From NCBI RefSeq assembly GCF_039536205.1, contig NZ_BAAAYL010000001.1, positions 5,332,001 through 5,396,000 on the forward strand: 64,000 nucleotides of DNA, in the 5' to 3' direction. The DNA comes from Streptomyces sannanensis. GTDB lineage: Bacteria; Actinomycetota; Actinomycetes; Streptomycetales; Streptomycetaceae. A program made the position numbers and the translations under genes. The notes under the pieces are model-generated. The model had not been told where the DNA came from. It saw only the letters and a list, made by a program, of their open reading frames with translations, and made no database searches. Of this stretch, positions 1-64,000 are shown one piece after another. Position 1 is the stretch's first letter. The number at the start of each line of letters is the position of its first letter.

Positions 1-995
1 AAGCGGGCCCTGAGCTCGACCTCGCGCTGATGTCCACCCGACTCTGGCGCGAACTGCGCTCGGCCCTCCCGCCGGAGACCGAGTACGAGCCCAAGGGCGG
101 CCTCGTCGTGGCGCCCGACGAGGCCACCCTGTCCGCCCTGCGCACCTTTGCCGAAGGCCAGCGCGGGGCGGGCGTCGAGGCCCACGAGGTCGCCGCGGAC
201 CGGCTCCACGACCTCGAACCGCATCTGGCCCCCGGCCTCGCCGGGGCCCTCCACTACCCCCAGGACGCCCAGGTCCAGCCCGCCCGGGCCGCCGCCGAAC
301 TGCTGCGCGCGGCCGGCCGCCACGGTGCCCGGCTGTACCTCGGCGAAGAGGTCACCGAGGTCCTGACCGGCCCGGACGGCGCCGTCCGCGGCGTACGCAC
401 CTCGCGCGGCGAACTCCTCGCCCCGGCCGTCGTCAACGCCGCCGGCACCTGGGGCGGACAGCTCGCCGGTCTCGCCGGCACACACCTGCCGGTACTGCCC
501 CGCCGCGGCTTCGTCCTCGTCACCGAACCGCTGCCGCGGGTCGTCCGCCACAAGGTGTACGCCGCGGACTACATCGCCGACGTCGCCAGCGGCTCCGCCG
601 CCCTGCAGTCCTCCGCCGTCGTCGAGGGAACCCCCTCGGGGCCCGTGCTCATCGGCGCCACCCGTGAACGCGTCGGCTTCGACCGGACCCTGTCCACCGA
701 GGCACTGCGCCGCCTCGCCGCCCAGGCCGCCGACCTCTTCCCGGTCCTCGCGGACGTCCATGCGATGCGCGTCTACCACGGCTTCCGCCCCTATTTCCCC
801 GACCACCTCCCGGCGATCGGCCCCGACCCGCGGGTGCCCGGCCTCCACCACGCCTGCGGTCACGAGGGAGCCGGCATCGGCCTGGCCCCGGCCACCGGGC
901 TGCTCATCGCCTCCGTACTGCGCGGAGAGAGACCCGACCTGGACCTGACCCCGTTCCGCCCCGAACGCTTCGACCGCCAAGGAGCCGACCGATGA
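1..995 (+). CDS. D-hydroxyproline dehydrogenase-like FAD oxidoreductase, 5' end outside window
   Basis: The frame is open to the left edge (codons from position 3), so the N terminus with the usual GxGxxG dinucleotide motif is missing and the in-frame ATG at 30 is probably internal. What is left is the substrate-binding and C-terminal part of a DAO/glycine-oxidase-fold flavoprotein, ending with the family's HxxGHEGAGIGLAPATG-type FAD-closing segment. It overlaps the next gene by 4 bp. With the two following genes it matches the HcnC-like subunit of three-subunit D-hydroxyproline dehydrogenases, which oxidise cis-4-hydroxy-D-proline. The substrate is inferred from the epimerases and deaminase downstream. 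Confidence 0.85.
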   Translation, partial: AGPELDLALMSTRLWRELRSALPPETEYEPKGGLVVAPDEATLSALRTFAEGQRGAGVEAHEVAADRLHDLEPHLAPGLAGALHYPQDAQVQPARAAAELLRAAGRHGARLYLGEEVTEVLTGPDGAVRGVRTSRGELLAPAVVNAAGTWGGQLAGLAGTHLPVLPRRGFVLVTEPLPRVVRHKVYAADYIADVASGSAALQSSAVVEGTPSGPVLIGATRERVGFDRTLSTEALRRLAAQAADLFPVLADVHAMRVYHGFRPYFPDHLPAIGPDPRVPGLHHACGHEGAGIGLAPATGLLIASVLRGERPDLDLTPFRPERFDRQGADR

Positions 996-1312
996 GCCCC
1001 GACCCCTCCCCGCAGGCGCTCGTACGGGCAGAACCGGAGGCGTCGTTCGAGGTCACCTTCGACGGTCGTCCGCTGACCGCACTGCCCGGGCAGAGCCTTG
1101 CCGCCGCGCTCTGGGCCGCCGGCATCCTCGCCTGGCGCACCACCCGGGGCAGCGGTGCACCGCGCGGGGCGTTCTGCGGCATCGGCGCCTGCTACGACTG
1201 CCTGCTCACCGTCAACGGCCGCCCCAACCAGCGTGCCTGCCTGGTCCCCGCACGGCCCGGCGACATCCTCACCACCCAGGAGGGGACCGGCCATGCCGAC
1301 CTCGCCGTCTGA
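992..1312 (+). CDS. (2Fe-2S)-binding subunit of D-hydroxyproline dehydrogenase (HcnA-like)
   Basis: A 106-residue ferredoxin-like protein. Cys62, Cys67, Cys70 and Cys83 form the CxxxxCxxC plus distal Cys pattern of plant-type 2Fe-2S proteins, within the usual length for the small HcnA/sarcosine-oxidase-type subunit. It would carry electrons between the two flavoprotein subunits encoded on either side. The ATG lies inside the previous gene's stop (ATGA) and the 3' end overlaps the next gene by 20 bp, which implies translational coupling and a fixed subunit ratio. Confidence 0.88.
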   Translation: MSPDPSPQALVRAEPEASFEVTFDGRPLTALPGQSLAAALWAAGILAWRTTRGSGAPRGAFCGIGACYDCLLTVNGRPNQRACLVPARPGDILTTQEGTGHADLAV

Positions 1313-2732
1313 ACCGACCGCGCCGACCGACCTCGCCGTCGTGGGCGCGGGCCCCGCAGGGCTCGCGGCCGCCGTCGCGGCGGCCGACCTGGGTTTGCGC
1401 GTCACCCTGCTCGACGCGGGGGAGCGGCCCGGCGGACAGTTCTACCGTCACCCCGCGCCCGGTCTCGGAGCCAGGCGCCCGGAAGCCCTGCACCACGGCT
1501 GGCGCGCCTTCGCCGGACGGGTGCACAGACTGCGGGATCACCAGCGGCACGGCAGGGTCACCCATCTGACGGCCCATCATGTGTGGACCGTCGTCCGCGA
1601 CCCGGACGGCTGGCGGCTGCACGCCGTCGCCGGTCCCGAGGAGACGCCCGCCACGGTCCGTGCCGCCGCGGTGCTGCTCGCCACCGGCGCGTACGAGAGG
1701 CAACTTCCCTTCCCCGGCTGGACCTTGCCCGGCGTCGTGGGCGCGGGCGGCGCGCAGGCCATGCTCAAGTCCGGCCTGGTGCTTCCCGGCAAGCGGATCG
1801 TCGTGGCCGGCAGCGGCCCGCTGCTCCCGGCCGTGGCGGGATCGCTCGCCGCCGCCGGCGCCCGGGTGCCCGCCGTCGTGGAGGCCGCCTCCTACACGGG
1901 GTACGCGCGTGAAGTCCCTTCCCTCGTACGCAACCCGGGCAAGCTCGTCGAGGGCGCCGTGCACGGAGGCGGCCTGCTGCGGCACTCCGTCCGTCTGCTG
2001 ACCCGGCACGCGGTCACCGCCGCCCACGGCAAGGACCGGGTCGAGGCCGTCACCGTCTCCCGCCTCGACCGTGACTGGCGGCCCGTGCCCGGCACCGGCC
2101 GGCGCATTCCGTGCGACGCGCTCGCGGTGGGCCACGGCCTGGTTCCCCAGCTGGAACTGGGCACCGGCCTCGGCTGCGCCACGCGTCGCACCCCGGACGG
2201 CACCCTCGCCCTGGAACTCGACGGTGACCAGCGCACCTCCGTTCCCGGTGTCTGGGCGGCAGGGGAGGCCGGTGGCATCGGCGGCGCCGAACTCGCCCTG
2301 ACCGAGGGCGAGCTGGCCGCCGCGTCCATCGCCCACGAGTTGCGCGGCACGCCGTACCCGCGGGCCGTGGCCGGGCTCGCCCGACGCCGGGCGCGACTGC
2401 GCGCCTTCGCCGACGCGATGGCCGCCGCGCACCGGCCGGGACCGGGCTGGACCGGCTGGCTGGACGACGCCACCGATGTGTGCCGCTGCGAGGAGGTCCC
2501 GGCCGGCAGCATCAGGGAGGCCGTGGCCGAACTGGGCGCGCGCGACGCCCGGACCGTCAAGCTGCTGACCCGCGCCGGTATGGGCTGGTGCCAGGGCCGG
2601 ATGTGCGGTCAGGCGGTGGCGTGTCTGGCGGGAGAGGAACCCGCGGCGGACCGGCGCCCGCTGTCCTGCCCGGTACCGCTGAAGCACCTCGCCGAATTGC
2701 CGCCCCCGGCGGAAGCCGGCGCGGAGGACTGA
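1293..2732 (+). CDS. NAD(P)/FAD-dependent oxidoreductase subunit (HcnB-like) with C-terminal BFD-type 2Fe-2S domain
   Basis: A 479-residue pyridine-nucleotide-disulphide-type flavoprotein. The N-terminal dinucleotide motif is GAGPAG at about residues 18-23. A second nucleotide-binding region follows in the middle and an AAGEAGG-type FAD segment near residue 325. The C-terminal Cys397, Cys399, Cys433 and Cys438 form the BFD-like iron-sulphur motif of the large subunit of these dehydrogenases. The start at 1293 follows AGGAGGGG and keeps the family length; an earlier in-frame start would overlap the whole ferredoxin gene. It completes the three-subunit enzyme begun by the two genes before it. 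Confidence 0.88.
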   Translation: MPTSPSEPTAPTDLAVVGAGPAGLAAAVAAADLGLRVTLLDAGERPGGQFYRHPAPGLGARRPEALHHGWRAFAGRVHRLRDHQRHGRVTHLTAHHVWTVVRDPDGWRLHAVAGPEETPATVRAAAVLLATGAYERQLPFPGWTLPGVVGAGGAQAMLKSGLVLPGKRIVVAGSGPLLPAVAGSLAAAGARVPAVVEAASYTGYAREVPSLVRNPGKLVEGAVHGGGLLRHSVRLLTRHAVTAAHGKDRVEAVTVSRLDRDWRPVPGTGRRIPCDALAVGHGLVPQLELGTGLGCATRRTPDGTLALELDGDQRTSVPGVWAAGEAGGIGGAELALTEGELAAASIAHELRGTPYPRAVAGLARRRARLRAFADAMAAAHRPGPGWTGWLDDATDVCRCEEVPAGSIREAVAELGARDARTVKLLTRAGMGWCQGRMCGQAVACLAGEEPAADRRPLSCPVPLKHLAELPPPAEAGAED

Positions 2733-2745
2733 CCCCGAGAAGCTG

Positions 2746-2770
2746 ACGGCCGCCCCACCGCGGCGGCCGT
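2746..2770. terminator. Short perfect hairpin after the dehydrogenase genes
   Basis: Nine-base arms ACGGCCGCC and GGCGGCCGT enclose a 7-nt loop 14 bp after the stop of the large subunit. There is no T tract, as is common in Streptomyces terminators. It may separate the dehydrogenase genes from the deaminase transcript or only attenuate read-through. Confidence 0.45.
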
Positions 2771-2811
2771 GCGGGCACGACGGGTCCTTGTGGCCTCCGT
2801 GCATCGCTTAG

Positions 2812-2822
2812 TAAAATGTCAC
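2812..2822. promoter_or_regulatory. Candidate operator of the cluster's GntR regulator (copy 1)
   Basis: TAAAATGTCAC lies 28 bp before the deaminase start. The reverse complement of 6911-6921, just before the gntR gene, reads TACAATGTCAC, so 10 of 11 bases agree. FCD-type GntR repressors commonly bind such AT-rich half-sites, and this spot is unusually AT-rich for the region. Control of the cluster by the local regulator is an inference. Confidence 0.5.
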
Positions 2823-2849
2823 ACCTCACACGAGTAGGAGTCTCACGTC

Positions 2850-3761
2850 ATGACCGCAGAGTCCACCGCCTCCCGCAACCACCCCTGGCGCGGAATCATG
2901 GTCGCCACCACCCTGCCGCTGCGCGACGACCTCTCCGTCGACTACGACGCCTACGCCGAGCACGTCGCCTGGCTCATCGCCAACGGCTGCGACGGCGTCG
3001 TGCCCAATGGCTCCCTCGGCGAGTACCAGACGCTCACCGACGAGGAGCGCGCCCGCGTCGTCCGTACCGCGGTCGAGGCCGCGGGCGACGGATCCCGCGT
3101 GATGCCCGGTGTCGCCGCGTACGGCAGCGCGGAGTCGCGCCGCTGGGCCGAGCAGGCCGCCGAGGCGGGCGCGGGCTCCGTCCTCCTGCTCCCGCCGAAC
3201 GCCTTCCGCGCCGACGAAGCCGCCGTACGCGCCCACTACACCGAGGTGGCGAAGGCCGGTGTGCCCATCGTCGCGTACAACAACCCGATCGACACCAAGG
3301 TCGACCTGACACCCGCCCTGCTCGCCCGGCTGCACCAGGAGGGCAGCATCGTCGCCGTCAAGGAGTTCAGCGGTGACGTCCGCCGGGCCTACGAGATCGC
3401 CGAACTCGCCCCCGGCCTCGACCTGCTGATCGGCGCCGACGACGTCCTGCTCGAACTCGCCCTCGCCGGCGCGGTCGGCTGGATCGCCGGCTACCCCAAC
3501 GCCCTGCCCGCCACCTGCGCCACCCTCTACCACGCCGCCGTCGCCGGCGACCTTCAGACCGCGCTGCCGCTCTACAAGTCCCTGCACTCGCTGCTGCGCT
3601 GGGACTCCAAGACCGAGTTCGTCCAGGCCATCAAGCTCTCCATGGACATCGCGGGCCGCACCGGCGGCGCAGTCCGGCCGCCGCGCTTCCCGCTCACCGG
3701 CGCGCAGGAGGCGTCCGTGCGCGCCGCCACCGAGAAGGCGCTCGCCGAGGGCCTCAAGTAG
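2850..3761 (+). CDS. DapA-family Delta1-pyrroline-4-hydroxy-2-carboxylate deaminase
   Basis: A 303-residue class I aldolase barrel of the dihydrodipicolinate synthase/N-acetylneuraminate lyase family. Lys171 in AVKEFSGD is the Schiff-base lysine and Tyr143 in VAYNNP the conserved catalytic tyrosine. In hydroxyproline clusters this member converts the dehydrogenase product to 2-oxoglutarate semialdehyde and ammonia. The assignment rests on the family plus its neighbours: the dehydrogenase upstream and the epimerase 26 bp downstream. No 2-oxoglutarate-semialdehyde dehydrogenase, the last step, is in the window; it may lie left of position 1. Confidence 0.85.
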   Translation: MTAESTASRNHPWRGIMVATTLPLRDDLSVDYDAYAEHVAWLIANGCDGVVPNGSLGEYQTLTDEERARVVRTAVEAAGDGSRVMPGVAAYGSAESRRWAEQAAEAGAGSVLLLPPNAFRADEAAVRAHYTEVAKAGVPIVAYNNPIDTKVDLTPALLARLHQEGSIVAVKEFSGDVRRAYEIAELAPGLDLLIGADDVLLELALAGAVGWIAGYPNALPATCATLYHAAVAGDLQTALPLYKSLHSLLRWDSKTEFVQAIKLSMDIAGRTGGAVRPPRFPLTGAQEASVRAATEKALAEGLK

Positions 3762-3787
3762 TAACAACCGGCCGAGAAGGGGACTTC

Positions 3788-4789
3788 ATGCGTACCCGTC
3801 ACGTCTTCCATGCCGTCGACTCGCACACCGAGGGCATGCCGACCCGCGTCGTCACCGGCGGTGTCGGTGTCATCCCCGGCGCCACCATGGCCGAGCGCAG
3901 GCTGCACTTCATCGAAAACCTCGACCACATCCGCACCCTGCTGATGTACGAGCCGCGCGGCCACTCGGCCATGAGCGGCGCGATCCTCCAGCCGCCCACC
4001 CGGCCCGACGCCGACTACGGCGTGCTCTACATCGAGGTGTCCGGGCTGCTGCCGATGTGCGGACACGGGACCATAGGGGTCGCCACCGTGCTCGTCGAGA
4101 CCGGCATGGTGCCGGTCGTGGAACCGGTCACCACGGTCCGCCTGGACACCCCGGCAGGACTGGTGAGCGTCGACGTGCGGGTCGAGGACGGCGCGGCGAA
4201 GTCCGTCACTCTCACCAACGTTCCGGCCTTCTGTGTCGCGCTCGACCGCAAAGTGGAAGTGCCGGGACACGGCACGGTCACCTATGACCTCGCCTACGGC
4301 GGCAACTTCTACGCCTTCGTCCAGCTCGACTCCCTCGGCCTGCCCTTCGACCGTGCCCGCAAGGACGACCTCCTTGCCGCCGGGCTCGCCGTCATGGACG
4401 CGATCAACGCCACCGACCGTCCCGTCCACCCCGAGAACCCGGAGATCAGCGGCGTCAAGCATGTCTATCTCGCGGCCCCCGGCTCCGACGCCGTCCGCTC
4501 CCGGCACGCCATGGCCATCCACCCTGGCTGGTTCGACCGATCGCCGTGCGGTACGGGCACCTCGGCCCGTATGGCACAGCTGCACGCCCGCGGCGAGCTC
4601 CCGCTCGGCCGCGACTTCGTCAATGAGTCCTTCATCGGTACCGAGTTCACCGGCCGCCTGATCGAGGAGACCACCGTCGGCGGACTGCCCGCGGTCGTCC
4701 CCACCGTCACCGGCCGGGCCTGGATCACCGGCACCGCCCAATACTTCCTGGATCCGAGCGATCCGTTCCCCGGAGGCTTCCTGCTGTGA
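3788..4789 (+). CDS. 4-hydroxyproline 2-epimerase (proline racemase family)
   Basis: 333 residues, the normal length of the family. Both catalytic cysteines are present: Cys91 in MCGHGTIG and Cys254 in SPCGTGTSA. That pair fits a racemase/epimerase rather than the trans-3-hydroxy-L-proline dehydratase branch, in which the second Cys is Thr. It should convert trans-4-hydroxy-L-proline to cis-4-hydroxy-D-proline, the substrate of the upstream dehydrogenase. An AGAAGGGG-type ribosome site precedes the ATG, and the stop overlaps the next gene's GTG. Confidence 0.88.
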   Translation: MRTRHVFHAVDSHTEGMPTRVVTGGVGVIPGATMAERRLHFIENLDHIRTLLMYEPRGHSAMSGAILQPPTRPDADYGVLYIEVSGLLPMCGHGTIGVATVLVETGMVPVVEPVTTVRLDTPAGLVSVDVRVEDGAAKSVTLTNVPAFCVALDRKVEVPGHGTVTYDLAYGGNFYAFVQLDSLGLPFDRARKDDLLAAGLAVMDAINATDRPVHPENPEISGVKHVYLAAPGSDAVRSRHAMAIHPGWFDRSPCGTGTSARMAQLHARGELPLGRDFVNESFIGTEFTGRLIEETTVGGLPAVVPTVTGRAWITGTAQYFLDPSDPFPGGFLL

Positions 4790-5808
4790 CCGTCGTACGC
4801 ACCACCGATTACCACACCGCGGGAGAACCCTTCCGCATCGTCTCCGAAGGGCTGCCGGCGATCCCGGGCGACACGGTCGCCGAGCGTTGCGCCAACACCA
4901 TCGGCGCCGGCGGATCCGGCACCGCCCCCCGTTCCGGCCCGCTCGACGACATCCGCCGGCTGCTGGTCCAGGAACCCCGCGGCCACGCCGGGATGTACGG
5001 CGGCTTCGTCGTCCCGCCCGACGACGACGGCGCCCATCTCGGCGTCCTCTTCTGGCACAAGGACGGCTTCTCCACCGCCTGCGGACACGGCACGATCGCG
5101 CTCGGCGCCTGGGCCGTGGACAGCGGACTGGTCGCCGCGCCCGACGACGGCTCCGTCCAGGTCCGTATCGACGTCCCCTCGGGGAGGGTCTCCGCCACCG
5201 TGCACCGCGAGGCCGGCCGCACCACCGGCATCACCTTCCGCAACGTCCCGGCCAGGGTGGCCGCCCGCAAGATCCCCGTCGCCACCAGCCGGGGCATGGC
5301 CGACGTCGACATCGCGCACTCGGGAGCCTGCTACGCCTCGGTGCCCGCGGCACAGCTCGGCCTCGACGTGAACGTCGCCTCGCTGGACGAGCTCGTGCGC
5401 GCCGGCCAGGAGGTCCGGGCAGCACTGGCAGGCCATCCCGCCACCTGGCACCCCGACAGTCCGCTGCTGTCCGGCGTCTACGGCGTGATCCTCTACGAGG
5501 AGCTGCCCGACACCCCCCAGGGGCCCGCGCAGCGCAATGTCACCGTCTTCGCCGACGGCCAGATCGACCGGTCACCGTGCGGGTCCGGCACCTCCGCCCG
5601 TCTCACGCTGCTCGCCGACGACGGCAGGCTGGGCCCGGGCGACACCCTGCACCACGAGTCGGTCATCGGCACCGTCTTCACCGGCCGGGTCGTCCCCGGT
5701 ACGGGCGAAGGCATCGTCACCGAGGTCACCGGCACCGCACACCGGACCGGGGAGCACACCTTCGTACTGGAGCCCGGCGACAGCCTGGCGACCGGATTCC
5801 TGCTGTGA
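4786..5808 (+). CDS. Second proline racemase-family protein
   Basis: 340 residues, starting at a GTG that overlaps the previous stop (GTGA). It belongs to the same family as the upstream epimerase but is clearly diverged. Both active-site cysteines are kept: Cys99 in ACGHGTIA and Cys265 in SPCGSGTSA. A second paralogue beside an ornithine-cyclodeaminase-family reductase would suggest a trans-3-hydroxy-L-proline dehydratase/reductase branch, but the intact second Cys argues for epimerase or racemase chemistry, perhaps on another hydroxyproline isomer or proline. The exact substrate cannot be set from sequence. Confidence 0.82.
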   Translation: MTVVRTTDYHTAGEPFRIVSEGLPAIPGDTVAERCANTIGAGGSGTAPRSGPLDDIRRLLVQEPRGHAGMYGGFVVPPDDDGAHLGVLFWHKDGFSTACGHGTIALGAWAVDSGLVAAPDDGSVQVRIDVPSGRVSATVHREAGRTTGITFRNVPARVAARKIPVATSRGMADVDIAHSGACYASVPAAQLGLDVNVASLDELVRAGQEVRAALAGHPATWHPDSPLLSGVYGVILYEELPDTPQGPAQRNVTVFADGQIDRSPCGSGTSARLTLLADDGRLGPGDTLHHESVIGTVFTGRVVPGTGEGIVTEVTGTAHRTGEHTFVLEPGDSLATGFLL

Positions 5809-5819
5809 GAGGCCAGGCC

Positions 5820-6839
5820 GTGAAAGACCTCCTGTTCATCGACGCGGACGACATCGCCCGCGCACTGTCCCCCTCCGCCGCGGCCGACGCCGTGGCGGAT
5901 GTCCTGAGGGCGGGCCTCGACCCGGAGACCTGCCCGCCCCGCGCCAACGTCCCCGTACCGGCGGGAGAGTTGCTGCTGATGCCCGCCGCCGCCGGGGCGT
6001 ACGCGGGAGTGAAGATCGCGGGTGTGGCCCCGGCCAACCCCGGGCGCGGGCTTCCCCGCATCACCGGCGGCTACCTGCTGCTGGAGGGCGCCACCCTGAT
6101 GCCCGTGGCGCTCCTGGACGGCGCCGCGCTGACGTCCCTGCGCACCCCGGCGGTCTCCGCCGTGGCCATCCGGCACCTGGCCGAACCCGACGCCGGGCAC
6201 CTGGTGCTCTTCGGCGCCGGCCCGCAGGCGTACGGCCATCTGGAAGCGGCCCTCGCAGAAAGGCCGTTGACCAGGCTGACCGTCGTGTCGCGTACCGCGT
6301 CGGCCGCCGAGGCCCTCGTCGCGCACGCCCGTACGGCATTCGGCCTCGACGCCCGCACCGGAACCCCGGACGAGGTGTCCGGCGCCGATCTGGTCGTCTG
6401 CTGCACCACGGCACGCGAGCCGCTCTTCGACGGACGACTGGTTCCCGAGCACGCCACCGTCGTCGCCGTCGGCTCGCACGAACCGGACGCCCGCGAGACG
6501 GACACCGCGCTGGTGAGCCGCTCCCGTGTCTTCGTCGAGGCGCGCTCCGTCGCACTGCGGGAAGCCGGAGATCTGATCATTCCGGTGCGTGAAGGGGCCC
6601 TCGAGCCCGGCCGGATCGTCGGTACGCTCGCGGATCTCGTGTCCGGCCGGACCGCCCCCGGACCCGGTGGCCCCCGCTTCTTCAAGAGCGTGGGCATGGC
6701 CTGGCAGGACCTCGCCGTCGCGGCCGCGGTCCACCGGGCCGTCGAGCGAAGGGGGCGCGGTTGTGTCGAAAGGGAGAACGCGCGCAGGGTCCCGACGAAG
6801 GAGGGACCCGAGCACGATCGACCGTCGACACAGCCTTGA
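5820..6839 (+). CDS. Ornithine cyclodeaminase/mu-crystallin family protein, probable Delta1-pyrroline-2-carboxylate reductase
   Basis: 339 residues with the mu-crystallin layout: an N-terminal substrate domain with KIAGVAPANPGRG, then a Rossmann domain with LVLFGAGPQAYGHLEA at about residues 126-141. In hydroxyproline clusters this family supplies an NAD(P)H-dependent reductase that turns Delta1-pyrroline-2-carboxylate into L-proline, which would fit a trans-3-hydroxyproline branch with the preceding racemase-family gene. The start is GTG 5820, preceded by GAGAGG. GTG 5805, overlapping the previous stop, is the alternative. The C-terminal ~30 residues are polar and unlike the family core. Confidence 0.8.
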   Translation: MKDLLFIDADDIARALSPSAAADAVADVLRAGLDPETCPPRANVPVPAGELLLMPAAAGAYAGVKIAGVAPANPGRGLPRITGGYLLLEGATLMPVALLDGAALTSLRTPAVSAVAIRHLAEPDAGHLVLFGAGPQAYGHLEAALAERPLTRLTVVSRTASAAEALVAHARTAFGLDARTGTPDEVSGADLVVCCTTAREPLFDGRLVPEHATVVAVGSHEPDARETDTALVSRSRVFVEARSVALREAGDLIIPVREGALEPGRIVGTLADLVSGRTAPGPGGPRFFKSVGMAWQDLAVAAAVHRAVERRGRGCVERENARRVPTKEGPEHDRPSTQP

Positions 6840-6910
6840 GCGCCCCGTGGGGGTCCCCCCGGGCGAAGTCTGGCGGAGAACCGAGCCAAGGTTCGGACGC
6901 CCAGCGCAAC

Positions 6911-6921
6911 GTGACATTGTA
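6911..6921. promoter_or_regulatory. Candidate operator of the GntR regulator (copy 2)
   Basis: GTGACATTGTA, 36 bp before the gntR start. Its reverse complement differs at one of 11 positions from the element before the deaminase gene at 2812-2822. Its location suggests autoregulation. It could also form part of the regulator's promoter. Confidence 0.5.
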
Positions 6922-6956
6922 CGCTGGGTGCCCGGCGAACACTCGGAGGAACGACC

Positions 6957-7634
6957 ATGGGCGACCTGAAGCAGCGCACTCTGATCACTGCCCGGGAGCG
7001 GCTGCGTGACCAGGTCGCCCAGGCCCTGCACGCCGCACTGATCGCCGGCGAACTGCGCCCCGGCCAGATCTACTCCGCGCCCGGTCTCGCCGCCGACTTC
7101 GGCGTCTCGGCCACCCCCGTGCGCGAGGCGATGCTCGACCTCGCGCGCGAGGGGCTGGTCGAACCCGTACGCAACAAGGGTTTCCGGGTCACGGAGTTGA
7201 GCGAGCGTGACCTCGACCAGTACACCGAACTGCGCGCCCTCATCGAGGTTCCCACCATCGGCAGGGTCACCGAGAAGTGCTCCCGGGACACGCTCGAGGA
7301 TCTCCGTCCCCTCGCCGAGGCCATCGTGGAGTGCGCCCGCGCGCACGACCTCATCGGCTATCTGGAGGCGGACCGCCGCTTCCACCTCGCCCTCCTCGCC
7401 CTGTCCGGCAACGACCGGCTGGTCGAGACGGTCGGTGATCTGCGCAAGCGCTCCCGGCTGTACGGCCTCACCGCGCTCGACGAGCGCGGTGAGCTGATCT
7501 CCTCCGCCGAGGAACACCTCGAGCTCCTCGACCACATGGTGGCCGGTGACGCGAAGGCCGCCATGGCCTGCATGGCACGGCATCTCGGGCACGTACGTTC
7601 CGTGTGGGCAAAGGAGGGCGAGGAACCCGTCTGA
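6957..7634 (+). CDS. GntR-family regulator with FCD effector domain
   Basis: 225 residues: a winged helix-turn-helix at about residues 13-75 (with FGVSATPVREAML, the recognition helix region) followed by an all-helical FCD ligand domain. GGAGG lies 7 bp before the ATG. It sits at the end of the hydroxyproline cluster in the same direction, so it is the likely pathway-specific repressor, responding to hydroxyproline or a pyrroline intermediate. The paired 11-bp elements at 2812 and 6911 support this. Confidence 0.87.
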   Translation: MGDLKQRTLITARERLRDQVAQALHAALIAGELRPGQIYSAPGLAADFGVSATPVREAMLDLAREGLVEPVRNKGFRVTELSERDLDQYTELRALIEVPTIGRVTEKCSRDTLEDLRPLAEAIVECARAHDLIGYLEADRRFHLALLALSGNDRLVETVGDLRKRSRLYGLTALDERGELISSAEEHLELLDHMVAGDAKAAMACMARHLGHVRSVWAKEGEEPV

Positions 7635-7894
7635 GGAGTGACCGAACGGAGCCCCGGCCGCCGGTGGCCACTCCCGGGACCGCGCCCATGGGGTCGTCGT
7701 ACGTCCGACGCAACGCGATATCCGCATCAATGCGTGTACGTCGTCAACATGCCACGCCCTGTCAGCGCCCGTCGACCTCGTGCACGGCCTGACTGAATGG
7801 TTCATGGACTCCGTTCGGCGTGCGGGATTGGACCAGGTGACGTCCGAGCGCGTGGTGCGCGCTGTGTGCCACTTCGCTCCCGAGCTGCCCGCTG

Positions 7895-8677
7895 GTGCCA
7901 CAGTCGGCGCTCACCGTGGCCGCACCGCTCGTGCTCATGGCCGTGGCGGTGGGGGTGAGCGCGAATGCCGACTCCAAGCGCCAGGAGGCCATCGAACACA
8001 TCACAGAACTGCTGGAGCAACTGCACGAACAGAAGCTCGAAGACGAGCACAGCGAACTCGATGGCTGCCGCGATGCCATCGACAAAGCCACCGCCATTCT
8101 GCTCGATCAGGGCAAGCTCGGTGTCTCGCTGGGACTGGACTCGGCAGTGCATGCCATCAACACGGCGCTGGGCGCCGCTGACCGCCGCCTTGCCCGGTGG
8201 CAGAGCGCACTCGACAAGTTGCCCGATGGCAAGGCCGTCGAGATCGGCACGCTGACCGAGTCGTTCCCCGGAGTGGACGACCATGGCGGCACGTTCCGCA
8301 CGCACCTCGAACTCGCTGCCCTGGCCATTGCGCTGAAGCGGCGGGTCAACGTCCTCCAGGCCGTCGAGCATGCGCAGAGCGATCCTGGCAACTTGTTCGA
8401 GAGCTTCGCCCGCGCACTCAAGCGGGACCAGCAGCGCCTCGACGAAATGGAGTCGGGTATCGCCGGTGTCCTGGAACGCCTGTCGACGCTGGAGCTGGCA
8501 CGCCCGAACAGTTTGCGACCCGTCTTCACGACTGGTGAGATGCGCGCGGCACACCGGCTTCACAAGTTGGGCGACGGCGTCACGGTCAACAGCCGCACGA
8601 CAGACGTGGCGATTGAGATCGCCCGCAACAAGGACGGCTCGGTGGTCGTGTTCCCTGCGCTGCCCGCGGAGGCGTAG
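7895..8677 (+). CDS. Hypothetical protein with hydrophobic N terminus and coiled-coil character
   Basis: 260 residues from GTG 7895. A hydrophobic stretch at about residues 6-24 is followed by helical, charge-rich sequence without recognisable catalytic motifs. The frame is open upstream only to 7841 and no good ribosome site precedes the GTG, so the true start is uncertain and the 5' end may be damaged. Similar proteins are, from memory, common in Streptomyces without known function. The 260 bp between gntR and this gene hold nothing I recognise. Confidence 0.6.
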   Translation: MPQSALTVAAPLVLMAVAVGVSANADSKRQEAIEHITELLEQLHEQKLEDEHSELDGCRDAIDKATAILLDQGKLGVSLGLDSAVHAINTALGAADRRLARWQSALDKLPDGKAVEIGTLTESFPGVDDHGGTFRTHLELAALAIALKRRVNVLQAVEHAQSDPGNLFESFARALKRDQQRLDEMESGIAGVLERLSTLELARPNSLRPVFTTGEMRAAHRLHKLGDGVTVNSRTTDVAIEIARNKDGSVVVFPALPAEA

Positions 8678-8994
8678 GCGCGTTCGCACTCACTTGGTCA
8701 GTGGTGCAGGACAGCCCGAAACCTCGAACGCGGTTGGGGCAACGCGAGCACGACGTGCCTGATGCCTGCGGAGACGCTTCCTGGAGCGTGCGGTCTCCTC
8801 CTGCACGGCAACGCTGCGCGGCCTGCGAGCACCCGTCTCGGCCACGTCCTCGGAGAGTGTCCTGATCGTGAGCGGGGAGCAGGATCCGCGCGCGGCCGAG
8901 CACGAGGCCGACGCCCGCGCCGGCCAGGGGCCCTTGCAGCAGCTTCCCCAAGGCCCCGCTCGCTCTCACACGGAACAAGCGGGGCGAACCGGCG
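8678..8994. other. Intergenic stretch without recognisable content
   Basis: About 317 bp between the hypothetical gene and the convergent Rpn-like gene. I see no convincing reading frame, strong hairpin or repeat. Confidence 0.5.
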
Positions 8995-10002
8995 TCAGTC
9001 GGTCGAGGAGCCGGGGGCCCCCGGGCTCTGGCTGGGGATTCCGGTCTGCTCCGGGCTCTGGGCGGGTGCGGGGATCCGGTCCGTGGCAGAGGGCGCGGCG
9101 AAGACCTCGTCGAGGGTGGTCGCGTCGATGGCGCGGTCGAACCAGAGATCCAGGACCGGCATGTCCGTACAGGTGGTGACGCGCTGTCGGGTCTCTTCCG
9201 TCATCGGGAAGCCACGGCGCTCCATCAGGCGCAGCAGTTGCTCGGCCTTTCCGGCCACGCGCCCTTCCTCGCGCCCTTCCTCGCGTCCTTCTTCCTGTCC
9301 TGCGAGGCGGGCGTCGCCCACGATGGTGCCTCGCCTGGGGGTGAAGAGGGTCTTCATCAGGTTCCTCCAGATCTCCCGGGCGTGTTCGCTGCCCAGGCCG
9401 TCCTCGATCAGTCCCGCCAAGTCGTCCCGGGCTTCGCGGTCCGCGTCCTGAGCCAATGCCTCGCCCACCACCGTCAGTATGCCCTCGATGTCCGGGTCGT
9501 TGCTGTGGATCCACAGGCAGAACGCGGCGAAGTCCAGGTCGGCCGCAGCTTCCTGAACCTGGTTCACGCGCGGAACATTGAACGGCCCCAGCACATGAGG
9601 AACCGTCACCTGGGTGGGGCGCCCCACGCCGGTACTCAGAGGTCTGGCCGCCCATGCTGCCGTCGCCGTGTCCACGCACAGGACCAGCAGGACGACCTCG
9701 AGCTTGTACCGGTCACGCAGGTAAGCGATGTAGTACGGCCACGAGGTCTCCTTCTTCGTCTCGACGCCGGTCTGCGCCTCGACCAGCAGGATGAACGGAT
9801 CACGTCCGTCGGGACGGACCACCCGCAGCACGGAGTCCATGTGCCGGGTGAACATCTTCGGGGCGCCGGAGGCGTCCGTCGGGAGAGGCTCGGTGGTGAC
9901 ACCGGGCGGGATCCCGAGTCCCAGGAGGTCCAGCGCACGGTTCAGCGCTTTCGGACGTCCCGGCAGGAAGCCGTGCAAGGTGTCGTGACTGACATTAGGC
10001 AT
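8995..10002 (-). CDS. Rpn/PD-(D/E)XK nuclease family protein
   Basis: 335 residues. Asp56 and the FILLVEAQTG segment (Glu75, Gln77) form the D...ExQ core of Rpn/YhgA-like recombination-promoting nucleases and related putative transposases. The C-terminal third is helical and contains a threefold EEGR tandem repeat near residue 240, encoded by near-identical 12-bp units, so its copy number could slip. Such genes are scattered in actinomycete genomes. Nothing nearby indicates a specific partner. Confidence 0.72.
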   Translation of the reverse strand: MPNVSHDTLHGFLPGRPKALNRALDLLGLGIPPGVTTEPLPTDASGAPKMFTRHMDSVLRVVRPDGRDPFILLVEAQTGVETKKETSWPYYIAYLRDRYKLEVVLLVLCVDTATAAWAARPLSTGVGRPTQVTVPHVLGPFNVPRVNQVQEAAADLDFAAFCLWIHSNDPDIEGILTVVGEALAQDADREARDDLAGLIEDGLGSEHAREIWRNLMKTLFTPRRGTIVGDARLAGQEEGREEGREEGRVAGKAEQLLRLMERRGFPMTEETRQRVTTCTDMPVLDLWFDRAIDATTLDEVFAAPSATDRIPAPAQSPEQTGIPSQSPGAPGSSTD

Positions 10003-10119
10003 GATCTGAAACTATTTACGGAACAACAACATTATTTGGCGTTTGGTCTGTAATCACCCGTTCGGCTGAGCCCCCTGGACTTGACGCCGAGGTGGCGCGG
10101 CCAGGGCGGCTATGGGGTG

Positions 10120-10569
10120 TCACGCTTCGGGCGGTGCGGAGAGCACCGCCCGGACGGTCTTGCCGCTGGGCGGGGAGGGGACGCAGTCCCAGTGGTCGGC
10201 GAGGGCGGCCACGAGCAACAGGCCGCGCCCGCCGGGGCGGAGCGGATCGGGTTCGGTGTCCGCCGGAGGGATTGGCGGGCGCAGGTCCCCGCAGGCGTCG
10301 GTGACCTCGACGCGCAGGCGGCCGGCCACCGGGTCGAGGACGAACGTGAGCCGGAAGCAGCGGCCGGGTAGGCGGCCGTGGAGAACGGCATTGGCGGCGA
10401 GTTCCCCAACGATGACTTCGGCACGCTCCGTGAGGTCCTGCGGGACGCCCCAGGATCGCAGCTCGGTTACAGCGAGGAGCCGGGCGAGCCGGGCGCCGCG
10501 CCGCGTGGACGACAGCAGTTGCGTGAAGGTGCCGGTGAGAGTGCCGACTTGGGGCGTTGCTTGGTTCAT
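10120..10569 (-). CDS. RsbW-like ATP-binding protein (HATPase_c_2)
   Basis: 149 residues of a GHKL anti-sigma ATPase. The N box has Glu57 and Asn60 in ELAAN, Asp91 starts the G1 region, and GGRGL at 113-117 is G2. Streptomyces proteins of this size inhibit sigma factors or act in HTH/DUF397 regulatory modules. The start ATG (10569) is the edge of a ~125-bp promoter repeat found again at 14275, before an HTH/DUF397 pair. That suggests this orphan ATPase and that pair were once, or still are, co-regulated. Confidence 0.82.
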   Translation of the reverse strand: MNQATPQVGTLTGTFTQLLSSTRRGARLARLLAVTELRSWGVPQDLTERAEVIVGELAANAVLHGRLPGRCFRLTFVLDPVAGRLRVEVTDACGDLRPPIPPADTEPDPLRPGGRGLLLVAALADHWDCVPSPPSGKTVRAVLSAPPEA

Positions 10570-10692
10570 GACGCCAGAGTGGCGGTCGGGCGCGGGTGGG
10601 GACGAGTACGGCACCCCGTACGCCGAGTCAGCGTACGGACACGGGGAGTGGGCGGTGCGCCGGGTCTTCCGCCGCGTTGCGTGGTGAGCGCG
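10567..10692. repeat. Duplicated divergent promoter region, copy 1
   Basis: From the start codon of the ATPase gene rightwards this ~125-bp stretch matches 14275-14400 at most positions. It contains an inverted repeat with arms CCGTACGC and GCGTACGG at 10616-10638 around a 7-nt spacer, a strong candidate operator. In copy 2 the right side leads to the HTH gene; here no such gene follows, so the HTH partner appears lost. Confidence 0.75.
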
Positions 10693-10833
10693 GGTGTGAC
10701 GTCGACCGATGGTCGGCCGTCTCGAGCCGTGGTTGGCCGTCGCCCCGTTTCGACTGCCCAGGACAGGCCCAGGCCGTCCGCCGGAGGTCCGGCCGCCCGT
10801 CCCGGTTCGGTGACCCACGTCACACCCGGCTCC

Positions 10834-10855
10834 TGTCAGCAATCGGGGCGCCGTC
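10834..10855 (+). promoter_or_regulatory. Candidate ECF41-type promoter
   Basis: TGTCA at 10834 and CGTC at 10852 lie ~40-60 bp before the flavoprotein start. ECF41 sigma factors recognise a TGTCACA-like -35 and a CGTC -10, and such a sigma factor is encoded directly downstream of the flavoprotein. The -35 has TGTCAGC rather than TGTCACA and I cannot verify the spacing against a matrix, so this remains tentative. Confidence 0.45.
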
Positions 10856-10893
10856 TCGTTCAAGGGGCACGCGAACGAGACAGGAGCAACGCC

Positions 10894-12084
10894 ATGAAGC
10901 ACCGCATCGTCGTACTCGGCGCCGGATACGCCGGGGCCTTCGCCGCCGGAAACCTGGCCCGCCGACTCTCCCCCGCCGACACCGAGATCACCGTCGTCAA
11001 CGCCGCGCCCGACTTCGTCGAGCGGATGCGGCTCCATCAGCTCGCGAGCGGCCAGGACGTCGCGTTCCGCAAGCTCGCAGACGTGTTCGCGGGCACCGGG
11101 GTGCGGCTGCGCCTGGCGCGCGTCACCGGCCTCGACCCCGAACGCAGGACTGTCGCCGTGACCGGCGAGGACGGCGACGGCGAACTCGCGTACGACACGC
11201 TTCTCTACGCGCTCGGCAGCTCCGTCGCCCACCACGGCGTCCCCGGCGTGGCCGAGTACGCCTTCGACGTGACCGGCCGGTCCTCGGCACTGCGTCTGCG
11301 TGAGCGCCTGGCCGGCCTGGGCGAGAGCGGCACCGTGCTGGTCGTCGGTGAGGGGCTGACCGGCATCGAGACCGCCACCGAGATCGCCGAGTCCCGGCCC
11401 GACCTCTCGGTCGCGCTCGCCGCCCGCGGCGAGCTGGGCGCCTGGCTCTCCCCGAAGGCCCGCCGCCACCTGCGCCAGGCTTTCGACCGGCTCGGCATCA
11501 CCGTCCACGAGCACACCGCCGTCGAAGCCGTCGAGCCGACGCGGGCGATCGCCGCCGACGGCATGTCCGTCCCGGCCGACGTGACCGTGTGGTCGGCCGG
11601 GTTCGCCGTGCACCCCATCGCGGCCGCCGCCGGCCTGGAGGTCGCCGAGACCGGCCAGATCGTCGTCGACCGCACCATGCGCTCGGTCTCGCACCCGGAC
11701 GTCTACGCCGCCGGTGACTGCGCCTACGCGATCGGCGAGAACGGCCGGCCGCTGCCCATGTCCTGCGCCTCGGCCGGCTACACCAACATGCAGGCGACCG
11801 CCGCGATCATCGCCCGCCTGACGGGCGGCGAGGTCCCGACCACCGGGCTGAAGTACCACGGCAACCACATCAGCCTCGGGCGGCGGGACGCGATCTTCCA
11901 GATGGTGGACGGCAACGTCCGGTCGAAGCCCTGGTACCTGGGCGGCCGGACCGCCGCGCGGCTCAAGTCGGGCGTGCTCAAGACGGCCGGGTGGGGCACC
12001 GCCCACCCGACCTTCGGCATGCCGAAGCGCAAGCGCCGCCTGGCCACCGCGCCCGACCGGGCCGGCGCGAGGGCCGCCGCATAG
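10894..12084 (+). CDS. FAD/NAD(P)-dependent oxidoreductase (NDH-2-like), ECF41-associated
   Basis: 396 residues with GAGYAG near residue 9 for FAD, a central VVGEGLTGIE nucleotide motif and the AAGDCA FAD-closing segment. It belongs to the pyridine-nucleotide-disulphide/NADH dehydrogenase II-like group. Ten bp separate it from the ECF41 sigma gene; genes of this redox type are typical targets and neighbours of ECF41 factors. The start is ATG 10894, with AGGAGC upstream. The physiological electron acceptor is unknown. Confidence 0.85.
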   Translation: MKHRIVVLGAGYAGAFAAGNLARRLSPADTEITVVNAAPDFVERMRLHQLASGQDVAFRKLADVFAGTGVRLRLARVTGLDPERRTVAVTGEDGDGELAYDTLLYALGSSVAHHGVPGVAEYAFDVTGRSSALRLRERLAGLGESGTVLVVGEGLTGIETATEIAESRPDLSVALAARGELGAWLSPKARRHLRQAFDRLGITVHEHTAVEAVEPTRAIAADGMSVPADVTVWSAGFAVHPIAAAAGLEVAETGQIVVDRTMRSVSHPDVYAAGDCAYAIGENGRPLPMSCASAGYTNMQATAAIIARLTGGEVPTTGLKYHGNHISLGRRDAIFQMVDGNVRSKPWYLGGRTAARLKSGVLKTAGWGTAHPTFGMPKRKRRLATAPDRAGARAAA

Positions 12085-12094
12085 GCTGCTCCGC

Positions 12095-13036
12095 ATGGAC
12101 AGCGCAGCCATCGAATGGTTCGAGGCCGGCCGGGGCCGGCTGGCCTCGCTCGCGTACCGTCTGCTCGGCTCGGCCGCCGACGCCGAGGACGCCGTGCAGG
12201 ACACGTTCCTGCGCTGGCAGGCCGCAGACCGCGAACGGGTCGAGGTGCCGGAGGCGTGGCTGACCAAGGTCGTCACCCACCTCTGCCTCGACCGGCTCCG
12301 CTCGGCGCAGGCGCGCCACGAGCGCGCTGTCGGAGACTGGCTGCCCGAGCCGCTCCTCGAGGGCGACCCGATGCTCGGCCCTGCCGACACCTTCGAGCAG
12401 CGCGAATCGGTGTCCCTGGCCGTACTGATTCTCATGGAGCGCCTCTCGCCGGTCGAGCGGGCCGTCTACGTCCTGCGCGAGGCCTTCTCCTACAGCCACG
12501 CCGAGATCGCCCAGATCCTCGACATCACCGAGTCCGCGAGCCAGCAGCACGTCCACCGCGCCCGACGCCGGGTCACCGCCGAGCGCCGCCGCGGCAGAGA
12601 CGAGGTGGACCCCGCGTCCGCGCGTCGGGTCGTCGAGGAGTTCCTCGCCGCCGCCACGTCGGGGCGCACCGAACGGCTGCTGGAGCTGCTCACCGACGAC
12701 GCGACCATGGTCTCGGACGGCGCCGGACTGGCCAGGCGGCTGCTGCGGTACGAGACGCGCGAGCGTGTCGCCTCCTTCGTGCGGGCAGGCTTCAAACCCA
12801 CGCCGGCGAAGCGGCGGCTGGCCGGCGGCTCACCCGCGATCCACATCGCGCTGGTCAACGGCTCCCCGGCCGTCCTCGCCGTGGTCGACGACCGGGTCGT
12901 GGGCGCCGTGGCGTTCGACGTCGGCGACGGCAAGGTCGCGTCCCTGCAAGGCATCGCCGCCGCGGACCGGCTCACGCGCCTCAACGAGGCCTGGCGGCAG
13001 CACGAACCCGACGCGCCGGTCATCAGCGCATGGTGA
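12095..13036 (+). CDS. ECF41 (SigJ-like) RNA polymerase sigma factor with SnoaL-like C-terminal domain
   Basis: 313 residues. Sigma region 2 lies in the first ~80 residues (DAEDAVQDTFLRW) and region 4 at about 110-165 (SHAEIAQILDITESASQQ). A ~110-residue C-terminal extension has the SnoaL/NTF2-like fold that replaces an anti-sigma factor in ECF41 and controls activity in cis. The gene follows its presumed target oxidoreductase. No clear ribosome site precedes the ATG, so translation may be coupled. Confidence 0.87.
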   Translation: MDSAAIEWFEAGRGRLASLAYRLLGSAADAEDAVQDTFLRWQAADRERVEVPEAWLTKVVTHLCLDRLRSAQARHERAVGDWLPEPLLEGDPMLGPADTFEQRESVSLAVLILMERLSPVERAVYVLREAFSYSHAEIAQILDITESASQQHVHRARRRVTAERRRGRDEVDPASARRVVEEFLAAATSGRTERLLELLTDDATMVSDGAGLARRLLRYETRERVASFVRAGFKPTPAKRRLAGGSPAIHIALVNGSPAVLAVVDDRVVGAVAFDVGDGKVASLQGIAAADRLTRLNEAWRQHEPDAPVISAW

Positions 13037-13069
13037 CCGGAGCCACCGGAATCCAGTGACGCGTCCGGA

Positions 13070-13256
13070 CCATCGCGGGCACGGCCGCGGGTGCGATGCC
13101 GTGCCGGGCGCGTGCGCGGCTCTCGCCCGTCGGGGTGCGAGCGCGGTCGCCGTGGTGACACCGTCCACCCACGAGGCCGCGGTGGCTCTCCACCGGTCGG
13201 CCGGGTTCACCGTCGTGCGCGAGAAGCGCGACCGGGCCCGCGCCGGACGAGCCTGA
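13070..13256 (+). pseudogene. C-terminal remnant of a GNAT N-acetyltransferase
   Basis: In frame +3 the stretch reads a GNAT-like ending: an ARRGASAVAVVTPSTHEAAV segment followed by ALHRSAGFTVV, the family's motif B region. There is no start codon and no N-terminal half, and the frame upstream runs into the sigma gene. A truncated relic is the only reading I can support. Confidence 0.6.
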
Positions 13257-13277
13257 ACAGCGCACCCGTCCCGCCGA

Positions 13278-13745
13278 CTACGCCACCGGGCACGCCAGTT
13301 CGGGAATCGCGCGATTCGGGGAGCACGTCACCACGGCCAGGGAGAGATACGAGGGGCGTTCGAGGTAGTAGCCGTACGCCACATCGGCACCCGAGTGCAG
13401 TTGTCCGACGGCAGCGTTCACCAGTCGGGCCAGGCGCGTGGTGTCCCGGTCGCTCTCCGACGCGAACCGAGGGGCGTACTCGGCCAGCCGCTCACCGAGC
13501 CAGGCCGCCGCTTCCTTCGCCTCGTCCCATGTGCCCCGAACCAGTGAGCGGGGCTTGACGAGCCAGTACGCCGTCTCCAGGGGCGGGAGGTCCGACGCGG
13601 GGAACCCCGCGGCCACCTCGCGGTAGCGCCCGATCAGTTCCGACCTGCTTCCGGCCGGGGGCGGATCGGGGTGCGGGGGCCGCCGCAGGGCCTCGTCGTC
13701 GAAGCGTTCCTTCGGACCGGTCCACATATAGGCGTGGTGGTGCAC
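13278..13745 (-). CDS. Conserved hypothetical protein
   Basis: 155 residues, acidic and helical, beginning with an HHH-containing N terminus and WTGPKERFDD. I recognise no catalytic motif. It is convergent with the acetyltransferase relic and downstream of the DUF397-like gene on the same strand. The ATG at 13727 is a possible alternative start. Confidence 0.65.
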   Translation of the reverse strand: MHHHAYMWTGPKERFDDEALRRPPHPDPPPAGSRSELIGRYREVAAGFPASDLPPLETAYWLVKPRSLVRGTWDEAKEAAAWLGERLAEYAPRFASESDRDTTRLARLVNAAVGQLHSGADVAYGYYLERPSYLSLAVVTCSPNRAIPELACPVA

Positions 13746-13822
13746 GAGCCGTTACCGTTTCGAGAAGCGCCGGCCGGGCGCGGGGACGGACCCGGCCCGG
13801 CCGACGGGAGGGAGGGGGAGGA

Positions 13823-14047
13823 TCAGACGTCGAGACCGAAGCGTGCCGGGTCGATACCGGCCACGTCCAGCTCCTCCGTGGTGAACCGCAGCGGCTGCGC
13901 GTCCGGCCGCTTGCTGTCCCCCAGGGCCCAGGCGTCCTCGCCGATCCGGGCCAGGGTCACGCACCCCTCGGTGCAGGGGCCGCCGCACGCCTTCAGGAAC
14001 GAGGCCCCGCTGATGTCGAGCGCGTACAGATTGGTTCCGTTCTGCAT
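13823..14047 (-). CDS. DUF397-like small protein
   Basis: 74 residues, with an ISGASFLKACGGPC...CVTL...DSKRPDAQPLRFT arrangement reminiscent of the DUF397 family (SFVKASGS...CVEVA...DSKxP). The ribosome site AGGAAGG lies 7 bp upstream. GTG 14050 is a possible earlier start overlapping the preceding short frame. DUF397 proteins usually accompany XRE regulators; one such regulator lies ~400 bp away on the other strand. Confidence 0.6.
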   Translation of the reverse strand: MQNGTNLYALDISGASFLKACGGPCTEGCVTLARIGEDAWALGDSKRPDAQPLRFTTEELDVAGIDPARFGLDV

Positions 14048-14277
14048 CACTGCACCTTCCTGCTCATCTGGTCACGGCCATGGCCGGCCGCCGCCGCCCG
14101 TGCCGGGCGGGAGTCCGCGGGAGAGGCGGCGGACGCCCGCGTGTTCTCACGGCCGGCCGACAGAAAAGGGCGGTCGGGGCGACCCGGCTCGGGCGACGGC
14201 TCACGTGGCGGCTCCGACCGGCACCTCCCCGCCGTGGCTCCCATCGCGGGACCGGACGGTCTCTCTTCGCTCTCCAT
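14047..14277 (-). CDS. Short arginine/proline-rich frame behind the duplicated promoter
   Basis: 76 codons starting at the ATG that corresponds exactly to the ATPase start codon in the other promoter copy. The composition (Pro, Arg, Ala, Ser) looks like GC-driven noise and I recognise no family. It may be a degenerate replacement of the ATPase gene or simply untranslated leader of the DUF397-like gene, whose ribosome site it contains. Confidence 0.25.
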   Translation of the reverse strand: MESEERPSGPAMGATAGRCRSEPPREPSPEPGRPDRPFLSAGRENTRASAASPADSRPARAAAAGHGRDQMSRKVQ

Positions 14278-14400
14278 GGCGCCAGAGTGGCGGCCGGGTA
14301 CGGGTGGGGACGAGTGCGGCACCCCGTACGCTGAGTCATCGTACGGACACGAAGAGTGGACGGTACGCCTCGTTTTCCGTCACGCTGGGTGGCGAGCACG
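14275..14400. repeat. Duplicated divergent promoter region, copy 2
   Basis: Matches 10567-10692. Its dyad CCGTACG N9 CGTACGG lies at 14324-14346. The right side feeds the HTH/DUF397 pair and the left side the DUF397-like gene. Conservation is concentrated in the first ~75 bp around the dyad, as expected for a regulator-bound divergent promoter. Confidence 0.75.
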
Positions 14401-14450
14401 GGACGGTGTACGGAGCCGTCGCGGTGCGGTGCGGAGGAAAGGGGCGGCGG

Positions 14451-15338
14451 ATGGAGAACGTCGGAGTCAAGGGGGAGGCGGCCGGGGACGTCGGCGTACG
14501 GGCGGTTCCGGCGGGGGAGTGCGAGCGGGAGCCGCATCCGTCGGACAGCCTGCGGACGTTCGGCGCCGTCGTCCAGGCGCTGCGCGAGCATGCGGGGCTC
14601 AGCCGGGTCGACCTGAGCGCCCGGGTTCAGTACTCCAAGCACACCGTGGAGTCGGTGGAGTTGGGGCGTCGTATGCCGGACGAGGCGTTCGTGGAGCGGG
14701 CGGAGGAGGCGCTCGGTAACACCGGTGCGCTGCGGAAGGCTGCCCGTCATCTCAGCCGGGGTGAGGTGGGGCTCGCGGCGTGGTTCCGGCGGTGGGCGCG
14801 GCTGGAGCGGGAGGCGGTGAGCCTGTGCACGTACGAGTGCCGGCTGGTGCCGGGGTTGCTGCAGTCGGAGGCGTATGCGCGGACCGTGTTCGAGGGCACG
14901 ATCCCGCTGCGGACCGACGAGGAGCTGGAAGCACAGCTCGCCGCCCGGATGGAACGGCAGGCGATGATGCGGGAGCGACCGACCGTGCCGTTCAGTTTCA
15001 TCGTCGAGGAACACGTGTTCCGGCGGCGGTTCGGGGATGCGGAGGCGATGCGTGAGCTGTTCGACCATGTCCTGGGATGCAGTGCCCCGCGCGATGTAAC
15101 GCTTCAGGTGGTTCCGCTGAAGGCTGGGCTGCACGCGTGTCTGGACGGGCCCGTACAGGTTCTGGAGACCCCGGAGGGGCGGCGGCTCGGGTACTCCGAG
15201 GGCCAGCAGAACGGGCGGCTGATCTCCGACCCGAAAGAGGTGAGTCTCATCTGCCAGCGCTATGAAACACTGCGCTCGCAGGCCCTGAGCCCCAATGAAT
15301 CCCGGGCCTTGCTGGAGCGACTGCGAGGAGAGCTATGA
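14451..15338 (+). CDS. XRE-family regulator with DUF5753 ligand-like domain
   Basis: 295 residues. A helix-turn-helix at about residues 35-90 (LREHAGLSRVDLSARVQYSK) is followed by the ~180-residue DUF5753 region with VPGLLQSEAYARTVF and a conserved HxxFRRRFG block. This is the standard partner of DUF397 proteins in Streptomyces developmental and antibiotic switches. The start is ATG 14451 after GGAGGAAAGGGG. It overlaps the DUF397 gene by 4 bp and probably binds the CCGTACG dyad upstream. Confidence 0.85.
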   Translation: MENVGVKGEAAGDVGVRAVPAGECEREPHPSDSLRTFGAVVQALREHAGLSRVDLSARVQYSKHTVESVELGRRMPDEAFVERAEEALGNTGALRKAARHLSRGEVGLAAWFRRWARLEREAVSLCTYECRLVPGLLQSEAYARTVFEGTIPLRTDEELEAQLAARMERQAMMRERPTVPFSFIVEEHVFRRRFGDAEAMRELFDHVLGCSAPRDVTLQVVPLKAGLHACLDGPVQVLETPEGRRLGYSEGQQNGRLISDPKEVSLICQRYETLRSQALSPNESRALLERLRGEL

Positions 15339-15526
15339 GCAGCGGTACGACGGAACTCGCCTGGTTCAAGTCCAGCTACAGCGGCAGCCAGGGTGACAGC
15401 TGCGTGGAGGTCGCGATCACCGAACAGGCCGTCCACGTACGGGACTCCAAGGACGTGACCCGCCCGGCCTTCACGGTCGGCCGCGAAGGATGGGCGCCGT
15501 TCGTGCGGTTCGCGTCGGGGTATTGA
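15335..15526 (+). CDS. DUF397 protein
   Basis: 63 residues with the family signature WFKSSYSGSQGDSCVEVA, then VRDSKD and a FVRFA ending. The ATG overlaps the stop of the XRE regulator (ATGA), so the two are co-translated. DUF397 proteins modulate their cognate XRE regulator. A strong hairpin follows 7 bp after the stop. Confidence 0.9.
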   Translation: MSSGTTELAWFKSSYSGSQGDSCVEVAITEQAVHVRDSKDVTRPAFTVGREGWAPFVRFASGY

Positions 15527-15532
15527 GTGGCT

Positions 15533-15578
15533 GGTGTGCCGCCCGCTGCCGGGGTGCCGGAGAGGCGGGCGGCACACC
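15533..15578. terminator. Bidirectional hairpin terminator
   Basis: Perfect 14-bp arms GGTGTGCCGCCCGC and GCGGGCGGCACACC with an 18-nt loop lie between the convergent DUF397 gene and the minus-strand hypothetical gene. Confidence 0.8.
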
Positions 15579-15598
15579 GTTCGCGGTACCTGTGTGCC

Positions 15599-16108
15599 TC
15601 ATGCCTCGTCAGCGGGAGCGTAGCCGAGGGCCGCACGGTTGATGAAGCGGTCGCCGAGGTCGCGAACCGGCGCGGGCTTCGGCTTCTGCGCAGTGCTGTT
15701 CGCCGTGGACTTCTTCACGACAGGCTTCTTGACTCCCGCACGCCCGGCTGGTGTCGGCTTCGTCTGCTTGGCGTTCTTCGCGGCCGGGGTGTTGCGCGCC
15801 GCGTACTTCTTGCGGAGCGCTGAGAGCTGCTCGCGTTCCTGGACGGCCATGTTGGTGGGGAGGGCGTTGGTGAGGGCCCGAGCCCGGCTGAGCGCGTAAC
15901 GCGCCTCGTGCCAGCGCTTCCTGTTGATGGCAACGCGGACCACCCCGATGGTCTGCTGCAAGGCCTTGATCTTCGCGGGCTGCCGCCGGGGTATGGGCGA
16001 CTCGGCCCCGCTGCTCCGCCGCTGCCCGGCGGCACGGGTACCCCAGTCCGTACCCGAGGTCAGGACGACGACCGAACGGGGATTGCTGCTCTGGCTTCGA
16101 CGTACCAC
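15599..16108 (-). CDS. Basic hypothetical protein with Lys/Ala/Pro-rich tail
   Basis: 169 residues from GTG 16108 (AAGGAAC upstream). The middle is helical (IKALQQTIGVVRVAINRKRW). The C-terminal third is rich in Lys, Ala, Pro and Thr, resembling histone-like or DNA-binding tails, and ends ADEA. The function is unknown; the basic tail hints at nucleic-acid binding. A 14-bp hairpin lies just upstream at 16140-16175. Confidence 0.6.
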   Translation of the reverse strand: MVRRSQSSNPRSVVVLTSGTDWGTRAAGQRRSSGAESPIPRRQPAKIKALQQTIGVVRVAINRKRWHEARYALSRARALTNALPTNMAVQEREQLSALRKKYAARNTPAAKNAKQTKPTPAGRAGVKKPVVKKSTANSTAQKPKPAPVRDLGDRFINRAALGYAPADEA

Positions 16109-16139
16109 GTGGCGTTGGTTCCTTGGGTGCGGGTTGGCC

Positions 16140-16175
16140 ACCTCTGGGTGGCCGCAGGTGTGGCCACCCAGAGGT
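16140..16175. promoter_or_regulatory. Perfect inverted repeat upstream of the basic protein gene
   Basis: Arms ACCTCTGGGTGGCC and GGCCACCCAGAGGT (14 bp each, no mismatch) around GCAGGTGT lie ~32 bp before the GTG start. It could be an operator or the terminator of a lost rightward or leftward transcript. Confidence 0.45.
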
Positions 16176-16303
16176 CGGGTCAGCCGTGGCGGGGGCCGGG
16201 CCCCGGGGCCGCGCCACCGGGTCCATTTTCTGCCAGTGCGGAGCCAGCAGGGCGGCTGTGTCGTCCGGCGTGAGCGCGAGCGGGACCAGCGTCTCACGGA
16301 CCA

Positions 16304-16732
16304 GGGCGGCGGTTCTGCACGACGAACATCGAGGACCAGGCCAAGGAGTGGGCGGAGCGCCAGGCCCGGAACGCCGCGAAGAAGGGCGTCCGCGGCGAGG
16401 GCGCCCAGTCGGCGGTCGTCCACTTCCGCATCCCGAAGTCGGAGTTCGCCAAGTTCAAGGGCAAGGTCTACACGGAGGCGAACGAGGAGTGGGCCAAGGA
16501 GGTGGCCAAGTTCCGGGCCGACTCCAACCCGCCGAAGCTGCGGCAGAGCCGCCCCTACGTGGAGGGGCCGATGCTGATGAACAGCCGCTCGTACCCGCAC
16601 ACCAAGGGCGTGAAGCCGGTGTCGGGTGGTCACCAGATCTCCTTCCGCATGGTGAAGAAGTTCAGCGCCTGCTTCTGGGGGCGCTGGTTCGCCAAGTGGT
16701 TCATGGGGATCAACACCTGGAAGCTCTGGTGA
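16304..16732 (+). pseudogene. C-terminal remnant of a polymorphic-toxin-like protein (DUF3990/ART-like)
   Basis: An open stretch without a start codon encodes a GRFCTTNIEDQAKEWA entry, then HFRIPKSEFAKF, then VEGPMLMNSRS and GHQISF. This order resembles ADP-ribosyltransferase-like C-terminal toxin domains of secreted polymorphic toxins. The large N-terminal trafficking region is absent. A SUKH-type immunity gene survives 1.3 kb downstream, so this is likely the corpse of a contact-dependent toxin locus. The toxin family name is tentative. Confidence 0.5.
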
Positions 16733-16805
16733 TCCCAGGCCGGTGATCCCGGCCGATCTCCGGTGTCTTCTTCCCCGTACCCGACGCGAAAGGCTGCGCA
16801 GGACC

Positions 16806-17747
16806 GTGCAGAACGGCAAGGACGACGAGTTCCCCGAGTTCGACGGGACCGAGGACGACGACGAGGAGCAGGACGGCCCCGAGGCGCTGGAGCCCGCCGC
16901 CTTCCCCGAGGGCGAGCAGGCGGACCGGGTCCTCGCGGCGGCCCTCCTCGCCGTGCGCTACACCTCGCTGCTGGAGCCCCCGGTGGCGTCGCCCTGGGTC
17001 GGGCCGGTGCGCAACGGCCTGGTCCGGGCGCACAGCACCGCCGTGGCCATGCTGCGGGAGGGGTACGGCCCGGACGGCGGGGTCGACGCCTTCGACATCG
17101 GCCTCACCCGCTGGATCCTGGCCGGCGTGACCGAACTGCCCGAGGCCGTCCGCCGGCCGGAGGAGCACGTGGACGGGCAGCGGGAGCTGGCCCGCCTGGT
17201 CTTCGACGTCGTCGTCCACCCGGACGACGAGGCCCGCTTCTCCGAGGCGTGCGCGCTGGCCGAGCGGCTGGCGGGACCGGAGGCGGCGGAGGAGCGCGAG
17301 CTCCTGGCCGGGGACCTCGCCGACCTCGCCGCGGCGCGGGGGAGCGGCCGCCGGCCGGACGGCGAGGCGTTGTGGGAGCGCGCCGACGCCTTCGCCCGAC
17401 GGTACGCGGACCGGGTCCGGGCGGAGCTGCGGGCCCGGGGCCACCACATCGGCGAAGTGATGACCGACTTCCCCGTCCCGGTGAGCGAGCGGGGTGCGGA
17501 GATCGCGCGGCTGGTGGTGGCCTCGATGGCGGGCCGGTTCGGGGTGTCCGAGGAGGAGGCCCGCGTCCGGGTCTTCGCGTTCTTCTCGGACTGGGACCTG
17601 ACGGATGAGTCCGAGATAGGCGATCTGGACTACATCGGGCATCAGACGCCGGAGGAGTGGGCGGGCAGTATCTACCTGGGGCTGGAGTTCCACGAGGTGC
17701 AGACGGCCGCGGACCTCGGCGGCCGGACGCCGACGCCGCTGCCGTAG
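16806..17747 (+). CDS. Acidic hypothetical protein
   Basis: 313 residues from GTG 16806, with a strongly acidic N terminus and otherwise alpha-helical, Ala/Glu/Arg-rich sequence. The C-terminal end contains GHQTPEEWAGSIYLGLEFHE. I recognise no family. Its place between a toxin remnant and a SUKH gene makes an immunity-associated role conceivable, but nothing in the sequence shows it. Confidence 0.6.
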   Translation: MQNGKDDEFPEFDGTEDDDEEQDGPEALEPAAFPEGEQADRVLAAALLAVRYTSLLEPPVASPWVGPVRNGLVRAHSTAVAMLREGYGPDGGVDAFDIGLTRWILAGVTELPEAVRRPEEHVDGQRELARLVFDVVVHPDDEARFSEACALAERLAGPEAAEERELLAGDLADLAAARGSGRRPDGEALWERADAFARRYADRVRAELRARGHHIGEVMTDFPVPVSERGAEIARLVVASMAGRFGVSEEEARVRVFAFFSDWDLTDESEIGDLDYIGHQTPEEWAGSIYLGLEFHEVQTAADLGGRTPTPLP

Positions 17748-17754
17748 CAGTGCG

Positions 17755-17949
17755 AAGGGCTTCGAGACGGTTCAGGAACTGCGGTGTGACCTGCGGTGGA
17801 AGGCTGCTTGCGGGCTCGGGCTGCACGACATGGCCTTCGATCCGTCGCTGCTGGCGTACTTCCGCCGCCGCCTGGCCCGCTCGGTGCGGCCGAACCGTGT
17901 CTTCGAGGCGGTGCGCGAGGTAGTGAGAGGGCGGTACATGCTTCTTTGA
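17755..17949 (+). pseudogene. N-terminal fragment of an IS1182-family transposase
   Basis: One frame reads GFETVQELRCDLRWKAACGL, then AFDPSLLAYFRRRLARS and RVFEAVREVV. This is the N-terminal helical domain of IS1182-family (IS5-superfamily) transposases. No catalytic domain follows. It stops at 17947. Confidence 0.75.
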
Positions 17950-18038
17950 GCGGTTTTGTCGTCGTCATGTCCGCCTACACCGGACGGAGTATTGTTCGAG
18001 ACCGTCGTGGTCGAGAACTCCCCGGATTGGCAGGCGAC

Positions 18039-18581
18039 ATGCTGAGGGTCGAAGAGTTGGAGGCCGCGCTTCCTGCGATTACACGGTGGCGTGTGCCAGG
18101 TAGACGCTGCGTGGACTGGGCCGCCCTCGAGGCGGACCTCGGGACGGCGCTGCCCTCGGACTTCCGCTCTCTGGCGGAGGCATATCCGATCCTGGTCGTC
18201 GACGACTTCCTGACGGTGTCCGTTCCCCGGCCCGGCGCCGAGGCGTCATGGGCATCCGAGTCCAGGGAGGACGAGATCCTTCAGGATCTGTACGAGATGG
18301 GCGACACCGAGGGCTACGTTCCCTTCCCGCAGCCGGGAGGCCTGATCTGCTGGGCGGAGTCCAATTCGGGGGACTCCTTCTACTGGAGGACGAGCCCTGC
18401 GGACCCGGACGCATGGCCGGTGGTCGTCCGCACAGACAACGGCGAGTGGTCGGAGTTCCCGGTCGGTGCCGTCGAGTTCCTGGCGGGCGTGTACCGGCGG
18501 ACCCTCGATGTGTCCGGCATGCCCAGGGACTTCCCCGGCGATGACCCGAAGGTGTTGGGCCTGAGCGACCGCATCGACTGA
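18039..18581 (+). CDS. SUKH (SMI1/KNR4-like) immunity-type protein
   Basis: 180 residues with the SUKH layout: an N-terminal helix pair, W-AALEADLGTALPSDFRSL, a VDDFLTV strand and a later LICWAESNSGDSFYW segment with the family's conserved W and G-D-x-F. SUKH proteins neutralise toxin domains of polymorphic toxins. A degenerate toxin C terminus lies upstream, so this may be an orphaned immunity gene. Confidence 0.72.
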   Translation: MLRVEELEAALPAITRWRVPGRRCVDWAALEADLGTALPSDFRSLAEAYPILVVDDFLTVSVPRPGAEASWASESREDEILQDLYEMGDTEGYVPFPQPGGLICWAESNSGDSFYWRTSPADPDAWPVVVRTDNGEWSEFPVGAVEFLAGVYRRTLDVSGMPRDFPGDDPKVLGLSDRID

Positions 18582-18669
18582 TCGGCAATTCAAAGGGTGC
18601 TCTGTGAGTTGGTACCCGTGTTGCCCTTTCGGTTGGGGTAAGCGGCCTGGTCGTGGGATCGCTGGGCGG

Positions 18670-18912
18670 CTATGGCCGCGGCCGGGTGAACAATCCCTGC
18701 TCGGTCTCGACCAGGATTCCGCGCTCGACCAGTCGCTTGAGCTTCAAGCGGACGTTGTTGATGTTGTTGGGCGCGATCTCCACGTCCATCGCTTCGCACA
18801 CCGCCCGCGCCCGCAAAGGGGCGTCGGCTGCGGCGAACACCGCCATGATCTGCTGGTAGGCCGGATGGTTCGGCAGCTTCGGGGCCGGCAGCGCGGGTGG
18901 CCGCGGATCGGG
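18670..18912 (-). pseudogene. C-terminal fragment of a conserved actinomycete protein
   Basis: The minus strand is open and reads LPNHPAYQQIMAVFAAADAP, an RARAVCEAM segment, then LKLKRLVERGILVETEQGLF, ending TRPRP. From memory this is the conserved C-terminal winged-helix-like tail of a common Streptomyces protein. The upstream part is cut off at ~18910, where the opposite-strand GntR fragment begins. Confidence 0.5.
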
Positions 18913-19128
18913 CAGTTCCGTTCGATTCCGTTTGCCTCGCAGGTTGCCGACGACCTACGCCGACGCCTTGACGCGGGCGAGTGGAAGGCGGGCGAAAGGT
19001 TCCCCGGCACGGTGGCTATCGCTGCGGAGTACGACATCAGCCAATCCGCGGCCGTGCACGCTGTCGGCGTGCTGGTGACGGAAGACAGGTTGCGGAAGGT
19101 GATCCCGCGCGGGTTCTTCGTCGTCTGA
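18913..19128 (+). pseudogene. GntR-type winged-helix fragment
   Basis: Reads a GntR DNA-binding domain: QVADDLRRRLDAGEWKAGER, then an AIAAEYDISQSAAVHAVGVL recognition region and the GFFVV wing. No start codon or ribosome site lies at the boundary with the opposite-strand fragment, and there is no effector domain. Short GntR proteins without an effector domain exist, so expression from an alternative start cannot be excluded. Confidence 0.5.
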
Positions 19129-19144
19129 CGTGCTATCGGTTTTA

Positions 19145-19161
19145 TCTGACGCTACGTCAGA
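19145..19161. promoter_or_regulatory. Small dyad in AT-rich promoter-like DNA
   Basis: TCTGACG CTA CGTCAGA, perfect 7-bp arms, lies ~120 bp before the next gene in a locally AT-rich stretch. Confidence 0.3.
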
Positions 19162-19281
19162 AATGCGAAAAGCCCAGACAGCGGTCAGCCATCGGGGCGT
19201 ATTCGAACAAATATGATGGCCCACCATAGGAGCGTTCTGGGTTGCAGAGTGTTACGACGGATCGATGGAGGGTGAGTCAGC

Positions 19282-19572
19282 ATGGCACGCACGTTGGGTG
19301 ATACCGACTACGTGCAAGGTTGCCGGTTCGAGTGGTTCGACCGACGGCCGGACAACGGGGCACTTTGCGGGTGGTTCTTCCCGGACATCCCGGAGGAAGA
19401 CCCGGATGGAACCAAGCGGCTTTGGATCACCGAGATCCCGACTCCGGACGGGGAACGCCCGAGCTTTTTCGTCCAGCCGGGACCCGGGGAGTCTCCCGGA
19501 AGGCCCCTCCCTTCGCTGGAAATGGCGGCCGGGTACCTCGTTGGGTGGTTCACCGGTCGGGACGAGTGGTGA
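19282..19572 (+). CDS. Conserved hypothetical protein
   Basis: 96 residues, Trp- and Gly-rich (GWFFPDIPEEDP, YLVGWFTGRDEW), without a recognised motif. A good ribosome site, GGAGGGTGA, precedes the ATG. The stop overlaps the GTG of the next small gene, so the two form a pair. Its role is unknown. Confidence 0.65.
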   Translation: MARTLGDTDYVQGCRFEWFDRRPDNGALCGWFFPDIPEEDPDGTKRLWITEIPTPDGERPSFFVQPGPGESPGRPLPSLEMAAGYLVGWFTGRDEW

Positions 19573-19814
19573 GCGAGCAAGGGCCCGAGATCATCGGCCG
19601 TGAGATTCTGCGGCTTGACGCGCTGTCCGAGCGCGAGGGACACCGTATGGGCAAGGAACGGCGGAAGCACACAGGGGCCCGTCGTGAAGCCCTTGTATGG
19701 GCCCTACACGTCCTGCTGACCGGCAACCCGACCCAGTCTTCAGGGGTCGCCGTAGAGCGCTTTCTGGGGGCCCTCAAGGCCAGCGCTGGGGCCAGTACCC
19801 AGGAACGTTCCTAG
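19569..19814 (+). CDS. Small hypothetical protein
   Basis: 81 residues starting at a GTG that overlaps the preceding stop (GTGA). It is helical, with a KERRKHTGARREALVWALHV segment. No family is recognised. The 3' end overlaps on the opposite strand the tail of the disrupted coiled-coil gene. Confidence 0.5.
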   Translation: MSEQGPEIIGREILRLDALSEREGHRMGKERRKHTGARREALVWALHVLLTGNPTQSSGVAVERFLGALKASAGASTQERS

Positions 19815-20109
19815 GACCGGCTACACCTTCCGTAATTCCTCGGCCGTCTCTCTCGCGCTGCCGGTGATCGGGGGAAGCGGCCGGCGGCGGGCCGTTCGGC
19901 GACTGCAATACCCGTACAGGTTCCGAGCGGCCGTGACCTTGCGGTCCGGAAAGGGACTCACCGCGCAGAAACTCCGTTAGCTCATCTGGCAATCCGTGAC
20001 GTCGTGCGGCGCGCTCACGTTCTAGCGCTACCTCTGCGGCCTTTACGTGCGCCTCGACGTCGTCCAACTGCGAATTGAACTGCTGGCGTAGATCCTCGCT
20101 AGTCCCATC
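19774..20109 (-). pseudogene. 3' part of a coiled-coil gene interrupted by insertion elements
   Basis: The minus strand reads DGTSEDLRQQFNSQLDDVEA, then HVKAAEVALERERAARRHGL and PDELTEFLRGES. It is open right up to the IS boundary at 20110. Joining it to 23594-23765 across the insertions restores one uninterrupted frame (codons CGG ACT AGC CGG AGA GAT). The helical, Glu/Arg-rich profile ending in a GLPDELTEFL motif recalls phage scaffolding proteins, but that identity is a guess. Confidence 0.55.
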
Positions 20110-21866
20110 CTTCGCACATGACCGGTTCGGATGAACTGACGATGTGACCGGTACCTCTGTGGGGTGCCGGTCGTTGAGTGGGACGTGCCGATATCTCGTT
20201 CGCGTCGCTCACGGGTCCACCGTCCTCGGATGACGGTGGAGTTCGCTCCCGTGGTGGAGAGGCGTCTGGGCGCTCTGCCCGCCTCTGCCGAGTTTCTGCG
20301 CCGGCTGGATGTGGCCGGGATCATCGACGCGCTGTGCCCGGTCCGCCAGGTCGCGCACCTGACCCACGGGCAAGTGATTGAAGTCCTGATCGCCAACCGG
20401 CTGTCCTCGCCGACGGCCATGGTCCGGGTGGAGGACTGGGCGCGGAAGTGGGCGGTGGAGGAGGTCTTCGGTATCGATCCCGAGCTGCTGAACGACGACC
20501 GGCTCGCCCGCGCCTTGGACGCGATCGCCCCGCACCTGGACGAGATCACCGGCTCGGTCGGTGCCCAGGCCATCGCGGAGTTCGGCATCGACGTCAGCCA
20601 GATCCACTGGGACATGACCTCGATGTCGCTCTTCGGCGCGTTCGAGGACCAGGAGGACGGGTTCCCGCAGGTCAAGTACGGTCACCCCAAGGACCGGCGG
20701 GTGGATCTGAAGCAGGTCCAGGCCGGGCTCGCCGTCGCCCGCGACGGCGGGATCCCGGTCTTTCATCGCGTCTACGACGGCGGCGCCGGGGAGGTCGCCC
20801 AGGTCGTCGGCGCGATGAAGGCCCTGCGGAAGATCGCCGACCGCAAGGACTTCCTGCTCGTCGCGGACTCCAAGCTGGTGTCCTATCCGAACATCACCGC
20901 GCTGCTGGACGCGGAAGTCGACTTCATCGCCCCGCTCCCGGCCGCCCAGGTCAAGGCGGAGGTCTACGCCGCCCTGGACGTGGAATCCGCCCGGCCGGTC
21001 GACTACGTCAACGACCGGGACCACGAGCGGGACACCCCCCGCCGACCAGCGCGACTCCTACCGGGTCCTGGAGGACGTCCACGTCATGGCCGGGCCCCGC
21101 AAACGCGACCCGGTGCATCGGCTGCGCCGGATCCTGGTCCACTCCACCGGCAACGCCCGCGGGCAGCAGGCCGCCCGCGCCAAACGCCTGGCCCGGGCCG
21201 CGGAAGACCTCGACAAACTCCAACGCTTGGCCGGCGGCCGCTACTACAACACCGCGGAGAAGATCCAGGCCAGGATCGGCGTGATCGCCAAGACCCGCCG
21301 GGTCTCCGACTGCCTGCGCACCACCGTGACCACCGGCCCCGACCAACGCCCACGTCTGGAATGGCACTTCGACAAGGACATCCTGGACGCCCAGTCCGCC
21401 GCCGACGGCTGGTACGCCCTGGTCACCCGGCTCACCCCCCAGCAGGCCGACGCCGCCGAGGTCTTCAAGCGCTACAAAGGCCAAAGTGTGGTCGAGCGGC
21501 GCTACCACGACTTCAAGGGCCCCCTGGCCGTCGCGCCCGTCTTCCTGGAACACAACCGACGCATCGCCGCCCTGATCACCGTGATCTGCCTGGCCCTGCT
21601 CGTGTTCTGCCTGATCGAGCGCCAGGTCCGCCAGGCCCTCGGCCCCGAGCAGACCATGAACGGCCTCTACCCCGACAACCGCAAGGTCCGCCCCACCGGC
21701 CGCATGATCTTCTACCAGCTCGACAGCCTCATGCTCCGGCCCGCCACCGCCACCAGCCCGCCCACCATCCTCATCAGCCGAGGAGTCGAAGCACACCTGC
21801 TCGAACTCCTCGGCATCGATGAAACCCGACCTCGCTGGCTACAGACCTAAACCCCCATGTGCGAAG
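20110..21866 (+). mobile_element. IS4/IS1634-like insertion sequence
   Basis: About 1.76 kb bounded by 11-bp inverted repeats: CTTCGCACATG at 20110 and CATGTGCGAAG ending at 21866. It contains one transposase gene broken by a frameshift. No clear target duplication flanks it. Confidence 0.75.
20164..21850 (+). pseudogene. IS1634-like DDE transposase, frameshifted
   Basis: The first frame (GTG 20164 or ATG 20230) encodes the N-terminal half with the catalytic Asp in IHWDMTS and a second Asp in LLVADSKLVS. At a run of six C near 21035 the frame changes, and the second half continues from there to 21850 with the catalytic Glu region VVERRYHDFKG. Skipping one nucleotide at the C run would restore a ~560-residue protein, so this is either a mutation or a slippage-prone site. 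Confidence 0.8.
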
Positions 21867-21877
21867 TCTCCGGCTAG

Positions 21878-23321
21878 TAGGGCTTTGTTAGGTGGGTTCG
21901 TTGGTCCTCTTGGGCTACGGTGTGATGTTCTGTCAGGTGTGACACCTGAGGAGATGGATGTGGTCCGCCCGCGTCTGGAGGCGTTTGCGGCGGAGATGTT
22001 CGGTTCGCTCAAGCGCCGGGATCAGCGGGCCAAGGGCGAACTGTACATGCGCGGGCTGATGCTGGACGGCAAGCGCAAGTCGATGCAGCCGATGGCCGAG
22101 CGCCTGGGCGTGGACCACCAGCAGCTCCAGCAGTTCGTGTCGTCCTCGACCTGGGACTACGCCGAGGTCCGCCGTCGGGTGGCCCGATGGGCCGCAGCGC
22201 ACATCGCCCCGGAGGCGTACGCGATCGACGATGTGGGCTTTCCCAAGGACGGCTACGACTCGCCGGGGGTGGCCCGGATGTACTGCGGCGCCCTGGGCAA
22301 GCGGGGCAACTGCCAGATCGGCGTCAGCGTCAACCTGGTGTCCGACCGCGCGTCGGCGGCGGTCAACTGGCGGCTGTTCCTTCCCGAGAGCTGGGACGAC
22401 GCCAAGAACAGCGGGGATGCGCTGCTGGCGGAGGCGGTCAGACGCCGGCGCACGAGAGCGGGCATCCCCGACCAGGTCCGGCACCGGGAGAGGTGGCGCC
22501 TGGCCCTGGACATGCTCGACGAGGCCCGCGAAGAGTGGGAGCTGCCCGGTCTGCCGGTGGTCGCCGATGCCGGTTACGGGGATGCCACCGGCTTCCGTGA
22601 GGGCCTGACCGAGCGCGGCCTGGCCTACGCGGTGGCGGTCAAGGGCAGCACCACCTGCTACCCCGGTGATGCGTTCCCCGAGCGCCCGCCCTACAGCGGC
22701 ACCGGCCGCCCGCCCGGGCCGGCCTACCCCCAGCCGCACACCACCCTGCGGGCGCTGGCCCTGGCCACCGGACGCGGCGCCGCGCGGACCGTCACCTGGC
22801 GCCACGGCACCAAGACGACCAAGAACAACCCCCGTGCCGCCATGCGCTCACAGTTCCTGGCCCTGCGGGTCCGCCCGGCCAACCGCACCATCCGCCGCGC
22901 CACCGACGGCTCACTACCCGAGTGCTGGCTGCTGGCCGAATGGCCGCCCGACTCCGCCGAGCCCACCGACTACTGGCTGTCCACCCTGCCCGCCGACACC
23001 CCACTGCGCGAACTGGTCCGCATCGCGAAGATCCGCTGGCGCGTCGAGCACGACTACCGCGAACTCAAAGACGGCCTCGGACTGGACCACTTCGAAGGCC
23101 GCAGCTACCTCGGCTGGCACCGACACGTGACCCTCGCCTCCCTCGCCCAGGCCTTCTGCACCCTGCTGCGAATCGACCCAAAAGCCCCTGCGCCGGCCTG
23201 ACCCTCTACGCGGTACTCCGCGCGTTACAGAAACTCCTGGCCACCTGGACCGGCGCCTGCTCGATATGCGGCCAACCCGCCCCCACACCCAAACCCCACC
23301 ACAGAACCTAACAAAGCCCTA
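21878..23321 (+). mobile_element. IS701-like insertion sequence with CTAG target duplication
   Basis: Perfect 16-bp inverted repeats TAGGGCTTTGTTAGGT (21878-21893) and its complement (23306-23321) are bounded on both sides by CTAG (21874-21877, 23322-23325), matching the 4-bp target habit of the family. It lies 11 bp right of the IS1634-like element and directly against the MITE-like element. Confidence 0.88.
21939..23201 (+). CDS. IS701-family DDE transposase, C terminus lost by frameshift
   Basis: 420 residues from GTG 21939 (VTPEEMDVV). The catalytic set is visible: Asp in AIDDVGFPKDG, Asp in VVADAGYGD and Glu in HDYRELKDGLGLDHFEG. The frame stops after PKAPAPA at 23201. The next frame continues with LTLYAVLRALQKLLATWTGA and CSICGQP, the usual ending of this family, so one base has been lost near 23198. 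The catalytic core is intact, so residual activity is possible. Confidence 0.82.
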   Translation: MTPEEMDVVRPRLEAFAAEMFGSLKRRDQRAKGELYMRGLMLDGKRKSMQPMAERLGVDHQQLQQFVSSSTWDYAEVRRRVARWAAAHIAPEAYAIDDVGFPKDGYDSPGVARMYCGALGKRGNCQIGVSVNLVSDRASAAVNWRLFLPESWDDAKNSGDALLAEAVRRRRTRAGIPDQVRHRERWRLALDMLDEAREEWELPGLPVVADAGYGDATGFREGLTERGLAYAVAVKGSTTCYPGDAFPERPPYSGTGRPPGPAYPQPHTTLRALALATGRGAARTVTWRHGTKTTKNNPRAAMRSQFLALRVRPANRTIRRATDGSLPECWLLAEWPPDSAEPTDYWLSTLPADTPLRELVRIAKIRWRVEHDYRELKDGLGLDHFEGRSYLGWHRHVTLASLAQAFCTLLRIDPKAPAPA

Positions 23322-23325
23322 CTAG

Positions 23326-23593
23326 TGCTGTGGCCGGAAAGGTTTGCCGGGAAGCTCGCGGCTCCCCCAGCTACCTCCCCCAGCTACCTCCCCCAGCTAC
23401 CGCTGGGGGTGCCCCCAGGGTGCCCCCAGAGGTGCCCCCAGGTGCGGTGCATCGCAAGGCGGAGCATCGCAGCTCGTACTTGGCCGTACTCGCGCCATGC
23501 GACAACGGTGGGGTACTCCCGTGCCCGAAGGGCTACGGGGGAGAAGTGCCGTGCCGGGGGGCGCGAGCCGGTGAACCTTTCCGGTCACAGCAG
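23326..23593. repeat. MITE-like non-autonomous element
   Basis: About 270 bp bounded by near-perfect inverted repeats: TGCTGTGGCCGGAAAGGTT at the left and, complemented, TGCTGTGACCGGAAAGGTT at the right (18/19). TAG flanks both sides. There is no gene inside. The interior holds a tandem array of CCCCCAGCTAC-type units (23365-23400) and a CCCCCAGC/GCTGGGGG hairpin. I believe similar sequences recur in Streptomyces genomes. Confidence 0.65.
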
Positions 23594-23765
23594 TAGTCCG
23601 CAGCGCCGTAGAGACTTGCTCCAGTTCAGCCCGCAGTTTGTCTGGGGACGGTCCATCAGAAACGCCCTCAGCGCCCCAACCAGTGTGGCTCCCAAGTGAC
23701 CTGACACGGTTTCCGTCGGTCGCGCCACAGCCAAAAGCTGATCGACAGCCCTCATGTCCGGTCAA
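23594..23765 (-). pseudogene. 5' part of the interrupted coiled-coil gene
   Basis: The minus strand reads WGAEGVSDGPSPDKLRAELE followed by QVSTALRT and is cut by the MITE-like element. It is in frame with 20109 downwards once the three insertions are removed. The start is uncertain: the frame opens at a TTG at 23765 and no clear ribosome site is seen. The remaining ~155 bp up to the hydrolase gene include a 16-bp stretch (23813-23828) resembling an IS701 end. Confidence 0.5.
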
Positions 23766-23922
23766 CCAATTGGAGGAAACGGTCCGCCCCCCATTCCCAT
23801 GTGAGCTTTCAGTGGGGCTTTGTCAGGTTCTGTGGTGTCACCGCACCGGACGGCGCGACCTACCCGGCAAGCCTTCCCGGCCACTAGGCTCATCGTGCGG
23901 CGTACAACGACGGGAGTGCTCC

Positions 23923-24768
23923 ATGCCGGAGATCGAACTCACCGCAGGCACCACCGATTACGAGGACACGGGCGGTACGGGTCCGGCCGTCGTACTCCTC
24001 CACGGACTGGTCCACGACGCGACCGTCTGGCGCAAGGTCATCGCAGACCTCCGCCGCGACCACCGGGTGATCGCCCCGACTCTGCCCTACGGCTCCCACC
24101 GCCGGCCCATGCGCCCCGAAGTCCCCCTCGGCCCCGACGCCGTGGCCGGCCTTGTCGCCGAACTCCTGGACAGGCTCGATCTGGACGACGTCACGCTGGT
24201 CGAGAACGACTGCGGCCGCGCCCAGACCGTGGCGGCCAGGCACCCGGAGCGGCTCGCCCGCCTCGTCCTCACTTCCTGCGAGGCCTTCGACAACTACCCG
24301 CCCGGCCTCCCCGGCAAGCTGATCTCCCTGGCCTGCAAGGTTCCCGGCGGTGTCGCCCTCCTGGCCCGCATCCTCGCCCTCAAGCCTCTGCGGCGGCTCC
24401 CGGTCGGCATCGGCGCCCTCACCAAGCGCCCCGTCCCTGACGAGATCGTCGACGGCTGGCTGCGCCCCCTGCTCACCGACCCGGCGATCAGGAACGACTT
24501 CCGTCGCTACAACCTCGCGGTACGCAAGGCGGAACTCCTCGAAGCGGCGGAAGGGCTGCGGAAGTTCGACCGCCCGGCCCTGGTCGTCTGGGCCACGGAA
24601 GACCTGATGATGCCCCGCGAACACGGCCGCCGCCTGGCCGAACTGCTCCCGCAGGGCCGCCATATGGAAATCGCCGACAGCCGCACCCTGATCCCCGAGG
24701 ACCAGCCGGAACAACTGTCGGCGATGCTCCGTGAGTTCATCGCGGACACCCCAGTGGCGCCGCGCTGA
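23923..24768 (+). CDS. Alpha/beta hydrolase-fold protein with atypical active site
   Basis: 281 residues with the HGL oxyanion motif near residue 27. The nucleophile elbow reads VENDCGRAQ, so Asp96 occupies the nucleophile position as in haloalkane dehalogenases. At the C terminus, where a catalytic His is expected (usually GHF/HxxPE), the sequence is DSRTLIPEDQPEQL, without His. It may be a non-classical or inactive hydrolase. It lies immediately left of the island's attL. Confidence 0.75.
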   Translation: MPEIELTAGTTDYEDTGGTGPAVVLLHGLVHDATVWRKVIADLRRDHRVIAPTLPYGSHRRPMRPEVPLGPDAVAGLVAELLDRLDLDDVTLVENDCGRAQTVAARHPERLARLVLTSCEAFDNYPPGLPGKLISLACKVPGGVALLARILALKPLRRLPVGIGALTKRPVPDEIVDGWLRPLLTDPAIRNDFRRYNLAVRKAELLEAAEGLRKFDRPALVVWATEDLMMPREHGRRLAELLPQGRHMEIADSRTLIPEDQPEQLSAMLREFIADTPVAPR

Positions 24769-24788
24769 CTCACGGACTCGACCGGGTG

Positions 24789-24804
24789 TCAGATATCCCG
24801 GAAG
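24789..24804. other. attL core of the island
   Basis: TCAGATATCCCGGAAG, identical to the last 16 bp of the murA-like gene at the other boundary. Identity ends abruptly on both sides. Confidence 0.7.
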
Positions 24805-24908
24805 AGACCAGCGGATGCGGTGACCTGTGGCGATATGCGGTCGCAGGCCGCTGACCTGCGCAAATGGCCTTTCGGAAGTTTCACGCTCGTATCCGTTGAT
24901 GCAGCCGG

Positions 24909-24941
24909 AAGTCCCAGAAAAGTCCGTCCCAGAGAAATCCC
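24909..24941. repeat. Left arm-type repeats of the integrase
   Basis: Degenerate tandem copies of AGTCCCAGA (AAGTCCCAGAAAAGTCC, then GTCCCAGAGAAATCCC), matching the threefold AAGTCCCAGAG array at 36528-36562 by the right boundary. They are likely integrase arm-binding sites. Confidence 0.6.
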
Positions 24942-24997
24942 ACTACCCGCAGCCACTTTTTCGGCTCCATGCAGGGCTTCGGGCGCGGTGTGGGCTG

Positions 24998-25417
24998 GTG
25001 TCTGTGCATCGGTGGTCCGCCCTGAACGAACTGCAACGCGCGCTTCTCGAACGGCTCGCGGCCGGTGAAGATCCCGCGGCCTGGGATCCGGGTGACTGGC
25101 GGTCGGCCTATGCTCCACGCAACCCTGGGCTTCTGAACGTCAGGCGCCGTGGCGGGGAGGTGTGTGCGGAGGTCACCGAGGCCGACCGCTTCTACTTTCG
25201 GCATGGCCGTCATCCCGACGGCCCGGCGTTTACAGGTAGTGGCGACCAGGCGGTATCCGCTGGCACTGCGCCTTCGGCGGCAGGCGCCGGGTGGCGCGGT
25301 TCCACAGGGCGGAGGCGCACTCCGATGCCTTACAGCGAACGGCCTGATGTCCGTGCGAGCTGCAGGCTGTCGCAGGAGCCGCACACCAAGGGAATTGCGC
25401 TCGCTTGCGGTCCGTGA
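24998..25417 (+). pseudogene. Hypothetical gene fragment in island left end
   Basis: From GTG 24998 the first ~75 codons read HRWSALNELQRALLERLAAG, then a DWRSAY and NVRRRGGEVCAEVTEADRFY segment, a small winged-helix-like module that I believe recurs in Streptomyces proteins. After ~25225 the sequence loses protein character. It is probably a truncated gene. The remaining ~180 bp up to the GHKL gene hold only its ribosome site. Confidence 0.4.
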
Positions 25418-25597
25418 CCTCGGCGAAGGCGATGAAGCAGCGTGCTTGAATGCGAGTGGAGCAGTGAGGGCGGCCGGGTACCTATGTGCCATGTGCAATT
25501 CACCAGAAATCATGCCCCCTGATTCGGTTGGATGGCACTGCCAGGAGGCTTCTGGCGGGCGCAGGCGCAGGCTGTGCACGAACGAGGGGGAACAGTC

Positions 25598-28500
25598 ATG
25601 ACATCGATGTGGAATGCCGCGGAGGGCGACGGGTTCCGGGCGGCCGTACGCGCCCTGACCCGGCGGCGAGTCGAGATCTACAGGGACGCCGGCGGGACAT
25701 GGCGGTTCGCCGAGAGCCTGAAGTCCGTCAGCGAGGACACCGCCCAGGAGTACGAGGGCCGCACGATCCTTGAACTCGTCCAGAACGGTCACGACGCGCT
25801 CGGTCAAGCCGCCCTGGGAAGGATCGCCGTCCTGGCGGTCACCAGGGAGGACGGCGGCGTCCTCTACGTCGCCAACGAGGGGGCGGTGTTCACCGAGGAG
25901 AACTTCCGCGCCATCACTGAGCTGGCCCTGTCGAGCAAGGCGGCGGGTGAGGGGATCGGCAACAAGGGCCTCGGTTTCCGCAGTGTGCTGCAACTGACGG
26001 ACTGGCCGGAGATCTACTCGAAGTCCTCACCCGACTCCCGGGTGTTCGACGGCTATTGCTTCCGCTTCGCCAGGCCCGAGGACGTGCGCGCCCTGGTGGA
26101 CGACCCGGCACTCGCGGCCCGGGTGATCGAGGACATCTCTCCGTTGGCACTACCGGTACCGGCCGACGTCACCGACCCCGTGCTCAAGGAACTCGCCGAG
26201 GATGGGTACTCCACGGTCGTACGGCTGCCGCTGCGCGACCGGCACGCCTGGGGACTCGCTGTGGCGCAGGCGGAGGACATGGTGAACGGCGAGGCGCCGC
26301 TCCTGCTCTTCCTCGACCGGGTGGCCGAACTCCTCGTCGAGGTGCGCGACGGCTCCGACACTGTTTTCCGGCAGGCCCTCTCGCGATCCGAGCGCACATC
26401 GGACCTGGTCACCGCAGGTGAGAACAACTCGGTACGGGAGATCGATCTTGCCGAGGCGGGCCGCTACCTGCTGGCGCGTCGCACTCTCGATCCCGAGGCC
26501 CTGAGCGGAGCGATCAGCCGCAGCGTCCAAGCGCGCGAGATCGACGCTGCCTGGGACAACTGGGACGCCGAGGCATGGGTGGCGGTCGCGCTGCGCCTCG
26601 ACGTGCCGCTCACCCACGGCCGCATGTATACCTTCCTGCCGATGGCCGAAGGTGTCCACGCCCCGTTCCCCGGCCACGCCCATGCTCCGTTCTTCACCAA
26701 ACTGGCCCGCCTCGACATCAGCGAGACGGTGGCCCTGAACGCCTTCCTTCTCGACCAGCTCGCCGTACTGACGGTGGAGCTGGGCAGGCGCATCCGCTCG
26801 CAGACCCCGCACCTCCTCGCCGCGGACCTCGTTCTCGACCTCATGTGTTGGGACGTACCCGACCGGCTGAACGCCGCCCTGGGCGGGAAGCTCGCCGCCG
26901 AACCGATCGTGCCCCTGCACGGCCGGGAGGCGTGGGGCTCGCTGCAGGGCTCCTACGGATGGCGGCCCGACGGCAAGCGCTCCTGGCGTGTCCTCACCAC
27001 CGCGGCACTCACGGAGGCCGGGGCCGACCTGCTGACCCCGTCCGTCGGCCCGGTCCGCCACACGCGTCTGGACAAGCTGTGCAGAGCCGTCCTCTCCAGG
27101 CCCTTCCGTCCGCCGGCGCGGCTGGCCGCCGAGTGGGCCGAGACCGTGGCCCAGTCACTGATCGGCTGTACGGAACCGGCAGGACAGGTATGGGCGGACT
27201 TCTACAGCGACCTGTCCCATGCGTTCGCCCGGGACCAGGGGGTGCTGCGGGGCCGGCGCATCATCCTCACCCAGGACATGCGGCTGAGAAGCGCCCTCGG
27301 CAGCCGGGCCGGGTCCGGCAGGCAGGACGCGACCGTCTTCTTCCATCCCGAGCCCGACGACATCGCGGACGGTGACGCGGCCACCCGGGTCCCGGGTGAT
27401 CTCAAGGCGCTCCGGCGCCGCATCTCCTTCACCCACCCGGCGATCTCCTGGGACGTAGCCGGACGGGGATTTCTCGAGCGCAACGAACTGGTGCGCCCCT
27501 ATCAACTGGACCGCGTCTTCGACGCGCTGAACGACCTGCTCTCCGACCGCCCTTCGGAGGCACTCAGCCGCGACGCGCTCACCTTCGCCTTCCGGCAGTA
27601 CCCACTGCTCACTCAGTCGCAGCGTCGACGGCTGGCCCGCATCCCCTTCCGGCTGCCGCTGGCCGACTCCGGCCGGTGGGGCAGAGCCGCACGCTGTTCC
27701 TTCTCGCCGGCTTGGGGCACAGAGGGAGCGCAGCGGCTGGAGCGGTTCCTCACCGAGGGTGGATCCCGGATCCCCGCCCTGGCCGCTCAGCGCGACCAGT
27801 GGATCAGCGGCCCCGACGACTGGCCCGCGCAGATCCGGGACCGGGTGGCCTACACCGAGTTCCTGGAGGCCCTCGGCGTGTGCGATGGCCTGAGGCCGGG
27901 AGCCGTCGGAGAACGCCTCGGGGCCTGCCAAGGCTACGAGTTGCGGCCCTCGGGCCTCGCCGTACGCCTCGGACTGGAGGACGCTCTCGCCAATGCCTGG
28001 GCCGCCGACGTCAGGAGCGGGTGGACCAAGTTCGCACACCCGTACACGCCATACGAGTTCACGAAGGCGCCGGCCCACCTGGCGGGAGCGACCGAGGTCG
28101 CCGGGCTCGGCTCCGCCGCCCGGCGCGAGTTCGCCGAACTGCTGATGCACGGGCTCCGCACCTGGGGCGAGGAGGTTCTCACCGTCACGGTGCACAGGCC
28201 CACGTACCCTTTCAAGGACGCGCACGTCTGGCCCACTCCGCTGGCCTCCTACCTCCGAAGCCTGGCTTGGCTTCCCGTGGAGGACCCGGACGGCCCCTCC
28301 TTCGTCGAACCCCGTCGGGCTTGGTTCAGCACCGACGGCGAACTGCCGGCCTTCATCCCCGCGTTGCCCCTGTCAGCGCGGCGCCTGCTCACCGACAGGG
28401 GCGTCGTCGAGCGGATGCTCCGGCTCGGCCTTCGTAGGTGGGACGATCCGCAGCACGCCGGGGCGGCGGTGAAACAGCTGGCTGATGTGCTCGACGAAGG

Positions 28501-30907
28501 CGACGTGCCCGAGTACCTCAGTGTCTCCTTCAAACGGCACTACAAACAGGCGTGGTCTCACATCGCTCGGACGGGCCGGTGGCCCTGGGCACCGGGTGAG
28601 GAGGCCCGTCTTGTGGTCAGCCGCACCAATGTGCTCGGCACCTTCACCCCGTCGGCCGACGAAGCACCTGTCATCGTCTGCGACGAGGCGGATCCCCTGA
28701 AGGAAGCGCTCATCGAGCCGGCGGGGCATCCCCTCCTCGTCGCTCCGGAGGAGTCCGGTGACGCCGTCGTCCGTCTGGCCGAGGCGAACGGGCTGCGGGC
28801 GCAGCGCACGTCGGCCACCCACGTGCAGGTGCGTCATCGCGACGGCGCCCCCATCACGCCGTCGGGACAGGTGGCGCCGTTCACCAGAGGACGGGAGTGG
28901 CTGGTCACCGTGGTCGCGCTCGCCATGGAACTCAAGTCCGGGGCGTTCGTGCGCCGCAGCGAGCGCGGTGTCCGTGCAGCGCTCGAACGGCTCCGCGCCC
29001 TCCGCGTCGTACACGCCGACGACGTGGAGATCACCATCTCCGGGACGCCGGCCGAACCGCCGTCGTCGACGCGTGCCCTGCCGCTACCGGACGACGAGCA
29101 CCCCACGGTAGTCGTCTGGAGGAGCGACGAGGGCTGGGACGAGCTTCAGGCGGCGACGCCCGCCGTCGCACAGCTGCTGGGCAGGCCATGGCTGCAGGAC
29201 GCGCTGGAACTGGTCCTGGTCAAACTCGAGCGGAGCTTCGGCGGCAGTAGCCCGACACTTGTCGACGACAGCGTCCTCGCCGCGGCACTGGACACGACCG
29301 AGGCCAAGGTCGCCGAGATCCGGCGCAACCTCACCGGTGATGTGCAGGACACAGTGAGACTGCTCCGCCCGGTACTGGCCTGCCTGGCTGCCGACGTCTG
29401 GAACGAGGAGGCCGCCCACCTCCTCGGCCGTGCGGCCGGCGAGCGCGAACTCGCCGGGGTCCTCGACCGGCTCGCGCCCGGCCTGCCACTGCCGTCGGCG
29501 GAGCTGGTGGCCCTGGCCCGCTCCTGCACGAAGCCGGCAGAGCTCAGGGACGAACTGGGGCTCGACTTCCAGCAGTTCAACGCCGCACTGGCCACTCTCG
29601 GCCCCGGATACTCCCCGGACTACTACCCCGACCGCCACGAACAGGTCTTCGGCGACTTCGTGCGCGCCCGCTCCGGAATCCTCTTCGACCGGCTCCGCGA
29701 GCGGTACGCCGTTGCGGCGCAGCAGGGCGAGGACATCTCTGGCTACGCCGCGGCCCGCGGTCTCCACGACCTCCGGCCGGACCCGGATTGGCTTCCCCGC
29801 TTCATCACCCCGCCCGAGGAGGCGATGCGCGACAGGGTGCGGGAATGGCTCCGGGCACATGGAGCCGACGGCGACCTCGAACGGCCCACCGAACTCGAGC
29901 CCGTCGACCGGCTCCGCGCACGCAACACGGCCGCACTCGACGCCCTCGTCCCGATACTGCCCCCCCTGGTAACCGCCTGGTGCCGCCGTCACGGCGTCCA
30001 GGTGCCCGCGGGATGGCACGGAGCGGTGCTGATGGAATGCAGGAGCCACATCGACGGGACCGGGCTGGGCGACCTGCTGCCGCTGAGCGAGAAGCACCTG
30101 CTCGACGCGGTGGAACGCGCCGTGGGATGGCCTGACGGAATGCCGCACGCCACGGACCCTGCGGCACTGGGCCTCACCGCCAAGGACTTCGCGCAGGCGG
30201 CGGCACTGACCCAGGGCTCCGGCGGCTCCACCACCGTCGCCCCGCGCACGATCATTATCGGGGACGCCGAGGTCAGAGTCGGAAGCGACCAGCTCTCCAC
30301 CATCGCGGACATCGCCTCGAAGACCATCGACGAGGCGTTCCTCGCCCAGTCGGGCAGAGTACGCCTGGACACCGTGACCGGTGTACCCCGGCCACGAAGC
30401 GGAGGCGGGCCCTCTCCCAAGCCGCGCATCATCGTCGCGAAGATGAAACGGACCAACGAGGACCAGCGGTCCGCCATCGGCCTCGTCGGGGAGGTGGCCG
30501 CACGTGCCTGGCTCCAGCGCCACTACCCCGACGTGCGGTGGACCTCGGGCTACGCGGCCGTCGTCAACGGCGACGACGAGGCGTCCGACTCCCTGGGCTA
30601 CGACTTCGAGGTCACCTGGCGTGACACCACCCGGTTGTACGAGGTGAAGGCGCTGAGCGACCCGTGCGCCGAGCGGGTGGAGTTCGAACTCGGACCGTCC
30701 GAGGTGGACGCGGCCCGCCGCCATGCCCGGAGCAACCGCTACCGCATCCTGCTGATCACCTCGGCCCTCGTCCCGGAGGAACGCCGCGTCTTCGACCTGC
30801 CTAACCCGTTCTCGGCCCAAGGGCGTGACCGCTTCAGGATGGTCAGCCGGGGTGTGCGCTACCAGTGCTCGCCCCTGGGAAAGGAGCGGCCCTCCGACTC
30901 GCACTGA
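25598..30907 (+). CDS. Giant sacsin-like GHKL ATPase with C-terminal DUF3883 nuclease-like domain
   Basis: 1,769 residues. The N terminus carries a GHKL/Hsp90-type ATP site: Glu59, Asn63 and Asp66 in ELVQNGHDAL, NEG at 93-95 and GEGIGNKGLGF at 117-127. A ~1,450-residue helical middle without obvious motifs follows. At about residues 1624-1730 is a DUF3883 domain of the PD-(D/E)XK fold, with GLVGEVAARAWL, LGYDFEVTW and YEVKAL supplying the D...ExK residues. The start at 25598 follows GAGGGGGA. Such ATPase/nuclease giants are typical of bacterial defence islands. This one is intact while its neighbours are broken. Confidence 0.85.
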   Translation: MTSMWNAAEGDGFRAAVRALTRRRVEIYRDAGGTWRFAESLKSVSEDTAQEYEGRTILELVQNGHDALGQAALGRIAVLAVTREDGGVLYVANEGAVFTEENFRAITELALSSKAAGEGIGNKGLGFRSVLQLTDWPEIYSKSSPDSRVFDGYCFRFARPEDVRALVDDPALAARVIEDISPLALPVPADVTDPVLKELAEDGYSTVVRLPLRDRHAWGLAVAQAEDMVNGEAPLLLFLDRVAELLVEVRDGSDTVFRQALSRSERTSDLVTAGENNSVREIDLAEAGRYLLARRTLDPEALSGAISRSVQAREIDAAWDNWDAEAWVAVALRLDVPLTHGRMYTFLPMAEGVHAPFPGHAHAPFFTKLARLDISETVALNAFLLDQLAVLTVELGRRIRSQTPHLLAADLVLDLMCWDVPDRLNAALGGKLAAEPIVPLHGREAWGSLQGSYGWRPDGKRSWRVLTTAALTEAGADLLTPSVGPVRHTRLDKLCRAVLSRPFRPPARLAAEWAETVAQSLIGCTEPAGQVWADFYSDLSHAFARDQGVLRGRRIILTQDMRLRSALGSRAGSGRQDATVFFHPEPDDIADGDAATRVPGDLKALRRRISFTHPAISWDVAGRGFLERNELVRPYQLDRVFDALNDLLSDRPSEALSRDALTFAFRQYPLLTQSQRRRLARIPFRLPLADSGRWGRAARCSFSPAWGTEGAQRLERFLTEGGSRIPALAAQRDQWISGPDDWPAQIRDRVAYTEFLEALGVCDGLRPGAVGERLGACQGYELRPSGLAVRLGLEDALANAWAADVRSGWTKFAHPYTPYEFTKAPAHLAGATEVAGLGSAARREFAELLMHGLRTWGEEVLTVTVHRPTYPFKDAHVWPTPLASYLRSLAWLPVEDPDGPSFVEPRRAWFSTDGELPAFIPALPLSARRLLTDRGVVERMLRLGLRRWDDPQHAGAAVKQLADVLDEGDVPEYLSVSFKRHYKQAWSHIARTGRWPWAPGEEARLVVSRTNVLGTFTPSADEAPVIVCDEADPLKEALIEPAGHPLLVAPEESGDAVVRLAEANGLRAQRTSATHVQVRHRDGAPITPSGQVAPFTRGREWLVTVVALAMELKSGAFVRRSERGVRAALERLRALRVVHADDVEITISGTPAEPPSSTRALPLPDDEHPTVVVWRSDEGWDELQAATPAVAQLLGRPWLQDALELVLVKLERSFGGSSPTLVDDSVLAAALDTTEAKVAEIRRNLTGDVQDTVRLLRPVLACLAADVWNEEAAHLLGRAAGERELAGVLDRLAPGLPLPSAELVALARSCTKPAELRDELGLDFQQFNAALATLGPGYSPDYYPDRHEQVFGDFVRARSGILFDRLRERYAVAAQQGEDISGYAAARGLHDLRPDPDWLPRFITPPEEAMRDRVREWLRAHGADGDLERPTELEPVDRLRARNTAALDALVPILPPLVTAWCRRHGVQVPAGWHGAVLMECRSHIDGTGLGDLLPLSEKHLLDAVERAVGWPDGMPHATDPAALGLTAKDFAQAAALTQGSGGSTTVAPRTIIIGDAEVRVGSDQLSTIADIASKTIDEAFLAQSGRVRLDTVTGVPRPRSGGGPSPKPRIIVAKMKRTNEDQRSAIGLVGEVAARAWLQRHYPDVRWTSGYAAVVNGDDEASDSLGYDFEVTWRDTTRLYEVKALSDPCAERVEFELGPSEVDAARRHARSNRYRILLITSALVPEERRVFDLPNPFSAQGRDRFRMVSRGVRYQCSPLGKERPSDSH

Positions 30908-31175
30908 TGGAGTGGCCTAAGCCGTGATGGTGGTGCGCAGTCCTGTGCACCAGGAGGAGGGGAGCCGCTCGGGTACTTCTCGATGAGTTTCCCAGGTGAC
31001 CTGCCAGCACCTGCTGTGTGGCGGGCGGAAGCAGACCCCGCGTTTGAAGGTCCCGGTCGCGACGTCACCGTTGCGTGGCCGGCCTCGCGAGAAGCCGCGC
31101 TGTCAGTCCATGGCGGTAGGCTCCACCAGGGATTTGTCGGATCCTGAGGGACGCAGCGGTGAGAAGGCGAGCGCA

Positions 31176-33798
31176 GTGGCAGCAACGGGAGGGGACCCGC
31201 GGCGGACACCCGGTCCGGCCGTGCCCAAGCCGGGACCGGTCCAGCCCGCCCAGCAGTGGTTCCAGGAGCGTCCCTCTCCCTACTCCTGGGAGCAGGACGC
31301 GCTGGACCACGGTCCTGCAGCTGGAGTACGCGGGTGAGCAGTCCCTTGGCGCCCGGCTGCGCGGCAAGGGACAGCTCAGCTATGACGAACTGGAACGCTT
31401 CGGCGAGGACCTGTTCCTCGCCCTCGACCAGCTCGCCGCGCACGGCGTCCGGCACCGCGACATCAAGCCGGACAACCTCGGCATCCAGCGCCGCAAGGAC
31501 TTCACCTGGCAGCTCAAGCTGTTCGACTTCTTGCTAACGGACGCCTCCGACCGTGACGTGAAGGCCGGCACCCGCGGCTATCTCGACCCGTTCCTCGGGT
31601 CCGTGCGCCGCCCGCACTTCGACGACCACGCCGAACGCTACGCCGCGGCCGTCACCCTGCACGAGATGGCGAGCGGCGAGCGGCCGCTGTGGGGAGACGG
31701 CCGCATCGACCCGCTCACCAACGAGTCCGCCGAGCTGTACATCGCCAGTGAGCTGTTCTACCGGCCCCTGCAGTCCGGCCTGACCGCCTTCTTCCGGCGC
31801 GCTCTGCACCGGGATATCGAGCACCGCTTCGACACGCTGCGGCAGATGAAGGACGCCTGGCAGAAGGTGTTCCGGGACGCCGACACGGACCGGCCGCCGA
31901 CCACCCCCTCCACGGTGGGCACCGAGGCGGAGGACACCGAGCAGGCACGGGACCGGGCGGCGCTGGCCGCCGACGCCCACACGGAGCTGGAACTGGCAGG
32001 CCTGTCGCCGCGTGCGGTGACGGTCGCCGCCGGCCTCGGCGCCACCACGGTGGGTCAGCTGCTGGACGTCCAGCCCTCCATGATCTCCAAGGCCCGTGGC
32101 GCTGGCCCGCTGGTGCGCAAGGAGCCGAACCGCCGCCGCAACCAGTGGGTGGCCGCCCTGCGGGGCAGGGCCGCCGTACCGGCCGCGCGCAAGGCCGCTG
32201 CTCCGGCCAAGGACGACGAAGCGCAGGCCGGGGTCACCGGCATCCTGTCGGTCGACGGCATGGTCGACCTGCTGACCCCGCCGTCCGGCCGCAAGGGCTC
32301 GCACCGCGCCGACGTGGTACGCCTCACCCTCGGACTGCCGCCCGAGGACGGCGGCCTGTCCCCGCTCGGCCCCTGGCCCGTGCAGGCGCGGATAGCCGAT
32401 TACCTGGGTATCAAGCAGCCGCCGGTCTCCCGCCACCACCGGGCCGAGATCAAGCGGTGGGCCGAGGTCGAGTGGCTGCAGACGGTGTGCACGGAACTGG
32501 TCGAGATCGTCGCCACCTTCGGCCGCGTGATGACCGCCTCGCAGGCCGCGCAGGAACTGCGTGCCCTGCACGGCGCGCAGGACGACACCCCCGAGCGCGT
32601 GCTGGCCCGGTCACTGGCGGTCGTCCGGGCCGCCGTCGAGGCGGAGACCCGTGAGGAGGAGGGACACGAACCACGCCTCGCGACGACCTGAACCCCCGCG
32701 AACTGGCCGACTACGCGGCGGAGCTGGGCACGACCGCAGAGAAACTCGCCGGCCGGGAGCCCCTTCCGGGACGCGCCGAGGTGGTGCGGGAGCTGCGCGC
32801 GGTGCCCGTCCCGGAGGGCTTCGCGCCGCTCGCCGACACCCGTCTGGTGCAACTGGCCGCCGCCGTGGCGTCGTCCGTGGTGCGCCACACCCCGCGCCTC
32901 GAGCTGTACCGGCGTGACCTGAGCCTGGAACGCGCGCTGCGCATCTCGCAGGCCGGCGCGGGCGTGCGACCGGACCGGGGGATCACCGCGACCGAACTCG
33001 TCGCCCGGGTAGGAGCCCGTTTCCCCGACCTGAATGTCCTGTCGGACGGCCGGGAGCCGACCCCCGTGGTGCTGGAGGACGCACTCCAGGCGGCCCGCTT
33101 CGACCTGCGGCACGACGACGAGGCCGGACGTTTCCTCCCTCCGCTGCTGAAGTCCACCGGTCCCTGGTCCTCCACGGGCTCGGTCACCAGCATGCTGCCT
33201 CCGGCCCGGTCCGTGGTGCGCCGCGAGCCCGAGGACCCGCACGGTGAGCTGCGCGAGCAGCTCGCCGAAAGCGTCCGCCGCGGAGGCTTCCTCGCCCTGA
33301 CGGTCAAAGCCGCCCGTCTGCAGGGCACGGCAGAGATGATCGCCGCCCGCTTCCCGGTGGTGCCCGTCGACCTCGGGGCGCTGTTCCTGCGGGAGTTCAG
33401 GCGGCTCGTCGAGGAGAAGGGTCAGGACTGGCGGACGGTCCTGCGTGCCGACGCGGCCTCCGCGCCGGGCAGGGTGAAGCCGGGCCTCGCCACGTTCGTC
33501 CGCGTTGTGTGGCAGCGGGTCGCCGACGACCTCGCCGCCTGCTCCACCGAGCCGCGCACGGTGCTCTTCCTCCACGACGCGGGTCTGATCGCCCGGTACT
33601 GGGACGAGGGCGGGCGTGCGTTCCTGGTCACCCTCCAGGCAGCAGCCCGCCGGCCGTCGGAGGGGCCGCACGGCCTGTGGCTCCTGTGCCCGATGGAATC
33701 CAGCATCCAGGACCCGCGACGGACGGACGGTCCAGGCACTGCGCAATGACGGAGAGGTGGCCTACCTGGCCGGAGGGTTCCTCAAACAGCCCGCGTAG
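31176..33798 (+). pseudogene. Remnant of a pglW-like serine/threonine kinase gene (BREX type 2/Pgl)
   Basis: The first ~45 codons from GTG 31176 (WFQERPSPYSWEQDALDH) look like the start of PglW. Then the frame changes, and the sequence jumps at ~31308 into a kinase C lobe (HRDIKPDNLG at ~31460), losing the NERD-type region and kinase N lobe. The kinase frame stops at 32691. The C-terminal region continues in a second frame to 33749 (ending in a PHGLWLLCPMESS segment) and a third to 33798 (GRTVQALRNDGEVAYLAGGF). One deletion and at least two frameshifts make it nonfunctional. The 268 bp before it show nothing clear. Confidence 0.65.
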
Positions 33799-35259
33799 AT
33801 GGCGAGAAGAGGCACGCCTGTCAGAAGGACCAGCAAGAATACGGCCATGGTGGCGATCATCAAGTGCCGTGACAACGAGGACGAGTACCTGGAGTTCCTT
33901 GAGGACTTGCATCAATCCCGGCGGTACGAATGGGAGTGGTCGTTCACGCGCCGGCGTGACCTGTGGTCCAAGGGCCGTCACCTGCTCCTGATCGCCTCCA
34001 TGGACGCTAACGGGCGCTTCGAGGTCACCCGCGTGGGGAAGTCCGTCCGCCGACGCGGAGCCAGGGACCAGGATCAGCAACTGCGCGTCACTCATGTGCG
34101 CCGACTGCGCAGGCCCCTTCCGCTCGCCGAGCTACTCGACGGACTGACCGCGGCTCAGCGGCGCCATCTGGTCGAGGAGGGTCACCAGAGCAAGGGGACG
34201 GGCGAGGCGATACGCGTCCTGCTGCTGGGGCTCCGGCCGGAGCTGACGGAAGCGGTCCAGCTGATCGAGGGGGCCATCGAGTCCTGGGACTTCGGCGACT
34301 CGCGGGCGGCACAGGAAGTGGCACTGCAGCGCGATGCGACCCTGGCCGTCGCACGCATGGCCGGGATGCAGGCTTCACAGCTGGCGGAGTGGGACCCGCC
34401 TGCGGAGGAACTGTACGACGACACGGTGCCCCCGCTGTTCCTCGACATGGTGGGCGCAGCCCGCCACCCGGACGAGCTGCTTGACGCGCCGGAGCCGCGT
34501 CCGCAGGACCCTTCCGCCCGTTCCGGCAGGATGAGTGATCAGCCGGCACTCGAGGACCATCTCGTCATGCACGACACCCGTGCGATGCACGGATGGCTCA
34601 GCGACGAGACCAACCATGTGGCCTGGCGCAGGTTCCAGGAACACGACCGTACGCTGTTGGTTGCGAACGCCAACCGCACCCTGGCGGAGCAGGCCCTCGG
34701 TTGCGACATCATCTTCTACAACGTCACGCGCCACAGCCTCGTCCTCGTGCAGTACAAGAAGCTCGACGCCGAGCGAGGCGGTTTCTACTACCCGAACAGC
34801 GACCGGAACCTCGCCAAGGAACTGAAACGGATGAGGAGCCTGGACCGGTACGCGGAGATGCAGGCCAGTCTGGCCGACGAGCAGCGGTTGGACCCGAGTC
34901 CGAGCTGGATCAAGCTCTGCCATCCGCGTTCCGTACTGCCCCACACGACGGAGATGATCCACGGCATGTACTTCTCCCGTCGGCAGTTCGAATCGCTGCG
35001 CGACGACGCCCGGCTGAAGGACGGACGAGGCGGTGCCCTCCGGTTCGGCTACAAGAACGTCCCGGCCTACCTGGACAACACGCTGTTTACGCGCCTGGTC
35101 GAGACGGGCCAGATCGGCACCACCGGCACAAGCACTGACCTCGTCCGCCAGCAGGTCATCCGCAGCTTCCGTGGGCAGCGCAACCTCGTGCTCGCCACGC
35201 TGAGCGGGGAGGAGCCGCCGCAGGCGGCGCGGAACGCGCAGCGCCGACAGACACGCTGA
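33799..35259 (+). CDS. Unrecognised island protein with PD-(D/E)XK nuclease-like motif
   Basis: 486 residues from ATG 33799, which abuts the stop of the kinase relic; ATG 33847 is an alternative. The N-terminal ~230 residues are of unknown type. At about residues 290-340, EQALGCDIIFYN followed by LVLVQYKKL gives a D...QxK arrangement as in PD-(D/E)XK nucleases, then YYPNSDRNLAKELKRM. I do not recognise a family. Its intact frame beside broken genes and its place in the island suggest a selected, possibly defensive, function. Confidence 0.7.
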   Translation: MARRGTPVRRTSKNTAMVAIIKCRDNEDEYLEFLEDLHQSRRYEWEWSFTRRRDLWSKGRHLLLIASMDANGRFEVTRVGKSVRRRGARDQDQQLRVTHVRRLRRPLPLAELLDGLTAAQRRHLVEEGHQSKGTGEAIRVLLLGLRPELTEAVQLIEGAIESWDFGDSRAAQEVALQRDATLAVARMAGMQASQLAEWDPPAEELYDDTVPPLFLDMVGAARHPDELLDAPEPRPQDPSARSGRMSDQPALEDHLVMHDTRAMHGWLSDETNHVAWRRFQEHDRTLLVANANRTLAEQALGCDIIFYNVTRHSLVLVQYKKLDAERGGFYYPNSDRNLAKELKRMRSLDRYAEMQASLADEQRLDPSPSWIKLCHPRSVLPHTTEMIHGMYFSRRQFESLRDDARLKDGRGGALRFGYKNVPAYLDNTLFTRLVETGQIGTTGTSTDLVRQQVIRSFRGQRNLVLATLSGEEPPQAARNAQRRQTR

Positions 35260-35293
35260 GCGAAGGGCCCTCCGGAAGCGGCTGCGGCTCCAC

Positions 35294-35478
35294 TCAGACG
35301 GGCATCCGGGGGACGCCGCCCCGACGACTGATGTCGAAGGCAAGGCGGTAGATGTCCGGCAGGTCGACGGAGTCCGGGCCGCGCTTGGTCACCACGCCGA
35401 TATCGTAGAGTTCCTGGACGAGTACCGCTGGATCGTCGAGGTTCCGGGGACCGCTGCCGCCCTTCTCGCTCTCCAGCA
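35294..35478 (-). pseudogene. C-terminal fragment of an unidentified protein
   Basis: The minus strand reads LDDPAVLVQELYDIGVVTKR, then VDLPDIYRLAFDI and GGVPRMPV before the stop. The form (a winged-helix-like ending with a PDIYR motif) resembles the tail of P-loop NTPases found in actinomycete islands, but the rest is missing. It abuts the truncated integrase at ~35479, a deletion or recombination scar. Confidence 0.45.
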
Positions 35479-35479
35479 A

Positions 35480-36492
35480 TGGACTACGTCTTGGCCCATT
35501 GGTGGCCCACCCAGAGCGGTGACCCGTCCCCCTGGAGCGCATCGAACAGCGGGTACGTCGGCACATCGTCCCCCACCTCGGCGCGCTGCCGCTCAACAGC
35601 ATCGGAACGGAAGCGCTGCGGAGCTGGAAGAAGCGGTTGGAGAAGGACCTCGGTCCCACCTCCATCCGGCTCGTCTGGGCAACGCTGTCCGGCATCCTGC
35701 AGGCGGCCGTCGAAGACCGCCGGCTCGCACGCAACCCCTGCCGCGCCAGTACGGTTCGACCTCCGGCAGCCGCTCCCGGGCGGGTCGAAGTGTGGCCGCC
35801 AGAGCGAGTGCTTGCGGTGCGTGCCGCTCTGCCGGAGCGCTACCGAGTCCTCATCGAAATCGGTGCGGGACTCGGGCTCCGGCAAGGAGAGGCGTTCGGC
35901 CTGGCCAGGGAGGACATCGACTTCGATCAAGACGTCGTCCGGATCCGACGGCAGGTCAAGATGGTGCGGACGAAGCTGTGCTTCGCACTTCCCAAGGGGC
36001 GCAAGGTGCGTGACGTGCCCTTGCCTCCCAGCGTGGCCAAGGCCCTGTGGCGGCACATCGACCTCTTTGCGCCCCTGCCGATCACCATGCCGTGGGACGC
36101 CCCGAGCCCCCCGCAGACACCGGTGGAAGCCAAGCATTGCCGGCCGAGGACGTACAACCTCCTGGTGACCGGACGCGAGCGGAAGGCGACCAACCGGAAC
36201 TACTTCAACTCCTACGTCTGGAAGCCCGCTCTGGCCGGAGGCCGGCGTGATTGCCCCGCTGGAGGAGAGCGCTCCGGACGGAGCCCGCGTGTGGGAGCTC
36301 TCGCGAGAGCACGGCTACCACGCCCTGCGGCACTTCTACGCATCCGAGCAGTTGGAGGCCGGTGAGTCGGTCGTCTCCCTGGCTCGGTGGCTCGGCCACT
36401 CGGACCCCGGGTTCACGCTCCGGAAGTACGCCCACTTCCTGCCCCGCGCGGGCGCACGTGGCAGCGCCGCCATAGACGCCGTCTTCGGGTAG
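35480..36492 (+). pseudogene. Tyrosine recombinase (island integrase), frameshifted and 5'-truncated
   Basis: Three frames together give a phage-type integrase. The N-terminal SAM-like region begins LAHWWPTQSGD. A frameshift near 35530 leads into HIVPHLGALPLNSIGTEALR and the catalytic domain with the first Arg in GLRQGEAFGL. A second frameshift near 36235 leads into YHALRHFYAS (His, Arg), LGHSDPGFTL (His) and the KYAHF tyrosine. All catalytic residues are still encoded, but not in one frame. It lies at the right end of the island beside attR. Confidence 0.8.
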
Positions 36493-36527
36493 CTCCCAAG
36501 CAACTGGGAACAGCCCGGCCCCGGCCC

Positions 36528-36562
36528 AAAGTCCCAGAGAAGTCCCAGAGAAGTCCCAGAGG
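36528..36562. repeat. Right arm-type repeats of the integrase
   Basis: Three tandem copies of an 11-bp unit AAGTCCCAGAG between the integrase stop and attR. The same motif recurs inside attL at 24909. Confidence 0.65.
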
Positions 36563-36627
36563 CGCTGCCGCACCCCTTCCAGACCCGCATTCGTGCAGGT
36601 CACATAGGGTGCGGCGGCAGCCGTTGC

Positions 36628-36643
36628 TCAGATATCCCGGAAG
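36628..36643. other. attR core within the 3' end of the murA-like gene
   Basis: TCAGATATCCCGGAAG. The integration site keeps the gene's last codons and stop intact, as usual for elements that target gene ends. Confidence 0.7.
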
Positions 36644-38157
36644 GTCTCGATCCGCGCTCCCACCGTGTTGAGCCGCTCCGCCAGATCCTCGTAACCACGG
36701 TTGATGACATAGACGTTGCGCAGTACGGACGTACCCTCCGCCGCCATCATCGCCAGCAGCACCACCACGGCCGGGCGCAGTGCGGGCGGGCACATCATCT
36801 CGGCCGCGCGCCAGCGGGTCGGGCCCTCGACGAGTACGCGGTGCGGGTCGAGCAGCTGGAGGCGGCCGCCGAGGCGGTTGAGGTCCGTGAGATAGATCGC
36901 GCGGTTGTCGTACACCCAGTCGTGGATCAGGGTCTTGCCCTGGGCGACCGCCGCGATGGCCGCGAAGAACGGCACGTTGTCGATGTTCAGGCCGGGGAAC
37001 GGCATCGGGTGGATCTTGTCGATCGGGGCCTCCAGCTTGGACGGCCGGACCGTGAGATCCACCAGGCGGGTACGGCCGTTGTCGGCCGTGTACTCCGGGG
37101 AGCGGTCGTGGTCGAGGCCCATCTCCTCCAGTACCGCGAGCTCGATCTCGAGGAACTCGATCGGTACGCGGCGGATGGTCAGCTCCGACTCGGTGACCAC
37201 AGCGGCGGCGACCAGGCTCATCGCCTCGACCGGGTCCTCGGAGGGGGAGTAGTCGACGTCCATGTCGATGTTCGGTACGCCGTGCACGGTGAGCGTCGTC
37301 GTTCCGATGCCCTCGACGCGTACGCCCAGCGCCTCCAGGAAGAAGCACAGGTCCTGGACCATGTAGTTGGAGGAGGCGTTGCGGATGACGGTCACCCCGT
37401 CGTGCCGCGCGGCCGCGAGCAGCGCGTTCTCGGTCACCGTGTCACCGCGCTCGGTCAGGACGATCGCACGGTCGGGTGTGACGCTGCGGTCCACCCTCGC
37501 GTGGTACTGACCCTCCGTCGCGGTGATGTCCAGGCCGAACCGGCGCAGCGCGATCATGTGCGGCTCGATGGTGCGGGTGCCCAGATCGCAGCCGCCGGCG
37601 TACGGCAGCCTGAAGTGGTCCATCCGGTGCAGCAGCGGACCCAGGAACATGATGATGCTGCGGGTCCGCCGGGCCGCCTCCGCGTCGATGCCGTCCAGGT
37701 CGAGATCGGCCGGAGGGACGATCTCCAGATCGGTCCCGCCGTTGACCCAGCGGGTGCGCACGCCGATGGAGTTCAGCACCTCCAGGATGCGGAAGACCTC
37801 CTCGATCCGCGCCACCCGGCGCAGTACCGTGCGTCCCTTGTTGAGCAGTGAGCCGCAGAGCAGCGCCACGCATGCGTTCTTGCTCGTCTTGACGTCGATG
37901 GAGCCCGACAGTCGGCGTCGTCCGACCACCCGGAGATGCATGGGACCCGCATACCCGAGGGAGACGATCTCGCTGTCCAGTGCCTCACCGATCCGGGCGA
38001 TCATCTCAAGGCTGATGTTCTGGTTGCCTCGCTCGATCCGGTTCACCGCGCTCTGGCTGGTACCCAGGGCATCGGCGAGCTGAGTCTGTGTCCAGCCACG
38101 ATGCTGTCGTGCGTCACGGATGAGCTTGCCGATGCGTACGAGGTAGTCGTCGGTCAT
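36628..38157 (-). CDS. UDP-N-acetylglucosamine 1-carboxyvinyltransferase-like enzyme with N-terminal XRE domain
   Basis: 509 residues. An XRE helix-turn-helix occupies residues 8-62 (GWTQTQLADALGTSQSAVNR) and is fused to an EPSP-synthase-fold MurA domain. The catalytic Cys190 is in GGCDLGTRTIEPH and the substrate Lys/Asn pair in TSKNACV at 91-97. MurA starts peptidoglycan synthesis by adding enolpyruvate to UDP-GlcNAc. The fused DNA-binding domain suggests an enzyme that senses its substrate and regulates transcription, probably its own. The 3' end is the island's integration site. Confidence 0.85.
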   Translation of the reverse strand: MTDDYLVRIGKLIRDARQHRGWTQTQLADALGTSQSAVNRIERGNQNISLEMIARIGEALDSEIVSLGYAGPMHLRVVGRRRLSGSIDVKTSKNACVALLCGSLLNKGRTVLRRVARIEEVFRILEVLNSIGVRTRWVNGGTDLEIVPPADLDLDGIDAEAARRTRSIIMFLGPLLHRMDHFRLPYAGGCDLGTRTIEPHMIALRRFGLDITATEGQYHARVDRSVTPDRAIVLTERGDTVTENALLAAARHDGVTVIRNASSNYMVQDLCFFLEALGVRVEGIGTTTLTVHGVPNIDMDVDYSPSEDPVEAMSLVAAAVVTESELTIRRVPIEFLEIELAVLEEMGLDHDRSPEYTADNGRTRLVDLTVRPSKLEAPIDKIHPMPFPGLNIDNVPFFAAIAAVAQGKTLIHDWVYDNRAIYLTDLNRLGGRLQLLDPHRVLVEGPTRWRAAEMMCPPALRPAVVVLLAMMAAEGTSVLRNVYVINRGYEDLAERLNTVGARIETFRDI

Positions 38158-38173
38158 GAGGCGAGGCTATATC

Positions 38174-38236
38174 GCATATGAGATGGCGACCAATTCAGCG
38201 TCGATTTCGGCCTCTTGTCCCTTATATCTCACATGT
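38174..38236. promoter_or_regulatory. Candidate operator pair before the HTH-MurA gene
   Basis: GCATATGAGAT at 38174-38184 and the inverted ATCTCACATGT at 38226-38236 are near-complementary copies in an AT-rich stretch directly upstream of the start. They may be bound by the gene's own XRE domain. The ~270 bp beyond, up to argG, show nothing else. Confidence 0.5.
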
Positions 38237-38506
38237 CATCGTGTGGTGCATACAAGAGACTCAGTGCCATCTGAACGTTTTCATTTGTGATGTCCGGGCA
38301 CAGAAAAGCGAGTCGGGCGACCGTCCCGCTCTCCCGGCTCCAGACCCTCGTCGTGCCCTGCGGAGCACGGATGTGGTCAGCCGCTCGAGGTGGGCGGGTT
38401 GGGGCAGATCCGGACGACGAAGGCCGGCTCGACGCCGTGGGCGCCGAGCCAGCCTTTCCGGTGGTGCATCCCCCACGGGGGCGAGCCTTCCGTTCGACCG
38501 GGCGGG

Positions 38507-39986
<1,480 letters not shown>

Positions 39987-40391
39987 ACGTGTCGCTGGGA
40001 ATTCGCCGTGGCGCGGTATTCATCCGGCATCCTCGGCACTCTCGGTCGCGCGACCGAGAGTGCCGAGGCGGAAGCCGAACGACTCGGTTCATCGAGGAAA
40101 CGGCTCGATGGGGCGAGACGGGACTGGGACCAGTCGTTGTCCTTTGCCGGCGAAGTCAGTCGGTTGGCGTGCGCTGACCTGCCTCGACTGGATCGGCCGG
40201 CAAATGATCACGTCAGGCGGGTTGTCCCGTCCCGGATGATCTGACCTGGGGCGACCAGATCGGTTGAGACGCCTGGTCGCCGGGAATCCCAGCTGACATG
40301 GTCCGGGGCGCCTGGGTGCCGGTGCTGTCCCAGTCGATCGGGTTCGGCTTTGCTGTTTCACACTGGCAGGTCTCGTTAGGATGCCCTGAGC
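39987..40391. other. Intergenic region between argG and the FGE-like gene
   Basis: About 405 bp between divergent genes. Apart from the 38-bp palindrome at 40031 I see no gene or repeat. Confidence 0.5.
40031..40068. repeat. Perfect 38-bp palindrome
   Basis: Begins CCTCGGCACT and is exactly self-complementary over all 38 bases, so each arm is 19 bp without a loop. It lies ~80-115 bp upstream of argG and ~325 bp upstream of the plus-strand gene. No gene ends here and no T tract follows, so a terminator role is not obvious. Confidence 0.8.
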
Positions 40392-41072
40392 ATGGACGTG
40401 AATGCAGGGAACGAGATGATCGCCATCCCGCCGGGGCAGGTCACGCTGTCGGACCGGCGGACGCAGCGCAGTTGGTCGGTCGAGCTTGCGCCCTATCAGC
40501 TCGCGGCATTCCCGGTCACCCAGGCGTTGTACGCCCAGATCACAGGCCAGCGGCCGAGTGCCGCCCATGGGGACCAGTTGCCCGTCGAGTGCGTTTCTTG
40601 GTGGGATGCGGCGCGGTTCTGCAACACCCTGTCCCAGTGCGACGGGTTCACGCCCGCGTACCACCTCCTTGACGACGGCGAAGGTGGCGAAGGTATCGAG
40701 TGGGACGCGTCCGCCGACGGGTACCGACTGCCGACCGAAGCCGAATGGGAGCACGCCTGCCGTGCTGGTACGACCGGGCCGCAGTACGCGCCGCTCGACG
40801 AGATCGCCTGGTACCGCGGCAACTCGCACGAGCAGATCCACGACGTGGGTGGCAAACGGCCCAACCCGTGGGGTCTTTACGACATGCTCGGCAACGTCTG
40901 GGACTGGTGCTGGGACGTCTACGATGCCGAGGCCTACGGCACCTACCGGGTGCTCCGTGGCGGTGGTTGGTTCGATGAGCACTGGAGTTGCCGTGCCTCT
41001 GCGCGGCGCCGCAGCCACCCGACATTCCAGGTCGACGACGTAGGGTTCCGCATCGCGCGCTCCATCGTGTGA
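40392..41072 (+). CDS. Formylglycine-generating enzyme (SUMF1) family protein
   Basis: 226 residues with the FGE-sulfatase fold signatures: QLPVECVSWWDAARFCN, GYRLPTEAEWEHACRAG, the NPWGLYDMLGNVWDW block and the final LRGGGWFDE...RIARS. Members oxidise cysteine to formylglycine, hydroxylate substrates or act as non-catalytic modules. The protein is shorter than true FGEs (~300), and no sulfatase lies nearby, so the substrate is unknown. Confidence 0.85.
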   Translation: MDVNAGNEMIAIPPGQVTLSDRRTQRSWSVELAPYQLAAFPVTQALYAQITGQRPSAAHGDQLPVECVSWWDAARFCNTLSQCDGFTPAYHLLDDGEGGEGIEWDASADGYRLPTEAEWEHACRAGTTGPQYAPLDEIAWYRGNSHEQIHDVGGKRPNPWGLYDMLGNVWDWCWDVYDAEAYGTYRVLRGGGWFDEHWSCRASARRRSHPTFQVDDVGFRIARSIV

Positions 41073-41120
41073 CCATCGGTTCCCGTTCTGAGGCATCAAG
41101 CGAATCATCGGAGACGGGGA

Positions 41121-41740
41121 TCAGGTCGACAGAGACGGGACACGGGTCGTGGGCGGGACCGGAAGTAGACGCGGCCACCAGGCATTCGCCAGCAGCACCG
41201 CCTCCGGAACCCCGACCCGCTCGAAACCCCCATCCTGCCTGGCCGCAGGTCAGACGGGTCACCTCGAACGCTTCCGCGTCCTTCGGTCGGATCCGCTCAT
41301 CGGCGCGGACATCGACAACCACCGCAGAGCCGTCCGAACGGCGTACGTAAGTAGTCCGGAGCGTGCCGACGCTCACGCTCGCCGTCGTTCCAGTGCAGCC
41401 AGAACGGCTGCGAGGCGATCCCCACCACTTCGGGATCGAAATCCATCAGCAGAAGCCGGTCCCGCTCCAGCCGCGACTCGAAACCGACGTGCCGCCCGGT
41501 CGTCGCCGCCCAGTACCAGCCCGAGAAGTGACGCTCACCACGCGACCAGCGAAACGGCCGTACCGCGGGCACGTCCTCGAACCGCGCCGTCGCGCAGTCC
41601 AGCAGCGGACCCCGCCGACGCCCACGTACAGCATCCACGTACGACAGCTGGACGCACTTCGCCGGCAAGGAAGCCGAAACGACCGGGATCGCTGTCGAAC
41701 GCCTCGATTGGAGGACAGCGGACAAAGTCGTGCTGCACAT
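41121..41740 (-). pseudogene. TnsA-like endonuclease, multiply frameshifted
   Basis: One frame (from ATG 41740) reads GWYWAATTGRHVGFESRLER, DFDPEVVGIASQPFWLHW and APDY. A second continues with RRSDGSAVVVDVRADERIRP, and a third with VGVPEAVLLANAWWPRLLP to a stop at 41121. Together they form a TnsA-type PD-(D/E)XK endonuclease, common as stand-alone genes in Streptomyces. At least two frameshifts inactivate it. Confidence 0.65.
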
Positions 41741-41767
41741 GACCGCGGCGCGGCGATGTATTAGTGT

Positions 41768-41785
41768 TATCTCGACATCGAGATA
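41768..41785. promoter_or_regulatory. Palindrome upstream of acnA
   Basis: TATCTCGA CA TCGAGATA, perfect 8-bp arms in an AT-rich stretch 127-144 bp before the start codon. It is a candidate operator for an acnA regulator. Confidence 0.5.
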
Positions 41786-41825
41786 TCTGTACGAGGCGTA
41801 TCGCCCCCGAGTCACTAAGGCTTAC

Positions 41826-41844
41826 CTAAGTTAGCCCAACCTTA
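41826..41844. promoter_or_regulatory. Candidate DmdR1/IdeR iron box before acnA
   Basis: On the minus strand the site reads TAAGGTTGGGCTAACTTAG, 15 of 19 positions identical to the consensus TTAGGTTAGGCTAACCTAA of DtxR-family iron repressors. Aconitase needs a 4Fe-4S cluster, so iron control is plausible. Confidence 0.5.
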
Positions 41845-41845
41845 G

Positions 41846-44626
<2,781 letters not shown>

Positions 44627-44641
44627 GGCTCACGCACACAC

Positions 44642-44683
44642 CGAAGGGCCGCATCCCGTCCGACGAGGGGGTGCGGCCCTTCG
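44642..44683 (+). terminator. Rho-independent-type terminator after acnA
   Basis: A 16-bp stem, CGAAGGGCCGCATCCC pairing with GGGGTGCGGCCCTTCG (one G-T pair), with a 10-nt loop, starts 16 bp after the acnA stop. Confidence 0.85.
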
Positions 44684-44983
44684 TCGCTGCCGGCAACCCT
44701 CTGCCTGCCCTTCGCGGCGGCTTCGGAGCTACGAGACCTCGACCCTGGCACCTAGTGCCCCTCCCGGCAACGTTTGCCCCGTCGCGACGCCCGGCACGCA
44801 CGCGCGCTGCGTTGGCCGAAAACCCATGGAGCGCTGCTACGAGGGCCTTCGGCCGCCTTGCGATCGCACGCACCGGACGCCGCTCCTTGACGGGCGAACG
44901 TTGCCGGTCGCGGCACTAGACTTGAAGAGTTCTTCAATTGGCAAGTCATCGAGTCGACCGGCGAGGAAGGGACGGGACTGAAG
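44684..44983. other. Intergenic region with an ArsR-type operator candidate
   Basis: 300 bp without a supported gene. At 44922-44937 lies TTGAAGA GT TCTTCAA, perfect 7-bp arms in locally AT-rich DNA ~45 bp before the small gene that leads the ArsR cluster, an apt position for autoregulation. Confidence 0.55.
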
Positions 44984-45169
44984 GTGAGCGTATTCGCTGA
45001 TGCCGTCCGTGAGCGTGTCCGGCAGGCGCGGGCCGACATCGAGGCCGCGTTGGCCGCCGGGGACGCCCACGGGGCCGAACTGGCCCGGGAGGAGCTGGAG
45101 GACGCGCTGCGGCTCGCTGCCCGGCACAACATCAGGATCGAGACGGAGGACGAGGTGAGCGACCAGTGA
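44984..45169 (+). CDS. Small helical protein preceding ArsR
   Basis: 61 residues from GTG 44984, one long amphipathic helix pair (VRERVRQARADIEAALAAGD...LEDALRLAARHN). No family is recognised. Its stop overlaps the GTG of the ArsR gene, so the two are co-translated and it may act with that regulator. Confidence 0.6.
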   Translation: MSVFADAVRERVRQARADIEAALAAGDAHGAELAREELEDALRLAARHNIRIETEDEVSDQ

Positions 45170-45516
45170 AGCCCGCGGTACCGCTGTACCAGGCGAAGGC
45201 CGAGTTCTTCAGGATGCTGGGGCATCCGGTACGTATCCGCGTCCTGGAGCTGCTGCAGGACGGGCCGATGCCCGTACGCGACCTGCTCACGAAGATCGAG
45301 ATCGAGCCCTCCAGCCTCTCCCAGCAGCTCGCGGTCCTGCGCCGCTCGGGCATCGTGACCGCGACCCGCGAGGGCACCACGGTGGTGTACGAGCTGGCCG
45401 GCGGGGACGTGGCGGAGCTGATGCGGGCCGCCCGGCGGATCCTGACGGTGATGCTGGCCGGGCAGCAGGACCTGCTGGCCGAGCTGACCACCACCGACGC
45501 CCGGGCAACGTCATGA
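45166..45516 (+). CDS. ArsR-family regulator, paralogue 1
   Basis: 116 residues, a winged helix with EFFRMLGHPVRIRVLELLQD and the recognition helix SSLSQQLAVLRRSGIV. No metal-binding Cys motif is seen. It closely resembles the ArsR at 48759-49100, most of the core being identical. It probably binds the dyad at 44922. Overlaps of 4 bp on both sides link it to the flanking small genes. Confidence 0.88.
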   Translation: MKPAVPLYQAKAEFFRMLGHPVRIRVLELLQDGPMPVRDLLTKIEIEPSSLSQQLAVLRRSGIVTATREGTTVVYELAGGDVAELMRAARRILTVMLAGQQDLLAELTTTDARATS

Positions 45517-45665
45517 GCGAACCGCGCAAGCAGCGCGAGAAGGATGTCGAGCGGTGGCTGGAGAGGGGGGTGGCGCTGCGCGCCGCCTTCTATGTCTTCG
45601 GCACCCACCTGTTCGCCGGGTTCGTGTGGCTGCTGTTCTACATCGGCCGGCACGCCCACAAATGA
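45513..45665 (+). CDS. DUF6126-like single-pass membrane mini-protein
   Basis: 50 residues. ATG 45513 overlaps the ArsR stop (ATGA). A charged N terminus (KQREKDVERWLERG) precedes one membrane segment, FYVFGTHLFAGFVWLLFYIG, and a short His-rich end. The pattern fits the small DUF6126 family of Streptomyces, known beside regulators but without assigned function. Confidence 0.7.
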   Translation: MSEPRKQREKDVERWLERGVALRAAFYVFGTHLFAGFVWLLFYIGRHAHK

Positions 45666-45723
45666 GCCCGGTGCGGCCCCACGCCGTGAATCGCGCCGCA
45701 GCGGCGCACGTCGGCCCGGACGC

Positions 45724-45759
45724 CTGCGGCCCCGTCCTCACTTGAGGGCGGGGCCGCAG
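45724..45759. terminator. Bidirectional hairpin terminator
   Basis: A 16-bp stem, CTGCGGCCCCGTCCTC against GAGGGCGGGGCCGCAG (one G-T pair), with a 4-nt loop lies between the convergent DUF6126 and STAS genes. Confidence 0.8.
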
Positions 45760-45788
45760 GTCACTCGGCGGCGCGGGGTCAGGCTTTC

Positions 45789-46199
45789 TCAGGAACTCGG
45801 TTGCGACGCCGTCCGCTCGTCCGGCCACCGGTCGCTGCACCACTGCCGCTGCTCACCGGCGGTGACCTGGTGGGCGGCGAGCGCGGTGGGCAGGTCGCAG
45901 TGGACCCGGATGGCGGGGCCCTTGGCGTCGGGGACGAGTGAGCCGTCGGCGGGGATCGCCGCGAGTTCCAGGGGTCGGCCCTCCTCGGCGAGCCGGCGGG
46001 CGGCCTGGGCGACGGCGACCTGGCCGCCGACCGACCAGCCGCGCAGTCCGGTCAGGTCCAGCACGACCGGGCCGCTGCCCCGGGCCTGCACCCAGCCGAT
46101 CGCGCCGTCGAACCGGGCGATCGCCTCGGCGCCGAGGTGCCCGGCCAGGGACAGCACGCCGAGGCCGGGGTGGGTGGTGTAGCGCCACTCGATGGTCAT
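45789..46199 (-). CDS. STAS-domain protein (anti-anti-sigma-like)
   Basis: 136 residues of a STAS fold: VLSLAGHLGAEAIARFDGAI, a VVLDLTGLRGWSVGGQVAV central strand/helix and a PDAKGPAIRV ending. The position after the DLTGL strand normally holding a phosphorylatable Ser/Thr reads GWSVGG, so the Ser is available. Last gene of a leftward operon with an ATP-binding kinase-like gene directly upstream, as in RsbV/RsbW partner-switch pairs. Confidence 0.75.
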   Translation of the reverse strand: MTIEWRYTTHPGLGVLSLAGHLGAEAIARFDGAIGWVQARGSGPVVLDLTGLRGWSVGGQVAVAQAARRLAEEGRPLELAAIPADGSLVPDAKGPAIRVHCDLPTALAAHQVTAGEQRQWCSDRWPDERTASQPSS

Positions 46200-46214
46200 C
46201 AGGGCCTCGGCTTT

Positions 46215-46640
46215 CTACAGGGGGAGGGTGATCCAGATGCTTTTGCCGCGTCCGTCGGTGTCGCCGCGTACGACGGCGGTGCCGCCCAGCGAGAGGGTGA
46301 GCTCGACGACGGTGGCCAGACCGGTGCCCGCGGTACTCGTGACCGCCGCGTACAGGGGCGGCTGGTAGGGGTGGCGGTCGTGGACGGCGAACGCGAAGGT
46401 GCCGGGCCCGGCGGCGTAGACGACGGTGACGTTCTCCGAGAGGACGGCGGCGTGGCGGACGCTGTTGGTGACCAGCTCCGACAGGATCAGCAGGGCGGGG
46501 TCCACGCTGGGATGGCGCCGGGAGATGCCCCACTCCGTCAGGACCATCTCCGTGGTCTCCCGCGCCATCCGTACGGCCGATCCCATGGCGGGCACGGTCA
46601 GTACATGCCGCAGTGGCAGCCTCTCCCACTCGGGGGCCAT
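46215..46640 (-). CDS. RsbW-like ATP-binding protein
   Basis: 141 residues. The GHKL N box is ILSELVTNSVRHA, with a later AGTGLATVVELT G2-like region and FAFAVHDRHPY for G1. A stand-alone anti-sigma/switch kinase domain. Its ATG overlaps the stop of the PNPOx-like gene, and the STAS gene follows after 15 bp. It is probably the kinase of a partner switch with that STAS protein. Confidence 0.8.
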   Translation of the reverse strand: MAPEWERLPLRHVLTVPAMGSAVRMARETTEMVLTEWGISRRHPSVDPALLILSELVTNSVRHAAVLSENVTVVYAAGPGTFAFAVHDRHPYQPPLYAAVTSTAGTGLATVVELTLSLGGTAVVRGDTDGRGKSIWITLPL

Positions 46641-47053
46641 CAGCGCTCCTGTCCGGTGCCGAGGCGGAAGCCGGCCACCGTCCGGGGGCGGAGCCGCAGC
46701 AGGGTGTCGTGCGGTCCGTGGGCCCAGCCGGGCAGGGTGCGCCGGTAGTGGGCGGCCTCGTCCGGGTCCGTGACGACCTCGCACGGGCCGGTCGCGGACA
46801 CACTCCAGCCGGTGCCGGTGGGCATGCGGACCTCGTCGGCGTGGTAGGTGAGCAGAACGCGCCCGGTCAGGGCGGCGGCCTGGACGGGGGTGCGGACGAT
46901 CAGGCGCCCGTACTCCAGGACATGGACGGCGGGGCGGACGACCACGACCTCGCGCTGCACATAGGCCACCCGGCCCCGTGCGGAGCCTTCCAGGAGCCAC
47001 AGGGCCTCGGTCCCGGACACCTCGGTCATCAGACGGTGGGCGGGGACGCTCAT
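46640..47053 (-). CDS. Pyridoxamine 5'-phosphate oxidase-like flavin-binding protein
   Basis: 137 residues of the split-barrel PNPOx-like fold: GRVAYVQREVVVVRPAVHVL, then LIVRTPVQAAALTGR and VRMPTGTGWSVSATGPCEVV. Single-domain actinomycete members bind FMN, F420 or haem. It is coupled to SulP upstream and the ATPase downstream by 4-bp and 1-bp overlaps. It may sense redox or a flavin in this operon; the function is not established. Confidence 0.72.
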   Translation of the reverse strand: MSVPAHRLMTEVSGTEALWLLEGSARGRVAYVQREVVVVRPAVHVLEYGRLIVRTPVQAAALTGRVLLTYHADEVRMPTGTGWSVSATGPCEVVTDPDEAAHYRRTLPGWAHGPHDTLLRLRPRTVAGFRLGTGQER

Positions 47054-48762
47054 CGCATCGCCTTCCGTGTGTGGTGCGGGGCCAGGAGCCCGGCGTGTTC
47101 GAGGTACTCGCGGGCCCCGGCGATGGCCTCTGGAGTGGTGGCGTACTCCCGCCCCTCGTGGCGCAGCAGGTCGAGCGCGCCGACGGATTCCAGGGCTTGG
47201 CGCTGTCCGGGGCGGATGCCGGAGGTCATCACTGCGATGCCGCGGCGGTGGAGCTTCTCGACCGCGTCCTTGAGGACGAGGGCGCCGGTGGCGTCCATGG
47301 TGGTGACCCGGGACATACGCAGGATCACCACGCGGACGTCGGCGACCTCGGACAGCTCCAGCAGGAAGCGGTGGGCGCCGGCGAAGAACAGCGGCCCGTC
47401 GATGCGGTAGGCGACGATGTGCTCCGCGAGCAGCGCGTGTTCCTCGTCGCTGTGCTCGCCGGGCAGGTCGGGGCGGAAGTCGACCTGGTCCATACGGGCC
47501 TGGCGGGCCACCGCCCGCAGGGCGAGGGCCCCGGCCACGATCAGGCCGATGATGACCGCGTAGACCAGGTCCAGGGCGAGGGTGGCCACCGCCGTGAGGA
47601 CCAGGACCACGGCGTCCGCGCGGGTCGCCTTCGCCATCGCCCGCAGCGAGCCGACCTCTACCATGCGGATCGCGGTCGCGATCAGCACCCCGGCCAGGGC
47701 CGCGAGCGGGATCTTGGAGACCAGCGGGGCAGCGGCGTACACGATCACCGCCAGCACGGCGGCATGGGTCAGGGCGGCCAGCCGTGAGGAGGCGCCGGTG
47801 CGGACGTTGACAGCGGTACGGGCGATCGCGCCGGTCGCGGGAACGCCGCCGAACAGCGGGGCGGCGATGTTCGCCAGGCCCTGCCCGAACAGTTCCCTGT
47901 CCGGATCGTGCTTCTGCCCGACCGTCATGCCGTCGGCGACCTGCGCGGACAGCAGCGACTCCAGCGCGGCCAGAGCGGCGACCGCGACGGCCGGGGCGAG
48001 CAGGGAGCCGAGCGCGGACGGTTCGACGAAATCGAGGGAGGGAGCGGGCAGTCCCGACGGCAGGTCCCCGATCGGGGCGGCCGCGTCCAGATGGAAGACC
48101 TGCGCGACGATCGTGGCGGCGACGACCGCGACGATCGAGAACGGGACGGTGGGCCGTCGGCGGGCCCCCACCAGCATCACGAGCGCCACCGCGGCCGCGA
48201 GCGCCACGGCGGTCCAGTTCGGCGACTTCACGAACTCCCCGATGGCGTGCCAGGTCACCACCAGGACCTTGTCGCCCTCCGGCTTGGCCACGCCGAGCGC
48301 GCCAGGGACCTGCTGCAGGCCGATCACGCAGGCGATGCCGAGAGTGAAGCCCTCCACCACGGAGGCCGGGATATAGGCCATGTAGCGGCCGGCCCGCGCC
48401 ACGGCCAGGCCGAGCAGCATCAGCCCGGCGATCAGGCCGACCATCAGCACGCCGCCGGTGCCGTACTGGGCGACGATCGGCACCAGGACGACGGTCATCG
48501 CGCCGGTCGGTCCGGAGACCTGGAGGTTCGACCCGCCGAAGACGGCGGCCACCGTGCCCGCGACCACGGCGGTGGCAAGCCCCGCCTCGGCGCCCAGGCC
48601 GGATGAGACACCGAAGCCGAGTGCCAGCGGCAGGGCGACGATGGCGACGGTCAGCCCGGCCAGCAGGTCACGGCGCGGGTCGCGGCCCATCGCGGCCAGG
48701 TCGGCGCGGGACGGAAGCAAGGAACGCACCCGGGCGATGCCCCGGGCCACAGGAGTGCTCAT
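47050..48762 (-). CDS. SulP-family anion transporter with C-terminal STAS domain
   Basis: 570 residues. About 12 membrane segments begin with GLTVAIVALPLALGFGVSSG, the SulP signature region, and a GGVPATGAIARTAVNVRTGA stretch is the conserved TM10 loop. The cytoplasmic C terminus (~430-540) is a STAS domain with RVVILRMSRVTTMDATGA. The family moves sulphate, bicarbonate or other anions. No carbonic anhydrase or sulphate genes are adjacent, so the ion is unknown. It overlaps ArsR upstream by 4 bp. Confidence 0.9.
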   Translation of the reverse strand: MSTPVARGIARVRSLLPSRADLAAMGRDPRRDLLAGLTVAIVALPLALGFGVSSGLGAEAGLATAVVAGTVAAVFGGSNLQVSGPTGAMTVVLVPIVAQYGTGGVLMVGLIAGLMLLGLAVARAGRYMAYIPASVVEGFTLGIACVIGLQQVPGALGVAKPEGDKVLVVTWHAIGEFVKSPNWTAVALAAAVALVMLVGARRRPTVPFSIVAVVAATIVAQVFHLDAAAPIGDLPSGLPAPSLDFVEPSALGSLLAPAVAVAALAALESLLSAQVADGMTVGQKHDPDRELFGQGLANIAAPLFGGVPATGAIARTAVNVRTGASSRLAALTHAAVLAVIVYAAAPLVSKIPLAALAGVLIATAIRMVEVGSLRAMAKATRADAVVLVLTAVATLALDLVYAVIIGLIVAGALALRAVARQARMDQVDFRPDLPGEHSDEEHALLAEHIVAYRIDGPLFFAGAHRFLLELSEVADVRVVILRMSRVTTMDATGALVLKDAVEKLHRRGIAVMTSGIRPGQRQALESVGALDLLRHEGREYATTPEAIAGAREYLEHAGLLAPHHTRKAMR

Positions 48763-49100
48763 GGGGCCGGAACCTCGGCTTCCCGCAGCTCGGCCAGCAG
48801 CTCGTTCTGCCCGGAGAGCATCTCGGTCAGGATCCGGCGGGCGGCCCGCAGCAGCTCCGCCACGTCGCCGCCGGCCAGCTCGTAGACGACGGTGGAGCCC
48901 TCTCTGGTGGAGGTCACGATCCCCGAGCGGCGCAGGACCGCGAGCTGCTGGGAGAGCGCGGCGGGCTCGATCTCGATCTCGGCGAGCAGGTCACGCACGG
49001 GCATCGGCCCGTCCTGCAGCAGGTCCAGCACCCGGATGCGCACCGGATGCCCCAGCATCCGGAAGAACTCCGCCTTCGCCTGGTACAGCGGAACCGGCAT
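48759..49100 (-). CDS. ArsR-family regulator, paralogue 2
   Basis: 113 residues, nearly the same core as paralogue 1 (LYQAKAEFFRMLGHPVRIRV, LSQQLAVLRRSGIVTSTREG). First gene of the leftward SulP operon and its probable repressor. A dyad at 49315-49334 lies upstream, related in form to the one before paralogue 1. No classical metal-binding cysteines. Confidence 0.88.
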   Translation of the reverse strand: MPVPLYQAKAEFFRMLGHPVRIRVLDLLQDGPMPVRDLLAEIEIEPAALSQQLAVLRRSGIVTSTREGSTVVYELAGGDVAELLRAARRILTEMLSGQNELLAELREAEVPAP

Positions 49101-49314
49101 CGGCCTGTCTCCTCCTCATCATCGACATCGCCCGCGCATGCGGACCGCCGGGCGGCTGGTCACCGCCGGGGCACGGCACGCGCCCACGGTCGTCCGCGAT
49201 CCTCGGCCGCGGGCGTCCTTGTACAAGGCGCGTCGCTCTCGCCGTGCCGGCGCCTGCATGCCCGGGGGTCGCGCCCCCGCACAGAAGGCGCGACCAGGGA
49301 TCCATGATGTAGGC

Positions 49315-49334
49315 AATTGCAGAACTTTGCAATT
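49315..49334. promoter_or_regulatory. Candidate ArsR operator before the SulP operon
   Basis: AATTGCA GAACTT TGCAATT, 7-bp arms, in AT-rich DNA 215 bp before the ArsR start. The 232 bp to its right, up to the toxin gene, hold no other clear signal; the 215 bp to its left are presumably the operon leader. Confidence 0.45.
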
Positions 49335-49566
49335 TCGCAACCCCGTAGGTTGCAGTCCCGATGCTCCGTGCGACGTAAGCGGTTCTCCGAGTGCGGCCGT
49401 CACTCAGGTCGTCGACGTGCCAGTCCGCCCCGTCGTTCCGGTGGGCGGGCTGCGGGGGAGCAGCGGCTGTCGATCAGTGCAGCGCTTCGCCGTTACCAGA
49501 GCCCGATCGGGTGATGCGAACGCTGAAATCCGGCGCACTCGGCAGAGCGCCGCTTGGCTGAAACGT

Positions 49567-49938
49567 ATGCAGGGACGCCCTGAACTGTTCGCGATCGAAG
49601 TGGAGCCGGAGGTACGTGCGTGGCTGGAAACTCTTACGCCTGACGACTACCGAGCCGTCGAGAGGTTCGCCGACCGGCTTGCGTCGGACGGCCCCCTCTT
49701 GCCTTTCCCGCTGGCCAGTCATCTCGGTGACGGCCTGAGAGAGCTTCGCATCGGTTCTGTACGCGTCACATACTGGCTGGCTCCCGGACGCAGAGCCGTT
49801 TTGCTCACAGTGTTCCGAAAGACCAAGATGCGGGAGGCGGAGCAGGTTCAGAAGGCGCAACGCGCGCGGAAGCTTTGCGAGGCCGAGCATCCGCCTGCGG
49901 GCGAGCACGACGTCTACAGTAGGCCTGAGGAGGCCTGA
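49567..49938 (+). CDS. RelE/HigB-like toxin of a type II toxin-antitoxin pair
   Basis: 123 residues with the RelE/ParE-fold ending of HigB/Gp49-like toxins: LRELRIGSVRVTYWLAPGRR, VFRKTKMREAEQVQKAQRAR. Members cleave ribosome-bound mRNA. The stop overlaps the start of a downstream XRE gene (TGATG), the toxin-first order of HigBA systems. The start is ATG 49567; the frame is open upstream but loses protein character. Confidence 0.8.
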   Translation: MQGRPELFAIEVEPEVRAWLETLTPDDYRAVERFADRLASDGPLLPFPLASHLGDGLRELRIGSVRVTYWLAPGRRAVLLTVFRKTKMREAEQVQKAQRARKLCEAEHPPAGEHDVYSRPEEA

Positions 49939-50246
49939 TGAGCAGGGGTTACCACACGAGCTGGAGGGTCCCGCCCGAGCATCGGGAGGACGCCGCATAC
50001 CGCGCTGCCGGGCGCCGTATGGACTTCGCACAGGCCGTCTACGAGCGCCGCTCCGCACTTGGCTGGAGCGCGGCAGAACTTGCAGACCGGGCCGGCATGA
50101 CGGAGGAGGGCATCGAGCGCATCGAGGAGAGCGGTGTCGACCCGACCCTCGAACTGATCGAGCAACTGGCTGCCGCACTCGAATCCGGGGCAAGCATCGA
50201 CCCACGTGCGACACCGGAGTTTCGCTTCGTGAGCCGTGCCGCCTGA
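49938..50246 (+). CDS. XRE-type antitoxin
   Basis: 102 residues with a helix-turn-helix at about 30-90 (RRSALGWSAAELADRAGMTE, IERIEESGVDPTLELIEQL). It follows the HigB-like toxin with overlapping stop and start. It should bind the toxin and the pair's promoter. Confidence 0.82.
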   Translation: MSRGYHTSWRVPPEHREDAAYRAAGRRMDFAQAVYERRSALGWSAAELADRAGMTEEGIERIEESGVDPTLELIEQLAAALESGASIDPRATPEFRFVSRAA

Positions 50247-50343
50247 ATCAGCAGGGCCGCACCGAGGAGTATGTGAAGGCTCATGCGCCTAGAAGATCAC
50301 TGAAAATCTTGTGTTGAGGGCGGCTTCCGCGACGGTTGGGCCG

Positions 50344-50978
50344 TCAGTGAGTCGGGGCAAGGGTCCAGGTGCCGTCGGCGGGTTCAAGGCCGAGGTTGAT
50401 GAGCCGTCGGAGGTTGAGGGCGGCAGCGCGGTTGCGGATCCAGGTGTCGTTCTTGATGGTGCCGAGGTAGCGCAAGCGGCGGTTGCCTTTGGCGGTCAGC
50501 CAGGCGATACCGCGTTCGACGGGTGGCCGCCAGCGGCGGTAGGTGTCCTTCCAAGCGGGGTCGGCAGCCTGGGCGCGGGCGTCGGCCAGGCGCCGGTGCT
50601 GGGGGTGAACCCGCAGGACACGGCCGGTCTTGGAGGTGGTGCAGCGTTCACGCAGCGGGCAGCCGGTGCACAGCTTCTTGTACTGGGCCTGGCGGAACCC
50701 TCCCTTCAGAGGCTTGCCGAGGGGGAGGGTGTGCCCTGCCGGGCAGGTGACCTGGCTGTTTTCGGTGTCGATGTGGAAGTCGTCGCTGGTGAAGCCGCCG
50801 GGGACCGCCACCCGAAGCGGTGGCGGTTTGAGGACGGCGTCGTGGCCGGCCTGTTCGAGGTGTTCGCGCAGGTCGGCGGTGCCGTAGGCGGAGTCGCCGA
50901 GCACCTCGACCGGCTCGGCCTCGTCTGCCACATTTCCGTAACGCCGTTCCGTGACGCCCGCCGCTGACGGCAGGCCCG
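50344..50978 (-). pseudogene. C-terminal fragment of an IS1182-family transposase
   Basis: The minus strand reads EVLGDSAYGTADLREHLEQA (second catalytic Asp), the Cys-rich TCPAGHTLPLGKP and LCTGCPLRERC insert and the WRPPVERGIAWLTAKGNRRL Glu region typical of IS1182. The N-terminal half with the first Asp is missing; the sequence is cut at ~50978, 4 bp from the next gene's stop. The N-terminal type of fragment at 17755 is from the same family but not contiguous. Confidence 0.82.
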
Positions 50979-50981
50979 GGG

Positions 50982-52385
50982 TCAGCTCGTCTTGATGGGC
51001 ACCCTGCCGGCGTCGTACACCTGTCCGGTGAGGGCGTTGACTCGGTAGGTTTCGACGGGAGCCGGTGCCTGCGCATCGTCGGTCTGTCCGGCGTGGGACG
51101 ATGTCACGTTCACGAGCCAGTAGGGCTTCCACTTGCCGTCCAGGTCGTCCGCCTTCACGGTGACGGCCTTGGTCTGAAACTCGGCGTCGGTGCTTCCGTT
51201 GGCCCGCAACTGCGCCGCCACGGCCTTGTTTACCGCCTCCTCGGCCTGCCGTGCGTCGAGCTTGACCTCGGGGAGGTCTGCGCGCGTCGGGCCGAGGGTC
51301 ACGTCGATATGAGATACGCGCCCGGCCCTGTCGATCTGGACGTCCAGCATCCTGGGCATCAGAACGTCGTTGTGAGTCCATCGCCAGTTCGTCATCCAGC
51401 CCAGGCTGGCCTTCTCGCCGACGGGATCGGTCTCCTGCACAGTCGCGCTCCTCGCCCATGGGTATTGCCGGCGCGCGTACGCCTGCGCAATCTCATGTGC
51501 CTCGCGGGCGGTGGTGGGCGCTTTCGCCCCCTTCACCGGGTATCCCATGCCGGTGGGCCGGTCGCTTTCCTCGAGGAGCACGTTCAGGTGCTTCTTGTCC
51601 GGCCAGGAGAGGCTGCCGTTCCCGAACAGCTCGGACTGGCCCTTCTCACGGATGTGCAAGTGGAAGATGACGTCCTTGCACGATGCGTCCGGGCAGGGCT
51701 GCTCATACAGCTGGCCGATCGTGTACCGGTCACCGAACGCTTCCCTCACCGCCGCCTCGACAGCGCGCTTCTGATCCGTATCCGCCGCGGAGAGGCCGCT
51801 GCCGTCAACGTTGGTGAAGGCGAGCATCGGGCGGGCGACGCCCAAGCCCAACAGGAACAGTGCGAGGGAGGCGATCAGTGCGCCCTTCACGCCGCCCTGC
51901 CACAGGAGCGACTTGCGCACGGTGAGTACGGTTGCGGCGATGGCGAGTCCCGCCAGTCCGCCGATGATGTTCATCTCGGCGTCCGAGCTGTCGCACACGC
52001 GCCCCAGGCCGTCGACGGTGGCCTGCGTGAATTCGATGGCCAAGGGCAGGGCGATGACGCCGACCAGGGCGGGAAGGGGCCGGCGGACTGCCAGGAGGGC
52101 AAGGGTGCCGACAGGCACCATCATCGCCAGGTTCCACAGCCCCTGCGTGGTGTGGAATGGCTCGGCGAACTGATGGTTGAGGACGCATACGTCGCTGGCC
52201 GGGCCGGCACCCATGAAGGTGACGCCGAGGACACCGGTGACGGTGAAGGCGAGTCCAGACCACCACAGGCCGTGAGTGTTGCCCAGCCGGCGAGCGAGCG
52301 CCCATGCCGCACCACCGAGAGTCAGGGCCGTCAATGTGCACGCGACCAAATAGCCGACGTGATGCTGGAAGATCGCGGAGAACAC
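50982..52385 (-). CDS. VanZ-like membrane protein with PepSY-like C-terminal region
   Basis: 467 residues. Four to five N-terminal membrane segments include the VanZ-like ALPLAIEFTQATVDGLGR...DAEMNIIGGLAG block, followed by another membrane helix at ~170. A ~270-residue extracytoplasmic part ends with a PepSY-like YRVNALTGQVYDAGRV motif. VanZ-family proteins are linked to glycopeptide or membrane phenotypes. The function here is unknown. Confidence 0.75.
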   Translation of the reverse strand: MFSAIFQHHVGYLVACTLTALTLGGAAWALARRLGNTHGLWWSGLAFTVTGVLGVTFMGAGPASDVCVLNHQFAEPFHTTQGLWNLAMMVPVGTLALLAVRRPLPALVGVIALPLAIEFTQATVDGLGRVCDSSDAEMNIIGGLAGLAIAATVLTVRKSLLWQGGVKGALIASLALFLLGLGVARPMLAFTNVDGSGLSAADTDQKRAVEAAVREAFGDRYTIGQLYEQPCPDASCKDVIFHLHIREKGQSELFGNGSLSWPDKKHLNVLLEESDRPTGMGYPVKGAKAPTTAREAHEIAQAYARRQYPWARSATVQETDPVGEKASLGWMTNWRWTHNDVLMPRMLDVQIDRAGRVSHIDVTLGPTRADLPEVKLDARQAEEAVNKAVAAQLRANGSTDAEFQTKAVTVKADDLDGKWKPYWLVNVTSSHAGQTDDAQAPAPVETYRVNALTGQVYDAGRVPIKTS

Positions 52386-52467
52386 GGCGCGGTCCTTGCG
52401 TAGTCAGAGTGAGGTAGGCAGGGCCGCAGGCCCCGCCTGATCAGACGGAGCCTGCAGGGTGTTGGTT

Positions 52468-52878
52468 TCAGCAGTGTGTGCTCGGCGTCTGGAACGTGCC
52501 GCCGCTGTAGGTGAGGACACCGGCCATGCTCTTGCAGTAAGCGCTGCTACCCAGGCCCCACGACTTCTGCACGGTCTGGCCCGAGCTGATCGAGAAGGAG
52601 GAGGAGTACGTCGTAGATCCGCTGTACGTATAGCCGAGGCGGACGCTGATGGTAGAGCCGCCCGTCTTGGAGTACGTGGCGTACACGGTGGTGCCCGAAG
52701 TCTGCTTGTTGTACAGGATGCCGTTGGACAGCGTGGTGCACCGCTCCATGGGCTCGTTAGTGGCGGTGTAGCCGGAGCTGCTGCAGTAGGCGGCGGCCGA
52801 CGCGGTCGGCGCGCTGAACATGACCGAGCCAGCCGCAATAGCAAGTGCGGTCAGCGTGACGTTGGCTCTGGAAGACAT
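52468..52878 (-). CDS. Small secreted protein
   Basis: 136 residues from ATG 52878. A signal peptide with TLTALAIAAGSVMFSAPTAS and an ASA-A cleavage near residue 28 precedes a mature Ser/Thr/Tyr-rich beta-type domain with four cysteines (Cys32, Cys47, and two near the C terminus), suggesting disulphides. I recognise no family. The same frame stays open upstream into an alpha/beta hydrolase fragment, so the ATG choice rests on the signal peptide. Confidence 0.72.
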   Translation of the reverse strand: MSSRANVTLTALAIAAGSVMFSAPTASAAAYCSSSGYTATNEPMERCTTLSNGILYNKQTSGTTVYATYSKTGGSTISVRLGYTYSGSTTYSSSFSISSGQTVQKSWGLGSSAYCKSMAGVLTYSGGTFQTPSTHC

Positions 52879-53028
52879 CGATGTGTGGGGGCGTACGGTG
52901 TCGGCGTCGCCGAACACCAGCAGGGTGGGCGCCTCGATCGTGGCGGCCTCCGCCGACCAGTCGTAGTCGTGCCCCAGCAGATCGGCCATCTTGGCGACCA
53001 GATGGCGCCGCGGGACCGCGAAACTCAT
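52879..53028 (-). pseudogene. Alpha/beta hydrolase fragment upstream of the secreted protein
   Basis: The minus frame reads KMADLLGHDYDWSAEAATIE followed by APTLLVFGDADTVRP, the C-terminal catalytic-Asp region of an alpha/beta hydrolase, and runs without a stop into the secreted-protein gene. The N-terminal hydrolase part and the His region are absent. Confidence 0.65.
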
Positions 53029-53035
53029 CGGTCGC

Positions 53036-53224
53036 TCAGAAGTCGCCCTCCTTAAGGGCGTCGACGAAGGACGCCCAGCCCGGGGCACGGAAGACGAGCG
53101 CGGGACCTTCGGGGTCCTTGCTGTCACGGACGGGCGCGACGCCGGGGAGGCCGTCGGCGACCTCGACGCAGTTGCCGCCCTCTCCGTTGCTGTAGGACGA
53201 CTTGCGCCACCTGATGGTGCTCAT
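53036..53224 (-). CDS. DUF397 protein
   Basis: 62 residues with WRKSSYSNGEGGNCVEVADG, VRDSKDPEGPALVF and W-ASFVDALKEGDF, the full family pattern. Its start overlaps the stop of the XRE/DUF5753 gene by 4 bp, forming the second such pair in the window. Confidence 0.9.
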   Translation of the reverse strand: MSTIRWRKSSYSNGEGGNCVEVADGLPGVAPVRDSKDPEGPALVFRAPGWASFVDALKEGDF

Positions 53225-54051
53225 GGTCTCGTGTAGTCCTTCGCCACCGATTCGAGCAGGTCGAGGGACGCCATCGGCGACAGTGCGGCGGCCCTGACGA
53301 GATCGTATGACTTCTGGAAGCGCTCTACCAGGCCAGGATCCTCAATGAGTTGGCCGGTGTGGGCACCCTCGGCGTAGACAACGATCGGCGCTTCGTCGAA
53401 GGTCATCAGTCGGAACGCCTCCTGGATGAGGGCATGGGCCGAGGCGGCGAAGGGCAGCACCTGCACCATGACTCGATGCTCGCGCCCCAGCACAGCCAGG
53501 TGCAGCAGTTGTCCGCCGATGACGTCCGGCCCACCAAGTGGTACCCGCAGCACCGCTTCATGCAGGACTGCCCACAACATGGGCGGTGTTGAGACATCGA
53601 GAATGCGTTGGCGCTCCATGCGCGTATGGACGTGCCCCTCCACCTCCTCCTGAGGTGCGAGCGGAAGCGTCGTCCGGGTGATGGCGCGCGCGTAGCCCTC
53701 CGTTTGTAACAGACCGGGCACCAGAACCGGCGCGTACTCGCTGATCGTCTTCGCCTGCTGCTCCAGCTCCGCCGCGTCCGCGAAGTAGTCCGCAACTTTC
53801 GATTTGCGGGCGAGGCGGCACAGCCGCTGGAGGTGCTCGCCGCTGCCCAGCACCTCGTCGAGCAGTCTGGACAGGTCCAGTTGGGGCCGTCTCGTCGCTG
53901 CCTCCAGCTGCCCGACATACGTCCCCGAGCAGAAGGCCCGCTCCCCGAGCTGCTCCTGGGAGAGCATCGCGGCCTCGCGCAGACGGCGCAGCTCGGAGCC
54001 GTAGAAGGCCCTGGGGTCGGTGTACGGGTCCGTGTTCCTGGGCTGGGTCAT
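53221..54051 (-). CDS. XRE-family regulator with DUF5753 domain
   Basis: 276 residues. The helix-turn-helix at about 18-70 contains LRRLREAAMLSQEQLGERAF and the DUF5753 region APVLVPGLLQTEGYARAITR. It is coupled to its DUF397 partner. Eighty bp separate it from two divergent small genes. The upstream region lacks the CCGTACG dyad seen at the other pair. Confidence 0.85.
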   Translation of the reverse strand: MTQPRNTDPYTDPRAFYGSELRRLREAAMLSQEQLGERAFCSGTYVGQLEAATRRPQLDLSRLLDEVLGSGEHLQRLCRLARKSKVADYFADAAELEQQAKTISEYAPVLVPGLLQTEGYARAITRTTLPLAPQEEVEGHVHTRMERQRILDVSTPPMLWAVLHEAVLRVPLGGPDVIGGQLLHLAVLGREHRVMVQVLPFAASAHALIQEAFRLMTFDEAPIVVYAEGAHTGQLIEDPGLVERFQKSYDLVRAAALSPMASLDLLESVAKDYTRP

Positions 54052-54131
54052 CGCCGACGCCCCTTCACGCAAGGTACTTGCCGGGTTTTGCCTCCTACTG
54101 AGCGTAGCCATATGCGACCACGCTGTGAGGT

Positions 54132-54320
54132 GTGAACAGCGAATCGAAGCCATTCGTACTCATCCAGGAGTTGAGCGAGGCCCTGGCCGCGCTCGGCATC
54201 ACGCTCCCGTCCCTCGGGGTTGACCACGCATCGAGCGCGCCGCTGGTCGAGCTGGGCCGGTGCAACCTCGACACGGCGCGGCGGCTCGCGACGGTGCTGA
54301 GGGAGGCGATGGCGCGATGA
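54132..54320 (+). CDS. Small hypothetical protein divergent from the XRE regulator
   Basis: 62 residues from GTG 54132: SKPFVLIQELSEALAALGIT, then LVELGRCNLDTARRLATVLR. It overlaps the next gene by 4 bp. Small genes in this position often accompany XRE/DUF397 pairs; the function is unknown. Confidence 0.6.
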   Translation: MNSESKPFVLIQELSEALAALGITLPSLGVDHASSAPLVELGRCNLDTARRLATVLREAMAR

Positions 54321-54565
54321 GCGACGGACTACCGGCCGGCACCATCGTTGTCGACGAGCGCACCGACCGCGTCGGTGAAGTCATGGGCGCCGAGGGGCCG
54401 TACGTCCAGTTGCGCCCGTTGCGCGGCGGCCGGGAATGGGACGCGGATTCGGCCCGCGTGAGGATCGCGACCCCCGCCGAGCGGCTGAGCATGGCACTGG
54501 CCGAGGCCAACGCCGCCAGCTCGGCCGCCTACGACTTGTCGCGCTGGAAGGCGTACCTGAGGTGA
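54317..54565 (+). CDS. Small hypothetical protein
   Basis: 82 residues from an ATG overlapping the previous stop. The N terminus (GTIVVDERTDRVGEVMGAEG, YVQLRPLRGGREW) looks like a small SH3-like beta barrel and the C terminus is helical. No assigned function. It forms a two-gene unit divergent from the XRE regulator. Confidence 0.6.
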   Translation: MSDGLPAGTIVVDERTDRVGEVMGAEGPYVQLRPLRGGREWDADSARVRIATPAERLSMALAEANAASSAAYDLSRWKAYLR

Positions 54566-54767
54566 CCCCGGGGAGCGGACACGGGGGCGTTCGTGGTCCA
54601 GCGATGACGACCGAGACGCTGAGAGGACGGCTGCCGCGGGCCGCCGCGGTCCGGTTCGGAAGTGGCCGCATACGACCCGGTCACGCCGTTCCGGTCGAGG
54701 CGAGGACCGGTGGCCCCGCCGACCGTGGCTCAGCGCTGCGGCCTTGGGCGCCAGGAAGCGCCGTGCG

Positions 54768-55208
54768 TCAGGCCGCGTCCACCTGGATGCCGTTGCGTCG
54801 GAGCAATGCCGCTGCCACGCCGTCCCCCGGACGCAGGCTGCCGGTGAACGTGCCGTCGTAGATCTGTCCGCGGCCGCACGACGGACTGCGGGCCATCAGA
54901 AGCGCGCTGCGGGCTCCAGCAGCCTGAGCGGCGGCCAGCGCCTGGCCGGCGCCGTCCACGAACTGCGCTGTGCAGTCCGTGCCCGTTGAGTCGAGCACCC
55001 TGGCGCGGCCCTGCAGGACGTCTTCCCCGTCTCCGCCAACGATCTCGGCCGCTTCACGCGGCGTGGGCAATCCGCCTGCCACCTCGGGACAGAACGCGAC
55101 CGCACGTCCCTCGGCAACCAATGCCCGCGCCTGCTCGGATTCCACGGAGCGTCCGTTGTACCGACACGGCACGCCTGTCAGACACGCACTGACCAACACC
55201 GCTTCCAT
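54768..55208 (-). CDS. DUF523 family protein
   Basis: 146 residues with the conserved cysteine motifs VSACLTGVPCRYNG at the N terminus, FCPEVAGGLPTPR in the middle and SPSCGRGQIYDG near the end. The domain is widespread and likely metal- or cluster-binding; no established reaction. Monocistronic, divergent from the serine hydrolase. Confidence 0.88.
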   Translation of the reverse strand: MEAVLVSACLTGVPCRYNGRSVESEQARALVAEGRAVAFCPEVAGGLPTPREAAEIVGGDGEDVLQGRARVLDSTGTDCTAQFVDGAGQALAAAQAAGARSALLMARSPSCGRGQIYDGTFTGSLRPGDGVAAALLRRNGIQVDAA

Positions 55209-55344
55209 GAGGCCAGCCTATCGAGGGCGTTGGCGCGTCCGTCCCGTGCCCTCAGGTGGTGCTCAGCGAAGTGGGAACCGGCGGGCCGCGTTCGGTCCTG
55301 GTGCGGCAGGATGTGTTCCGGTGGTTCGGAGATCGGGGGCGGGC

Positions 55345-56673
55345 ATGCTGGACGGGCTGAGCGAGTACTGCGCCGAGGCGCTGGCGGAGCACGGGTGCCC
55401 GTCGGTGTCCATGGCCGTGGCCGAGCGGGGTGAGGTGGTCTGCGCCCAGGCGTACGGGATGGCGGACACCGCCGCCGGGATTCCCGCCACGCCCGGCACC
55501 GCCTACGGGCTGGCCTCCGTCACCAAGCCGATCACCGCCACCGCCGTCTGCGTCGCCGCCGACGAAGGGTTGCTGGACCTGGACGCGCCCGTGCCGGGCG
55601 AGTACCGGTGGGTCGCGCCGACCGTGCGTCAGCTGTTGCGGCACCGGGGCGGTTTCGGGGCGCACTACGACTTCCACTACGGCGGCGGCGAGCGCCCGAT
55701 CGATGCCGGCCGCTACAGCGTGCTCTACCGGGAGCCCGGCTCCGGCTTCGAGTACGCGAACCTCGGGTACCGGATCATCGGCCAGGTGCTGGAGGAGGCC
55801 ACCGGGCAGCCGCTGGAGAAGTTCGTTCGCGAGCGGGTGTTCGAGCCGCTCGGGCTCACCGGCTGCCACATCGGGCCGGAGTACCCGGGGGCGGCACCCT
55901 CCGCGGTGCGGTACACCGTCGACGGCCGCGCGTACCCGGCCCGTTGCGACACCAGCCACCCCGGGGCCACCCTCGGCTGGGCCACCGCCCCCGAGCTGAC
56001 GCTCTTCGCGCAGTCGTACGAACGGCTGCTGAAGCCGGAGACGGCCGCGGCGGTGCGGGACGGGCTGCCCTTCAACGCCCACCTCGGGTACGGGCTCGGC
56101 TGGTGCGTGTCGCGGGGCGGCGACGGGCCACTCGTCCAGAGCCACGGCGGTGGCATGGGCGGCGTCGCGGCGATGACGGTCGCCGTACCCGAGCAGCACC
56201 TCTCGGTCGCCGTACTGACCAACTCCACCAGCAAGGCGGCCCGCGACGCGATCGTCCAGTACGTACTGGGGGAGCTGGTCCCGAGGCACACGTCCGAACG
56301 GATCGACCCGGTGATCCGTGACGCCGCTCGCCCGCTGGACCTTCCGGTGGGCGCCTGGGCGGGCCCGATCGGCACGCCCGAGGGGGAAGTGCCCATCGTG
56401 CTCCGGCTGTCGGCGGACGGCCGGGTCGAGCTCCGGCTGAACGGCGAGAGCGCCATCGCCCCTGCACTCGCCTCCGAGGCCTGGGATCTCAAGGCCGACT
56501 TCCCTCTGCAACTTCCCACCGCCGACGCGCGCATCAACAGCCCCCGCCTCGGCCTGGCGCTCCGTCTCGTCGACGGACGGCTGACCGGCGTGGCCCACGC
56601 CTACAAGAACGGAGACGGCGAGGGCCTGCTGGGCAACTTCCTCACGCATCCCTGTGAGCTGCGGCCTCGCTGA
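55345..56673 (+). CDS. Serine hydrolase of the beta-lactamase/class C PBP family
   Basis: 442 residues. The active-site SxxK is Ser58-Lys61 in LASVTKP, the YxN motif is Tyr137-Asn139 in EYANLGY, and a third HGGGMGG-type motif takes the KTG place near residue 270. There is no signal peptide, so the protein is probably cytoplasmic: an esterase or D-aminopeptidase-like enzyme rather than a secreted beta-lactamase. A ~100-residue C-terminal lipocalin-like extension follows. Confidence 0.88.
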   Translation: MLDGLSEYCAEALAEHGCPSVSMAVAERGEVVCAQAYGMADTAAGIPATPGTAYGLASVTKPITATAVCVAADEGLLDLDAPVPGEYRWVAPTVRQLLRHRGGFGAHYDFHYGGGERPIDAGRYSVLYREPGSGFEYANLGYRIIGQVLEEATGQPLEKFVRERVFEPLGLTGCHIGPEYPGAAPSAVRYTVDGRAYPARCDTSHPGATLGWATAPELTLFAQSYERLLKPETAAAVRDGLPFNAHLGYGLGWCVSRGGDGPLVQSHGGGMGGVAAMTVAVPEQHLSVAVLTNSTSKAARDAIVQYVLGELVPRHTSERIDPVIRDAARPLDLPVGAWAGPIGTPEGEVPIVLRLSADGRVELRLNGESAIAPALASEAWDLKADFPLQLPTADARINSPRLGLALRLVDGRLTGVAHAYKNGDGEGLLGNFLTHPCELRPR

Positions 56674-56742
56674 TGCGGCGGCCGGGGACCGTTCACGGAG
56701 CGGTTCAGGGACCGCCCGCGCACCGGATGCGTCCGCGGACGG

Positions 56743-56826
56743 TCAGAGCGTGGGGAAGCCGCTCCGTGGCCGGACGTTCTCGATTGCTGTGGTGGCGCGG
56801 AAGACCGCGGTGTCGTCGTGGGAACG
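56743..56826 (-). pseudogene. Duplicated C-terminal tail of an amidase
   Basis: The minus strand reads RSHDDTAVFRATTAIENVRP and SGFPTL before the stop. It parallels the last 27 residues of the amidase at 60107 (RSYDDTTVFRAATAIETVRP). DNA similarity covers ~85 bp only. The rest of 56674-57039 holds nothing recognisable. Confidence 0.6.
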
Positions 56827-57039
56827 CCCCGGTCGAGCCGCAAGCTCTCCAGGCTCGGTGTCCCGCCCTGCGGGCGGTTCCAGGGGCGAAAAAGGTTTCA
56901 TTGAGCAATTCAGGAACCGTCCCGCGACCGGTACCGCGAAGGGCACCGTGTTGCTGGGCGCCAGGACCGTCATCGCCGAGTCCTGCCCTGCAGGTCCCGG
57001 CGGGCGTCCCGGACAGCGGGCACAGTCGCGCTACCGTTC

Positions 57040-58728
57040 CTAGCGATGTTGGCCACTGTTGGCTGAATCGCATGAAACCGGACTGGTCCGGTGACCCCGC
57101 GAACGGTCTTCGGGGTCTGGGAACAGCGCGAGTTGGTCACCTTGGCGCAGTCGAGTGTTGCCGCCTGTGTTTGGCGTGCTCGCTGTCCTGGGTGGGCTCG
57201 CGGTCCCACGCATCCTCGGGATGAATACGGCCTGGCCGGTAGCTCTCCGCGCCACGATCCTCTGGTCGTGGGCGGTCACACCTGGCCGACGCCGGATTCG
57301 GTGCCCGAGGGCGCGTCGTGCGATGGCCACCGAGGCACCGTGATGCCGGGTGACCTTGCTGTTGGTCTGCTGCTGCAGCGGGGTCCTCCAGTACCGCTCG
57401 CCCCAGACCGAGGTGTAGGCCGGGTCGACGGCGATCACCACGAGACCTTGATGGAAGGCCATGCTCCGGAGCCGTTCCCGGAACTTCGCAGTGGGAATAC
57501 CGGCGACGGTGCGGCGGAACCGCTTTCCGCGCCCGCCCCGGCCCATGGTCTCCCGGCCGACCTGACGGGCGTCGTAGAAGCCCAGATCCTCGATTGCGAT
57601 GCCGGCGCATTCGTGCTCGCGGGCAATCCGGATCAGCTCGGAGATCGCATTCCTCAGCCGTCCGTCCCGCTGGATGGTCGAGCCAGTGAGGTCGATCGGC
57701 ACGGTGATGGGTTCGCCTACAGGGTTGCCGTGCGGGTCAAGAACGTACGCGGCAAGGTGGTCGGCGTTCAGGTCAACACCGAGCAGCTTCTCCCCGAACG
57801 CCCGGATCTCCTCCGGCGATGGCAGGACGGCCTTGTCCGCCGACCAGGACGCGTCCACATACCAGCGGCCACGGCCCGGCTCGTACACGATGTCGTAGCG
57901 CACGGCCCGGTGTGCGGTGACGCGGTCCAGCCATTCTTCCCGCACGTGGTGAAAGGTGACAGAGCAGGAGAGCGTGTACCGGCCCCGTGGTGCGTTCGCC
58001 AGGTGCCGCAGCGGCTCCGGCAGCACCAGCGTGACCGAGCCGTTCTCCGGGGCGACGGTGATGGTGTAATTGCCGTACGGGGCCCCGGACTCGCCGTCGG
58101 CGGTCAGGAACAGCCGCCCGGCCTCCCACCGCTGCCGCCACTGCTGCTCGGTGAGCTGCGCGGCGGCCAGGTTGTGCCGGGTCTTGAGCAGGCGCCTGCC
58201 GCCGACCACAATCGCCGGGCGACCGGACGCGATACGCGCTTCCACGCCCGCCAGCCGGGCCTGGAGTACCTGCAGGCGGCGCTGCTTCTGGAAGCGTTCG
58301 CCCTGGGTCGGGTAGCCGCGCGTTGTGCCCACGCGCTTGCCGCACGGGACAGCCAGACGCCGGGTGATGGTACGGACGGCGCGACGCAGGCACGTGCGCT
58401 CGTCGTACAGGCAGCGCAGGGAGAGCTGGTACTGGTCCTCGTCGGCCCTGGTCATGGCCCCGGCCCAGCGGGAGGAGGACACGGCGGTGAGCGTCTTCTT
58501 CCGCTCCGCCCGCCGCGTGTCCTTCTTCCGCACCTCGCCGATACGGACCCGCGCGGCGAGATCCGCCCGCTGATGGCGGCCCAGATGCTCACCGGCCAGA
58601 CGCAGGACCTCCGCCTCCCCGGGCGTGATGCACAGCCGGTCCCGGATACGTGCCCCGGCGGGAGCGGCAACGGTGAAGGGCGCCGCGATCGTACGCAACT
58701 CACGCTTCTTCCCCTGCTTGCCTGCCAC
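57040..58728 (-). CDS. TnpB-like (IS200/IS605) protein with altered RuvC-III residue
   Basis: 562 residues from GTG 58728 (GGGAGGGGG upstream). The RuvC-like segments are LLGVDLNADHLAAYVLD with Asp ~318, AGIAIEDLGF with Glu ~378, and VIAVDPAYTSVWG. The zinc-finger cysteines of canonical TnpB are absent. The position expected to hold the third catalytic Asp (RHDAAS in relatives I remember) reads RHHGAS at ~463. No TnpA lies nearby. It may be a nuclease-inactive TnpB. The truncated toxin gene begins 158 bp to the right. Confidence 0.72.
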   Translation of the reverse strand: MAGKQGKKRELRTIAAPFTVAAPAGARIRDRLCITPGEAEVLRLAGEHLGRHQRADLAARVRIGEVRKKDTRRAERKKTLTAVSSSRWAGAMTRADEDQYQLSLRCLYDERTCLRRAVRTITRRLAVPCGKRVGTTRGYPTQGERFQKQRRLQVLQARLAGVEARIASGRPAIVVGGRRLLKTRHNLAAAQLTEQQWRQRWEAGRLFLTADGESGAPYGNYTITVAPENGSVTLVLPEPLRHLANAPRGRYTLSCSVTFHHVREEWLDRVTAHRAVRYDIVYEPGRGRWYVDASWSADKAVLPSPEEIRAFGEKLLGVDLNADHLAAYVLDPHGNPVGEPITVPIDLTGSTIQRDGRLRNAISELIRIAREHECAGIAIEDLGFYDARQVGRETMGRGGRGKRFRRTVAGIPTAKFRERLRSMAFHQGLVVIAVDPAYTSVWGERYWRTPLQQQTNSKVTRHHGASVAIARRALGHRIRRRPGVTAHDQRIVARRATGQAVFIPRMRGTASPPRTASTPNTGGNTRLRQGDQLALFPDPEDRSRGHRTSPVSCDSANSGQHR

Positions 58729-58886
58729 CGGCCACCCCCTCCCACGGACGCATCGAACCCAGCCACCAACACCGATCATGCGTTCCGCGTACCCGCAAAC
58801 CCCTGGAAACCAGCCCGGTTCACCCCATCGAGGGACACCCCGGCCAACCACGGCCAACAACCGAATCAGCAGTTGGCGACCCGAAC

Positions 58887-59093
58887 ATGAAGGAGTTGCG
58901 CCCGGGGTCCGCGGGTGACAGCGAAGTGCGCATCCTGTTCATCTTCGATCCACTTCGTCAGGCGGTGCTCCTGTTGGCTGGCGACAAGGCCGGAAACTGG
59001 GAAGGATGGTACGAGGAGGCCATCCCGATTGCGGACGCGCGGTACGAGGACCATCTGAAGGTTCTGGAGGCGAAGGAGGCCGGCGGATCATGA
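58887..59093 (+). pseudogene. 5'-truncated RelE/HigB-like toxin gene
   Basis: 68 residues beginning MKELRPGSAGDSEVRILFIF, then AVLLLAGDKAGNWEGWYEEA. This is the C-terminal ~60% of a Gp49/HigB-like toxin; the N-terminal ~50 residues are missing and the sequence is cut near the TnpB element. The ATG 58887 is an internal Met. The antitoxin behind it is intact and overlaps by 4 bp. Confidence 0.75.
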
Positions 59094-59413
59094 TCGGAAC
59101 GGGCGTCTACCGCACGGAGGACGAGTTCCTGGAGGAATTCGTGGCCCCCGAAGACCGTGAGGGCGTCAAGCAGCGTGCGGCCCAGCTCATCGCGGAGAAC
59201 CATGGCGCGCGGCTCGCGGAGCTGCGGGAACAGGCCCACCTTGACCAGGAGGAGGCCGCCCGGCGGATGGGCGTCTCTACTGCCCGCGTCGCAGAAATCG
59301 AGAGCGGCAGGGATGCCTCCCTGAACGTGATCAAGGCGTTTCTGCTGGCCATAGGGTATGAGGATGTTGAGCTGACTGCTGTGAGGAACGGCAACCGATT
59401 CCGCATCGCCTGA
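59090..59413 (+). CDS. XRE-type antitoxin beside a truncated toxin
   Basis: 107 residues. An N-terminal toxin-binding part is followed by a helix-turn-helix at about 42-95 (LAELREQAHLDQEEAARRMG, VAEIESGRDASLNVIKAFLL). ATG 59090 overlaps the toxin stop. With the toxin cut short it is probably an orphan antitoxin, still able to bind DNA or foreign toxins. Confidence 0.82.
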   Translation: MIGTGVYRTEDEFLEEFVAPEDREGVKQRAAQLIAENHGARLAELREQAHLDQEEAARRMGVSTARVAEIESGRDASLNVIKAFLLAIGYEDVELTAVRNGNRFRIA

Positions 59414-59446
59414 TCCACAAGGAAGGCTCTGGCCAACGCCGCGAGT

Positions 59447-59950
59447 CTAGGCAGGGTCCACGTTCCAGACGTGGGGCAGGTCGCCGCCGCAGAAGACGCA
59501 GACGAAGTCGGCCTCGCGCACGATGTTGTGCTCCCCGCAGCTCTCGCAGCGTCGGAAGACGACCTCGTGCGTGAAACCGGCAGGGTGGCCGAGACCGGCG
59601 AGGTCCAGGGCTCGGGCCACGGTCGGCCAGGAGGTGACGTCCGGGCAGTAGCCGGTCGACTGGTTGCTGACCTCGCTGACCGCCCACTCACCGGCCTCGC
59701 GAGCGAAGCTCATCTCGCCCGCGCCCAGGACCTTGCCGCCGCCCGCGCACGCCACATGCTCGCTGCGGCGCGGTGCGAGCCGCAGGACGCCCTCCAGGTC
59801 GACGACGAAGGTGAAGGGCTCGGCGAACTCCGTCGCCGGCTGCCCGGAGGCCCAGTCGTCGAAGTCGGCGGGCGAGCGGATCGGCCGGCCCTCGCTCCCG
59901 GGCCGGACCATGGCCCTGAGCTCGGCAGGGCCCACGTACCGGTAACTCAC
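59447..59950 (-). CDS. Conserved protein with C-terminal zinc-ribbon-like motif
   Basis: 167 residues from GTG 59950 (or 59953). The N terminus is SYRYVGPAELRAMVRPG, and near the end CESCGEHNIV and FVCVFCGGDLP give a C-x2-C...C-x2-C ribbon. I believe it is a conserved Streptomyces protein of unknown function. It follows a broken VOC-like frame on the same strand. Confidence 0.7.
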   Translation of the reverse strand: MSYRYVGPAELRAMVRPGSEGRPIRSPADFDDWASGQPATEFAEPFTFVVDLEGVLRLAPRRSEHVACAGGGKVLGAGEMSFAREAGEWAVSEVSNQSTGYCPDVTSWPTVARALDLAGLGHPAGFTHEVVFRRCESCGEHNIVREADFVCVFCGGDLPHVWNVDPA

Positions 59951-59957
59951 CACCAGG

Positions 59958-60073
59958 TCACCCCTTGCGCGACAGAACCTCCACGTAGTGAGGGTTGTAC
60001 ATGATGCCGAGGACGTTCCCGAAGAGAGGCCGGCCTGCCTCCCACGGAGGGCCGGACGGGCGACTTCCTCGGC
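59958..60073 (-). pseudogene. C-terminal fragment, possibly VOC/glyoxalase-like
   Basis: The minus strand ends GNVLGIMYNPHYVEVLSRKG, preceded by PPWEAGRPLF. This recalls the last strand of VOC-superfamily proteins. The frame upstream has no such character. It is too short to be functional and the family is tentative. Confidence 0.4.
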
Positions 60074-60106
60074 CACCCCGGTGCGCCGCGGGTCCGGCGG
60101 CCGCGG

Positions 60107-61534
60107 TCAGAGGGCCGGGACGCTGCTCCAGGGCCGGACCGTCTCGATCGCTGTCGCGGCGCGGAAGACCGTGGTGTCGTCGTAGGAACGACCGACGATC
60201 TGCACGCCCGTCGGTACTCCGGTCGAGGCGAAACCGGACGGCACGCTCAGCACCGGGCAGCGGCTCGCGATGTTGAACACCGTGGTCAGTGAGGCCTCGA
60301 GGTAGGTGTCGAGCTCGATGCCGTTGATCACGACCTTCGTCGACAGGTAGTCGTCGTCGGCCGCGAACGCCGGGATGGCGATGGTGGGGCACAGCAGCAC
60401 GTCGTAACGGTCGAGGAGTGTGCCGAGCTCCGCCTGCAGCCTGCCCTCGATGGCCAGTCCCTCCAGGAAACTGCCCGGCTCGCTCGCTGCGCGGCCGGAC
60501 CGTTCGGCGAAGTCCAGCGCGTACGGGGTGAGCTTGTCGCCGTGCTCGGCGGCGACCGAGGAGACGTACGGGCCGAAGATCGTGCCGAAGTGGATCAGCG
60601 CGGCCTTCATGACGTCCGCGCGCGTGATCGCGACCTCGACCTCGTCGACGACCGCCCCGGCGGCGCGCAGTGCCTCGGCCACCGCGCGGGTGTTGGCCTC
60701 GACCTCGGGGTCGACCGGCCAGTCCCCGAGGGTGACCGACAGCGCGACCCGCAGACCCGCGGCGCCCTCGAACTGCTCAGGAAGGACCAGCTTGGGGTGG
60801 AGCGAGACGCCGTCCAGCGGATGCGGCCCCGCGATGACGTTCTGCAGGAGGGCGCAGTCGGCGACGGTGCGTGCCATCGGGCCGTCGTGGCAGTACGTGT
60901 CGAGGTTGAACGGCGCCATCGCCGGTACGCGGCCGTACGGGGGCTTGAAGCCGACCGTGCCCGTGCACGAGGCGGGGATGCGGATCGACCCGCCGATGTC
61001 GGAGCCGGTCGCCAGGGTGGTCTCGCCCGCCGCGAGCGCCGCGCCGGCGCCGCCCGAGGAGCCGCCCGGGGAGAACTCCAGGTTCCACGGGTTGCGCGTG
61101 ACGCCCCACAGCCGGGACTGCGTGAACGCCGCACAGCTGAACTCGGGTGTTGTGGTCCGCGCGTGCATGATGCCGCCGGCGGCCTGGACGCGCTCGACGA
61201 CCGGGTGGGTCTCCTCGGCGATCTCGTTCTCGTACGCCAGGGAGCCGTCCGTGGCGCGGCGGCCGGCGATGGGCTGCTCCTCCTTGGTGGCGACGGCCAG
61301 CCCCTCCAGCGGCCGGGGCGGCTCGCCCTTGCCCGCGTAGCGTGCTTCCGCCTCGCGGGCGGCGGCCAGGGCCTCGTCGAAGGTGCGCTCGGCGAGGGCG
61401 TTGACCTTCGGCTCGACCGCTTCGGCGCGCGCGATGACCGCGGTCATGAGCTCGACGGGGGACAGCGAGCGGTCACGGAAGCGGCGGAGGGCCTCGGTGG
61501 CCGGCAGATAGGCGAGGTCGGTGAGGTCGGTCAT
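60107..61534 (-). CDS. Amidase signature family enzyme
   Basis: 475 residues with the full Ser-cisSer-Lys triad: Lys84 in AVATKEEQ, Ser159 in PGGSSGG and Ser183 in GSDIGGSIRIP. It cleaves amides in the cytoplasm; the substrate is unknown. ATG 61534 has GAAGGA upstream; ATG 61549 is possible. It lies 32 bp downstream of the ABC ATPase gene on the same strand, so it is probably co-transcribed and may process an imported amide or peptide-like compound. Confidence 0.9.
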   Translation of the reverse strand: MTDLTDLAYLPATEALRRFRDRSLSPVELMTAVIARAEAVEPKVNALAERTFDEALAAAREAEARYAGKGEPPRPLEGLAVATKEEQPIAGRRATDGSLAYENEIAEETHPVVERVQAAGGIMHARTTTPEFSCAAFTQSRLWGVTRNPWNLEFSPGGSSGGAGAALAAGETTLATGSDIGGSIRIPASCTGTVGFKPPYGRVPAMAPFNLDTYCHDGPMARTVADCALLQNVIAGPHPLDGVSLHPKLVLPEQFEGAAGLRVALSVTLGDWPVDPEVEANTRAVAEALRAAGAVVDEVEVAITRADVMKAALIHFGTIFGPYVSSVAAEHGDKLTPYALDFAERSGRAASEPGSFLEGLAIEGRLQAELGTLLDRYDVLLCPTIAIPAFAADDDYLSTKVVINGIELDTYLEASLTTVFNIASRCPVLSVPSGFASTGVPTGVQIVGRSYDDTTVFRAATAIETVRPWSSVPAL

Positions 61535-61566
61535 GGGGAAGTCCTTCATGAGTGTGTTCCGGGGGA

Positions 61567-62376
61567 TCAGGTGAGGGAGCGGCGGCCTTCGGAGATGCGG
61601 GCCGGGTCCCAGCCGCGTCGCGGCACGGAGTTGAGGAGCAGGCGCGTATAGCCGTGCTGAGGAGCCGTCAGCACCTGTGCGGTGGAGCCGGATTCGACGA
61701 TCCGGCCGGATCTGAGCACGACGACGTCGTCGGTGATGTGCCGGACGACCGCCAGATCGTGGCTGACGAAGAGGAATCCGATGCCCTCGTCGCGCCGGAT
61801 GGTCGTGAGCAGGTCGAGGATCTGCGCCTGGATGGACACATCGAGGGCGGCGACCGCCTCGTCGAGCACGAGCACCCGGGGCCGCGCCGCCAGCGCCCGC
61901 GCGATGGCCACGCGCTGCCGCTGCCCGCCGGACAGCCGGCGCGGGAGCGCTCCGGCCTCGCGCTCGCCCAGCCCCACCTGGTCGAGGAGTTCGGCGACCC
62001 GGCTGCGCCGCGCTTCGGCATCGAGCGGGAAATGCAGCCGCAGGACCTCCTCGATGCACTGGCTCACGGGGATGCGCGGGTCGAGCGAGAGATACGGGTC
62101 CTGGAAGACCATCTGGATCTCGCGGGCGCGCGCCAGGCGTTCGGCGCGGCCGCGGGCCCGCGCCGAGCGGTCGCGGCCGTCCAGGTGGACCGTGCCGCCG
62201 TCGGGTGTCTCCAGGCCGACGAGCATGCGTACGGTGGTGGTCTTGCCGCTTCCGGACTCGCCGACGATGCCGAGCGAGCCGCCCGGCGGCAGGGTGAACG
62301 ACACGCCGTCGACCGCCGTGTGGTCCCCGTACTCCTTCCGCAGCCCGTCCACCACAAGACCGCTGTCGGTCGTCAC
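61567..62376 (-). CDS. Peptide-type ABC transporter ATP-binding protein (OppF/DppF-like)
   Basis: 269 residues: Walker A GESGSGKTT at ~39-47, signature LSGGQRQRVAIARAL, Walker B VLVLDEAVAALD and the H-loop FVSHDLAVV. The start GTG 62376 overlaps the stop of the next ATPase gene (GTGA). Second ATPase of a dipeptide/nickel-type importer. It lacks the C-terminal oligopeptide iron-sulphur region seen in its partner. Confidence 0.9.
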   Translation of the reverse strand: MTTDSGLVVDGLRKEYGDHTAVDGVSFTLPPGGSLGIVGESGSGKTTTVRMLVGLETPDGGTVHLDGRDRSARARGRAERLARAREIQMVFQDPYLSLDPRIPVSQCIEEVLRLHFPLDAEARRSRVAELLDQVGLGEREAGALPRRLSGGQRQRVAIARALAARPRVLVLDEAVAALDVSIQAQILDLLTTIRRDEGIGFLFVSHDLAVVRHITDDVVVLRSGRIVESGSTAQVLTAPQHGYTRLLLNSVPRRGWDPARISEGRRSLT

Positions 62377-63350
62377 AGCAGGATCCCTTCGTCGGCACGC
62401 AGGCATGCGGCGAGACCTTCGCCGTGCCGCGTCAGTACGGGGGTCTCGGCCGAGCACCGGTCCTGCGCGTGCGCGCAGCGCGCGGCGAACGCGCAGCCGG
62501 GCGGGGATTCGGCGAGGGAGACCGGGCGGCCCCGGATGGGCCGTGGTGCCCCCGCGCCCGGTTCGATGCGGGGGGTGCTGGCGAGCAGGCCGGCCGTGTA
62601 CGGGTGGCGCGGCCGCTCGAACAGGTCCTCGGCGCCGCGTGTCTCGACGATGCGGCCCGCGTACATCACATAGATCCGGTCGCAGATGGCCGAGGCCAGT
62701 TCCAGATCGTGGGTGACGAAGAGCATCCCCGTGCCGCGCTCGGCCTGCAGGCGGGTGAGGATCGCGATGACCTCGGCCTGGGTCGTGACATCGAGCGCGG
62801 TCGTCGGCTCGTCGGCGACCAGCAGGGACGGCTCGCCCGCGAGCGACGCCGCGATGACGACGCGCTGGAGCATGCCGCCGGAGAACTGGTGCGGGTAGCG
62901 CCGGAGCGCCCCGCGCGGGTCCCGGATGCCGACGGCTTCGAGGAGTTCCTCGGCACGGGTGGCCGCCACGGCCGCGGGTACGCCCGCCGTGCGCAGCCCC
63001 TCGGTGAGGAAGTCGCCCACGCGGCGCAGCGGATTGACGGAGGCGCGCGGGTCCTGGAAGACCATCGAGACCTGACGGGCCCGCAGATCGCGCAGTCCTG
63101 CGCGGTCCATGGTCAGCACGTCACGTCCGGCGACGCGTACCTCGCCGTCCGTCCGCGCCCGCTCCGGAAGCAGTCCGAGCACACTGCGGCAGGCGACCGA
63201 CTTGCCGGAGCCGGACTCACCGACCAGGCCGACGGTCTCACCCGCGGCGACGCGCAGCGAGACACCGTCCAGGATCGGCCGGGCCGCATGCCCTTCGGGC
63301 AGCCGCACGCTGAGATCGTCGATCTCCAGAAGGGATTCCTGTGTCGTCAT
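62373..63350 (-). CDS. Peptide-type ABC transporter ATP-binding protein (OppD/DppD-like)
   Basis: 325 residues: Walker A GESGSGKSV, signature FSGGMLQRVVI, Walker B LLVADEPTTALD. The C-terminal oligopeptide-transporter extension has its cysteine cluster (PPGCAFAARCAHAQDRCSAE), which in some homologues binds iron-sulphur. It follows the permease gene within 5 bp. Confidence 0.92.
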   Translation of the reverse strand: MTTQESLLEIDDLSVRLPEGHAARPILDGVSLRVAAGETVGLVGESGSGKSVACRSVLGLLPERARTDGEVRVAGRDVLTMDRAGLRDLRARQVSMVFQDPRASVNPLRRVGDFLTEGLRTAGVPAAVAATRAEELLEAVGIRDPRGALRRYPHQFSGGMLQRVVIAASLAGEPSLLVADEPTTALDVTTQAEVIAILTRLQAERGTGMLFVTHDLELASAICDRIYVMYAGRIVETRGAEDLFERPRHPYTAGLLASTPRIEPGAGAPRPIRGRPVSLAESPPGCAFAARCAHAQDRCSAETPVLTRHGEGLAACLRADEGILL

Positions 63351-63355
63351 GAGCC

Positions 63356-64000
63356 TCACCGCTCCCGCTTCGCGACCCGGTCGGCGAGCCCCTCGCCGAC
63401 GATGCTGAACGCCACGACGGCGAGCACGATGCACACGGACGGTGCGAGCGCGGGCAGCATCGCGCTCTGCTGGAGCGCCGACTGACCCTCGTTGATCATG
63501 GCGCCCCAGTCCGCGGTGGGCGGCTGCACACCGAAGCCGAGGAAGGACAGCGCGGCAAGGTCCATCAGGGCGTACCCGAAGTTCATCGCGGACTGCGCCA
63601 GTACCGTCGGGATGATGTTGGGCAGCAGATGCCGGACGCAGATGGTCCAGCCCGACCAGCCCTGCACGAGATAGGACTCGATGTACGGACGGGCCTTCTC
63701 CTGGCGGGCGATACCGCGTACCAGACGTCCCACGTAAGGGGCGTAGGCGATCGCCATGGCGATGACGGGTGCGGTCATGCCGGGACCGACGACCGCCACC
63801 AGCATGATCGCCAGAAGCAGGCCGGGGATCGCGAACACCAGGTCCATCGACCGCGACAGGAGCGCGTCGGCCCAGCCGCCACGCCACGCGGCGACCCCAC
63901 CGAGCAGGATGCCCAGCACCGTCGACAGGGCGACGACCAGCAGCGGCCCGAGCAGTCCGGTGCGCGCGCCGTACAGCAGGCGCGACAGGATGTCGCGGCC
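63356..64000 (-). CDS. ABC transporter permease (DppC-like), 5' end outside window
   Basis: At least 214 residues remain; the frame is open to the right edge. Membrane segments include DLVFAIPGLLLAIMLVAVVG and a C-terminal APSVCIVLAVVAFSIVGEGL. The ABC-permease EAA-like loop is near AARQE...HLLPNIIPTVLAQ. It belongs to the inner-membrane part of the peptide-type importer. The second permease and the binding protein are presumably further right. Confidence 0.9.
   Translation of the reverse strand, partial: GRDILSRLLYGARTGLLGPLLVVALSTVLGILLGGVAAWRGGWADALLSRSMDLVFAIPGLLLAIMLVAVVGPGMTAPVIAMAIAYAPYVGRLVRGIARQEKARPYIESYLVQGWSGWTICVRHLLPNIIPTVLAQSAMNFGYALMDLAALSFLGFGVQPPTADWGAMINEGQSALQQSAMLPALAPSVCIVLAVVAFSIVGEGLADRVAKRER

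Follow-up and report, generated by a model that had tools for sequence, protein, structure and literature searches.

Analysis of the window, a stretch of 64,000 nucleotides of a Streptomyces chromosome (G000:C1:5332001-5396000), suggests that the gene tmtA (25598..30907, + strand) codes for a self-contained anti-phage protein of the TmtA/Tiamat type that may act as an ATP-gated clamp-nuclease, the pglW relic and the nuclease-like gene beside it being leftovers of a separate module (probability about 0.7). This reading is built on family membership assigned by models, two near-invariant predicted sites, predicted folds and the separability of tmtA from its neighbours. That tmtA stands next to pglW reflects an association within a defence island.

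The tmtA gene, its family and its predicted active sites

The open frame on the + strand runs from 25532 to 30907 and contains 1,791 codons from its first ATG, or 1,769 from the ATG at 25598. Since the database entry for the window's own protein (P0074) has 1,769 aa and its best 20 relatives (P0075-P0094) have 1,741-1,763 aa, 25598 is the likely start. An earlier note on this DNA had described an intact 1,769-residue gene, which is borne out by the open frame and the database entry. Residue numbers below are those of the 1,791-codon frame, and subtraction of 22 gives the 1,769-residue numbering (E81 becomes E59 and K1706 becomes K1684). Comparison with tmtA of Streptomyces sp. NWU339 (L002) gave a dN of 0.053 and a dS of 0.241 (pairwise counts, as for all such values here), indicating evolution under protein-level constraint. 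The gene had also been called the sole undamaged large gene of the island; tmtA is indeed intact, but 33799-35259 (486 codons) and a transposase gene at 21819-23201 (DDE_5 matched over positions 1-271 of 272, Pfam) look intact as well. At 17796-18578 (+) a weak match was detected to SUKH_6 (21 bits, below the cut-off of 27), a family to which toxin immunity proteins belong.

The PADLOC TmtA model PDLC03971 matched the tmtA protein with 1,805 bits, residues 29-1780 aligning to positions 11-1779 of 1782, and six further PADLOC TmtA models matched more weakly. Going by these models, the product of 25598-30907 is almost certainly a member of the TmtA/Tiamat family, TmtA presumably being the protein of the Tiamat system. 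The family is an already catalogued one-gene anti-phage family, and tmtA is neither an orphan nor a new candidate; the previous proposal of a candidate single-gene defence system is thus well supported as to the one-gene system but not as to its newness. Passages of PMC10482375 and PMC12926258 list Tiamat as a defence system and call its mechanism unknown, and in the former it is described as enriched in Actinobacteria, where it is almost always chromosomal. With Tiamat the window's gene shares the full-length TmtA profile match, the GHKL N-terminus, the single gene and the chromosomal location given for Actinobacteria in that passage of PMC10482375, and comparison through PADLOC models only found no differences. 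In one literature search, which required two of four terms to be present, no returned paper contained the word TmtA.

We also considered that the PADLOC TmtA label is a mere tag of a core Streptomyces gene, since a control stretch matched a second TmtA model, PDLC03968. This idea was dropped for both models because PDLC03968 is patchy too (4 of 61 genus genomes at E 1e-200, with none in G000). PDLC03968 matches a different large protein, found at L129 122-3892, in G012, G018, G019 and G028, and beside the control stretch of G179. The Streptomyces HATPase regulator SspH was also considered as a relative; according to a passage of PMC9137472 it has a single domain and 142 aa, and it is not comparable.

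Long TmtA matches were found in 29 of 392 Streptomyces genomes, 22 of them complete in one frame. The host genome has a second tmtA, about 30% identical, as mirrored copies near the chromosome ends (G000:C1:134541-141504 and 7267849-7274812; L066, L008-L011). Both copies are split at the same point, and the examined one holds an insertion sequence of about 1.68 kb with a DDE_Tnp_1_4 transposase and 16-bp inverted ends. Weak relatives, mainly of the GHKL part, are present in 386 of the 392 genomes (e.g. G000:C1:3075778-3076728; listed frames mostly about 1,060-1,900 aa); this near-universal relative is possibly a core sacsin-like protein and is distinct from the PDLC03968 protein. Furthermore, a tmtA relative (96% of the query at 27% identity) lies at 11440-16599 of phage record MT835712.1, an unannotated 20.8-kb 'Bacteriophage sp.' record that might be prophage DNA or a contig under a wrong name.

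Structure models gave an Hsp90/topoisomerase-VI-like GHKL ATPase with an S5-like transducer at the N-terminus (residues 52-427; 25685..26812, +), a GHKL-transducer fold as in DNA clamps of the MORC/SMCHD1 type, and a PD-(D/E)XK fold of the DUF3883/NOV_C type at the C-terminus (residues 1642-1783; 30455..30880, +). The former contains the GHKL motifs N box (E81/N85/D88), G1 (N115-x-G117) and lid (K145-G146-x-G148-F149), and the latter E1654, D1691 and E1704-x-K1706. Among the matches listed, E81/N85/D88 were intact in 117 of 118 aligned sequences and the C-terminal residues were kept in all 118. The alignment was made of 117 of the 120 listed relatives (of 167) plus P0001, which replaced the window's own entry P0074, and P0097 and P0130 (at most 1,650 aa) were left out. 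Judged from the alignment, both predicted active sites of the tmtA protein are intact, and E59 (E81 here) is the GHKL N-box glutamate, as had been claimed.

The sacsin-type ATPase seen earlier is supported by two domain models above cut-off, Pfam SACS (PF25794, 41.5 bits, cut-off 32.8, one match only) and the NCBIfam sacsin-type ATP-binding domain NF047352 (67.1 bits, cut-off 50), and a solved-structure sequence search with TmtA returned four sacsin chains only (E 1e-4 to 2e-3). The catalytic N-box and lid residues are also those of sacsin (SACS) in a passage of PMC9880540; however, sacsin has three Hsp90-like regions, whereas the tmtA protein is bacterial and has one SACS match and a nuclease-type end. 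For the DUF3883/PD-(D/E)XK-like end, fold and motif agree with the earlier assignment and some homologues carry PF13020 (DUF3883/NOV_C), as does the second tmtA copy of the host (24.8 bits, cut-off 22.1), but the window's own protein gave no Pfam match to it at E 0.1. The SPARDA effector chain and Hjc-type PD-(D/E)XK enzymes are 10-13% identical to the tmtA protein, whose domain, unlike theirs, is fused to a GHKL ATPase. The middle part between the two ends is indeed unassigned, but it shrinks from the claimed size of about 1,450 residues to about 1,200 because the ATPase and transducer fold match extends to about residue 427. This middle (26813..30454, +) was confidently modelled as an alpha/beta scaffold without an assigned fold, and is a putative sensor or arm.

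The pglW relic, the nuclease-like gene and separable arrangements

The dead pglW relic reported beside tmtA (31176..33716, +) was substantiated by profile matches and frame-breaking deletions. Its N-terminal codons extend to about 31308 and are followed by a 1,727-bp deletion and, at about 32681, a 55-bp deletion; both were measured against L006 and L102, and each breaks the frame. The remainder begins at profile position 584-587 or so of about 1,400, and its kinase match begins at Pkinase position 73. Set against the PglW domain order in a passage of PMC12839542, these starts suggest that the relic has lost its NERD nuclease and pseudokinase as well as the beginning of its active kinase. The two remaining parts showed dN of 0.03-0.07 and dS of 0.18-0.33 against four close intact copies, which resemble the values among the intact copies themselves (dN 0.033-0.036, dS 0.27-0.28), so the decay looks recent. 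An intact Type-2 BREX (Pgl) set is absent from this locus, where pglW is broken and tblastn detected none of PglX, PglZ, BrxD and BrxHI in the 64-kb window (E 1e-20, 150 bits; 200 for BrxHI). The host genome has two full PglW genes elsewhere, at 5.76 and 5.92 Mb, each beside a pglX-type gene. A Type-2 BREX/Pgl locus is the source of the relic and of the nuclease-like gene downstream, and the two are leftovers of this separate module, but tmtA is no core component of it. The main text of the 2026 BREX survey PMC12839542 has no occurrence of HATPase, GHKL, Hsp90, sacsin or DUF3883, and our literature searches brought up no account of a tmtA nested in BREX-2.

The intact nuclease-like gene at 33799..35259 (+), whose homologues start at 33847, belongs with the Pgl/BREX-2 locus and not with tmtA. 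E297, D303 and Q318 do not vary among 49 homologues, and at least 90% of these also have K320, a pattern that reads as nuclease-like; a solved-structure search with the product had no match at E 1. A relative is present in 26 of 392 genus genomes. Six of 18 fetched stretches around such relatives contain a complete or fragmentary pglW (L102, L103, L104, L107, L113 and L119), including all five with relatives of at least 63% identity, while the other 12 (about 50% identity or less) had neither a pglW nor a tmtA match; tmtA was found in none of the 18. The order in L102 is pglW, the relative, M28C, M28B and pglX, and the pglW of L107 is a relic. This gene was seen together with tmtA only where pglW or its remains are present too (window, L002). 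Its most plausible role is that of a Pgl-locus accessory, which agrees with the description of embedded PD-(D/E)XK effectors of BREX loci in passages of PMC12839542.

Blastn comparison of the window with the fetched loci revealed three arrangements in which tmtA and the Pgl module are separated. In G525 (L146), the block carrying a 91% identical tmtA ends 2 bp from the murA-HTH block, with nothing of 30913-36562 between them. G354 (L107) has no tmtA here; its murA and the following acn-side block are accompanied by remnants of Pgl and by a relative of 33799-35259. Both genomes have the right flank of the window but not its left flank; the right flank holds a murA-like gene with an N-terminal HTH domain (36628..38157, - strand). 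In G016 (L102), 24789-25105 is joined directly to 30900-31311, so that tmtA (about 25106-30899) is missing, and pglW and its followers, including the relative of 33799-35259, are intact. A deletion is the simpler reading, because G016 still has the final 8 nt of the tmtA frame and because the stretch 24789..25105 also lies 5' of tmtA in L001 and L005. The three arrangements indicate that tmtA and the Pgl module were lost or gained independently. The murA-HTH-flanked site is likely a defence hotspot, since in three genomes (window, L146, L107) it is occupied by tmtA, by Pgl remnants or by the two together.

Neighbourhoods of tmtA and competing explanations

The neighbourhood analysis covered forty tmtA loci with their flanks (window, L001-L006, L046-L066, L069, L070 and L146-L155; gene calls by a GC-based script). 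No constant neighbour cluster was found across 30 clustered loci, and 18 named neighbour proteins tested against all 40 included no constant companion (matches below 150 bits dropped, or below 200 for PglW, kinase, helicase and BrxHI queries). Together with tmtA lacking pglW and 33799-35259 in other genomes, among them G525 beside the same murA, this supports the suggestion in the earlier note that the gene works alone, and we regard stand-alone action as likely.

The neighbourhoods differ between clades. Among the 11 loci with tmtA of at least 50% identity, where neighbours were chosen by size and interest, 6 have recognisable defence neighbours: 4 have BREX-2 genes or remains (window, L002, L004, L006), and L001 and L005 have a GmrSD-type protein, a kinase and a helicase beside tmtA. 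The remaining 5 (L003, L046, L047, L146, L147) have no recognised defence neighbour once weak or generic matches are set aside, namely a TAP-like protein (L047), an HTH model that matched murA (L146), and mad2 and mad8 (L147). The mad2 match of L147 (58 bits) falls on a protein assigned by Pfam to the tRNA methyltransferases, and its mad8 match, a model that also matched in a control, has 133 bits; counting the latter would give 7 of 11. In the more distant loci a GmrSD-type protein was found in one (L150), and PADLOC matches were not enriched (2 matches among 20 large neighbours vs 3 of 10 in controls; the ten matched loci comprised eight distant ones and the close-clade L046 and L047, and the genes taken were the two largest within 6 kb for 10 of 12 loci, but the largest gene only for 10 of 12 control stretches). 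For the expectation of defence contexts among homologues the outcome is mixed, with 6 of 11 loci in the close clade and no enrichment in the distant one. This argues against defence islands as the constant setting of the family as a whole, but leaves a stand-alone system untouched. Within the close clade, L004 (S. xantholiticus, 15521-25207) contains brxHI, brxD, an AbiU-model match (614 bits) and pglZ beside tmtA, the AbiU-like gene sitting inside the BREX-2 order. Upstream of tmtA-pglW, L002 (2222-6991) and L006 (4079-8839) have a caspase-nSTAND-WD40 protein of about 1,587 aa, whose gene has a small EACC1-domain neighbour.

These neighbourhoods bear on the possibility that tmtA is an auxiliary effector of Pgl/BREX-2 that needs PglW for sensing and was stranded beside a dead pglW. 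In L002 and L006 an intact pglW directly follows tmtA, the brxHI, brxD and pglZ of L004 are consistent with such a role, and auxiliary nucleases are described in passages of PMC12839542 on BREX loci. Full PglW is present in 5 of the 6 sampled genomes with close tmtA (at least 50% identity; G000, G142, G365, G387 and G130, not G295) vs 88 of 392 overall, a difference noticed post hoc in a small sample of relatives, and it adjoins tmtA only in G142 and G130. However, the flanks of the 29 distant loci, each some 5-9 kb long, contain none of the tested proteins PglW, PglX, PglZ, BrxD and BrxHI, the tested Pgl/BREX-2 proteins are also missing from L001, L003, L005, L046, L047, L146 and L147, and tmtA and pglW are each found without the other. 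Obligate dependence on Pgl was rejected on these loci and the natural variants, and the auxiliary role is improbable, with an effect of Pgl in trans possible since the host has its two full PglW genes. A two-gene system of tmtA and 33799-35259 is very improbable. Both genes are intact in the window and present in L002, but L006 and L146, whose tmtA is 87-91% identical, have no relative of 33799-35259, and the pair, which had been suggested earlier, was rejected on the distribution of those relatives, the close ones standing beside pglW or its remains in five of five stretches and none of the 18 stretches holding tmtA.

A role outside defence, as a chaperone-like or MORC-like factor for DNA handling or housekeeping, is improbable too, about as much as the auxiliary role. 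The fold and sequence matches to Hsp90, sacsin, SMCHD1 and MORC3, the near-universal weak relatives and the unenriched distant clade would fit such a role; against it, long TmtA matches are patchy, broken and split copies exist, the sites are variable, the nuclease-type residues are invariant, and the match to the defence model PDLC03971 is full-length.

Proposed mechanism and implications

For a self-contained TmtA/Tiamat protein, we propose tentatively, at slightly less than even chances, a clamp-nuclease mechanism. The N-terminal GHKL ATPase and transducer would close in the manner of ATP-operated clamps such as Hsp90, topoisomerase VI and SMCHD1, surrounding an invader-derived nucleic acid or complex recognised by the middle of about 1,200 residues. 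Closure would license the C-terminal PD-(D/E)XK domain to cut DNA, which may be that of the phage or, less selectively, that of the cell (abortive infection). In this scheme we infer the sensing, the coupling, the DNA substrate and protection itself. A wider generalisation, which we consider doubtful, is that Tiamat proteins are prokaryotic ATP-operated DNA clamps, built on an ATPase of the SMCHD1/MORC or topoisomerase VI-B kind and carrying their own nuclease, in which a single polypeptide would combine a long sensor arm that traps incoming DNA with a PD-(D/E)XK tail that is triggered by closure.

The occurrence in nature of tmtA lacking Pgl and of Pgl lacking tmtA argues for a self-contained gene, which is therefore amenable to testing alone. 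With the family already in defence databases, the finding is modest as a discovery. Both sets of invariant residues, those of the ATPase and those of nuclease type, would together with the modelled architecture allow direct and cheap tests of mechanism for Tiamat.
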